Source: an uncultured Bacteroidales bacterium
GTDB taxonomy: Bacteria > Bacteroidota > Bacteroidia > Bacteroidales > Paludibacteraceae
Reading direction: 5' to 3'
Length of the DNA: 36,116 nt
Assembly (NCBI GenBank): GCA_902799185.1
Contig: CADBZO010000018.1
Coordinates: 1-36,116, forward strand
In this document: positions 1 through 36,116 of the stretch, one piece after another
How positions within the stretch are numbered: the stretch's first letter is position 1
How the letters are laid out: every line of letters begins with the position of its first letter
Program-made: the position numbers and the translations under genes
The notes under the pieces: generated by a model
Told to the model about the DNA's origin: nothing
The model's input: the letters and a program-made list of their open reading frames with translations, nothing else
Databases searched by the model: none

Positions 1-111
1 CTCGCGTGTCAAGAGCACTGCACAGAGCACCTGCAACGCTTCGTTCTTCGCGCCCTGCGGGGTGATTGTACCATGTAATTTATGGCCTCCTTCAACAATA
101 AATGATGCCAT
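1..111 (-). CDS. murA: UDP-N-acetylglucosamine 1-carboxyvinyltransferase, N-terminal 37 codons (cut by window edge)
   Basis: Only the first 37 residues are in the window. They begin [20 protein letters not shown] and continue with [15 protein letters not shown], which matches the N terminus of MurA; Lys and Asn of the GAKN segment are conserved substrate-site residues in the family. MurA transfers enolpyruvate from PEP to UDP-GlcNAc, the first committed step of peptidoglycan synthesis, in the cytoplasm. The ATG complements bases 109-111. It lies just downstream of murB on the same strand, which encodes the next enzyme of the pathway, across a gap filled by heptanucleotide repeats, so the two are probably co-transcribed. 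The rest of the gene lies outside the window. Confidence 0.9.
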
Positions 112-114
112 TTA

Positions 115-150
115 TAAATTAAAAATTAAAAATTACGAATTAAAAATTAT
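115..150. repeat. Heptanucleotide tandem repeat between murB and murA
   Basis: Five consecutive 7-bp units of the type AAATTAA, AAATTAA, AAATTAC, GAATTAA, AAATTAT occupy 116-150. They fill the whole murB-murA gap and supply the murB stop codon (147-149). The same unit family recurs at 14789-14821 and 34481-34508. Confidence 0.85.
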
Positions 151-1172
151 ATGTAGTTCACCTCGGGGTGAATATCAATACCGAATTTGTCTTTGACGCT
201 TTTGCTGATTGCGTCAGCCAGAGCGATGATATCTTCGGGCGTGGCGTGGTCGGCATTGACGATGACAAGCGGCTGTTTGGGCCATACCTGCGCACCGCCA
301 AGCATCTTGCCCTTCCATCCGCACTGCTCGATAAGCCAGGCGGCAGGGATCTTCACGCGATCGGCAACGAGATTGTGATGTTGATACCGCTCCGCTAAAT
401 CAACGGGACAACTCGTGCCTCCGCTTTTCCCATCGCAAACGCTTCGCTGGTTTACGCTGGGGGCCCCAACAGGGAAATGCGGCATGTCGGGATAGCGTTT
501 GAGGAGCTCGTTGGCTTTTTCTTCGGAGACGAAAGGGTTCATGAAGAACGAACCGGCAGAGCCCACTTCGCCCACCGCGGGCAGCTTCGCCATGCGGGTC
601 TGAATAATTTCCTCGCGGGTCTTGGACGCCTCGCCGGGTTTGACTTTATACACGACGGAAGTGACGATATACTTGCCTTTGAGTTCGTGTTTGAATATAC
701 TATCGCGGTAGCCGAAACGGCATTCCTCGTTGGTGAAGACACGTTCTTCGAGAGTCTCCACGTTGATGGTATTTACACGAAGAATAACATCTTTCGCCTC
801 CACGCCGTACGCGCCTACGTTCTGTACCGCACTCGCTCCTACTTCACCCGGAATGAGACTCAGTTTCTCCAAGCCTGAATACCCCATATCGGTTAACTGG
901 GCAATCATGTCATCGAGCTTCAAACCGTTCTGCGCCTCTACCGTCTCGTCATCTATAAAACGCGCACGAGCCATGCCGGAATGGAGGATAACACCCTCAA
1001 AATCTTTGGTAAAAAGCAGGTTGGAGCCCTGCCCTATATGTAAGAAAGGTTCCCCTTTATGCTCCCTGAGCACCTGCCGCAACTCGTCCAAGGAATAGTA
1101 CTCGATAAAGAGACGCGCCTTGACGTCCATGCCGAAAGTGTTAGGAATCGGGGCATTTTCACATTGATTCAT
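147..1172 (-). CDS. murB: UDP-N-acetylenolpyruvoylglucosamine reductase with an in-frame insertion
   Basis: Cytoplasmic FAD enzyme that reduces the MurA product to UDP-MurNAc with NADPH. The FAD-binding part shows GQGSNLLF (47-54), IPGEVGASAVQNVGAYG (107-123) and the catalytic Arg context FGYRDS (153-158). The C-terminal part shows the active-site Ser loop GSAGSFFMNP (204-213) and the closing Glu in HPEVNYI. Between YPDMPHFPV and RVKIPAAWLIEQCGW, where most relatives have only a few residues, there are about 36 extra residues (roughly 236-271, bases 360-467) containing two Cys and low-homology sequence; they keep the frame. The ATG at 1172 lies 16 bp after the nadE stop, so nadE-murB-murA look like one transcription unit. 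The enzyme call is firm; the origin of the insertion is inference. Confidence 0.95.
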   Translation of the reverse strand: MNQCENAPIPNTFGMDVKARLFIEYYSLDELRQVLREHKGEPFLHIGQGSNLLFTKDFEGVILHSGMARARFIDDETVEAQNGLKLDDMIAQLTDMGYSGLEKLSLIPGEVGASAVQNVGAYGVEAKDVILRVNTINVETLEERVFTNEECRFGYRDSIFKHELKGKYIVTSVVYKVKPGEASKTREEIIQTRMAKLPAVGEVGSAGSFFMNPFVSEEKANELLKRYPDMPHFPVGAPSVNQRSVCDGKSGGTSCPVDLAERYQHHNLVADRVKIPAAWLIEQCGWKGKMLGGAQVWPKQPLVIVNADHATPEDIIALADAISKSVKDKFGIDIHPEVNYI

Positions 1173-1190
1173 TTTCTCATTTATTCATTT
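1163..1190. repeat. Short simple repeat at the nadE-murB junction
   Basis: About three 8-bp units, minus strand AAATGAAT, AAATGAGA, AAATGAAT, fill the gap between nadE and murB, overlap the murB ATG and touch the nadE stop. It resembles the other short tandem repeats of this window in placement and simplicity, with period 8 rather than 7. Confidence 0.65.
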
Positions 1191-3120
1191 AAATACACGA
1201 CGCATCGGACGGCATTCTCCAGTCGCCGCGGGGTGAAAGGGAAACACTTACTACTTTCGGTCCGTCAGGCATGGCGGTGCGCTTGAACTGCTGGGTGCAG
1301 AAACGGCGCATAAAGGTGTTGAGCCATTTGTCGATGGTAGCCTCATCGTACTGGTCTTCAAAGGCCTGGCAAGCCATGTATTTGATTTTCTCGCGGGTGA
1401 AGCCGAAGCGGAGGAAATAATAGATGAAGAAATCATGCAGGTCGTACGGTCCCACTTTGTCCTCCGTCTTCTGCGCTATCTCGCCGTTCTCGTCCGTAGG
1501 CAGCAGTTCCGGCGAAACGGGCGTATCAACAACGTCCATCAATATGGACCGGAGTGGCTCGCCGTAGAGGTTCTGCGCCGCATAGCGGACGAGGTAACGC
1601 ACCAGGGTCTTGGGTATGCCGGCATTGACGCCGTACATGGACATCTGGTCGCCGTTATAGGTACACCATCCGAGCGCCAGTTCGCTCAGATCGCCCGTAC
1701 CGACCACCAGGCCGTTGAGTTCGTTGGCCAGATCCATGAGTATCAAGGTACGTATGCGTGCCTGGGCATTCTCATAAGCCGCGTCATGAACGTCCATGTC
1801 ATGCGCTATGTCGCTCAGATGCTGCGTAGCGACCTCGCGGATGGATATCTCGCGGTGGGTGATTCCCAGCTCCTCCATGAGCCGGAGGGCATTCTGGTAC
1901 GTGCGTCCGGAGGTACCGAAACCGGGCATGGTGACACCGACAATCTTCGTGCGGTCTATACCGAGCATATCCGCCGTCATGACACACACGAGAAGAGCAA
2001 GCGTACTATCCAGTCCGCCGGAAATACCTATCTCCAGCGTATCCGCGTGAGTGTGCTCCCAGCGGCGCGCCAGGGCGCTGGTCTGGATAGAGAAGACATC
2101 CATGCAGTACTGGTCCTCTTCGCCTTTCTTGGGCAAGAAGGGCGAGGTAGAGAAGACGCGATGGACGGGTTCGGTAAACTCCTCCTCGCGCTCGATAGGA
2201 GCGACGTTGATATGGCGGTAATGGCCTGTTTTATCCTTGGTAAAATTGGTATTACGCTGTCTGTCCGTACGGAGACGCTCTATATCCAACTCACTGATAA
2301 TCATAGAGCTCGTACGCTGGAACCGCTCGCCTTCCTCCAGCATCGTACCGTTCTCGGCGATATACGTACTGCCGGAGAAGACCACGTCTGTCGTTGACTC
2401 GCCTACACCGGAAGAGGTGTAGATATATCCGCAATGGACGCGCGCCGACTGCTGGGTAATCATCTGGCGGCGGAAAGCATGTTTGCCTACAAGGCAGTTG
2501 GAACTGGAGAGGTTGAAGATGAGTTCAGCGCCCTGGATAGCGAGCTGGGTAGAAGGCGGCAGCGGAGACCACAAGTCCTCGCATATCTCCACGCCAAACG
2601 TGTAGTTGCGGGTCGTGAAGAGCAAATCGGTACCGAAAGGCACTTCCCCGCTCCATATCTCTATCTTCGGGATACGCGGTGCTACGCCCCCGGGAGTGTA
2701 CTCACGCGCTGCGCGTCCGGAGGTGAACCATCGTTTCTCGTAGAACTCACCCGTGTTAGGCAGGTTGACCTTGGGCACAACACCCATGACCTCGCCGTCG
2801 GTTATCACAAACGCGCAGTTAAAGAGGTCGTTATCCACCTGCAGCGGCGCTCCGACAAGGACGATGATGGCTTTTCCGCGCGTATAATCACAGATCCCCT
2901 CCAGCTCGCGCAGGCTGTTCTGCTGCAAAGCCTGGGTGAAGAACAAATCGGCGCATGTATAACCCGTTACCGTCAGTTCCGGAAAACAAATCACCTCCAC
3001 TCCCTGGTCTATCGCTTCGTCAATCTGGAGCTTGACCTGCTCCGCATTGTACCTGCAATCCGCTACGCGCATGGCCGGCACAGCAGCCGCCACCCGCACA
3101 AATCCAAAATTGGCATTCAT
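1189..3120 (-). CDS. nadE: Glutamine-hydrolysing NAD+ synthetase
   Basis: 643 residues, the usual size for the two-domain enzyme. Residues 1 to about 290 are a nitrilase-fold glutaminase with the Glu-Lys-Cys triad visible as FPELTVTG (E48), PKVNLPN (K117) and GVEICEDLW (C180). Residues from about 340 form the ATP-pyrophosphatase synthetase domain with the P-loop GISGGLDST (365-373). It amidates nicotinic acid adenine dinucleotide to NAD+ using ammonia channelled from glutamine, the last step of NAD synthesis. The ATG at 3120 is the first Met and follows a clear promoter at 3143-3174 that overlaps the divergent hpf promoter. First gene of a nadE-murB-murA unit. Confidence 0.97.
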   Translation of the reverse strand: MNANFGFVRVAAAVPAMRVADCRYNAEQVKLQIDEAIDQGVEVICFPELTVTGYTCADLFFTQALQQNSLRELEGICDYTRGKAIIVLVGAPLQVDNDLFNCAFVITDGEVMGVVPKVNLPNTGEFYEKRWFTSGRAAREYTPGGVAPRIPKIEIWSGEVPFGTDLLFTTRNYTFGVEICEDLWSPLPPSTQLAIQGAELIFNLSSSNCLVGKHAFRRQMITQQSARVHCGYIYTSSGVGESTTDVVFSGSTYIAENGTMLEEGERFQRTSSMIISELDIERLRTDRQRNTNFTKDKTGHYRHINVAPIEREEEFTEPVHRVFSTSPFLPKKGEEDQYCMDVFSIQTSALARRWEHTHADTLEIGISGGLDSTLALLVCVMTADMLGIDRTKIVGVTMPGFGTSGRTYQNALRLMEELGITHREISIREVATQHLSDIAHDMDVHDAAYENAQARIRTLILMDLANELNGLVVGTGDLSELALGWCTYNGDQMSMYGVNAGIPKTLVRYLVRYAAQNLYGEPLRSILMDVVDTPVSPELLPTDENGEIAQKTEDKVGPYDLHDFFIYYFLRFGFTREKIKYMACQAFEDQYDEATIDKWLNTFMRRFCTQQFKRTAMPDGPKVVSVSLSPRGDWRMPSDASCI

Positions 3121-3142
3121 GGTTCAAATCATATTTTGTGCA

Positions 3143-3174
3143 CAAAATTACAAAAAAATTTTGATATGTGCAAA
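3143..3174 (-). promoter_or_regulatory. nadE promoter
   Basis: Read on the minus strand: -33 TTTG (3174-3171), 20-bp spacer, -7 TAATTTTG (3150-3143). Its -33 element lies inside the spacer of the divergent hpf promoter, so the two RNA polymerase sites overlap. Confidence 0.7.
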
Positions 3175-3190
3175 AAAAAGTGTATCTTTG
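3160..3190 (+). promoter_or_regulatory. hpf promoter
   Basis: -33 TTTG (3160-3163), 19-bp spacer holding an A8 tract, -7 TATCTTTG (3183-3190). Together with the nadE -33 it forms TTTGATATGTGCAAA, in which both -33 elements face outward. Confidence 0.8.
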
Positions 3191-3225
3191 CAGAAAAATT
3201 TGTAGAACCCTTAAAATTTTGTACT

Positions 3226-3501
3226 ATGAATCTGACCATTAATGCCGTAAATTTCGAGATGGCTGAGAAACTCGAACAGTTTATTGAGAAGAAGATGAAT
3301 CGTTTTGAGCGTCATTTGGCGGGAGACGACAAAGTAGAGATCCGCATGAGTGTGATCAAGCCGCAGACCAACGCAAACAAGGAGGTGAAAGTACGTATCG
3401 CAGGTCTGTTTGCAGAGAAGACTGCCGACAGTTTTGAGGAAGGTCTGGACGCATGTCTGGCTGCTCTCGAACCGCAATTGGAACGCCGTAAAAATGCATA
3501 A
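3226..3501 (+). CDS. hpf: Ribosome hibernation-promoting factor, short form
   Basis: 91 residues, the length of the short HPF/RaiA type, consisting only of the N-terminal ribosome-binding domain. MNLTINAVNFEMAEKLEQFI followed by EKKMNRFERHL gives the beta-alpha start, and the rest fits the beta-beta-beta-alpha fold. Such proteins bind the decoding centre of the 30S subunit and stabilise inactive ribosomes in slow growth. The reading frame is open far upstream, but that part is antisense to nadE and lies before the promoter (3160-3190); the ATG at 3226 sits about 30 nt after the expected transcription start, so it is the real start. It has its own terminator directly after the stop, so it is monocistronic. 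A role in stationary phase is inferred from the family. Confidence 0.9.
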   Translation: MNLTINAVNFEMAEKLEQFIEKKMNRFERHLAGDDKVEIRMSVIKPQTNANKEVKVRIAGLFAEKTADSFEEGLDACLAALEPQLERRKNA

Positions 3502-3520
3502 AGGTTGCATAAAGTAACAA

Positions 3521-3556
3521 AAAATGACATACAAATTTGCGTATGTCATTTTTTTT
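3521..3556 (+). terminator. Intrinsic terminator of hpf
   Basis: Perfect 12-bp stem AAAATGACATAC (3521-3532) / GTATGTCATTTT (3541-3552) with an 8-nt loop and a T-run to 3556. The loop holds the TTTG -33 element of the metK promoter, and the T-run is its spacer, so terminator and downstream promoter share DNA. Confidence 0.85.
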
Positions 3557-3567
3557 GTGTACCTTTG
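3536..3567 (+). promoter_or_regulatory. metK promoter
   Basis: -33 TTTG (3536-3539), exactly 20 bp, -7 TACCTTTG (3560-3567). Predicted start about 3574. The tract in the spacer is T8, donated by the hpf terminator, instead of the A8 found in other promoters here. Confidence 0.8.
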
Positions 3568-3580
3568 CACCCGATTTCGA

Positions 3581-3634
3581 TCAGAGGACGGATTTGACTG
3601 CTTGCAACCTCGTTAAAACAATGCTAAAACTTGT
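3581..3634 (+). ncRNA. Candidate SAM-II riboswitch in the metK leader
   Basis: The leader contains the ordered conserved blocks of the SAM-II (SAM_alpha) aptamer: GATTTG (3591-3596), GCTTGCAA (3600-3607), CGTTAAA (3611-3617) and GCTAAAA (3623-3629). A P1 stem can form between GAGG (3584-3587) and CCTC (3608-3611), enclosing the GATTTG loop. The P2 pseudoknot is less clear: loop TTG can pair with CAA at 3619-3621. It lies in the 5' leader of S-adenosylmethionine synthetase, the expected target of feedback by SAM. A terminator hairpin follows directly, which suggests control by transcription attenuation. The motif match was made by eye; a covariance-model search was not possible. Confidence 0.65.
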
Positions 3635-3635
3635 G

Positions 3636-3671
3636 CCACAAGCTTAAACAGTCGCTTGTGGATTTTTAATT
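3636..3671 (+). terminator. Attenuator terminator in the metK leader
   Basis: Perfect 8-bp stem CCACAAGC (3636-3643) / GCTTGTGG (3654-3661), 10-nt loop, followed by ATTTTTAATT, and located 20-50 nt before the metK ATG. The 5' arm (CAAGC) can instead pair with GCTTG (3600-3604) of the SAM-II-like loop, and the loop CAGTC (3649-3653) is complementary to GACTG (3596-3600). This gives a plausible switch between aptamer and terminator states. Confidence 0.7.
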
Positions 3672-3690
3672 ATAGAGGATTATTGAGAAT

Positions 3691-4974
3691 ATGAATTATC
3701 TTTTTACCAGCGAATCGGTGTCCGAGGGACACCCCGACAAGGTGAGCGACCAGATTTCGGACGCTATCCTGGATAACATGTTAGCGCAGGACCCGCATGC
3801 ACACGTAGCCTGCGAGACGATGTGTACCACCGGTCAGGTGGTCATTGCCGGCGAGGTGAGTTGCAACGGATGGGTGGATGTACAGCAGATTGCCCGCAAG
3901 ACCATCGCCGAGATTGGTTATACCAAGGCGGAATACAAGTTCGAAGCAGAGAGTTGCGGTATTCTGACCGCTCTGCATGCGCAGAGCCAGGATATCAATA
4001 TGGGTGTGAGCCGCGCTACGGAGGACGAGCAAGGCGCCGGCGACCAGGGAATGATGTTCGGCTACGCCACCGACGAGACGGACAACTTCATGCCCCTGAC
4101 GCTGGATCTGGCACACACCTTAGTCTATACGCTTGCGCGCATCCGCAAGGAAGGCAAACAGATGACGTACCTCCGTCCGGACAGCAAATCGCAGGTGACA
4201 ATCGAATATGACGAGCAGAACCGCCCCGTCCGTATTGACACGATTGTGTTGAGTACCCAACACGATGAGTATGTACAAGGGGACAATGTACAATGTACGA
4301 AGGTGACGCCGGAGCTGATCAAACAGGATGTGATTGATATTCTGTTGCCGAGGGTAGCTACTAGGGACAGCCGTTACGGCCATCTGCTGCACGCCTTTTT
4401 GGAGGACAAGAACGCCAAACTGCTGGTGAACCCGACGGGCAATTTCGTCATCGGCGGTCCTCACGGCGACACGGGTCTGACAGGTCGCAAGATCATCGTA
4501 GATACCTACGGTGGCCGCGGTGCTCACGGCGGTGGCGCCTTCTCAGGCAAGGATCCCTCCAAGGTGGACCGTTCTGCCGCGTATGCCGCCCGATGGATTG
4601 CCAAACATCTGGTAGCCGCCGGTGTGGCGCATGAGGCGCTGGTACAAGTCAGTTACGCTATCGGCGTAGCCGAACCGGTGTCTGTTTACGTGAATACATA
4701 CGGGACCGCACAAGTGCAGATGAACGATGCGGAGATCGCACAAAAAGTAGCGAAGCTGTTCGATTTGCGCCCGGCTGCCATCATTCGCTCCTTGAAACTC
4801 ACCCAGCCCATATACGAAGAGACCGCCAAATACGGTCATGTAGGACGCACCAACGAAGTGGTCACAAAGACCTTCTTTGACTCGGAGGGCAAGACTTTCA
4901 CCCGCGAAGTGGAACTCTTCACGTGGGAGAAACTGGACCGTTTGGCTGAAGTAAAAGCCGCTTTCGGATTATGA
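3691..4974 (+). CDS. metK: S-adenosylmethionine synthetase
   Basis: 427 residues. It makes SAM from methionine and ATP, releasing phosphate and pyrophosphate, in the cytoplasm. Diagnostic segments are the N-terminal [20 protein letters not shown], the ATP-binding [12 protein letters not shown] and the P-loop-like [16 protein letters not shown]. The start is the first ATG after the leader. The leader has a SAM-II-like aptamer and an attenuator, so expression is probably repressed when SAM is high. The stop codon overlaps the lspA ATG (ATGA), indicating translational coupling to lspA and the lipoprotein gene behind it. Confidence 0.98.
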
Positions 4975-5513
4975 ACAGGAACACGAAAATGAGTCTGATG
5001 GTGACGGCTATCGTACTGGTAGCCATCATCATTGACCAGATTATCAAACTCTCTGTCGCATCGCATTTCGCGATTGGCGAGAGCCGCGAGGTGACTTCTT
5101 GGTTCTGGCTGTGCTATGTAGAGAATAACGGCATGGCGTTCGGCATCGAGTGGTTCTCCAAACTGGCACTGACAATTTTCCGTCTTCTCGCCGTAGGGCT
5201 ATTAGGATGGTACACTCACACGCTGATCCGCAAACCTGAGACGCCGACCGGATATATCGCTTCAATAGCATTTATCATTGCCGGCGCACTGGGAAACATC
5301 ATAGACTGTGTGTTTTACGGCAAGCTGTTCGGTTACGCCGGATGGTTCTACGGGAGAGTGATCGACATGTTCTATTTCCCGCTGATTCGCAACAGCGCGG
5401 GCGAGGTGCTATTCTTCCGTCCGGTGTTCAATTTTGCGGACAGCTGCATCACTTGTGCCGTGGCTGTGATTCTGCTTTTCTATCTCAAACAACTCAATAC
5501 CGATGAGAAATAG
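4971..5513 (+). CDS. lspA: Lipoprotein signal peptidase (signal peptidase II)
   Basis: 180 residues with four predicted membrane spans (about 8-28, 66-84, 95-113 and 155-175). It is an inner-membrane aspartyl protease that cleaves the signal peptide of diacylglyceryl-modified prolipoproteins. The two catalytic Asp residues are visible in [13 protein letters not shown] (D112) and FNFADSCIT (D157), and the conserved N-terminal DQIIK is present. The gene overlaps metK by 4 bp and the next gene by 11 bp; that next gene encodes a lipoprotein, a fitting substrate. The insertion between the third and fourth spans is typical of Bacteroidota LspA. Confidence 0.95.
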
Positions 5514-6006
5514 ATACGTCCTGTTCGTTGTGCTCTGCGCCTGCACTTTGGGTCTGACCGGTTGCCGCCCAAAAGGAATCCTGCACTCGTCGGAGATGCG
5601 GGAGGTGCTGGTGGATCTGCATAAGACCGACGCGCTGCTGCAGGTCTCCGGGTTGCAATACGGGCATAACGAGGCATTGGATATCTATTACGCGCAAGTA
5701 CTTGAGAAACACGGTATTACGCAGGCGCAGTTTGATTCCTCCATTGTCTGGTACACCGATCATCCGCTGCTTTTCAACAAGATATATCCGAAAGTAGAAG
5801 CCGAAATTAAAGCCGAACGGACGGCTTTTCAGACGGAGTATGCCGCCGAGCTGAATCTCATACCGGAGGAGACGACATGGGAGAGTGTGCAAAGCAATCC
5901 GGAAACATTCACCTTGGACCAACTGGACAGCACTATTTGGGTAAACCTGCACGGCTACCCCACCTCTTGGAATCCCTGGACAAGACCATATCGGTTAGTC
6001 CGTTAA
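5503..6006 (+). CDS. DUF4296-type lipoprotein
   Basis: 167 residues. [21 protein letters not shown] is a lipoprotein signal peptide with lipobox LTGC, so the mature protein should be lipid-anchored after processing by the LspA encoded just upstream. The helical body has the features I recognise from the Bacteroidota DUF4296 family: a segment like SSEMREVLVDLHKTDALLQ, then YYAQVLEKHGITQAQFDSSI and WYTDHPLLFNKIYPKV. The function of that family is unknown. It overlaps lspA by 11 bp and ends convergently with holA; the two stop codons share bases 6004-6005. No terminator hairpin was seen at this junction. Confidence 0.8.
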   Translation: MRNRYVLFVVLCACTLGLTGCRPKGILHSSEMREVLVDLHKTDALLQVSGLQYGHNEALDIYYAQVLEKHGITQAQFDSSIVWYTDHPLLFNKIYPKVEAEIKAERTAFQTEYAAELNLIPEETTWESVQSNPETFTLDQLDSTIWVNLHGYPTSWNPWTRPYRLVR

Positions 6007-7034
6007 TGCAAAATTTTGTAAATCAACTCTTTCCACAAATCTGCATCTTTGGCTGACGGGTTGTTTATTCCCTTCAGCCGTGCATCTGTGTCCCGCAGAT
6101 AGCCGACAATCAAGAAAGCCTTGCCGGCAGGAAAACGTTGTGCAGCCGTTGCATAATCCTTCACGAAATAGGGGTTGATGCCTAATTCCCGCGCCGCATT
6201 CGCTTGGCTCTTGTCAGGCAGGTAATGGTACATCAACAGGTTGGAGAAGAACGTGAAGAGCGGTGCCATCTCACGGATCATGGGATGGTCCTTGCTGGAA
6301 GCGAAATACTGCGCAATCTTATTGGCACGCACCACATCGCCGCGGATGAGTGCCGCCTGTAACTCCATGATATTGTAGTCCTTAGAGATACCTATATTCC
6401 GTTCAACCAGCGCAGCGTCAATCGTATTGACACCTTCCGGACGACCGTCCATCAGTTTCTGCAACGCACCGGCAATGGCCGATAGGTCGGTACCCAGATG
6501 GTCCGCCAGTATAGGTGCCACACGCGGGTCGATAGTCACCTCCGGGTGTTGGTTCCTGAAATCGGCTATATAGACATTGATCCACCGCTCTACCTCGTAG
6601 TCGCGCAGTTTGTCGCTCTGCAGCCAGACCACTTGCGGGTGCTCCGATGCTTTCTTCCAGATACCTTGCCGTTTGTCCGGTTTGCCGTTATAGCAGATCA
6701 CGAGTACCGTTTGGGGCATCATATTCTCAAGATAAGCACCCAGTGCATCCCATTTCTTCACCGCCTGTGCCTCCCTGACAATCACCACCTTGCGGCCTCC
6801 CATCATCGCAAAACCACGTGCCGCTCCTATGACGGGGGATATATCTGCGCCCTGCAGGTCGCGCCCATAGACCACCTGCTGGTCAAACTCACGCGCCATC
6901 TCGTCCAGCACATGCGTGGAGAGATAGTCATACACGCGGTCGGTATAGTACGGTTCCTCGCCGCACAATATATATACCGGCGCGTATTCGCCAGCGCGCA
7001 TGGCGCGCATGATATCGTCGTATTTCTTAACCAT
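6003..7034 (-). CDS. holA: DNA polymerase III subunit delta
   Basis: 343 residues, the normal size. It is the delta (wrench) subunit of the clamp loader that opens the beta sliding clamp. The AAA+-like N-terminal domain starts MVKKYDDIMRAMRAGEYAPV and has ILCGEEPYYTDRVYDYL; the central GARGFAMMGGRKVVIVREAQ and the later LADHLGTDLSAIAGALQKL are typical for HolA. The ATG overlaps the stop of the nucleotidyltransferase-like gene by 1 bp (TAATG on the minus strand). It is the last gene of a three-gene unit transcribed from 9670-9701, an unusual pairing of replication with surface-sugar genes. Confidence 0.93.
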   Translation of the reverse strand: MVKKYDDIMRAMRAGEYAPVYILCGEEPYYTDRVYDYLSTHVLDEMAREFDQQVVYGRDLQGADISPVIGAARGFAMMGGRKVVIVREAQAVKKWDALGAYLENMMPQTVLVICYNGKPDKRQGIWKKASEHPQVVWLQSDKLRDYEVERWINVYIADFRNQHPEVTIDPRVAPILADHLGTDLSAIAGALQKLMDGRPEGVNTIDAALVERNIGISKDYNIMELQAALIRGDVVRANKIAQYFASSKDHPMIREMAPLFTFFSNLLMYHYLPDKSQANAARELGINPYFVKDYATAAQRFPAGKAFLIVGYLRDTDARLKGINNPSAKDADLWKELIYKILH

Positions 7035-8134
7035 TATTCCCAGTGTCTGTCTTTAGCAAAAAACCGCCGTGCACCGTTGAGCAGCGTAGTCATCTTCATA
7101 TGGCGGGCATAGGCGGGACTGTATTTAGCCATCCGTTGGGCATTCGCCATCCGCTCACGCATGGTGTGTAGTTTGCGTGCTATACGTCCTTGGGGCGCTT
7201 TGTCCGAAGGCTTGGGCGCCACCATCCTGCCACTCAGCAGATCGTCCAACAGGAGCTCCGCCCTTTTGCCACATGAAGGGGTATAAAACGGCATCTCGTT
7301 CTCCGGCAGTCCCAGTTTCCGGACGGCTATCCAGCCATAGAGCTGCCATACGTCCATCAGCGCGAGGGCTTTCAAATCGCGTTTGAGCTGTGCGCGGTTG
7401 ATGGTATCTTTATAGCGGTGCAAGAGAAGCGTCCAGTCACATATCTGGCGCATGTTAGCGCCCTGGGTCATCATATGCTCCCATGAGTGGAGCAACACAA
7501 AAAGCGCATTGAATGTCGGTTCGGGTACGCGTACGTCCAGACCGCCGACTGCCAGAGGTTCGCCTTTCGCCATTCCGGCAGCCTCCATAGCGGCATAACG
7601 GCGCTCGTCAACAGGATGCTGGTGCCCCACTGAGACACGGTGAATCTCGATAGACACACCGTCGGCAATGAGATTATAGTGCTTGTAATGATCCAGTTCC
7701 TCGTCGAATTTCAGGGCATCGGGGAAAGTATCACTCATCACAGCGCATGCCGGGTGATACTGGTCGATACCTACAAAGAGGTCTATGTCTCCCCATGTAC
7801 GCATCTGCGGCTCCGGGTACAACGCAGCCAAACCGGCGCCTTTCATCAACACGGCGTAGATACCGGCTTTCTCAAAAGCCGTCCATGCCTGCTCCAGAGT
7901 ATGTTGCAGATGTACATGCTGCTGCATCGTCTGCATGCAAACACCTTTCATCTGCATCTTGACCGGAGCAGGTATATCCTCCTGCGACAGGACAGCAGGG
8001 AAGACCAACGCACCGGTACCCTGCATGGCGTTCAGGCGGAGCATAATATCCGTCTCTGCGACAGGCCACTGGGCTTCCTGACGCCATAAAGAGGCGCGTA
8101 CTAAAGACAAATAAGTATCAAAAACAGGTCTCAT
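7034..8134 (-). CDS. Nucleotidyltransferase-fold protein (NTP_transf_5 type)
   Basis: 366 residues. The signature LMKGAGLAALYPEP...RTWGDIDLFV (96-121) is that of the uncharacterised nucleotidyltransferase family NTP_transf_5, with the metal-binding carboxylates D116 and D118 in GDIDLF. Family members often accompany polysaccharide or natural-product genes; the substrate is unknown. It overlaps the sugar transferase by 4 bp upstream and holA by 1 bp downstream, so the three are translationally coupled. The neighbour makes a role in surface glycan synthesis or its regulation plausible, but this is inference. Confidence 0.75.
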   Translation of the reverse strand: MRPVFDTYLSLVRASLWRQEAQWPVAETDIMLRLNAMQGTGALVFPAVLSQEDIPAPVKMQMKGVCMQTMQQHVHLQHTLEQAWTAFEKAGIYAVLMKGAGLAALYPEPQMRTWGDIDLFVGIDQYHPACAVMSDTFPDALKFDEELDHYKHYNLIADGVSIEIHRVSVGHQHPVDERRYAAMEAAGMAKGEPLAVGGLDVRVPEPTFNALFVLLHSWEHMMTQGANMRQICDWTLLLHRYKDTINRAQLKRDLKALALMDVWQLYGWIAVRKLGLPENEMPFYTPSCGKRAELLLDDLLSGRMVAPKPSDKAPQGRIARKLHTMRERMANAQRMAKYSPAYARHMKMTTLLNGARRFFAKDRHWE

Positions 8135-9645
8135 GCGGAATGGGTTTTGCGGGTTAAGATGGAACGCATCGTCAGGAAGAAATACTTGATATCCGTCCGG
8201 ACCGGATGCGCCAGATATTCCGTCAGGTACTTGTCTTCGCTGGCGAAGAGTTCCTCAAACGTATTCGGGTGGTCGATATAAAACGGCGGGATAAGTCCCG
8301 GTTTGGAGAGCGTGCGTTTGTCTTGCAGCCACTCCGGATAGGTCTCGAACATCGTCTTGCTTAACGGACGTACGCCCACCAGTTTCACGTCGCGTTTGAG
8401 CCAGTTGATGAGCATCGGCAGCTCGTCCAGCCAGTATTTGCGCATGAACTTACCCCAGGTAGTGATCCGCCAGTCGTCGTTCGACTTGTCGGCGATGTCC
8501 ATTCCGCCGCGGGCGTCAAAGACATATTTCTGGATATACTCGGCGTATGGGTGCATGGTCCGCATCTTATAGAAAAACTTGATTTCCTTGTTCTTACATA
8601 CGCGCGGAAGTTTGATAAGCGGACCATAGACCTTCAGCTGCTCCTGCGGATAGGGTTGCGACTTACGATGGGCAAACACATACTCGATATGCCCCATCGG
8701 CACAATCTCATCCACCTCAAAACCGCAGTAATAAAGCCGTCCGAGAACCTCGGTCTTGCTCAGCATGCGCTTGCGACCTTTGTTCAAATCGTAGTAGAGG
8801 CGGCTGGTGAGCATCAGTCGCGGAAGAACGCGTTTGTTAAAGAAATAGAAACTATATACAATCCAGTTGATGCCGGCGGGATAGCGGGCAAGAATCTTCT
8901 GCTTGATATATTCCTGCGGACGATAACAACATACATAACGGCCGCCGTCCGGCAGTTTCTGGTTCACGATACAGAAGCGTTTGTTGATACCTTTCGCATC
9001 GTTCAACAGCGTCAGGTCCACTAACGTGGCATACTGGTAATCAGGTATCTGGAGGAAGGCAAAACGGTTTCTGTCACATACGGATTTCGTCTGCCGGCTA
9101 TCCAGACGGGCTTTCTCCAAAAGCATGCGGTAGTCCTCTTCCGTCGTCACGGAGAGCACCGACTGGCGGATGGAACGCATGGAAATCTCCGAACGCGGCT
9201 CGTCTTTCCGGGTAACCGTTGCATTCTCCCGCTGCTCTATCTCCATCACCGGAACGGTCATGTTCGTAGCATATTTCCAATAATGCTCCACGAGGACGAC
9301 AAACGTCTCTATCGCCCCGACCAGCAGAATCACCCACATCGCTACTCGCGGCGAGAGAGCCCATGGCAGATGAGGCAACACCGCCCAGCACAAGCCGATC
9401 AGCACACCCGCGTCCGCCACCACCGCCAGCCATGCCTGCCAAAACCAGGTCTCTTTGTACGGCCGGTAAAGCTGAACCGCCATGCCTACTATAACCCATA
9501 GCAGAGCCAATACACCGAACAATGCCCAATAGGAACTAATCGTACTCTTGACCGCTATCCAGCGCCAGAGCATACACAGCGACACAGCTATCAACCAAAT
9601 CGCGAGGTCTATCCCCGCTCTTCTATGCCATCCTTCACGTATCAT
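8131..9645 (-). CDS. Membrane sugar transferase (undecaprenyl-phosphate hexose-1-P transferase type) with an extra central domain
   Basis: 504 residues. Four hydrophobic spans lie at about 12-30, 36-60, 68-90 and 98-120. The C-terminal part (about 355-500) has the bacterial sugar transferase features: YKMRTMHPYAEY, WGKFMRKYWLDELPMLINWLKRD and LVGVRPLS. Such enzymes load a sugar phosphate onto the lipid carrier at the inner membrane to start glycan synthesis. The middle part (about 175-345) is not part of the standard fold; LSKTEVLGRLYYCGFEVDEI recalls the C-terminal half of a class I methyltransferase, but no SAM-binding glycine motif is visible. First gene of the unit with the NTP_transf_5 protein and holA; promoter at 9670-9701. 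Confidence 0.85.
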   Translation of the reverse strand: MIREGWHRRAGIDLAIWLIAVSLCMLWRWIAVKSTISSYWALFGVLALLWVIVGMAVQLYRPYKETWFWQAWLAVVADAGVLIGLCWAVLPHLPWALSPRVAMWVILLVGAIETFVVLVEHYWKYATNMTVPVMEIEQRENATVTRKDEPRSEISMRSIRQSVLSVTTEEDYRMLLEKARLDSRQTKSVCDRNRFAFLQIPDYQYATLVDLTLLNDAKGINKRFCIVNQKLPDGGRYVCCYRPQEYIKQKILARYPAGINWIVYSFYFFNKRVLPRLMLTSRLYYDLNKGRKRMLSKTEVLGRLYYCGFEVDEIVPMGHIEYVFAHRKSQPYPQEQLKVYGPLIKLPRVCKNKEIKFFYKMRTMHPYAEYIQKYVFDARGGMDIADKSNDDWRITTWGKFMRKYWLDELPMLINWLKRDVKLVGVRPLSKTMFETYPEWLQDKRTLSKPGLIPPFYIDHPNTFEELFASEDKYLTEYLAHPVRTDIKYFFLTMRSILTRKTHSA

Positions 9646-9669
9646 GATTCATATACACGATTTGCGGTG

Positions 9670-9701
9670 CAAAATTACTATTTTTTTTTGACATACGCAA
9701 G
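9670..9701 (-). promoter_or_regulatory. Promoter of the sugar transferase-holA unit
   Basis: Minus strand: CTTG (9701-9698), 20-bp spacer with an A9 tract, TAATTTTG (9677-9670). It is back-to-back with the gltX promoter, and ACATACGCAA (9691-9700) is an inverted copy of TTGCGTATGT (9718-9727). Confidence 0.7.
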
Positions 9702-9716
9702 TTTTTAGGCCGATTA

Positions 9717-9748
9717 TTTGCGTATGTGCAAAAAAAGTTGTACCTTTG
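9717..9748 (+). promoter_or_regulatory. gltX promoter
   Basis: -33 TTTG (9717-9720), 20-bp spacer with A7, -7 TACCTTTG (9741-9748). The gltX ATG follows 22 bp after the -7 element. Confidence 0.8.
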
Positions 9749-9770
9749 TACGCTAATTTGAATTGAAACA

Positions 9771-11396
9771 ATGGAAAGAAGAGTTCGAGTTCGTTTTGCG
9801 CCGTCCCCTACCGGCGCATTGCATATCGGCGGCGTGCGCACCGCCTTGTATAATTATCTTTTTGCCCGTCAGCACGGAGGAGACATGCTGCTGCGTATTG
9901 AGGATACGGACAGCACGCGCTTTGTCCCCGGAGCAGAAGAATATATCCTCGAAGCCCTCGACTGGCTGGGAATCGGTATTGACGAAGGGCTGCGTCTGAA
10001 GAAAGGCACTAAAGAAATCGAATCCGTCGGCTCGCACGGTCCGTATCGCCAGTCTGAGCGTCGTGAGATTTATCACCAATATGTGAAGCAGTTGCTGGAC
10101 TCCGGTCATGCCTATATTGCTTTTGACACGCCGGAGGAACTGGACGCCAAACGCGCAGAGATACCTAATTTTCAATACGATGCACGCACACGCATGCAGA
10201 TGCGCAACTCGCTGACGATGAGCGCAGAGGAAGTAAAGGCATTAATGGACAAAGGCGAGAAATATGTGGTCCGCTTCAAAGTAGAGCCGAACGAGGACGT
10301 CCATGTGCATGATCTCATCCGCGGAGAAGTGGTCATCAACTCCAATATCCTGGACGACAAAGTGCTCTACAAATCCGCTGACGACCTGCCTACCTATCAC
10401 CTGGCAAACATCGTGGACGACCATCTGATGGAGATCAGCCATGTCATCCGCGGCGAGGAGTGGTTGCCTTCTGCCCCGCTCCACGTACTCCTTTACCGCG
10501 CGTTCGGATGGGAGGACACCATGCCTGAGTTTGCGCACCTCCCATTGCTGCTGAAGCCCGACGGCAACGGCAAGCTCTCCAAGCGTGACGGCGACCGTCT
10601 CGGCTTCCCTGTCTTCCCGCTGGAGTTCCATAATCAGAAAGACGGCACCGTCTCGTCCGGCTACCGCGAATCCGGTTATCTGCCCGAAGCGGTCATTAAC
10701 TTCCTCGCGCTTCTCGGCTGGCATGGTTCCGGCGATCAGGAGATGTACACCATGGACGAACTGATCAAGGACTTCAGTCTTGACCGTGTGTCCAAATCCG
10801 GTGCCAAATTCGACTACGAAAAGGGCAAGTGGTTCAACCACCAGTACCTCCAGCTCCGCTCCAATGAAGAGTTGGCAGAGATGTTCATGCCGGTTCTGAA
10901 AGAAAAACTCTCTACTTTCAACTTTCAACCAGACGACTTCTCTCAACTCTCAACTCTAAACACTAAACTGCCGACTATCGTCGGCTTGGTCAAAGACCGC
11001 GTGAACTTCGTCCCCGAACTCTGGGAGCAGGTCAATTTCTTCTTTGTCGCTCCTACCGAGTATGACGAGAAATCCCTCAAGAAACGTTGGAAAGAAGACT
11101 CCCCGAAACACATGCAGGAGCTCCTTGCCCTCCTGGAAACCGTCTCCGAAGAAGACTGGCACAAAAATGAGGAAATAGAAAAATGCGAAAATGAGAAAAT
11201 AGTCCAATGGGAATTGGACAAAGTGGTGATGCCGTGGATTGCAGAGAAGGAATACGGAGTAGGAATTGTCATGAACGCCTTCCGTATCTGCCTCGTCGGT
11301 GCCGCACGCGGTCCGCATATCTGGAATATAACGGACATCCTCGGCAAAGAGGAAACCCTTCGCCGTGTCCGCACAGCACTGGCTACCCTCCAATAG
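9771..11396 (+). CDS. gltX: Glutamyl-tRNA synthetase carrying two repeat-derived insertions
   Basis: 541 residues. Class I synthetase that charges tRNA-Glu. The HIGH motif is in [21 protein letters not shown] (HIGG 18-21) and the KMSKS motif is KLSKR (268-272). The C-terminal anticodon-binding part is longer than usual. At about 381-400 the run [20 protein letters not shown] is encoded by heptanucleotide repeats (10914-10968), and at about 465-478 [14 protein letters not shown] comes from another A-rich simple repeat (11163-11203). Both keep the frame and lie between conserved segments ([15 protein letters not shown] and [21 protein letters not shown]). The gene must still work because no second copy is visible here and the enzyme is essential. 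Monocistronic, with the terminator at 11631-11658. Confidence 0.96.
10914..10968. repeat. Heptanucleotide repeats inside gltX
   Basis: Two ACTTTCA units (10914-10927) and, after a short spacer, four heptamers TCTCAAC, TCTCAAC, TCTAAAC, ACTAAAC (10941-10968). They are the same unit family as the intergenic repeat at 21926-21960 and the coding repeat in DUF177 at 23525-23552. Confidence 0.85.
11163..11203. repeat. A-rich simple repeat inside gltX
   Basis: Degenerate 7-8-bp units of the type GAAAATGA / GGAAATA, similar to the repeat at the nadE-murB junction. It encodes the Glu/Lys/Asn-rich segment at residues 465-478. Confidence 0.6.
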
Positions 11397-11445
11397 CCAT
11401 CGCCTTGGTTGTCTCTCTAATTGCCGATTATTATGGACACATATA

Positions 11446-11582
11446 AATAATTTTTGGATAATTTTGGGTGATTTTTTAAAAAATCTGTTTAATCTGTGTA
11501 ATTTGTGAACGAGAATTGTCTTTAATTGTTGATAATTGTTGACTGCGAATGAATAATTTTTGGATAATTTTGGGTAATTTTT
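11446..11582. repeat. Direct repeat pair downstream of gltX
   Basis: AATAATTTTTGGATAATTTT followed by GGGT(G/A)ATTTTT occurs at 11446-11477 and 11552-11582, 106 bp apart. The intervening DNA is AT-rich and non-coding. Confidence 0.75.
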
Positions 11583-11630
11583 GACTTATAAAAAATCCAT
11601 TACAGATTTTTGACACACCATCATCAACCA

Positions 11631-11658
11631 AAAAAAGACGCACTCATGCGTCTTTTTT
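11631..11658. terminator. Intrinsic terminator, bidirectional, 235 bp after gltX
   Basis: Perfect 12-bp stem AAAAAAGACGCA (11631-11642) / TGCGTCTTTTTT (11647-11658) with loop CTCA. A-tract and T-tract let it act in both directions. It is the first terminator after gltX. Confidence 0.85.
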
Positions 11659-11952
11659 GTACATACTGTTTTTATACATACTGTCTCGTGTGTAGACGTG
11701 GATTTTATAGACAGTATGCTAGACCATACCTAGACCATACCTAGACGATATAAACTACGTCACTTATCCGTCACCATGCCCATTCCATCGGCATTGACTG
11801 CCGACTTCGGCTCTCGGAGCCGCCGCTCTTTTCTGCTGTTTAGTCCTCGCCGCCTGTCTACTTCACCTGCTGTCTGCTTTCCGTTCTCTGCTCTTCCGGA
11901 TGAGCGTAGCGGTCTGGAATATCCGGATTTTCCATAAAAAATCCCCTAAATC

Positions 11953-11984
11953 CTTGCATATCTCAAAAAAAAGCAGTACCTTTG
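11953..11984 (+). promoter_or_regulatory. recQ promoter
   Basis: CTTG (11953-11956), 20-bp spacer with A8, -7 TACCTTTG (11977-11984). The recQ ATG is only 8 bp beyond the -7 element, which predicts a leaderless or nearly leaderless mRNA. Confidence 0.8.
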
Positions 11985-11992
11985 CAACGGTT

Positions 11993-13723
11993 ATGACACC
12001 ACGCGAGGCACTACATACCTATTTCGGATACGATAATTTCCGTCCTTTGCAGGCGGAGATTATTGATTCTGTATTAACCGGGCGCGACACGCTGGCACTC
12101 ATGCCGACAGGCGGAGGTAAAAGCATCTGCTTTCAGATACCTACCCTTGTCATGGGGCATGACAATCCCAACAAACGCCTATGCCTCGTCATCACGCCGC
12201 TTATCGCCTTGATGCGCGACCAGGTGGAGAACCTCAAGGCGCGTGGCATCCATGCAGCGGCGGTCTATACCGGCATGAGTTGGGACAAACAGCGCGTGGC
12301 ACTGGATAATTGTCTCTACGGGCCTTACCATTTCCTCTATTGCTCGCCCGAACGACTTGAATCCGAGGAGTTCCGCAAGCGGCTGGCAGACTTGCCGGTA
12401 GGACTGATTGCCGTGGATGAAGCGCATTGTATCTCCCAATGGGGATATGATTTCCGGCCGTCGTACCTGAATATCGCAGCGGTACGGGAGTTATTACCGG
12501 GCGTGCCCGTGCTTGCGCTCACAGCTACCGCAACGCCGGAGACGATAGATGACATACAAGCTAAGCTTGGCTTTGCAGAACCGAACGTACTGAAGAAATC
12601 CTTTCACCGCGACAACCTGACGTATGTTGTGCGCCGGACGGACAAGAAAGAGGAGCAAGTAGCACACATCCTCTCGCGCGTTCCCGGCTCTGCTATCGTC
12701 TATGTCCGCAACCGCAAACGCGCACAAGAGTTGGCTGAGTGGCTAAATGGTCATATAAATGACCAAATGGTAAATGATAAAATGGTAAATTACTATCATG
12801 CCGGATTAACAACGCAGCAGCGCAATGAGCGGCAGCAGGCTTGGACGGAAGGGAAAACACGAATCATCGTGGCTACTAATGCGTTCGGCATGGGTATTGA
12901 CAAACCGGATGTACGTGTGGTCATCCATTATGACCTTCCAAATACGTTAGAATCCTATTATCAGGAGGCCGGACGAGCCGGACGTGACGGGCAGACAGCC
13001 TATGCCGTGTTGCTATATAACGAGAAAGAAGACAAGGCAAAAGCCCGGAAACGGGTTGTGGACAGCTATCCGCCAAAAGAGTTCGTCATCTCCGTCTATC
13101 ATAAGACCATGGATTTCTTGCAGATAGGCGCCGGAAGCGGCTTGGGACACCGGTTCATGGTACATATGGACCAGCTTTGCCAGGTGATGCGGCTTCCTGT
13201 ACTCCAAACCTACTCTGCCCTGCACATTCTCACGCAGGCCGGTTATATTGATTTTGAAGAAGAACACGAGACACAACCGCGCGTGCAGATCCATGTGCCG
13301 CGTCACCAGTTGGGCGAATACAACCTATCGCGCGAACAAGCGGAACTGCTGGACGCATTAATGCGTTCCTATACGGGCATCTACACCGACCTGCAGTATG
13401 TCCGCGAAGCCGACAACAAGCCCACTCACGAATTACTTGTTTCCCTTGCCCAACGCGGCATCATTACCTACATCCCCCGTTCTGTCGGTTGCTGCCTGAC
13501 TATGACAAACGAGCGACAGACAGATATCTATCTATCGCCCGCTATCTATGAGGAGCGCCAAGCGCGCTATGTATCCAAACTGCAAGCCATGGTGGAGTAC
13601 GCCGACCAGGAGCAGTTCTGCCGCGAGCAAGTGCTCCTTGCTTACTTCGGCGAAAACAACGCAGCGCCATGCGGTCATTGCGATGTCTGCCGTGAGTTGG
13701 CTCATCGTATTATCTCTGAGTAA
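11993..13723 (+). CDS. recQ: ATP-dependent DNA helicase RecQ, short Bacteroidota type
   Basis: 576 residues. Superfamily 2 helicase that unwinds DNA 3'-5' in recombination and fork repair. Motifs: LMPTGGGKS (36-44), VDEAHCISQW (141-150), ALTATAT, and NAFGMGIDKPDVRVVIHYD with QEAGRAGRDG. The protein ends with the zinc-binding Cys cluster CREQVLLAYFGEN...CGHCDVC and has no HRDC domain. An upstream open frame exists, but it precedes the promoter; MTPREALHTYFGYDNFRP at 11993 is the family start. Residues about 251-267 (NGHINDQMVNDKMVNYY) contain an extra stretch encoded by a simple repeat where relatives go directly into YYHAGL. Ends convergent with tsf. Confidence 0.95.
   Translation: MTPREALHTYFGYDNFRPLQAEIIDSVLTGRDTLALMPTGGGKSICFQIPTLVMGHDNPNKRLCLVITPLIALMRDQVENLKARGIHAAAVYTGMSWDKQRVALDNCLYGPYHFLYCSPERLESEEFRKRLADLPVGLIAVDEAHCISQWGYDFRPSYLNIAAVRELLPGVPVLALTATATPETIDDIQAKLGFAEPNVLKKSFHRDNLTYVVRRTDKKEEQVAHILSRVPGSAIVYVRNRKRAQELAEWLNGHINDQMVNDKMVNYYHAGLTTQQRNERQQAWTEGKTRIIVATNAFGMGIDKPDVRVVIHYDLPNTLESYYQEAGRAGRDGQTAYAVLLYNEKEDKAKARKRVVDSYPPKEFVISVYHKTMDFLQIGAGSGLGHRFMVHMDQLCQVMRLPVLQTYSALHILTQAGYIDFEEEHETQPRVQIHVPRHQLGEYNLSREQAELLDALMRSYTGIYTDLQYVREADNKPTHELLVSLAQRGIITYIPRSVGCCLTMTNERQTDIYLSPAIYEERQARYVSKLQAMVEYADQEQFCREQVLLAYFGENNAAPCGHCDVCRELAHRIISE
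12743..12793. repeat. Simple tandem repeat inside recQ
   Basis: Units AAATGGT, AAATGAT, AAAATGGT, AAATTAC and a more diverged upstream pair encode about a dozen extra residues between helicase motifs. Period is 7, once 8. Confidence 0.7.
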
Positions 13724-13735
13724 TACTTAGCAAAA

Positions 13736-13763
13736 AAAGGAACCTCGTTTCCGAAGTTCCTTT
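13736..13763 (-). terminator. Terminator of the rplM-rpsI-rpsB-tsf unit (probably bidirectional)
   Basis: Stem AAAGGAACCTCG / CGAAGTTCCTTT with one mismatch and loop TTTC; on the minus strand it is followed by a T7 run. It lies between the convergent recQ and tsf stops. Confidence 0.85.
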
Positions 13764-13789
13764 GGTATTCATAAGCTACTGCAAAATGA

Positions 13790-14782
13790 TTATTCAGCAG
13801 CCAATGTGATACGACGGAAGTCGCTGATAACCACGCCTTTTGCTTTGAGTACATCCTTCACGAGCTCTTTGCTCTCGCTCATGATGTAAGCCTGCTCAAC
13901 GAGGGTGTTCTCTTTCAAGAATTTACCCAGACGTCCTTGCGCAATCATCTCAATCTTCTTAGCCTGGTTAGCGAGGTTAGCCTCTGCCTCTTTAGCGACA
14001 GTAGCTTTGATCTCGCGAGCCTGCTGTGCCTGCTCGGCTGTGATCCAGCCCTTAGCCTGGTTGGACTCGATATGGTCATCGCTGTCAACGTGAGCGGGGT
14101 TGATACCTGCCTTGCGGATAGCGTTCTCAACAGCTTTGTTGATCTCATCCTGCTTGGTCTTCTCGATAGCTACCTCAAGCTCATGTTTCTTTACCTCTTC
14201 TGCTACGTGGTCCGCATCAAGCGCAATAGGGCTCATAGCGGCTACCTGCATCGAGATACCGTGAACGGTCTCCTGGTCTGCGCCTGCCTCGGCTGCAACG
14301 AGCGAGGAGAGTTTGTTACCCAGGTGGTTGTACGCATCTACTACCGGTGCCTCCAAGCAAGCATAGTCTGCCAACTCCATCTTCTCACCGGTAACGCCGG
14401 AGCGCTCGGTGATGATCTCTGCTACGGTGAACTGACCGATTTTGAGGTTCTTCAGTTCTTCAGCAGTACGTACTTTGTTGTCCAAAGCAGCATCGAGGAT
14501 CAGTTTTACCATGCCTACGAAGTCCTCGTTCTTGGCTACGAAGTCGGTCTCGCACTTCACGCCAACGATAGCGCCGAAGTTACCTTTTACCTTAGCCAGA
14601 ACGCAACCCTCGGAAGCCTCACGGTCGCTGCGTTTGGCTGCGATAGCTTGTCCGCGCTTGCGGAGAAGATCCTTCGCTACCTCGAAATCGCCGTTAGCTT
14701 CTTCCAAAGCCTTCTTGACGTCCATCATACCTGCGCCGGTGATGTCGCGCAGTTTTTTGATATCAGCTAATGTTACAGCCAT
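13790..14782 (-). CDS. tsf: Elongation factor Ts
   Basis: 330 residues, the size seen in Bacteroidota. It is the nucleotide exchange factor that releases GDP from EF-Tu. The N-terminal UBA-like domain has [22 protein letters not shown] (5-26), then the core shows [25 protein letters not shown], the EF-Tu contact region. The family's C-terminal segment is present up to FRRITLAAE. Follows rpsB after 36 bp that consist mostly of heptanucleotide repeats. Last gene of the ribosomal protein unit before the terminator at 13736-13763. Confidence 0.97.
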
Positions 14783-14786
14783 AATC

Positions 14787-14821
14787 TTAATTAAAAATTT
14801 AAAATTAAAAATTACGAATTA
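14787..14821. repeat. Heptanucleotide repeat between rpsB and tsf
   Basis: Units AATTAAA, AATTTAA, AAATTAA, AAATTAC, GAATTAT fill the rpsB-tsf gap and reach the rpsB stop. Unit order is nearly the same as at 116-150. Confidence 0.8.
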
Positions 14822-15655
14822 TTCTGCTGCCTCAGTAGCTTCTTTAGCTTCAGCTACTTTCTCTGCCTCCGCTTTCGGCTGCGCTTTGCGGATACGCTGA
14901 CGGCGCTCTTTCGGAGCCGGAGCCTCAGTAGCAGCCTGTGCCTCTGCAGCCTCTTCGTCTGCTTTCTCTACCTTGCGTTCCTCAAGACCCTCTTTGATAG
15001 CGTCGCATACAGCGCCAAGAATCACGTCGATTGCCTTGGTAGCATCGTCGTTAGCCGGGATGACAAAATCAATGTTGTTGGGGTTCGAGTTGGTATCTAC
15101 AATACCGAATACAGGGATACCCAGACGGTTAGCCTCTGCTACGGCAATCTTCTCCTCGATGACATCTACTACGAATACGGCGCTCGGCAGACGGGTCATG
15201 TCGGCGATAGAACCAAGGTTCTTCTCCAGTTTCTCGCGCTGACGGGTAATCTGCAGTTTCTCACGCTTGGATACGTTCTCCAGCGTACCGTCGGTCATCA
15301 TCTTGTCAATCTGACCCATTTTCTTCACTGCCTTGCGGATAGTAGGGAAGTTAGTCAGCATACCGCCGGCCCAACGCTCGGTGATATACGGCATACCTAC
15401 CTCCTGTGCGTGAGCAGCTACTACCTCCTGAGCCTGTTTCTTGGTACCTACAAAGAGTACCTTACGACCGCTGCGGGCAAGGTTCTTGAGAGCCTCTGCT
15501 GCCTCTTCTACCTTGACTACGGTCTTGTTGAGGTCGATGATGTGGATACCGTTACGCTCCATGTAGATGTAAGGAGCCATAGCCGGGTTCCATTTGCGTT
15601 TGAGGTGGCCGAAGTGTGCGCCTGCCTCGAGAAGTTGATCAAAATTTGTTCTCAT
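14819..15655 (-). CDS. rpsB: Ribosomal protein S2
   Basis: 278 residues. Component of the small ribosomal subunit; starts MRTNFDQLLEAGAHFGHLKRKWNP, with FVGTKKQAQEVVAAHA, ERWAGGMLTNFPTIRK and NRLGIPVFGIVDTNSNPN as diagnostic blocks. The C terminus carries an Ala/Glu/Lys-rich tail of about 50 residues (ATEAPAPKERRQRIRKAQP onward) seen in Bacteroidota S2 proteins. It is preceded by a 165-nt structured leader after rpsI and has no obvious promoter of its own. Confidence 0.98.
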   Translation of the reverse strand: MRTNFDQLLEAGAHFGHLKRKWNPAMAPYIYMERNGIHIIDLNKTVVKVEEAAEALKNLARSGRKVLFVGTKKQAQEVVAAHAQEVGMPYITERWAGGMLTNFPTIRKAVKKMGQIDKMMTDGTLENVSKREKLQITRQREKLEKNLGSIADMTRLPSAVFVVDVIEEKIAVAEANRLGIPVFGIVDTNSNPNNIDFVIPANDDATKAIDVILGAVCDAIKEGLEERKVEKADEEAAEAQAATEAPAPKERRQRIRKAQPKAEAEKVAEAKEATEAAE

Positions 15656-15820
15656 TGTTTTAATGTGTTTGATTTGTTTATAAAAGACTCCTTACATTCC
15701 GGAATTCCCTTTCACGCGCATAGTACATTAAATACACGCGCACGCACATGCGTTTGAGATTCCAAAACAACCGTGTGGTAGTTCCGAAGGAGTCCACACG
15801 GTTTGGAGTTGGTTGCGATA
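15656..15820 (-). promoter_or_regulatory. Structured leader/intercistronic region upstream of rpsB
   Basis: Contains a perfect 10-bp stem AACCGTGTGG (15769-15778) / CCACACGGTT (15794-15803), and a competing long-range pair GACTCCTT (15686-15693) / AAGGAGTC (15787-15794). The two overlap at base 15794, so they cannot be fully formed together. The region is unusually long and structured for this tightly packed genome; it could be an autoregulatory leader for S2 or an attenuator after rpsI. No promoter was recognised. Confidence 0.5.
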
Positions 15821-16207
15821 TTAACGCTTGCTGAACTGGAAGTGCTTACGAGCTTTCGGCTGACCCGGTTTCTTACGCTCAACCTCACGGGCGTCACGAG
15901 TCATGAAGCCTTCTGCCTTCAGGGCAGCCTTGTCTTCCGGATTGATTTTCACCAGCGCGCGGGCGATAGCGAGACGGAGAGCCTCTGCCTGACCTTTGAA
16001 GCCACCGCCATCAAGGGTTACCTTGATATCGTATTTCTCAGCCACGCCGAGTTTGTTCAGCGGCTGGAGAACGATATAGCGCAGAATAGAAGACGGGAAA
16101 TAAGTCTCGATGTCGCGGCCATTGATCACGATCTTGCCGGCACCTTCATTTACGTAAACGCGGGCTACTGCCTCTTTACGACGTCCTAATGCATTAACTG
16201 TTTCCAT
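15821..16207 (-). CDS. rpsI: Ribosomal protein S9
   Basis: 128 residues. METVNALGRRKEAVARVYV is the S9 start; the middle has GGGFKGQAEALRLAIARAL and the C terminus RKKPGQPKARKHFQFSKR, the basic tail that reaches the ribosomal P site (the usual ending is KxxxSKR). Located 9 bp after rplM, the standard partner. Confidence 0.98.
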   Translation of the reverse strand: METVNALGRRKEAVARVYVNEGAGKIVINGRDIETYFPSSILRYIVLQPLNKLGVAEKYDIKVTLDGGGFKGQAEALRLAIARALVKINPEDKAALKAEGFMTRDAREVERKKPGQPKARKHFQFSKR

Positions 16208-16216
16208 GTACTTCTA

Positions 16217-16672
16217 TTATTTGAGGGTGTTAATATCAATTACTTTCGGTTGCTGTGCCTGCATGTTGTGCTCTGCGCCGGCGAAAATATACAGATTGGT
16301 AATCTGACGAGCGCCAAGACGGTTTTTCGGCAGCATGCCCTTTACTACTCGACGAACGAGTTTGTCTGCACCTTTCTTCAGCAGGTCAGCCGGAGTGAAC
16401 TCACGCTGGCCTCCGGGGAAACCGGTGTAGCGTACATAGACGCGGTCATTCCATTTGTTTCCGGTCAGCTGCACTTTGTCAGCATTCACGATGATTACGT
16501 TGTCGCCACAATCCACGTTCGGAGTGTAGCTCGGTTTGTACTTGCCACGCAGCAGTTTTGCTACCTTGGAGCACATACGGCCAAGAATCTGGCCCTCAGC
16601 GTCAACAACGACCCACTCTTTCTGAGCGGTTGCCTTGTTTACATTCGCTGTTTTGTAACTGTTAAATTCCAT
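16217..16672 (-). CDS. rplM: Ribosomal protein L13
   Basis: 151 residues. Large-subunit protein with WVVVDAEGQILGRMCSKVAKLLRGK, KPSYTPNVDCGDNVIIVNADK and the conserved RVVKGMLPKNRLG. First gene of the rplM-rpsI-rpsB-tsf unit, transcribed from 16806-16837 through a leader of about 130 nt that includes heptanucleotide repeats and short hairpins. Confidence 0.98.
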   Translation of the reverse strand: MEFNSYKTANVNKATAQKEWVVVDAEGQILGRMCSKVAKLLRGKYKPSYTPNVDCGDNVIIVNADKVQLTGNKWNDRVYVRYTGFPGGQREFTPADLLKKGADKLVRRVVKGMLPKNRLGARQITNLYIFAGAEHNMQAQQPKVIDINTLK

Positions 16673-16708
16673 TAATTTTGTTTGTTTTAGGCCGAGCCGA
16701 CAGACATC

Positions 16709-16752
16709 ATTTACGATTTACGGTTTACAAATGTACGGCGTACGATTTCACG
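16709..16752. repeat. ATTTACG-type heptanucleotide repeat in the rplM leader
   Basis: ATTTACG, ATTTACG, GTTTACA (16709-16729) followed by degenerate ACG-containing units. The same ATTTACG unit recurs at 23343-23378. Confidence 0.7.
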
Positions 16753-16805
16753 TTAATCCACTGCCCAACTCGGCGAGTTAATAATTCATTTGCCAAAAAA
16801 GCATG

Positions 16806-16837
16806 CAAAATTACTACTTTTTTTTGATATGACCAAA
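16806..16837 (-). promoter_or_regulatory. rplM promoter
   Basis: Minus strand: TTTG (16837-16834), 20-bp spacer with A8, TAATTTTG (16813-16806). The leader to rplM is about 130 nt. Confidence 0.8.
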
Positions 16838-16886
16838 TATTTTCGCATTTTTTTACGTTTTTAGCGCATTTTTAGATATAAAGGCT

Positions 16887-17744
16887 CTAAATCGTGTCGA
16901 TAAAGAACTTTTGCTTGCGGTTGAACATCGCTATACCTATCACCAGCAGCACAGCTATCACCCCTGCGCTGTACCCCAAAGCCGACCACGAAAACTCACC
17001 GGCTCCGTACGCGCCGTATTTGAAAGTCTCTATAATCGCCGTCATGGGATTGAAGAGCATGATCTTATGCAGCGTGGGGTTCGTGACATAACTCAACGGA
17101 TAAACAATCGGCGTTGCGTACATCCACAGGGACACGAACACGCCGAAGAAATTCGTCAAATCGCGGTACTTGGTTGTCAGGGACGATATAATCAGTCCCA
17201 GTCCGAGCGCGAGGCTCTGGATCATGAGCAGCAACACCGGAAAAAGGAAAATATGCCAGTTCGGTCGCAACGGCACACCTTTGATGACAAAGATCAGATA
17301 GACCGCCACAAACGTAGCCAGTTGCAACGAGAAACGGAAGAGTTTGGATATCACTTTGGAGACAGGCATCACCAGACGCGGGAAATATACTTTTCCGAAC
17401 AACGCCGCATTACTCTGAAACGTACCCGCCGCTTCCGTCAGACAGGTGGAGAAATACTCCCATAGACAGATACCGCTCAGGTAGAACACCGGTTGCGGCA
17501 CGTCATCCGTAGGGATACCGGCTATACGGCCGAACACCACGATATACATGAACATCGTGAACAGCGGCGAGATGAAATACCAACCCATGCCGAAGATGGT
17601 CTGTTTGTACTGCACTGTTACATCCCGCTTGATAAACAGCCAGATTAGGTATTTCTTCTGCCACAACTCTTTGAGACCGAGCCCCTTGGCAAAAGAATTC
17701 GGAGTAATCTCCGTAGTCCAATATTTTTCTTGTTCCTGAGCCAT
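16887..17744 (-). CDS. ABC-2 type exporter permease (Wzm-like), second copy
   Basis: 285 residues with about six membrane spans. The segment FIKRDVTVQYKQTIFGMGWYFISPL is the conserved N-terminal amphipathic region of polysaccharide/teichoic-acid-type ABC permeases (Wzm/TagG). Such permeases export lipid-linked glycans across the inner membrane with a separate Wzt-type ATPase. It is clearly a paralogue of the gene just upstream (FGxIAxIPTDxVP, GKVYFPR and TKYRDLxxxF/M are shared) and starts 1 bp after its stop. No ATPase gene follows; the next gene, rplM, has its own promoter. Last gene of the unit. Confidence 0.88.
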   Translation of the reverse strand: MAQEQEKYWTTEITPNSFAKGLGLKELWQKKYLIWLFIKRDVTVQYKQTIFGMGWYFISPLFTMFMYIVVFGRIAGIPTDDVPQPVFYLSGICLWEYFSTCLTEAAGTFQSNAALFGKVYFPRLVMPVSKVISKLFRFSLQLATFVAVYLIFVIKGVPLRPNWHIFLFPVLLLMIQSLALGLGLIISSLTTKYRDLTNFFGVFVSLWMYATPIVYPLSYVTNPTLHKIMLFNPMTAIIETFKYGAYGAGEFSWSALGYSAGVIAVLLVIGIAMFNRKQKFFIDTI

Positions 17745-17745
17745 A

Positions 17746-18603
17746 TTATACCGTATCCATAAAGGATTTCTGCACTTTGTTAAACAACATCAATCCGAAC
17801 ACCAGCAGCACAGCCGTGAACGCCACGCTATAGCCGAGCCAGAGCCACGAGAACTGGCCTTGCCCCAGCAGCGAATATTTAATGGCCTCCATCACCGGTG
17901 TCACGGGGTTGAGACTCATCGCCAGATGCAGTTTCTCGTTCGTCACGAAACTCAGCGGGTAGATTACCGGCGTGATATAGACCCAGAGCGAGATGATTTT
18001 CGCCAGCATAATCTGCAAGTCACGGTATTTCGTCGTCATGGATGAGAAGATCATACCGAACCCTACCGCCATCAGCGCCAGTATCAGTATCAGCACAGGA
18101 AAGAGCACTATCTGCCAATGGACAGTCAGGACATACGTCCCGCCGTCGAAAAACGCATAGTAGATATAGAACGTGGCAAAGATCGCCAGTTGGATAGCAA
18201 ACGAGAGCAGGTTGGTCGTCACGGCTACCAGCGGCATGATGATCCTCGGGAAATAGACTTTGCCGAAGATATCCGCATTGGACACGAACGAGTTGGACGT
18301 CGCGCTCAAACAGCTGGCGAAATACCCCCACACGGATATACCCAGCAGGTAGAACAGTATCGGCGGCACGCCGTCGGTGGGGATATTCGCTATCCCGCCG
18401 AACACCGTGACATAGACTATCACGGACAGCACCGGTGTGATGATAAACCACAGCGGACCAAGGATCGTCTGTTTGTACGCCGTACGGAAATTACGCGCCA
18501 CGAACAGCAGAAACATATCCCTGTATCGCCAGATCTCCGCCCAATCGACAGCTAACAGTTTGTCTTTGGGCGTAATGGTCAAGTCCCATTTCTCTTCTTT
18601 CAT
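17746..18603 (-). CDS. ABC-2 type exporter permease (Wzm-like), first copy
   Basis: 285 residues from the chosen start. RNFRTAYKQTILGPLWFIITPV, FGGIANIPTDGVP and MTTKYRDLQIML match the Wzm/TagG-type permease family; about six membrane spans. The frame is open further upstream to 18645, but the ATG at 18603 overlaps the stop of the MMPL gene as ATGA, which decides the start. Tandem paralogy with the following gene suggests a heterodimeric permease or two exporters sharing one ATPase encoded elsewhere. Confidence 0.88.
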   Translation of the reverse strand: MKEEKWDLTITPKDKLLAVDWAEIWRYRDMFLLFVARNFRTAYKQTILGPLWFIITPVLSVIVYVTVFGGIANIPTDGVPPILFYLLGISVWGYFASCLSATSNSFVSNADIFGKVYFPRIIMPLVAVTTNLLSFAIQLAIFATFYIYYAFFDGGTYVLTVHWQIVLFPVLILILALMAVGFGMIFSSMTTKYRDLQIMLAKIISLWVYITPVIYPLSFVTNEKLHLAMSLNPVTPVMEAIKYSLLGQGQFSWLWLGYSVAFTAVLLVFGLMLFNKVQKSFMDTV

Positions 18604-21600
18604 TCTTCTCCTGTAAACCTGTTTTTCTTGCCGTACACCACCCATTTGTCCAGCGCCACAAGGACGGCCGGCACCACGGTCAGCGTCAGCACGACGGCTA
18701 CAAATGCACCTACGGCAAGACAGCCGACTATATTACTAATCATCAGATCGTCAATAAACAACGCCATCGCTCCGGGACCTATCACCATGATGAGACCGGA
18801 AGTCAGAATCGTCCGTATCGAACCTCTGTACGCCGCACAGACAGCATCTACGGGCAGCATCGTCTTGCGGTATTCGCGGTAGTAGTTCGCTACCAGAATA
18901 CCATAGTCTATCGTCGCGCCCATGAGGATAGCCTGCACAATGAGGTACGCCAGATAGAGCATCTGCCCCGTCACAATACCGGCTACCACCACATTCACAT
19001 ACACCGCGCTCATGACCGTCAGGACTAGTATCGTTGGCACGATCACCGACCGGAACGTAACCGCCACTATGAGGAAGATCGAGAGGATTGTCAGCAGTGT
19101 GACCACATTCATCTCATGATCAAACCCGCCCCGCATCTCGGCGTACATGACCGACTCGCCTACATAATAATGCTCGTGCGGCATGCGCGCGTCCGCCAGG
19201 GCCGTCAGCGTATCCACAAACGCGTAGGTCTGTTCCGACTCCGCAGGCAGCGTGGAGAGTACCACGAGTAACGAGTGTCCGTCTTTGCGTAACTGCCCTA
19301 ACCCGTCCGTCACCTGCGCTTCGATATCCGTAGCTTTTGCCCGGATGCTGTCCGGCAGCACGGATGCCAGCCGCGGGTCATACACCAACGTGTCGCATAG
19401 ATAACCGAGCAGCGGTGCAAAACCCAGACGGAGCGTGTCACATCCGCTGTGTACCGAGCCGTAATAATCATAGAGCAAAGACATCTGCTCCGGCGTCACC
19501 GGTTCGGATTTCACATCCGAGAGTCTCATCAGCCGTGCCAGCTTGTGCGCCATCTGGTCGGCGGTATAGGTCTTCTCACCGAACACCAGCTCGGTAAACA
19601 GCTCGGCTTGCATATCCGACTTGCTGGGGCTCTTGGGTTTGGGTGCCGGAGCCTCCTGTACTACCGGTTGCGGCACTACAGCACGGCTCGTGTCTGTGCT
19701 GTGCAACGCCTGCTGGATATCCGCTACCGAGTTGACGATCTCCTCGGCGTTCGGCTCGGCCGGAGAAGTCACTACCGCCACTTGCGGTTCCTCTTTTTTC
19801 GGCGGATAAGCGATGGCGATGAGGTCGTCGTCCGACAGGTTCTCTATGCCGAAGGCACGCAGCAGGATATTCAGTTCTGCCGGTACGAGAGAGGCGTTCG
19901 CGTTCGCCATATCCATGAGGTTGGCGCGTTGGCCCAGGAGCGTACGCTGCTCGTCGGAGATCATGCCCGCCAAGCCCGGCCGTTTGAACAAGTCATCCAC
20001 CAGCAGATGAACGTACTCCAGCGGAGTCAGTTTCTTTTTCTTTCCCGGCGCGTAGCCGTACACCAGTTGTGTCTGGATATAGGTCGAGCCGATAAAGATG
20101 GACATCTCCTTGACGGACATCGGCAGACGGATAGCCGCGGTGTCGGTCAGTTTGCGCATCTCTACCGAGACAGCGGAGGTCTGTACATTATTCAGCCTCT
20201 CGATGAACGGGATAATAGCTATCTTGTTCTCCTCGATGGGTATCAGTTCGGGTTCGGGTTCCTGTTCTACCTCCACAGGGGCAATCACTTCGGCTATCGG
20301 TGCTATCGTCTCACGTGGCAGTTCTGGAACGGTGTCTTCCGACGCCGGAGTTGCCGCCTCGGCAACCGTCATCGGCTTGGTTGGCACAGCCGGATTAGGC
20401 TCTTCTTCCTCTATCGGTGCCGGCACATCCAGCATCGACTGCAGCACCTCTATCTGCTTTTTCATCTCCTCATCCAGATAAGAGGCGAACAGCGGGTTGG
20501 AGACCACGTCAGTATGCAGGAAACGCGCCACCTCGGGGAAACCGAGACGCTGCTCCGTCGAGTCTTTGGACTCCATGTAATAGAACATCTGCATCGTCTG
20601 AGGCGTGATGACCTCCAGCGCCTCCGGCGGCACGGTCGTGCCTTCCGGCATAAAATCCTTGAAATCCGTCAGCAGCGAACGCACATGGTACGCCATCTCG
20701 GCGGGAGTCAGCGGACGGGACATCAGCGTCGGATAGGAGATCACGGACTGAATGCCCGGCTGTGCCAGTAGGCTGTCCACCAGATTGTACACCGAGTCCT
20801 CGTCACGTGTGTCATACACCAACACGAACGGGTTCGGAGAGGGGAACACTTTCTCGATCTGCGAGTCCGCCTCGGCGGAGAAGAAGATCGTCGTACGGGT
20901 GGACAGATACCAGGAGCCGAAGAACAGGATCACCGCACCGGCAGCCATCGGCATCTTATGCCGCGAGACGAACTTCGCCAGCCCGTCCGTAGGTGGCACA
21001 TACGCCGCTTTCGCCGTCCGGTTGATGGTTTTGCGGAAAAGCAACATCAGCGCCGGCATAGCCGTGAAGGTGCATATTAACGAACATACTACGCCCTTCG
21101 CCAGTACAATGCCCATATCTGCACCGATTTTCAGCCGCATGAAACAGAGCATCAGCAGACCTACTACGGTCGTCAGCGCGGACGAGAGGATTGACGGTGC
21201 CGCACGTTTGATAGCACGGTTGGCTGCGATGCCGGCCGTACGCCGGTCGGTATGTTCGTCCTGCTCCTGACGGTAACGGTTGAGCAGCACAATGCAGTAG
21301 TCCAGTGAGAGCACGGCTTGCAGGATTGAGCCGATAAAATTGGTAGTAATAGAGACGGAAGGAAGGAGGGCGTTAGTACCCATATTAAGGAGGATCGCCA
21401 AGCCCGTAGTAAACAGAATGACCACCGGCTCGAACCAACTTTGTGCCATCACAAACAGCACCACCATGATCAGCACGGCGGCGAAGATCATGACGGAAAC
21501 AGGCGGCGTAGCGCCGTCCTGGCTGGTCTCCACCACACAGTTACCGCCGAAACGGGAACTGATCTGCTTGCCCAATGCCTTCTGGTCCACCGACTTCGGC

Positions 21601-21929
21601 ACATCCAGATCAAAAACCGTGTGCGTACTGTCGGCGGAGTAACGGTAAGCCACACCATGCACCTCCGGATAGCCGGACAGGAGCGTCTTGATACCCGGCA
21701 CCTCGTTCGGCCGCATCCCTTCGAACATCACATGGACGTCCGCCCCGGACATCTGCGCCGAGGACCCGAAATCGTTCTTCACGATCTCCAGGCCGCGCTT
21801 CATCTGGGAGTCGTCCGGCAGGTATTTGGTCATGTCGGCATTGACGTTCGTCCGGAACATCATAAAGCCGCATAGTACCGCCAGAGCAACCGTGGTGGCA
21901 AATAATATGTAGTGCAGGCTACGCGTCAA
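18600..21929 (-). CDS. MMPL/RND-family transporter
   Basis: 1109 residues. Two repeated halves of the RND/MMPL type: one N-terminal span (5-25), a periplasmic domain, five clustered spans (145-300) with the family Asp in LSLDYCIVLLNRYR (D210), one span near 328-345, a very large second loop (about 350-900), then a second span cluster with GATIDYGILVANYYREY. The second loop holds Pro/Glu-rich linkers (about 503-568 and 710-780), an unusual expansion. MMPL proteins export lipids, hopanoids or pigments, driven by the proton gradient. No Met precedes the first span in this frame: the likely start is TTG at 21929 in the last heptanucleotide repeat, with an in-frame stop just before it. Coupled to the permease pair downstream. 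Confidence 0.88.
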   Translation of the reverse strand: MTRSLHYILFATTVALAVLCGFMMFRTNVNADMTKYLPDDSQMKRGLEIVKNDFGSSAQMSGADVHVMFEGMRPNEVPGIKTLLSGYPEVHGVAYRYSADSTHTVFDLDVPKSVDQKALGKQISSRFGGNCVVETSQDGATPPVSVMIFAAVLIMVVLFVMAQSWFEPVVILFTTGLAILLNMGTNALLPSVSITTNFIGSILQAVLSLDYCIVLLNRYRQEQDEHTDRRTAGIAANRAIKRAAPSILSSALTTVVGLLMLCFMRLKIGADMGIVLAKGVVCSLICTFTAMPALMLLFRKTINRTAKAAYVPPTDGLAKFVSRHKMPMAAGAVILFFGSWYLSTRTTIFFSAEADSQIEKVFPSPNPFVLVYDTRDEDSVYNLVDSLLAQPGIQSVISYPTLMSRPLTPAEMAYHVRSLLTDFKDFMPEGTTVPPEALEVITPQTMQMFYYMESKDSTEQRLGFPEVARFLHTDVVSNPLFASYLDEEMKKQIEVLQSMLDVPAPIEEEEPNPAVPTKPMTVAEAATPASEDTVPELPRETIAPIAEVIAPVEVEQEPEPELIPIEENKIAIIPFIERLNNVQTSAVSVEMRKLTDTAAIRLPMSVKEMSIFIGSTYIQTQLVYGYAPGKKKKLTPLEYVHLLVDDLFKRPGLAGMISDEQRTLLGQRANLMDMANANASLVPAELNILLRAFGIENLSDDDLIAIAYPPKKEEPQVAVVTSPAEPNAEEIVNSVADIQQALHSTDTSRAVVPQPVVQEAPAPKPKSPSKSDMQAELFTELVFGEKTYTADQMAHKLARLMRLSDVKSEPVTPEQMSLLYDYYGSVHSGCDTLRLGFAPLLGYLCDTLVYDPRLASVLPDSIRAKATDIEAQVTDGLGQLRKDGHSLLVVLSTLPAESEQTYAFVDTLTALADARMPHEHYYVGESVMYAEMRGGFDHEMNVVTLLTILSIFLIVAVTFRSVIVPTILVLTVMSAVYVNVVVAGIVTGQMLYLAYLIVQAILMGATIDYGILVANYYREYRKTMLPVDAVCAAYRGSIRTILTSGLIMVIGPGAMALFIDDLMISNIVGCLAVGAFVAVVLTLTVVPAVLVALDKWVVYGKKNRFTGEE

Positions 21930-21960
21930 CTCTCAACTATCAACTCTCAACTATCAACTA
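21926..21960. repeat. Five exact-length heptanucleotide repeats between rluB-like gene and MMPL gene
   Basis: TCAACTC, TCAACTA, TCAACTC, TCAACTA, TCAACTA, exactly 35 bp. It supplies the stop codon of the pseudouridine synthase (21958-21960) and the probable TTG start of the MMPL gene (21927-21929). Confidence 0.95.
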
Positions 21961-23007
21961 AAACTGTCCCATCTGGAGGAAAGCTACCTCTTTCGGGGTG
22001 AGGAAACGGTATTTGCCGCGGCCTACGTTTTTCTTCGTCAGTCCGGCGAAAGACACGCGGTCAAGGTTCACCACCTTGTACCCTACCTTCTCGAATATAC
22101 GGCGTACTACGCGGTTCTGACCGGAATGGATCTCCAGACCGATATGCTTGCGGTCGGCTTTCGGGAACTCGAGTGCGTCCGGGATGATACGCTCGTCATC
22201 CAGCGTCACGCCGGCACGGATGATAGCCTCGTCCACCTCGTCCAGCTCACGGTCAAGGGTGACAGCGTAAATCTTCTTCTTGTGGTATTTTGGATGGGTC
22301 AGCTTGGCTGCCAGGTCACCGTCGTTGGTCAGCAGCAGCACGCCGGTGGTGTTACGGTCCAGACGGCCTACCGGATAGATACGCTCGGCGCAGGCGCTGC
22401 GGACGATGTCGATCACCGTATGACGCTCTTGCGGGTCATCGGTGGTAGTTACGGTGTTCTTCGGCTTGTTGAGCAGGATATATACCTTGCGCTCACGGCG
22501 AACAGGCTGGTCGTGGAAACGGATATCATCTGTCGGCAGCACTTTGGCGCCCAGGCTGTCTACAGTCACACCATTGACAGTAATCACACCGGCCTGGATG
22601 AAATCGTCAGCCTCGCGACGGGAGCAGATACCAGCGTTCGCCAGGTATTTGTTCAGACGAACGGGCTTTGTCGGATCCTCGTGCTGTTCGCGGTAAGTCT
22701 GTTGTTTGCGGGCGGAATAGAGACCGTCATTACGTTTGGGGCGGCCTCCGAAAGGTCTGTTCGGGCGCTCGCCGTTGAAAGAACGCTCACTGTTAAAACT
22801 GCGCTCGCCGTTGAAAGAACGTTGCGGACGCTCGCCGTTGAAAGAACGTTGCGGACGCTCGCCATTGAAGCTGCGCTCGCCATAAGGTTTCGGTTTGTAC
22901 TCGCCGTCCCGGCTGAATCGCGGACGAGCCGATACAGGCCCTCCTTCTCTGTGGAAACGCGGACGGGGTCTGCGTTCTCCTTCTGTGTTGGAATTGTTGT
23001 TGTACAT
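21958..23007 (-). CDS. Pseudouridine synthase (RluB/RsuA family) with a repetitive basic N-terminal tail
   Basis: 349 residues. Residues about 1-110 are an Arg/Gly/Asn-rich tail with the repeated unit RSFNGERPQ; then an S4 RNA-binding domain (RLNKYLANAGICSRREADDFI), then the RsuA/RluB catalytic domain with the nucleophilic Asp in YPVGRLDRNTTGVLLLTNDG and VRRIFEKVGYKV. It should isomerise uridine in 23S rRNA, RluB type being most likely, though family assignment between RluB, RluE and RluF cannot be settled by eye. The tail is probably disordered and RNA-binding. Preceded by a leader with hairpin GTAACTC-TCCC-GAGTTAC (23042-23059). Confidence 0.9.
   Translation of the reverse strand: MYNNNSNTEGERRPRPRFHREGGPVSARPRFSRDGEYKPKPYGERSFNGERPQRSFNGERPQRSFNGERSFNSERSFNGERPNRPFGGRPKRNDGLYSARKQQTYREQHEDPTKPVRLNKYLANAGICSRREADDFIQAGVITVNGVTVDSLGAKVLPTDDIRFHDQPVRRERKVYILLNKPKNTVTTTDDPQERHTVIDIVRSACAERIYPVGRLDRNTTGVLLLTNDGDLAAKLTHPKYHKKKIYAVTLDRELDEVDEAIIRAGVTLDDERIIPDALEFPKADRKHIGLEIHSGQNRVVRRIFEKVGYKVVNLDRVSFAGLTKKNVGRGKYRFLTPKEVAFLQMGQF
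22761..22880. repeat. 27-bp tandem repeats in the pseudouridine synthase gene
   Basis: Two identical 27-bp units at 22802-22828 and 22829-22855, flanked by degenerate copies on both sides. Each encodes one RSFNGERPQ-type nonapeptide. Period is a multiple of three, so copy-number change would alter tail length without frameshift. Confidence 0.9.
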
Positions 23008-23092
23008 AAATAAACAGGTTTTTGTGTTTGTGAGAAAACGGGTAACTCTCCCGAGTTACGTACGTGCTCACGCACGCGTTAATAAATGTAAG

Positions 23093-23131
23093 GTAAAAAG
23101 GCAAAAGGAATAACGATACTCCTTTTACCTT
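23093..23131 (-). terminator. Possible terminator after rpmF
   Basis: Stem AAGGCAAAAGGAATA / TACTCCTTTTACCTT with two mismatches around a short loop; on the minus strand it is followed by TTTTTACC. It lies between rpmF and the pseudouridine synthase gene. The sequence is also simple-repeat-like, so function is uncertain. Confidence 0.45.
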
Positions 23132-23155
23132 TCATTTTTCACCTTTCGTTTCAAA

Positions 23156-23338
23156 TCAGGCCTCGGCCTGCTCGATTGCCAATTTACCACGGTAATAGCC
23201 ACAGCTCGGGCAAACAGTGTGGTAGATGTGAAGTGCGCCACAATTCGGGCATGTTGCCAGTGTCGGAGCCTTCACTACGTCGTGGGTACGACGTTTCGCT
23301 TGGCGGGTGTGCGATTGTCTTCTTTTAGGATGTGCCAT
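23156..23338 (-). CDS. rpmF: Ribosomal protein L32
   Basis: 60 residues. MAHPKRRQSHTRQAKRRTHD is the L32 start, followed by a four-Cys zinc ribbon CPNCGALHIYHTVCPSCGYYRG. The zinc-binding (C+) form is present. Follows the DUF177 gene, the usual partner (yceD-rpmF). Confidence 0.97.
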   Translation of the reverse strand: MAHPKRRQSHTRQAKRRTHDVVKAPTLATCPNCGALHIYHTVCPSCGYYRGKLAIEQAEA

Positions 23339-23342
23339 ATTA

Positions 23343-23378
23343 ATTTACGATTTAAACATTTACGATTTACTATTTATT
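23343..23378. repeat. ATTTACG heptanucleotide repeat between DUF177 gene and rpmF
   Basis: ATTTACG, ATTTAAAC, ATTTACG, ATTTACT, ATTTATT. It contains the DUF177 stop codon (23374-23376). Confidence 0.85.
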
Positions 23379-23835
23379 CAATGTCAGTATCTTCTTCGGG
23401 TTCCGGTTCGTCACATAGGTGATTATGGAGGAGAAGTTCCATTTGCTGGTTGCACTCACCCGGTTGGTGACTGTGTACGATCGGAATATTGATACTGGTT
23501 ATCTCATAAGCGAGCCAAGATAAGTTAAGCGTTGAGCGTTGAGAGTTGAGAGATTCCTCTTCGTCTTCGGAGTATATCTCCTGCTCGTCATCTATGTCAA
23601 GGGGCATCGGGTCGAGGCATCTGTCACACACAACAAAGACAGTTCCGTGAACCGCTATGTTGAGCGAATAGTCCTCCTCCCGGAGATTAAGCGTCACTTT
23701 CGCAGATACATTACCACTCAGTATTTCCGACTTCTCTAACGACTTAAAGGACTCGTCATCTAACTGAATATCAAACACATGCATGCCTATTGAAAGGCGC
23801 GAAAGGTCGATTATGTAGTTGTTCTGCTCGCTCAT
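23374..23835 (-). CDS. DUF177 (YceD-type) protein upstream of rpmF
   Basis: 153 residues from the chosen start MSEQNNYIIDLSRLSIG. The family is linked to 50S assembly or rRNA accumulation through work on YceD; CDRCLDPMPLDIDDEQEI is the characteristic CxxCL segment. A longer frame reaches 23883, but this crosses the promoter at 23853-23884; the ATG at 23835 lies about a dozen nt after the expected transcript start. Residues ESLNSQRSTLNLS come from four exact heptamers of the TTGAGAG class (23525-23552), a repeat insertion into the acidic region. Followed by rpmF after 35 bp of repeat DNA. Confidence 0.9.
   Translation of the reverse strand: MSEQNNYIIDLSRLSIGMHVFDIQLDDESFKSLEKSEILSGNVSAKVTLNLREEDYSLNIAVHGTVFVVCDRCLDPMPLDIDDEQEIYSEDEEESLNSQRSTLNLSWLAYEITSINIPIVHSHQPGECNQQMELLLHNHLCDEPEPEEDTDIE
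23525..23552. repeat. Four heptanucleotide repeats inside the DUF177 gene
   Basis: TTAAGCG, TTGAGCG, TTGAGAG, TTGAGAG on the plus strand, exactly 28 bp, the complement of the TCTCAAC class seen in gltX and at 21926-21960. Confidence 0.9.
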
Positions 23836-23852
23836 AGGCGCAAAATCGGGTG

Positions 23853-23884
23853 CAAAGGTACTACTTTTTTTTGAATTATGCAAA
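23853..23884 (-). promoter_or_regulatory. Promoter of DUF177-rpmF
   Basis: Minus strand: TTTG (23884-23881), 20-bp spacer with A8, TACCTTTG (23860-23853). Confidence 0.8.
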
Positions 23885-23907
23885 TATTTTCACAAAAAAA
23901 TCAACTT

Positions 23908-23951
23908 TTCCCTCTCCCTTTTCACTTTTTCACTTTTCACCTTTCACTTTC
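23908..23951. repeat. TTTTCAC-type simple repeat downstream of pheS
   Basis: CTTTTCAC, TTTTTCAC, TTTTCAC, CTTTCAC units fill the gap between the pheS stop and the DUF177 promoter; 7-8-bp period. Confidence 0.7.
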
Positions 23952-23952
23952 C

Positions 23953-24993
23953 TCAGCAGCTCTCGAACTGTTTGAGAAAACGTACGTCATTCTCGGAGAA
24001 CAGACGCAGATCTTTCACCCGGTATTTGAGGTTCGTGATACGCTCCACACCCATACCGAAGGCATAACCGCTGTACTCCTTGCTGTCTATGCCGCAGGCC
24101 TCCAGCACGTTCGGGTCCACCATACCGCAGCCCAGGATCTCCACCCATCCGGTACCCTTGCAGAACGAGCAGCCCTTGCCGCCGCAGATGTTACAACTGA
24201 TATCCATCTCGGCACTCGGCTCCGTGAACGGGAAATAAGACGGACGCAGACGGATCTTCGTATCCGGACCGAACATCTCCTTCGAGAAATAGAGCAACGC
24301 CTCGCGCAGATCCGCGAAGCTGACATTCTTGTCAATATACAATCCCTCTACCTGGTGGAAGAAACAATGCGCACGGGCGGAGATAGCCTCGTTGCGATAT
24401 ACCCTACCCGGGCACAGCACGCGGATCGGCGGTTTCTGGCTCGTCATCACACGCGTCTGCACGGACGAGGTATGCGACCGCAACAACACATCCGTCGGTT
24501 TCTGCACACCTTTTTCTTTCTCAATAAAAAACGTGTCCTGCATGTCACGCGCCGGGTGTTCGGGCGCGAAGTTCAGCATGCCATACACATGCTTGTCGTC
24601 TTCTACTTCGGGACCTTGCGCAATCGTGAAACCGATACGGGAGAATATATCCTCTATCTCCTCGCGCACCAGCGACAGCGGGTGACGCGTACCCAGCGCA
24701 ATAGGATCCGGCGTACGGGTCAGATCCAGGCGGTCCGCCTCTGCCTGCTTAGCCTCGAACTGCTCACGCAACTCGTTGATGCGTTCCTCCGTCTCCTGAC
24801 GAAGCTGGTTCAACAGCTGTCCCAACTCGCGTTTCTGGTCGGACGGCACCGTGCGGAACTCATTGAAGAGTGCAGTAATCTCGCCTTTCTTACTTAGGTA
24901 TTTGATACGCAGTGCCTCGAGTTCTTCCGCATTTGCAGCCTTCATCTCCTGCACCTGTCCGAGCAATGATTGTATATTATCTTTTAATGCCAT
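23953..24993 (-). CDS. pheS: Phenylalanyl-tRNA synthetase alpha subunit
   Basis: 346 residues. Catalytic subunit of the class II alpha2-beta2 enzyme that charges tRNA-Phe. It has the N-terminal coiled coil that binds tRNA (about 1-90), then the catalytic core with HPLSLVREEIEDIFSRIGF, LRSHTSSVQTRVM, GRVYRNEAISARAHCFFHQVEGLY (motif 2) and GYAFGMGVERI (motif 3). Transcribed from 25020-25051. This is the last core gene before the accessory island. Confidence 0.97.
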   Translation of the reverse strand: MALKDNIQSLLGQVQEMKAANAEELEALRIKYLSKKGEITALFNEFRTVPSDQKRELGQLLNQLRQETEERINELREQFEAKQAEADRLDLTRTPDPIALGTRHPLSLVREEIEDIFSRIGFTIAQGPEVEDDKHVYGMLNFAPEHPARDMQDTFFIEKEKGVQKPTDVLLRSHTSSVQTRVMTSQKPPIRVLCPGRVYRNEAISARAHCFFHQVEGLYIDKNVSFADLREALLYFSKEMFGPDTKIRLRPSYFPFTEPSAEMDISCNICGGKGCSFCKGTGWVEILGCGMVDPNVLEACGIDSKEYSGYAFGMGVERITNLKYRVKDLRLFSENDVRFLKQFESC

Positions 24994-25350
24994 AATAGGA
25001 TTAATTTACAAAAATCGTGCAAAGGTACAACAAATTTTGCACATATGCAAGCGTTCGGGCATTTTTTTTGACGAATAGAATATAATTCTATCTGTTTTGC
25101 GCGGATAGATAGCGGTTATGTTTGCATAAGATGAAAAGAAAAGAGTTACCGATTATTAAGATTGAGGGATAAAGCCAAGGTCAGTCCAGAAGGTGCACAA
25201 GGTCAGCGTAAGGTCTGCTATTTGGAACGATGTTGAAACGATATGGAAAAGTATATGATTATTAAGAATAGGTCAAGTCATTGTATCGAATTTCACTATT
25301 GTACACTATAAAATTAGCAAAACCCACAAACCGTTATGGTACATGTCAAA
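24994..25350. other. Non-coding junction between pheS and the accessory island
   Basis: After the pheS promoter this stretch has no recognisable gene. It contains hairpins TAGAAT-ATA-ATTCTA (25076-25090) and CTATCT / AGATAG (25088-25093 / 25107-25112), and direct repeats AAGGTCAG at 25177 and 25199 with AAGGTCTG at 25210, spaced 22 and 11 bp. No terminator for the WYL gene was found. Confidence 0.6.
25020..25051 (-). promoter_or_regulatory. pheS promoter
   Basis: Minus strand: CTTG (25051-25048), 20-bp spacer, TACCTTTG (25027-25020). The spacer has AAAATTTG instead of the full A8 tract. Confidence 0.75.
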
Positions 25351-26259
25351 TTACAAATACATTTGTGCCAAATGCCTCGTTTCCTCGGCGAATTGTTCCC
25401 GCAGCAATTGCGGAGCAAGGACTTCAATGTTAGATCCGTAGGTGCGGAGCTGCTGGATGAAATCAAACGTAGGCGCAACATGCCATTCGAAAACACAGGG
25501 TTCGGGTTCGCTCTGCGAGTGATGCAGCGGAAGCGAACGCAGGTATTTGGCATCTTTCTCGGATGCAACGCGTACGCGGACAAGTTCAGGTTTCAGGTCA
25601 TTGCCGCAGAACACGCCATAGAAAGGCGCAAAATACTCATGCGCATCAAAGTTTTTGGGACGTTTGAAGGTCTTTTCCAACAGTTCAAGGCTGATGATGC
25701 GGTCAAGGGAGTATATCTTAGGACTTTTCGGGTCTATGGTTCCGTCGAGTTCGGTACAGATGCCCAGCACGTACCACCGTTGTTTGAACACCTTGAGGCA
25801 TAGCGGCGAGAGATAGAAGCCATGCGGCGCGTCCGTGTCAAACCGCTGGTGCGTGCAGAGGAGGTTCCGGCTCTCGCTGATGGCGGTGACGATGGTCGTG
25901 AGGTATTGGGTTCCTTCCGGAATGGATTCGTAGATGATGCTGTCGCGCAACTCACGGCTGGCATCGAGCGACTGACTGACGGCAAACTGCGAGAGAAGCC
26001 ACTGTTTGGTTTGGCTGTTTATGTCCGAATCGTCGATGTAATACTGCCCTGTGGCACGCTCGCAAAGGATCTCTATATCGAAGAGTTCTTCGATGTCACG
26101 TCGTATCCGGTAGAACGACGTGTCCGGGATAGCCGTCTCGTGGCTGTCGTTATACCGCGAGTTCGACCACTTCCTGTCTATCTGCTCTTTGGTGATCTTC
26201 CCCGCACTCCGGATCGTATCCACCAACCAAAAGTATTTCTTGAATTGTACTACGGACAT
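25351..26259 (-). CDS. WYL-domain transcriptional regulator
   Basis: 302 residues. The N-terminal part (about 1-75) looks like a winged helix, SVVQFKKYFWLVDTIRSAG with TSFYRIRRDIEELFDIEI as recognition region; the centre has a WYL domain with GFYLSPLCLKVFKQRWYVLG and YSLDRIISLELL. WYL proteins sense ligands, often nucleic acids or nucleotides, and related ones (BrxR, CapW) repress defence operons. The frame could begin at a TTG 2 codons earlier; the ATG at 26259 is preferred. It is the last gene of the helicase-Hsp70-like operon, 21 bp after the ATPase stop, in the same direction, whereas BrxR-like regulators usually come first. Its base composition looks closer to the core genome than that of its two partners. 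Confidence 0.85.
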   Translation of the reverse strand: MSVVQFKKYFWLVDTIRSAGKITKEQIDRKWSNSRYNDSHETAIPDTSFYRIRRDIEELFDIEILCERATGQYYIDDSDINSQTKQWLLSQFAVSQSLDASRELRDSIIYESIPEGTQYLTTIVTAISESRNLLCTHQRFDTDAPHGFYLSPLCLKVFKQRWYVLGICTELDGTIDPKSPKIYSLDRIISLELLEKTFKRPKNFDAHEYFAPFYGVFCGNDLKPELVRVRVASEKDAKYLRSLPLHHSQSEPEPCVFEWHVAPTFDFIQQLRTYGSNIEVLAPQLLREQFAEETRHLAQMYL

Positions 26260-26280
26260 AATCAATATAATTGAGAGTTT

Positions 26281-27924
26281 TCACCAAGTTCCCATAGCAA
26301 GACGAAAATCATTCTCAGGAGTCTTTTCCACAGGTTTATCTTTGGGCATATCAGGTAGATGATTGAAGAATGCCTCTAATGGTTTTTCATCTAATTCTTC
26401 ATCTACATCAACCTGTTGAGACAAACCATATGCGGTCGCTACTATTGGGAATAAATCCTCAGGAATATTACCGGCATTACCTAAGTGCTCAATATTAAGT
26501 AGATATTTATTGATAGGTCTTTTGTCCGAGAAATATATATCAGATGTGCTAAACTCTCTGATTTTCGAGTACACAGAACCGCCTCCGCACAAATAAATAG
26601 GCTTGTCTTTCATGGCTATTTCTACATGGGACTTGTTGTATCCTTTTTTACTTTGACCGGATAGAAAGACACCAACTATCTGTTTAACAAGGCTCCGAAG
26701 TTGACCATTCAATTCGTTTTTATAAATAGCAATTGGTTGAGCAAATTGTTCTTTTCCTTGAGCCTGCCTAAAAACATCTTGTATTTCGGCAATTGTTTGA
26801 TTAGGATGCAATTTCTGATATTCTTCAAATATAAAGTTAAGCCCCTTGTTAAAAGAATAAACTCTATGTATTCCTATCGTTTTGTTTGCGCCATTCTGTC
26901 CTCCATAAACCGAACACATCGCAATATCCGTAGTACCACCTCCAATATCAACAAGTAGGAACATACCGGAACCAAGTTTTTCCCGTATAGCGAGTAATCC
27001 AGCGCTCGCTTCAGGTATCACAATGGCTGGTGCGCTCTTTATCTGTTCTGTCTTTAACAAGTTACATAATTCATCAATAGTAGCGGATACATAACCCTCT
27101 AATGACTTAAAGTGATCGGCTAAGAAAACAGCATTAGACCAAATTCTTCTTGCAACGCCACGGCGCTGTTGAGACACACGTCCTTTCGAGCCTAATGGTG
27201 CACCAAGTTGGACGGTAAATTCATAGCCAATGCGTTTGCGAATACACAAACAAACATAAGCCATATACAGCGCCGACAAAGTTTCTGGAGAATATGCATA
27301 TGGCCATGTAGATGGATAGAAAGAGGCTTGCTTAAAATAGCGGAATCGCATTTGTGAAGTTGCCTCTAAATCTTTCTTCCATAATTCATAAGCCAATTGA
27401 TAGTCTTTTTCTGCTTGCTCAACCTTGCGTTTCCATTCTGTTTCAATCTGTATGTTTTTCGCAGCAGTCTCTTTCTTCCTATTAAGCCACGCTTGTTTAC
27501 GATTTTCATTAGCTCTCTCGGTGGTAGCACACTCTTGTTTCCACTTCTTCATTTCTTCAGAAATAGGAAGTAATTTTTCGAGGACAGCCAAGTATCCTGT
27601 ATTCTTTGATTCCGGTTTTTTAGGCAAAGGCTCATATTTGGGTTCTGTTGGTATAGGAAGATATTCTGGATCTGCAATCACTTCTTTCTCGGGAGGGTTA
27701 TTGCCATCATTCACTACTATAAGTGCCTTTGAAGAGTCTGCAAAACCATAACTAACTGTGCGGTCTTGATTGATTTGCACAATAGATGGTAGTAGCACGG
27801 TCGTTTTTCCATTTGGCATCACATATTCGAGGAACTCATAAACAGGCACACGTTTGTTTAGTGCGTCCTCGATACATACCTTTGTTTGGTGGGTACCAAA
27901 GTCTATTCCTACATTGTATCTCAT
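26281..27924 (-). CDS. Actin/Hsp70-fold ATPase with coiled-coil insertion, candidate defence protein
   Basis: 547 residues. Three nucleotide-binding motifs of the actin/Hsp70/ParM superfamily are present: phosphate-1 NVGIDFGTHQTKVCI (4-18), phosphate-2 FLLVDIGGGTTDIAM (322-336) and adenosine IYLCGGGSVY (443-452). Between them, residues about 113-190 form a charged, Trp-containing coiled coil (KKWKQEC, EWKRKVEQAEKDYQ, ELWKKDL). There is no Hsp70 substrate-binding domain. It starts 1 bp after the stop of the SNF2-like helicase, so the two are translationally coupled and probably act as one complex. AT-rich relative to the core genes, which suggests horizontal acquisition. Ligand, partner and output are unknown; a defence role is inferred from association with a helicase and a WYL regulator. 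Confidence 0.8.
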   Translation of the reverse strand: MRYNVGIDFGTHQTKVCIEDALNKRVPVYEFLEYVMPNGKTTVLLPSIVQINQDRTVSYGFADSSKALIVVNDGNNPPEKEVIADPEYLPIPTEPKYEPLPKKPESKNTGYLAVLEKLLPISEEMKKWKQECATTERANENRKQAWLNRKKETAAKNIQIETEWKRKVEQAEKDYQLAYELWKKDLEATSQMRFRYFKQASFYPSTWPYAYSPETLSALYMAYVCLCIRKRIGYEFTVQLGAPLGSKGRVSQQRRGVARRIWSNAVFLADHFKSLEGYVSATIDELCNLLKTEQIKSAPAIVIPEASAGLLAIREKLGSGMFLLVDIGGGTTDIAMCSVYGGQNGANKTIGIHRVYSFNKGLNFIFEEYQKLHPNQTIAEIQDVFRQAQGKEQFAQPIAIYKNELNGQLRSLVKQIVGVFLSGQSKKGYNKSHVEIAMKDKPIYLCGGGSVYSKIREFSTSDIYFSDKRPINKYLLNIEHLGNAGNIPEDLFPIVATAYGLSQQVDVDEELDEKPLEAFFNHLPDMPKDKPVEKTPENDFRLAMGTW

Positions 27925-27925
27925 A

Positions 27926-30900
27926 CTACTCCACTATTATATGACTTAGCGATATTAGGCGTGAAACTTGAGGTAACTCTATGTGACAATCACGAACTCT
28001 ATCCAGTGCCTCTAATTTATCTTGTTCCAAGCGGCGAAGAATACCATTACGGGATGGCAATATTCGTTCAAGATTCTTTTGCTCTTGCACCAATTCTTCT
28101 TTATAGTCGCCCCAATAGTATTGCTTGCTTTGTTTGATTTCTTCTATGCGTTTCTCGAAGCGAGCAATTGTTTGCTTTTCTTGCTCGATTTTATTATTAT
28201 GGTATTCTTCTTGACGTAACAACTCGACTTGTTTTGTACTTTCCAAGCGGGTACTATAATAGGCTAACTTTTTATCTTCTTCATTGCAGATTTCTTCTGC
28301 GAAGTGATTATTTAAAAGATCCATCAAGTGCTCATCTGTCAATACAGGATGAGACATAGGTCGTGCATATAATTGCGCTTCGCCTAGAAAATGTTCTGCC
28401 ACATCTGCATCTTCACACATTCTATCTTGATCCTTATCATACAGAATTGGAAGTAAAATCTCGAGGTTCTGAGCTTTACCATACATAGTCCGTTTGAGCA
28501 CCAATTGGTATAAAGCCAAGAAATATTCTCCAATATGCACAGATGGCATATCATCAAACAATACTTTTGGAATTACGTATTGGAAAGTATCTTCATCTTC
28601 TTGATTGCGCTGTTTGAAGAAGTTCATTGCAGCTAATATAAAAGGATGGTATGGGTCTATGTAAATACATCCCGGATGTTGTTGCGCAATATCTCTATTG
28701 AATGCTAAACATATCTCAGACAAGTCACGAATCCGCGTTCTAAAACGATTAGCTTCCTTTTCGTATTCCGCGCCGATATACTCATATTGCGATAAGAACC
28801 CTGTTAGAATATGTGGACTATCTTTGGGTATATGGAAGGTGTATGTGCCATCAGCATTTGCATCCATAGAGCAAGTTGTAAGTTTATACCGAATGACATT
28901 TCGAATATAACTTTCCAATTCCTTGTCGGTAATATAACGATGGTTGCGTTGAATACTATTTATCTCATTGGTGAAATAAGCATCATTGGTCAATGTATTT
29001 GTCAATTCCTCAGTGATACTTTCCAAATCCTTTTTGGCACGAATAGCCGCTTGGGCAACCGCATCTATTAAGGCTTGCTCTTGTTCTTTCGATATCTTGG
29101 TGCAATAAAGTTCTTTCTCCAAACTAACAAAAATCTGCTGAAGGCTTTTACCTTGAAGTCCATTCACTTCAAGGTCCTTATCCAAGATGGCTTCTAAGTC
29201 GCCGATACATCCTTTGAAAATATCAATACGGTCTAATAAACGCTTGTATATATCTTCTTGGATAGAATCAGCAACAATGAGATTGTAAATATGAACGATA
29301 GGAGATTTCTGTCCAAATCGATCCACACGACCTATACGTTGCTCTACCACCATTGGATTCCATGGGAGATCGTAGTTTACAATAGAATCACAGAATTGCA
29401 TATCAAGACCCTCGCTCCCTACTTCGGAAGAAAGAAGTATCTTAACATCATCACTATTTTTGAACCTTTCGATTTCTTGCACACGATTTTCGATATCACC
29501 ATGGATCATTGCAGTTTGGTAACCCAACTTGCTCAATCGAATAGAAAGATATTTGAGTGTGTTTTTGAAGAGCGCAAAAATGATAATCTTATTACCTTGA
29601 GCGGCGTGATTATCCACCACTTCACGTATAATCTCTATGAGCTTATCAAACTTGGCATCAGGTTTCTCTTCATATTCATCAATCCCCTCATCAAGCATGT
29701 ATGTCTCATTAAGATACGCATACACACTACTTGCAATACGCCGTTTTTTTTGGATTAAGCCAAGCGTCGCACCCATAGTCATCCTCGCATCCCCGTACTC
29801 ATCAATATAGGAATTATCTTCTTTATACTCCTCTATGACTTTGTCAAAATATTCCCTTTCTTCTGGATATAAAGATACGTAGTGCGTCTGAGGGTCGCGA
29901 GTGGCTTGAGACATATCCTCAACCACTTCTTTCTTCCGCGTGCGTGTGAAGATATTGTTAATCATGCTCATGGAAGAAAGGTCTGTTTGCAGTTGAACAC
30001 GTAACTGCGGTGTGTCTGGTAGTTTCGATTTGGCAATTATCTCCTGATACAAGGGAACATCTGCATAACGTTTCCCAATGGTGGTGACTGCATCGTAATT
30101 CAATTGATTTTCTTCGCTACCAGACTGATAGTGAGTGACTATCTGAGTGTTATCCAAATCCGTAAATATGTCCACCAGATTATTCCCTGACTTAGCCAAT
30201 TTGCTTAGAGCCTCGATAAAAGGTCTATTCTCATTTAGTGCATTGTCAAATTGGGGAAAATTGTCAAATCGATTCGGATCTAATAAGTTAAGAAGATTAA
30301 ATAGATTCTCTTGGCTAATCATAATAGGAGTAGCAGTCAAGAAAACTACAGATTTAGCATGTTCGATTAAGAGACGCATCCCCTTGTGTAATTGCGTATT
30401 GCTATTTCTCATCCTATGTGCCTCATCGCAGAGGATAAAGTCGAATCGAATAGATGAAAAATATAATAGGTGATGTAAGGTCTCTCTAGCGACTGTCCAT
30501 TTCTGGGCATCTATTTTTCCGTCCTCTATATCTTTAAGTTTTTCTTCGTCCGCACGAGATAGGCGTACTTTCTCGTAATTGATAATTCCTCGAATTATTT
30601 CTGGACCATGCTTCAAATCATAGATCAAGTCCTTGACTTCATCGTAAATCTTAAAGTCAAACCCAAATTTTTCCTCCAACTCATCATGCCACTTGTCAAG
30701 CAACGAATGAGGACAGATGACGAGCGCACTTCTCATCTCCTTGCGCGCTTTTAATTCCATCATAATATGTCCCGCCTCGATTGTTTTACCAAGACCGACC
30801 TCATCAGCAACAAGGATTCTGCGATTTTCAGAGTTAAGAAATTTCAATAATGGTTTATACTGGTATGCCTTAAATACCGTTTTGGAAGCCATTAAAGTAG

Positions 30901-31174
30901 AGAGAGTATTATTACTGGTGTTCTCCAGTTTAAATGTAGTATTGATGCGAGTGAAGTCTTCACAACTTCCAAACATACCACGCTTGCACTTGTCAAATGG
31001 ATTAGCGATGATAGTATCTCTTTCTAGATACCTTTCAAGACACCTTGCTTCACCACTAGGAAACACAACAGTATATTGCTGACGGCCATCGACAGCATCA
31101 TGCACAACAAGAACCGAACCATGTTCATTAGTTCTTATATTGACAACTCTATCTCCAACTTGAAATTCCGGCAT
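27926..31174 (-). CDS. SNF2/RapA(HepA)-like helicase, candidate defence protein
   Basis: 1082 residues. An N-terminal small beta-barrel (FQVGDRVVNI...GSVLVVHD, 4-26) resembles the Tudor/KOW-like start of RapA. The SF2 core shows motif I LVADEVGLGKTIEAG (121-135), DEAH box ILCDEAHRMRN (247-257), FLTATPI (278-284), motif V SSEVGSEGLDM (582-592) and motif VI EQRIGRVDRFGQ (611-622). The last 450 residues are not recognised and end in a long coiled coil (about 950-1060); no nuclease motif was seen. Likely an ATP-driven DNA translocase or protein-DNA remodeller. It directly follows a truncated gene tail (1-bp gap) and precedes the Hsp70-like gene (1-bp gap). Visibly AT-rich. Confidence 0.88.
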   Translation of the reverse strand: MPEFQVGDRVVNIRTNEHGSVLVVHDAVDGRQQYTVVFPSGEARCLERYLERDTIIANPFDKCKRGMFGSCEDFTRINTTFKLENTSNNTLSTLMASKTVFKAYQYKPLLKFLNSENRRILVADEVGLGKTIEAGHIMMELKARKEMRSALVICPHSLLDKWHDELEEKFGFDFKIYDEVKDLIYDLKHGPEIIRGIINYEKVRLSRADEEKLKDIEDGKIDAQKWTVARETLHHLLYFSSIRFDFILCDEAHRMRNSNTQLHKGMRLLIEHAKSVVFLTATPIMISQENLFNLLNLLDPNRFDNFPQFDNALNENRPFIEALSKLAKSGNNLVDIFTDLDNTQIVTHYQSGSEENQLNYDAVTTIGKRYADVPLYQEIIAKSKLPDTPQLRVQLQTDLSSMSMINNIFTRTRKKEVVEDMSQATRDPQTHYVSLYPEEREYFDKVIEEYKEDNSYIDEYGDARMTMGATLGLIQKKRRIASSVYAYLNETYMLDEGIDEYEEKPDAKFDKLIEIIREVVDNHAAQGNKIIIFALFKNTLKYLSIRLSKLGYQTAMIHGDIENRVQEIERFKNSDDVKILLSSEVGSEGLDMQFCDSIVNYDLPWNPMVVEQRIGRVDRFGQKSPIVHIYNLIVADSIQEDIYKRLLDRIDIFKGCIGDLEAILDKDLEVNGLQGKSLQQIFVSLEKELYCTKISKEQEQALIDAVAQAAIRAKKDLESITEELTNTLTNDAYFTNEINSIQRNHRYITDKELESYIRNVIRYKLTTCSMDANADGTYTFHIPKDSPHILTGFLSQYEYIGAEYEKEANRFRTRIRDLSEICLAFNRDIAQQHPGCIYIDPYHPFILAAMNFFKQRNQEDEDTFQYVIPKVLFDDMPSVHIGEYFLALYQLVLKRTMYGKAQNLEILLPILYDKDQDRMCEDADVAEHFLGEAQLYARPMSHPVLTDEHLMDLLNNHFAEEICNEEDKKLAYYSTRLESTKQVELLRQEEYHNNKIEQEKQTIARFEKRIEEIKQSKQYYWGDYKEELVQEQKNLERILPSRNGILRRLEQDKLEALDRVRDCHIELPQVSRLISLSHIIVE

Positions 31175-31175
31175 A

Positions 31176-31289
31176 TCATCTAATACTTTCTATCAATTTC
31201 TCCAAACTGACACATACCTTGGTGAAGAGTTTGTACATCAGTTCCGATTCAAAACTATCTTTGTCGGGAATAAGCACATACGCTTCATT
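31176..31289 (-). pseudogene. 3' remnant of a deleted gene just upstream of the helicase
   Basis: 37 in-frame codons (NEAYVLIPDKDSFESELMYK then LFTKVCVSLEKLIESIR) end in TGA one base before the helicase ATG, exactly the spacing used between helicase and Hsp70-like gene. Upstream the frame is closed at once by TGA (31290-31292), and no good start precedes the first codons; only an internal ATG would allow a 20-residue peptide. Charged, amphipathic, protein-like composition suggests the C-terminal end of a former operon gene. The family cannot be told from this length. It marks a deletion or insertion boundary near 31290. Confidence 0.6.
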
Positions 31290-31348
31290 TCAGGTTGTTT
31301 TTTTATTTGTGTTTATCACACGTTTGCTTTGCTTTTCTTGTATCCTAA

Positions 31349-31395
31349 CTTGTACTATTTTCCTTGTACTATTTTTGTTTGAGCTTGTACTATTA
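31349..31395. repeat. Three CTTGTACTATT repeats upstream of the helicase operon
   Basis: Identical 11-mers at 31349-31359, 31363-31373 and 31384-31394, start-to-start 14 and 21 bp, both multiples of seven. The last copy overlaps the stop codon of the AlbA_2 gene. They could be operator sites or another heptamer-phased repeat. Confidence 0.75.
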
Positions 31396-32766
31396 GCTCT
31401 CAATTACTTCCCAATACCCACCCTTGTCAGGGCCAATACGACGGATATACCCGGACTCTTGCAATTGTTGTATATACCATTTCACACTATCTGCAGAAAG
31501 ACCAAGTATCTCAGCTAATTGTCTCCTTGAAAGTTTTGGATTTTTGGTCAATTGCTCGAGAATGAGTGCGTTTTTATATGCTCTATTTGTCGGGTGACAT
31601 TCTGGGTAGTTTTCGATTTTCTGGCTTTTTTTCTGGGTGGTTTTCTGGGTGGAAATTGTTTTTTCTGGGTGGTTTTCTTCTCCCGGAAGCCATGCGTAAG
31701 GAATCACAACACGAGTAAAATGATCCATAAAGATAAAACACTCCTTACCATATACCTTCATCACTCGCTGAAGGCCGGTTCCCAATGACTCAACCAACTC
31801 AACATCGCGGAATACACGCATCAACTCTTTGTTGCGCGGATTGCTGACACCATTGAAGAAATCTTCCTGATTCATATCGTCGGGAAGTGTTCCCGTAGAT
31901 GTAATCTCCATGCGGTCGGAAAAGAGTTCAAACTTAGGTGGCACCTCGTTGAAATAATCGTTGTGAACAATCGCGTTGATGACTAATTCGCGTACAGCAC
32001 GCTCATTCCACAGCGGTGTGTCTGTGCGGTAAGGATAGCCGATGACTGTTTTTACTGTATTTTCAACCCGCAGACGATCTAAAACACGGTCCGTTGCTTT
32101 TAACAAAGAACAATAACCATATTCATGGTTCTCTATCAGTTCGTCTCTATCTTTTCCTGCGTATTTAGCAACTTTGATAGATGTGCTATTTTCATCCGCT
32201 AACAGATATGCCACATAATTGTATCTGCCATCATCCGTTAGGAGTTCCAAGCTTTTGGCAAAATTACTATTGAGTGTCAGATGTTTGCTATCGTAGTAGA
32301 TATTCAATTGACGGAAAGTTAAATCTTGTCGCGGTGAAGGAATATGCTTGAGAGAGCGACGCACTCTACGAGAAAACATATCTTCAATCTGCGTTTGCGT
32401 CATAGGCTCTGCTGCCGTTCCGATACGCGTAAAGCAGCCTTTGGGAGAAAGACCATACTGCTTTTTATAATATGGTTTCTCCGAACCGGATGAGACAAAC
32501 ACCCTAATAACAGATACTCCTTCTATGTGTTCTGCCGTAACGTCGAACAGCCCCATTGGGGAAGGGAGAATATTGTCCCTAAGTCGGTTCTTGATAGTGA
32601 GCATGTCGCTGTCAATATCCTTCACGCCGACAGGTTTGCCGGAGTCATCCACGCCGATGTAGATAATACCTCCCTCTCGGTAGTTAAGGAAAGCCACAAC
32701 CTCTTTCTCGATGTCGAGTTCGCGAGTCAGTTCGCGCTTAAACTCTATGCGGTTGGATTCTAACAT
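31393..32766 (-). CDS. AlbA_2 (Schlafen-type) domain regulator with GHKL-like and winged-helix domains
   Basis: 457 residues. N-terminal AlbA_2 domain (IEFKRELTRELDIEKEVVAF, then NYREGGIIYIGVDDSGKPVG) typical of RecG-like predicted transcriptional regulators; central ATPase-like region with RELVINAIVHNDYFN and GTGLQRVMKVYG; a Thr/Gln/Lys-rich linker (TISTQKTTQKKSQK) encoded by a simple repeat of AAAACCACCCAG type; and a C-terminal winged helix (SRRQLAEILGLSADSVKWYI). Such proteins are common in accessory and defence islands and may bind DNA or nucleotides. It has its own promoter (32825-32856) and ends 218 bp before the helicase. The dyad CACATC-TT-GATGTG (32789-32802) in its leader is a possible self-control site. 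Confidence 0.83.
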   Translation of the reverse strand: MLESNRIEFKRELTRELDIEKEVVAFLNYREGGIIYIGVDDSGKPVGVKDIDSDMLTIKNRLRDNILPSPMGLFDVTAEHIEGVSVIRVFVSSGSEKPYYKKQYGLSPKGCFTRIGTAAEPMTQTQIEDMFSRRVRRSLKHIPSPRQDLTFRQLNIYYDSKHLTLNSNFAKSLELLTDDGRYNYVAYLLADENSTSIKVAKYAGKDRDELIENHEYGYCSLLKATDRVLDRLRVENTVKTVIGYPYRTDTPLWNERAVRELVINAIVHNDYFNEVPPKFELFSDRMEITSTGTLPDDMNQEDFFNGVSNPRNKELMRVFRDVELVESLGTGLQRVMKVYGKECFIFMDHFTRVVIPYAWLPGEENHPEKTISTQKTTQKKSQKIENYPECHPTNRAYKNALILEQLTKNPKLSRRQLAEILGLSADSVKWYIQQLQESGYIRRIGPDKGGYWEVIES

Positions 32767-32788
32767 AATTTTCTATCATGTGTTTATG

Positions 32789-32802
32789 CACATCTTGATG
32801 TG
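32789..32802. promoter_or_regulatory. Dyad in the leader of the AlbA_2 gene
   Basis: CACATC-TT-GATGTG lies roughly 16-29 nt after the predicted transcript start and before the ATG at 32766. It may be an operator or a small hairpin. Confidence 0.4.
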
Positions 32803-32824
32803 TCTTGCACTTAAATTTCGCCTG

Positions 32825-32856
32825 CAAAGTTACCACTTTTTTTTCATATATGCAAA
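32825..32856 (-). promoter_or_regulatory. Promoter of the AlbA_2 gene
   Basis: Minus strand: TTTG (32856-32853), 20-bp spacer with A8, TAACTTTG (32832-32825). Confidence 0.8.
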
Positions 32857-32887
32857 TTAAATTGCATATAACACAAAATATAAGCTC

Positions 32888-32986
32888 CTAAATGTTCATA
32901 AACATTGATACTAGGAACCACACTCCCAAGATGATTTCTACCAAACTAATCAAAAGACTTATCAATTCTTCCATGTTTTTATTCAT
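32888..32986 (-). CDS. Small hydrophobic peptide, second of a tandem pair (32 residues)
   Basis: Starts MNKNMEELISLLISLVEI and continues with a hydrophobic stretch ILGVWFLVSMFMNI to TAG at 32888-32890. An internal ATG at 32974 would give 28 residues, exactly the length of the neighbouring peptide at 33127-33213, and both then start ME(E/K) and share an SLV-x-LG-x-F pattern. It could be a single-span membrane peptide, such as a type I toxin or a small regulatory protein. Expression is unproven; the support is its pairing with a similar ORF, a promoter upstream and the absence of other genes here. Confidence 0.5.
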   Translation of the reverse strand: MNKNMEELISLLISLVEIILGVWFLVSMFMNI

Positions 32987-33126
32987 TTAAGTTTTTTTTG
33001 CACCGCCGACTCTCACGAGCCGACGAATGCTTGCTTCATTTCAATCCCGGAGCATCCTTCCAACGGAATGGAAGGAGCGGCCTCCGCCTAGAAAGGCATT
33101 CAGTAATCTATCCATAAGCAAGTATA
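32987..33126 (-). ncRNA. Structured region between the two small peptides
   Basis: GC-rich compared with its surroundings. It can form CCTTCCA-ACGGAA-TGGAAGG (33056-33075) and GGAG-CGGC-CTCC (33074-33085) hairpins, and has GTCGGC twice on the minus strand near 33003-33024. A third tiny ORF (24 codons, 33041-33115, MDRLLNAFLGGGRSFHSVGR) overlaps it. Could be a regulatory RNA element controlling the downstream peptide. Confidence 0.35.
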
Positions 33127-33213
33127 TTATATACACAGCAGCACTGCTGCGATGAAAAACATTCCTATTAAACCTAATGTGTCCATTACCAAACTCAAAA
33201 CGCTCTTTTCCAT
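33127..33213 (-). CDS. Small hydrophobic peptide, first of a tandem pair (28 residues)
   Basis: MEKSVLSLVMDTLGLIGMFF followed by IAAVLLCI and TAA (33127-33129). One predicted transmembrane helix covers most of it. It resembles the peptide at 32888-32974 in length and pattern. Two possible promoters lie upstream (33443-33474, and a -7 element at 33299-33306). A type I toxin-like or signalling role is possible but unproven. It does not show the conserved C-terminal GVTSC ending I associate with Bacteroidota smalltalk proteins. Confidence 0.5.
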   Translation of the reverse strand: MEKSVLSLVMDTLGLIGMFFIAAVLLCI

Positions 33214-33298
33214 AATCTCACAAATTTTGCAGTTAAACTACCTTATTTTTTTCAAATTCTTATCCCTTTCTGGAATGATTATCTTTTGATTTTCGTTG

Positions 33299-33334
33299 CA
33301 AAGGTACTGCATCAAACTCCCAAAACTCGGGAGT
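33299..33334 (-). promoter_or_regulatory. Possible regulated promoter of the small peptides
   Basis: A perfect -7 element TACCTTTG (33306-33299, minus strand) lacks a matching -33 at the usual 20-bp distance. In its place is the inverted repeat ACTCCC (33316-33321) / GGGAGT (33329-33334), a likely operator for an activator or repressor. Confidence 0.5.
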
Positions 33335-33442
33335 GAAATAAAATAAATGACAAAAAAGTGCGTTTTTGTATCATAAGACACAAAAAAGAACCATTCGCTA
33401 TTCCGAACAGCTCTTTAATGTTTTTTAAGTCAAATTCGGCTG

Positions 33443-33474
33443 CAAAGTTAGTAATAAATTTTGAAATACGCAAA
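33443..33474 (-). promoter_or_regulatory. Upstream promoter towards the small peptides
   Basis: Minus strand: TTTG (33474-33471), 20-bp spacer, TAACTTTG (33450-33443). The spacer has AAAATTTATT instead of A8. No gene other than the small peptides lies downstream before the AlbA_2 promoter. Confidence 0.7.
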
Positions 33475-33528
33475 TATATCAGAAAGAATTTAAGATTTGA
33501 ACAAAAAAAGAACCAAAAGAAAAAAAGA

Positions 33529-33550
33529 TGTAACACCTATTGTAACACCT
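33529..33550. repeat. Direct repeat TGTAACACCT x2
   Basis: Two identical 10-mers 12 bp apart, in AT-rich DNA just left of the GC-rich palindrome at 33580-33591. Confidence 0.7.
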
Positions 33551-33579
33551 TAAATTTATTAAATAAAGGTTGTGGTACT

Positions 33580-33591
33580 GCGCGTACGCGC
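33580..33591. repeat. Palindrome GCGCGTACGCGC
   Basis: Perfect 12-bp palindrome of very high GC content in an AT-rich surrounding; may be a protein site or the end of an inserted element. Confidence 0.6.
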
Positions 33592-33698
33592 GTAAAGACG
33601 CCGCAGAGCGGCATGGCGGTCGGACTTTTTTTTTAGAAGATTTTTAGGTCTGTACGCTGATCTTTCAGGGCGTCCCTCGGACTTCCTCAGGTCGTTCC

Positions 33699-33784
33699 CG
33701 GAAGATGGTCCCGTGATGCTCCCGCGCTTCCGTCGTTATTGGATTGCGCTTTCAATCACTTTACCATCACGGGACCATCTTCCG
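33699..33784. repeat. Perfect 20-bp inverted repeat with 46-bp loop
   Basis: CGGAAGATGGTCCCGTGATG at 33699-33718 and its exact complement at 33765-33784. No T-run follows on either strand, so it is not a standard terminator. It lies after the flavoprotein gene at the right edge of the accessory island. Confidence 0.9.
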
Positions 33785-33853
33785 AGAGATACCCAACGAA
33801 AGTACAATCAGAACGAAGCAGGGGCAAGTAGTGTTAATACTTCTTCAGTTGAT

Positions 33854-34477
33854 TTATCGGATGAAGTGCATAGGCTGCCATTCTTCGCGGGCGGGGGCAG
33901 CGGGAGCGTTCTCTCCACGGAGACCGCGGAGCATCCAGGCGAGGTTATGGGCGAGGGTGCGCATGGTCTGCATACCTTCGGTATCCTGCGCGACCTGACC
34001 GGGTTCGCGGCCATAGGCGATATTCCAATACTGGGAAGTAGCGACCGGCATGTTCATCATCTGGAGCGGCATCTGGAGAGCCTGCATAGCGGCAGTAGCT
34101 CCGCCGCGACGGCAGATAGTGAGGGCAGCTGCGGGTTTGTTCTGGACATTAGCGCCGTTTGAGAAGAATGCACGCTGCATGACAGCCAGAAGTGCGCCAT
34201 TGGGCTGACCATAATAAACAGGAGAGGCAAAGACAAATCCGTCCGCCTCATTGAATTTCTCCGAGATGCGGTTGCAGATATCATCATCGAAAACGCATTT
34301 GCCATCGCCGTTCGTTTTGCACTGGCCGCAAGCGATACATCCTCGAACGGGTTTGGTACCGATCCACACGATTTCGGAGTCAATGCCTTCAGTTTGAAGC
34401 GTTTGCGCAATCTCGGTAAGCGCGGTAAAAGTGTTGCCCGATTTACGGGGCGAACCGTTGATCAGAAGAACCTTCAT
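33854..34477 (-). CDS. Iron-sulfur flavoprotein / NADPH-dependent FMN reductase family
   Basis: 207 residues. Flavodoxin-like fold with the FMN phosphate loop NGSPRKSGNT (7-16) and SPVYYGQPNGALLAVMQRAF. Four Cys in the pattern CX2CX2CX7C (C47, C50, C53, C61) match the compact cluster motif of archaeal-type iron-sulfur flavoproteins, so a [4Fe-4S] cluster is likely. Such proteins transfer electrons, often under oxidative stress. The open frame extends to 34705, but that part crosses the promoter (34524-34555); MKVLLINGSPRK at 34477 is the family start. Divergent from the YdeI-like gene. Confidence 0.88.
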   Translation of the reverse strand: MKVLLINGSPRKSGNTFTALTEIAQTLQTEGIDSEIVWIGTKPVRGCIACGQCKTNGDGKCVFDDDICNRISEKFNEADGFVFASPVYYGQPNGALLAVMQRAFFSNGANVQNKPAAALTICRRGGATAAMQALQMPLQMMNMPVATSQYWNIAYGREPGQVAQDTEGMQTMRTLAHNLAWMLRGLRGENAPAAPAREEWQPMHFIR

Positions 34478-34480
34478 GAG

Positions 34481-34508
34481 AAATTCAAAATTAAAAATTA
34501 AAAATTCA
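34481..34508. repeat. AAATTAA heptanucleotide repeat in the flavoprotein leader
   Basis: AAATTCA, AAATTAA, AAATTAA, AAATTCA, exactly 28 bp, between the promoter and the ATG of the flavoprotein gene. Confidence 0.9.
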
Positions 34509-34523
34509 TTAGTTTTTTGGATA

Positions 34524-34555
34524 CAAAGATACAACAAAATTTGCACATGTGCAAA
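34524..34555 (-). promoter_or_regulatory. Flavoprotein promoter
   Basis: Minus strand: TTTG (34555-34552), 20-bp spacer, TATCTTTG (34531-34524). Overlaps the divergent promoter; both -33 elements are the two arms of TTTGCACATGTGCAAA (34540-34555). Confidence 0.8.
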
Positions 34556-34571
34556 AAAAAGTGTACCTTTG
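34540..34571 (+). promoter_or_regulatory. Promoter of the YdeI-like gene
   Basis: TTTG (34540-34543), 20-bp spacer with A8, TACCTTTG (34564-34571). Shares a 16-bp palindrome with the flavoprotein promoter, so the two should compete for polymerase. Confidence 0.85.
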
Positions 34572-34595
34572 TAGCGAAAAAGATACTTTATTACG

Positions 34596-34961
34596 ATGGA
34601 AATAACCAAATTGTTGGAATTTAAAGAACGACGCGAACTCCGCGGATGGTTGGAAGCAAACCATACCAAAGAGCCGTTTTGCTGGGTGACGATGTACCGT
34701 ACCAAGATCCCGCGGACGGATTGTATGCCCTATCTCGAAGTGGTGGAAGAGGCGCTGTGTTTCGGATGGATAGACTCCACGCTAAAGAAACTGCCGGACG
34801 GACGATTGGCACAACGGCTCTCGCCTCGCACAAAAAAGAGCCATTGGACGGAACTCAACAAACAGCGTTGCGCCGATTTGGAGGCACGAGGACTTATGAC
34901 CGACGCCGGTAGAGAAGCTATAAGACGCGCGGATATGCCGATAAAGGGGATATTCCGATGA
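34596..34961 (+). CDS. YdeI/OmpD-associated family protein, short
   Basis: 121 residues. FCWVTMYRTK, EVVEEALCFGWIDSTLKKLPDG and QRLSPRTKKSHWTELNKQRC are the recognisable N-terminal two thirds of the YdeI family; family proteins are usually near 190 residues, with a further C-terminal region. Here the protein ends shortly after RGLMTDAGREAIRRADMPIK. This may be a natural short form or a truncation. The cellular role of the family is poorly known. Transcribed divergently from the flavoprotein gene; a perfect palindrome (34969-34986) lies after its stop. Confidence 0.75.
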   Translation: MEITKLLEFKERRELRGWLEANHTKEPFCWVTMYRTKIPRTDCMPYLEVVEEALCFGWIDSTLKKLPDGRLAQRLSPRTKKSHWTELNKQRCADLEARGLMTDAGREAIRRADMPIKGIFR

Positions 34962-34968
34962 AAAAACG

Positions 34969-34986
34969 ATAATTTTGCAAAATTAT
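34969..34986. promoter_or_regulatory. 18-bp palindrome abutting the Crp/Fnr-gene promoter
   Basis: ATAATTTTGCAAAATTAT is perfectly symmetric; its last base is the first base of the TTTG -33 element of the next gene. It could be the binding site of the Crp/Fnr regulator encoded downstream or a weak terminator of the YdeI-like gene. Confidence 0.5.
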
Positions 34987-35017
34987 TTGGTAGTATGAAA
35001 AAAAAGCATTACCTTTG
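34986..35017 (+). promoter_or_regulatory. Promoter of the Crp/Fnr-family gene
   Basis: TTTG (34986-34989), 20-bp spacer with A8, TACCTTTG (35010-35017). Confidence 0.85.
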
Positions 35018-35044
35018 TAGCAAATTCACGACATCAAGTTCGAA

Positions 35045-35743
35045 ATGAGACATACAGAAGAAGCATTTGCCCCTATGTGGGAGGTTAATCCGCTATGGCT
35101 GACGCTAAGGGATGGCGAGCGTGAGATGCTCTCCCGCGAGGTAGAAATGGTACATTATGCCAAGCATGACATCATCCATTGCGACGGCGACGAGGCCGGG
35201 TACATGTGGATGCTGCTGAAAGGCAAAGTACGCATCTACAAAGAGGGCATCGGTCAGCGTCAACAAATCATCCGTTTGCTGAAGCCGTATGATATCTTCG
35301 GTTACCGTGCCTGCATCGCCGGAGAGCCATATAACTCAAGCGCGAGCGCTTTTGAGGAATGCACGGTGTATCGGTTGAGCCGTGAGCGGTTTGTGGAGTT
35401 GGTACGCGGAAACGGAGCGCTATGCTACGAGGTGATGCTGATGATGGCGAAAGACCTGGCTTTCTCGGAGATCCAGACGGTGAACCTGACTCAGAAACAT
35501 ATCCGCGGGCGGTTGGCAGAGAGTCTGTTGCTGCTGTTGAAAAACTACGGCTACGAGGAGGACGGGAAGACCTTGGCCATGTTGTTGCCCCGCGAAGACT
35601 TGGCGAATATGAGCAACATGACGACGAGCAATGCTATCCGCACGCTGAGCCAGTTCGCCCAAGAAGGGCTGATCGCCGTTGAGGGCAGACATATACAGGT
35701 TCTCAACGAGAAAGAGTTAGAACACATATCGCGCCTCGGATGA
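35045..35743 (+). CDS. Crp/Fnr-family transcriptional regulator
   Basis: 232 residues. Cyclic-nucleotide-binding fold (about 20-140; KHDIIHCDGDEAGYMWMLLKGKVRIYKEG and IIRLLKPYDIFGYRACIAGEPY), a long dimerisation helix, and a Crp-type winged helix (about 160-225; IRGRLAESLLLLLKNYG, LPREDLANMSNMTTSNAIRTL). There is no N-terminal Cys cluster as in Fnr, and the cAMP-contact residues of Crp are not evident, so the effector is unknown; Bacteroidota homologues often sense heme, NO or redox state. The palindrome at 34969-34986 suggests autoregulation. Monocistronic; the terminator overlaps its stop codon. Confidence 0.88.
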   Translation: MRHTEEAFAPMWEVNPLWLTLRDGEREMLSREVEMVHYAKHDIIHCDGDEAGYMWMLLKGKVRIYKEGIGQRQQIIRLLKPYDIFGYRACIAGEPYNSSASAFEECTVYRLSRERFVELVRGNGALCYEVMLMMAKDLAFSEIQTVNLTQKHIRGRLAESLLLLLKNYGYEEDGKTLAMLLPREDLANMSNMTTSNAIRTLSQFAQEGLIAVEGRHIQVLNEKELEHISRLG

Positions 35744-35759
35744 GACGCGATATTTTTTT
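35728..35759 (+). terminator. Terminator overlapping the end of the Crp/Fnr-family gene
   Basis: Stem ATCGCG-c-CTC / GAG-a-CGCGAT with loop GGAT, followed by ATTTTTTTA. The stem includes the last codons and the TGA stop of the gene. On the minus strand it lies just after the M23 peptidase stop and could serve both. Confidence 0.8.
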
Positions 35760-36116
35760 AATCCATCATATTACCCATATTGGAGGACAGTTGCACCATC
35801 CGGTCATAGTCCTCGGGTGAGAGGTCGTAGAAATAGTAGTTTCTCGGATCTACCGGCTTGCCGTTATAATGCACCTCGTAATGGACGTGCGGTCCCGTGG
35901 ATTTGCCGGTATTGCCGACAAGAGCGATGACGTCTCCTCTTCTGACTTTCTTCCCTACCCGTGCAAAGAGTTTATGGCAGTGGGCATAGCGCGTAGCATA
36001 GCCAAAGCCGTGGTCTATCTCGATAGTCTGCCCGTATCCCTGTTTCCATCCCGAATAAGTGACGGTACCGTTGCCGGTAGCGTATATATCCGTGCCTACA
36101 GGAGCCGAGAAATCCA
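35758..36116 (-). CDS. M23-family metallopeptidase, C-terminal part (cut by window edge)
   Basis: About 118 residues are visible. DFSAPVGTDIYATGNGTVTY, YGQTIEIDHGFGYATRYAHC and GNTGKSTGPHVHYEVHYNGK are the core of the LytM/M23 peptidase domain; the zinc ligands Asp (first residue visible) and His-x-His (HVH) are present, and the remaining His ligand is beyond the edge. It cleaves peptidoglycan peptide bridges in the periplasm. A C-terminal tail of about 25 residues (YDLSPEDYDRMVQLSSNMGN) follows. The N-terminal part is outside the window. Confidence 0.93.
   Translation of the reverse strand, partial: DFSAPVGTDIYATGNGTVTYSGWKQGYGQTIEIDHGFGYATRYAHCHKLFARVGKKVRRGDVIALVGNTGKSTGPHVHYEVHYNGKPVDPRNYYFYDLSPEDYDRMVQLSSNMGNMMD

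Follow-up and report, generated by a model that had tools for sequence, protein, structure and literature searches.

Does a compact gene cluster in an uncultured Bacteroidales bacterium, in which an SNF2/RapA-type helicase is joined to an actin/Hsp70-fold ATPase and a WYL regulator, represent a defence system that has escaped description, and which of its genes belong together? The window, that is, the whole stretch of 36,116 nucleotides analyzed here (contig CADBZO010000018.1), comes from a fragmented assembly that is 87% complete, and also bears pheS and other cellular genes. The relevant features are as follows.

25351–26259 (ATG start) or to 26265 (alternative TTG start), minus strand: WYL-WCX regulator with an N-terminal part, final gene of the cluster
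26281–27924, minus strand: actin/Hsp70-fold ATPase gene, 547 aa, by ORF analysis
27926–31174, minus strand: helicase gene, 1082 aa, by ORF analysis
31349–31394, minus strand: AATAGTACAAG in three identical copies, all in direct orientation, lying between the helicase and AlbA_2 genes
31393–32766, minus strand: AlbA_2/Schlafen-RecG-C-like protein with a wHTH, upstream neighbor of the helicase

The ORFs match the tight one-strand trio of the preliminary description, with gaps of 1 bp between helicase and ATPase and 21 bp between ATPase and WYL gene, counted from the ATG at 26259, a start supported by sequence comparison with relatives. The AlbA_2/Schlafen-type neighbor is also present as described, whereas the upstream end of the helicase lies at 31174 and not at the earlier boundary of 31289. 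The reported AT-richness is real: G+C by kilobase is 0.37–0.41 over 26001–33000 versus 0.44–0.59 in the first 25 kb. The triplicate sequence could be an operator. In an empty-site comparison, the DNA of the cluster was matched by none of the pheS regions of nine relatives, and the other flank was insufficiently syntenic for a clean empty site.

The helicase matches the SNF2 and Helicase_C domains and carries motifs I, II, III, V, and VI, as expected for a member of the SNF2/RapA type; the SF2 motifs (DEVGLGKT, DEAH, EQRIGRVDR) are intact, as had been claimed. RapA is its best solved-structure relative by sequence (5e-35). The C-terminal part of 450 residues, previously regarded as unknown, is not so because the protein is homologous to the NCBIfam model DISARM_DrmD (NF038317) over residues 64–1062, with 338.5 bits against a cut-off of 610; from sequence similarity, this region appears RapA/DrmD-like. 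A PADLOC scan labels the helicase as DrmD (E 7e-121), and the PADLOC DrmD model PDLC02623 matches two relatives' helicases as well, with 990 bits for L089 and 790 bits for L086. A low-confidence structure model (pLDDT 49.5), too poor for a fold search, places β-strands at 9–49 and helices at 948–1062; by analogy with BrxHII and RapA, as treated in excerpts of PMC12839542, the β-rich N-terminal part may be Tudor/SH3-like.

In the ATPase, DFGTHQTK, PEASAG, DIGGGTTD, and CGGGS follow one another in this order, which we take to be the phosphate-1, connect-1, phosphate-2, and adenosine motifs, respectively. With all four in order, the protein falls in the ASKHA ATPase superfamily, and the three nucleotide motifs claimed earlier (phosphate-1, phosphate-2, and adenosine) are all there. 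Profile matches to MreB/Hsp70 are weak (best E 2e-6), no Hsp70 family match exceeds the cut-off in profile scans, and Foldseek matches of a low-confidence model (pLDDT 59.4) are to DnaK and MreB; an actin/Hsp70 fold is the probable assignment, based on these profile and Foldseek matches, of which the Foldseek ones serve as support only. The C-terminal substrate-binding domain of Hsp70 is absent, the ATPase stopping about 46 residues past its last invariant column (L501 of 547). A coiled coil had been thought to replace this domain; instead, the predicted coiled coil is one helix (residues 123–188) inserted inside the nucleotide-binding domain, and it is found in only five of the 15 members of the family.

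These members are distributed over nine loci of Bacteroidota, three of Pseudomonadota, two of Cyanobacteriota, and one contig of a viral collection. At all 15 loci a helicase of the same subfamily adjoins the ATPase, in 14 of them in the order helicase-ATPase. Each gene gives a strong match in three of 393 genomes of the order sample, and these are the same genomes (G000, the source genome, G076, and G407); similarly, three of 395 genomes of the phylum sample carry strong matches to each, again the same ones (G000, G746, and G674), and the ATPase is present in all five genomes with the helicase among 178 of the genus. Furthermore, the helicase and ATPase trees agree (Mantel r 0.944, 0 of 9999 permutations), and they still do so when the comparison is confined to L072 and the nine members from Bacteroidota (r 0.844, 0 of 9999). 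The proposed unit of two ATPases is therefore borne out by shared genomes, adjacency, and congruent trees: the genes co-occur, no housekeeping context common to their homologs was observed, and the pairing is a real, conserved two-gene module.

As for thresholds, only ATPase matches above 100 bits were kept; besides second pieces of these, the next among the matches listed scored 35 bits or less. Before this filter, the ATPase profile at E ≤ 0.001 matched 175 of 393 order and 293 of 395 phylum genomes, and the matches below 100 bits were dropped as FtsA/MreB-type background, judged collectively by score, matched range, and length. Among the dropped ones is G094 (L005, L012), with an ATPase E of 6e-5. 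A plasmid ATPase fragment (H39), covering 83 query residues (16% of the query) with no helicase listed within 10.8 kb, was dropped, and an 18-bit ATPase-profile match on the opposite strand about 2.5 kb from the helicase of L111 was not counted. The helicase cut-offs of 1e-100 and 1e-60 were chosen by us, a split between 444 and 426 bits being noticed after the fact, and 10 of 80 helicase loci of the viral collection were examined.

The other two genes seem not to belong to the core. The WYL gene, to which a core role had been given, lies near the pair in only five of the 15 loci, on varying sides and with different WYL groups. In one relative the WYL protein is 93% identical to its counterpart while the helicase is just 44% identical, indicating that the WYL gene is exchangeable with an exchange history of its own. 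Genomes of the genus commonly contain this WYL family but rarely the pair, and 10 neighbor proteins of five out of six WYL paralog copies gave no consistent link to defence. Probably, the WYL gene is an exchangeable accessory that acts as an add-on transcriptional regulator. The AlbA_2/Schlafen-type gene is probably not core either because, among the loci compared, only L007 has such a counterpart directly before the helicase, and this is 23% identical.

What surrounds the pair bears on its function. Restriction, BREX, or McrBC-type genes are close by in six of the 15 loci (a raw count, not an enrichment), and three further loci have restriction or CRISPR genes within ~20 kb (about 7–19 kb off).

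L008: C5-methylase and BsuBI/PstI enzyme, directly upstream of the pair
L010: Eco57I-type methylase and BsuBI/PstI enzyme, directly upstream of the pair
L011: HNH, ResIII, and N4/N6 methylase, downstream of the pair
L074: PLD, DEAD-DUF559, and HNH, close by
L075: BrxA, BrxB, and BrxC, close by
L086: McrBC and Hachiman HamA, close by
L087: methylase and restriction enzyme, within ~20 kb
L089: type I RM genes, within ~20 kb
L090: type I-D CRISPR, within ~20 kb

At the remaining six (the window, L007, L009, L072, L073, and L187), no restriction/BREX-type gene was recognized among the scanned neighbors, the contig of L073 being 7.5 kb long. DrmD/BrxHII-type helicases recur in prokaryotic immunity; to our knowledge, how they are controlled is unsettled. 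Judging function from this context, we consider it fairly probable that the core is a two-gene module against mobile elements, in which an actin/Hsp70-like switch gates a translocase serving in defence. The RapA/DrmD-type SNF2 enzyme would track along double-stranded DNA, and the co-evolving ATPase would bind it as a nucleotide-driven switch or clamp, deciding when it acts on foreign DNA. Since no nuclease was recognized in the cluster of the window and the restriction modules elsewhere vary (BsuBI/PstI-type, HNH plus ResIII, BREX, McrBC), we propose that transcription or replication on the invading DNA may be stripped or arrested, or that the DNA may be fed to a co-resident nuclease; the WYL protein would regulate transcription where it has been added.

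Read otherwise, the same neighborhoods would make the pair a regulatory accessory of restriction-modification: by remodeling DNA or RNA polymerase, it would govern or aid a restriction enzyme resident in the same cell, with no stand-alone defence. The enzymes and methylases directly upstream in L008 and L010 and downstream in L011 agree with this, but the restriction partner varies between settings, and the pair is intact in the window and L009, where none was recognized among the scanned neighbors; such a role is rather unlikely. Nor is it likely that we are looking at a stripped or variant DISARM, with the helicase as DrmD and the ATPase as an overlooked accessory, as the matches to both DrmD models might suggest. 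In DISARM, a core of DrmA, DrmB, and DrmC stands beside the helicase, and an MZB (DUF1998) domain marks DrmB. None of this core is found among the 10 window proteins scanned; PF09369 (MZB/DUF1998) has no match in the source genome at its 87% completeness, the same search being positive in eight of 14 control genomes; and the DrmA model, unspecific since it is positive in 13 of 14 controls, finds only this helicase and two weak matches (29.5 and 21.9 bits). The helicase stays below the curated DrmD cut-off, and in all four plasmid loci inspected by annotation, which includes large hypothetical proteins, no DISARM- or Drm-named gene lies within ~20 kb.

Roles outside defence fare worse. For maintenance of a mobile element by an actin-like partition filament and a translocase, one can cite a weak ATPase match to the phage partition-protein family phrog_691 (E 3e-4) and the five of 15 loci on plasmid-classed records, one of them 4.6 Mb long. 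However, three of the plasmids have separate ParA or ParA/ParB genes, the window contig carries cellular genes, the regions covered by a general repeat scan contain no repeats other than short ones, and we know of no SNF2 helicase in partition, so that this role is very unlikely. Most improbable of all is housekeeping recycling of transcription by a RapA-like enzyme with a chaperone: the kinship to RapA is countered by presence in just 5 of 178 genus and 3 of 393 order genomes, the low G+C of the cluster, divergent copies within one genus, and plasmid and phage genes among its neighbors.

Returning to the gated defence translocase, the gene set as a whole matches no named system, as stated before. 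Literature search listings and PADLOC 2023 yielded no description of a helicase/actin-Hsp70 ATPase pair; it looks like an undescribed two-gene module as a pair, so that "undescribed" holds for the combination and fails for the helicase half, whose subfamily PADLOC already contains under DrmD. The kinship to DISARM DrmD extends over nearly the whole length, differing in the score below the curated cut-off, the actin/Hsp70-fold partner alongside, and the core not found. BrxHII and BREX-related Swi2/Snf2 helicases, as well as ArmA of ARMADA, share the RapA-like architecture, but their partners are BREX proteins, or a PglX-like methylase and a YprA helicase, according to excerpts of PMC12839542 and PMC12458937; the term hsp70 does not occur in the main text of either. 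Neither such partners (PglX/PglZ, YprA-type) nor those of CoCoNuT (McrB-type GTPase, McrC) are present among the 10 window proteins scanned. CoCoNuT, a system of the restriction type, includes CnuD, which likewise contains an ATPase domain resembling Hsp70; according to excerpts of PMC11090510, this protein has an NBD and an SBD with HEAT-like repeats, McrBC homologs as partners, and a degenerate Walker A-like motif. In contrast, the ATPase of the window has no SBD, intact motifs, and an SNF2 helicase as partner.

There is also a eukaryotic parallel. The remodelers INO80, SWI/SNF, and RSC likewise combine an SNF2 translocase with subunits of the actin fold (actin/Arp); they are nucleosomal, and no homology of the pairing is claimed. 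It is conceivable, though doubtful, that an SNF2 translocase with a dedicated actin-fold subunit is the prokaryotic counterpart of this module, convergent or ancestral in logic, and acts as a mobile engine of immunity that is attached to various restriction systems. In any case, the pair offers a simple two-gene system for studying the control of an SNF2 motor by an actin-fold ATPase. The motifs of both proteins are recognizable throughout the members, with deviations in phosphate-2 (DVGAMTLD in L086, DVGASTLD in L087, DFGDGTLD in L090, and DIGSGTTE in L089) and in helicase motif II (DEVQ in L075), which implies that active cycling may not be universal.

Related helicases have another kind of partner. 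At five loci (L088, L188, L189, L091, and L110), a DrmD-type helicase is likewise followed by a gene for a chaperone-type ATPase, here of the GHKL/Hsp90 type (sacsin/Hsp90-like). Together with the co-evolving actin/Hsp70-fold partner, this suggests chaperone-type ATPases as a general switch for DrmD/BrxHII-type motors. The Walker A motif of the helicase in these sacsin/Hsp90-like pairs reads VGVGKT, versus VGLGKT in the window type.

The genome carrying the window consists of 55 contigs, and the window is one entire 36 kb contig of it (C18). The cluster is laid out as follows, with pheS next after the last gene:

31393-32766, minus strand, AlbA_2/RecG-C-like gene (first in order)
27926-31174, minus strand, helicase (second)
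26281-27924, minus strand, actin/Hsp70-like ATPase (third)
25351-26259, minus strand, WYL regulator (fourth)

G+C by kilobase is 0.37-0.41 across 26001-33000 versus 0.44-0.59 in the first 25 kb, bearing out the preliminary description of an AT-rich cluster in GC-richer surroundings.

The pairing of helicase and ATPase is well supported as real and widespread. Fifteen loci were counted: the window and, from other records, L007-L011, L072-L075, L086, L087, L089, L090 and L187, the last five from records classed as plasmids. Duplicates, i.e., L107 (contig of L072), L199 and L200 (repeats of L007 and L008) and Sphingobium CAP-1 (match-list rows H6 and H41), an apparent near-duplicate of L087, were left out. 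Relatives of the window cluster occur in two uncultured Bacteroidales assemblies, L007 and L008, which are assigned to the genus of the window because 2000- and 1000-base stretches recur in L199 and L200 (same-genus genomes G951 and G924). The two genes adjoin each other in all 15 loci; the order is helicase then ATPase in 14, where the spacing is -8 to +14 bp, the exception being L090, where the ATPase comes first and 98 bp separate the two.

Genome samples agree with the expectation that the two genes co-occur elsewhere. In the order sample 3/393 genomes, and in the phylum sample 3/395, carry the ATPase (>100 bits), and the helicase (E <= 1e-100) is found in exactly those three genomes each time, the window's genome being one of the three positives in both; the helicase profile was built on loci found through the ATPase, which biases co-occurrence toward agreement. 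Within the genus, the helicase (E <= 1e-60) occurs in 5/178 genomes, with the ATPase beside it in all five. The plasmid search ran in the reverse direction, starting from the helicase: 887 records matched, the best 20 were considered, and the ATPase is present in five of the nine inspected among these (rows H1, H3, H4, H5 and H7-H11).

Furthermore, trees of the 15 ATPases and of the 15 helicases plus seven related helicases have in common the groups (window, L007), (L009, (L010, L072)), (L074, L075), (L187, (L089, L090)) and (L086, L087). Some deep branches in each are weakly supported, and the positions of L073 and L011 differ between trees. Mantel r between helicase and ATPase is 0.944, and 0.844 for the nine Bacteroidota members with L072, with 0/9999 permutations as high in either case. 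ATPase-paired loci score at least 444 bits with helicase profile A3 and the others at most 426 (scored set including 21 contigs), a divide noticed post hoc. Walker A reads VGLGKT in 15/15 paired helicases and VGVGKT in the seven aligned unpaired ones (L088, L091, L108, L109, L110, L188 and L189). In five loci without the ATPase (L088, L091, L110, L188 and L189), a sacsin/Hsp90-like gene lies directly 3' of the helicase, a tally that leaves out the L108 neighbour and the L092 helicase, located at a contig end; no sacsin/Hsp90-like match was found in the single frame scanned beside the L109 helicase. Since this related helicase group has an Hsp90/sacsin-type partner, the slot beside the helicase is suggested to be for a chaperone-type ATPase. 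L091 also has a PglZ gene 5' of the helicase.

The window helicase matches SNF2-rel_dom and Helicase_C in Pfam. NCBIfam DISARM_DrmD covers residues 64-1062 with 338.5 bits, below its cut-off of 610, and RapA is the closest solved structure by sequence (5e-35). The C-terminal part is thus DrmD-like, and not the "unknown 450-residue" part it was taken for. The PADLOC DrmD model PDLC02623 matches the window helicase (E 7e-121), cyanobacterial L089 (990 bits) and alphaproteobacterial L086 (790 bits), so this subfamily is already known to PADLOC as DrmD.

For the window ATPase, no Pfam or NCBIfam family is above its cut-off, and the best PADLOC match has E 0.003; three of the four scanned relatives match the same candidate family, PDC-M61B (E 5e-7 to 5e-4), the best match spanning 23 residues. 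When solved structures are searched with a profile built from this protein plus five relatives, the matches include MreB (2e-6), actin-like ATPases and Hsp70, and a low-confidence predicted model likewise matched DnaK and MreB in Foldseek. Four nucleotide motifs are recognisable in all 15 ATPases, with phosphate-2 altered in L086, L087, L089 and L090, and there is no C-terminal substrate-binding domain. The nucleotide motifs and the missing substrate domain of the preliminary description stand, but the long predicted coiled coil is not in place of the substrate domain: it interrupts the nucleotide-binding domain as an insert. Five of 15 ATPases have it (window, L007, L008, L009 and L073), the stretch in question being 121-130 residues long in these versus 7-12 in the other ten. 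The L010 ATPase (7596-9617), without coiled coil, has a long C-terminal tail, KOW/Tudor-like by eye. In L011 (49-9339) the ATPase is fused to an SMC/AAA_15-like ATPase, and HNH, ResIII, Bro-N and N4/N6-methylase genes follow.

The WYL gene had been proposed as the controller of the operon. It is near the pair in only five of 15 loci. In three it lies directly 3' (window, L008, L010), and in L072 and L073 it is 5', separated from the pair by a single small gene; six WYL queries found nothing (E <= 1e-4) in the stretches examined for the remaining ten. Between the window and L008, protein identity is 92.7% for WYL versus 44.0% for the helicase and 41.0% for the ATPase, and WYL relatives occur in 50/76 genus genomes (E <= 1e-30), where the helicase is rare; WYL thus moves independently of the pair. 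Nucleotide identity of the window (25351-26259) with L008 (11680-12588) falls at both gene ends, a pattern that reads as a gene-sized exchange. WYL is therefore best seen as a regulator acquired by different loci, not a core member. L072, a contig from the IMG/VR viral collection, has three consecutive WYL-domain genes 5' of the pair (3556-6444).

Probably, the pair is a defensive two-gene module, a function that we infer. Restriction, BREX or McrBC-type genes are near it in six of 15 loci (L008, L010, L011, L074, L075 and L086), as raw counts without a random-locus baseline and with flanks varying by locus, and farther away, within about 20 kb, in L087, L089 and L090. None was recognised among the partial set of neighbours scanned in the window, L007, L009, L072, L073 and L187, the last record being nearly devoid of annotation. 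DISARM or Drm gene names are absent within about 20 kb in the four plasmid loci inspected, and MZB has no match in the window's genome.

RapA-type SNF2 enzymes travel on double-stranded DNA, displacing or recycling RNA polymerase. In the simplest view, the tightly coupled and co-evolving actin/Hsp70-fold partner would be a nucleotide-dependent switch on the helicase motor. The changing restriction partners are consistent with a motor joined to different nucleases, or with one that acts alone, clearing or stalling on foreign DNA. Eukaryotic INO80 and SWI/SNF remodellers are also SNF2 motors with actin-fold subunits; the likeness is one of logic, and homology of the pairing is not claimed.

No description of the pair was found among the matches listed in open-access literature, and the novelty claim is limited because the search covered open-access main texts and PADLOC 2023, without subscription papers, newer defence databases or supplementary tables. 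Hsp70-like domains are known in conflict systems, namely CoCoNuTs (PMC11090510) and systems centred on a GTPase, where one variant carries an HSP70 domain minus the peptide-binding domain; the portions of the sources consulted (PMC11090510, PMC12458937, PMC12839542, PMC7159879, PMC3710099, PMC9142583) describe none of them as the partner of an SNF2 helicase.

The AlbA_2 protein (31393-32766) matches phage family phrog_12156 over nearly its entire length (E 4e-59). Just 5' of the helicase lie three exact direct copies of AATAGTACAAG (31349-31394); three matches, one mismatch allowed, were reached in 1/100 shuffles, and the 10-base core is absent from 190 loci searched save L102, the window's own copy. 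Nine congeneric pheS regions (L093-L101) have no match to the window cluster (region compared, 25050-33850), and the genes 5' of pheS differ among the nine genomes compared.
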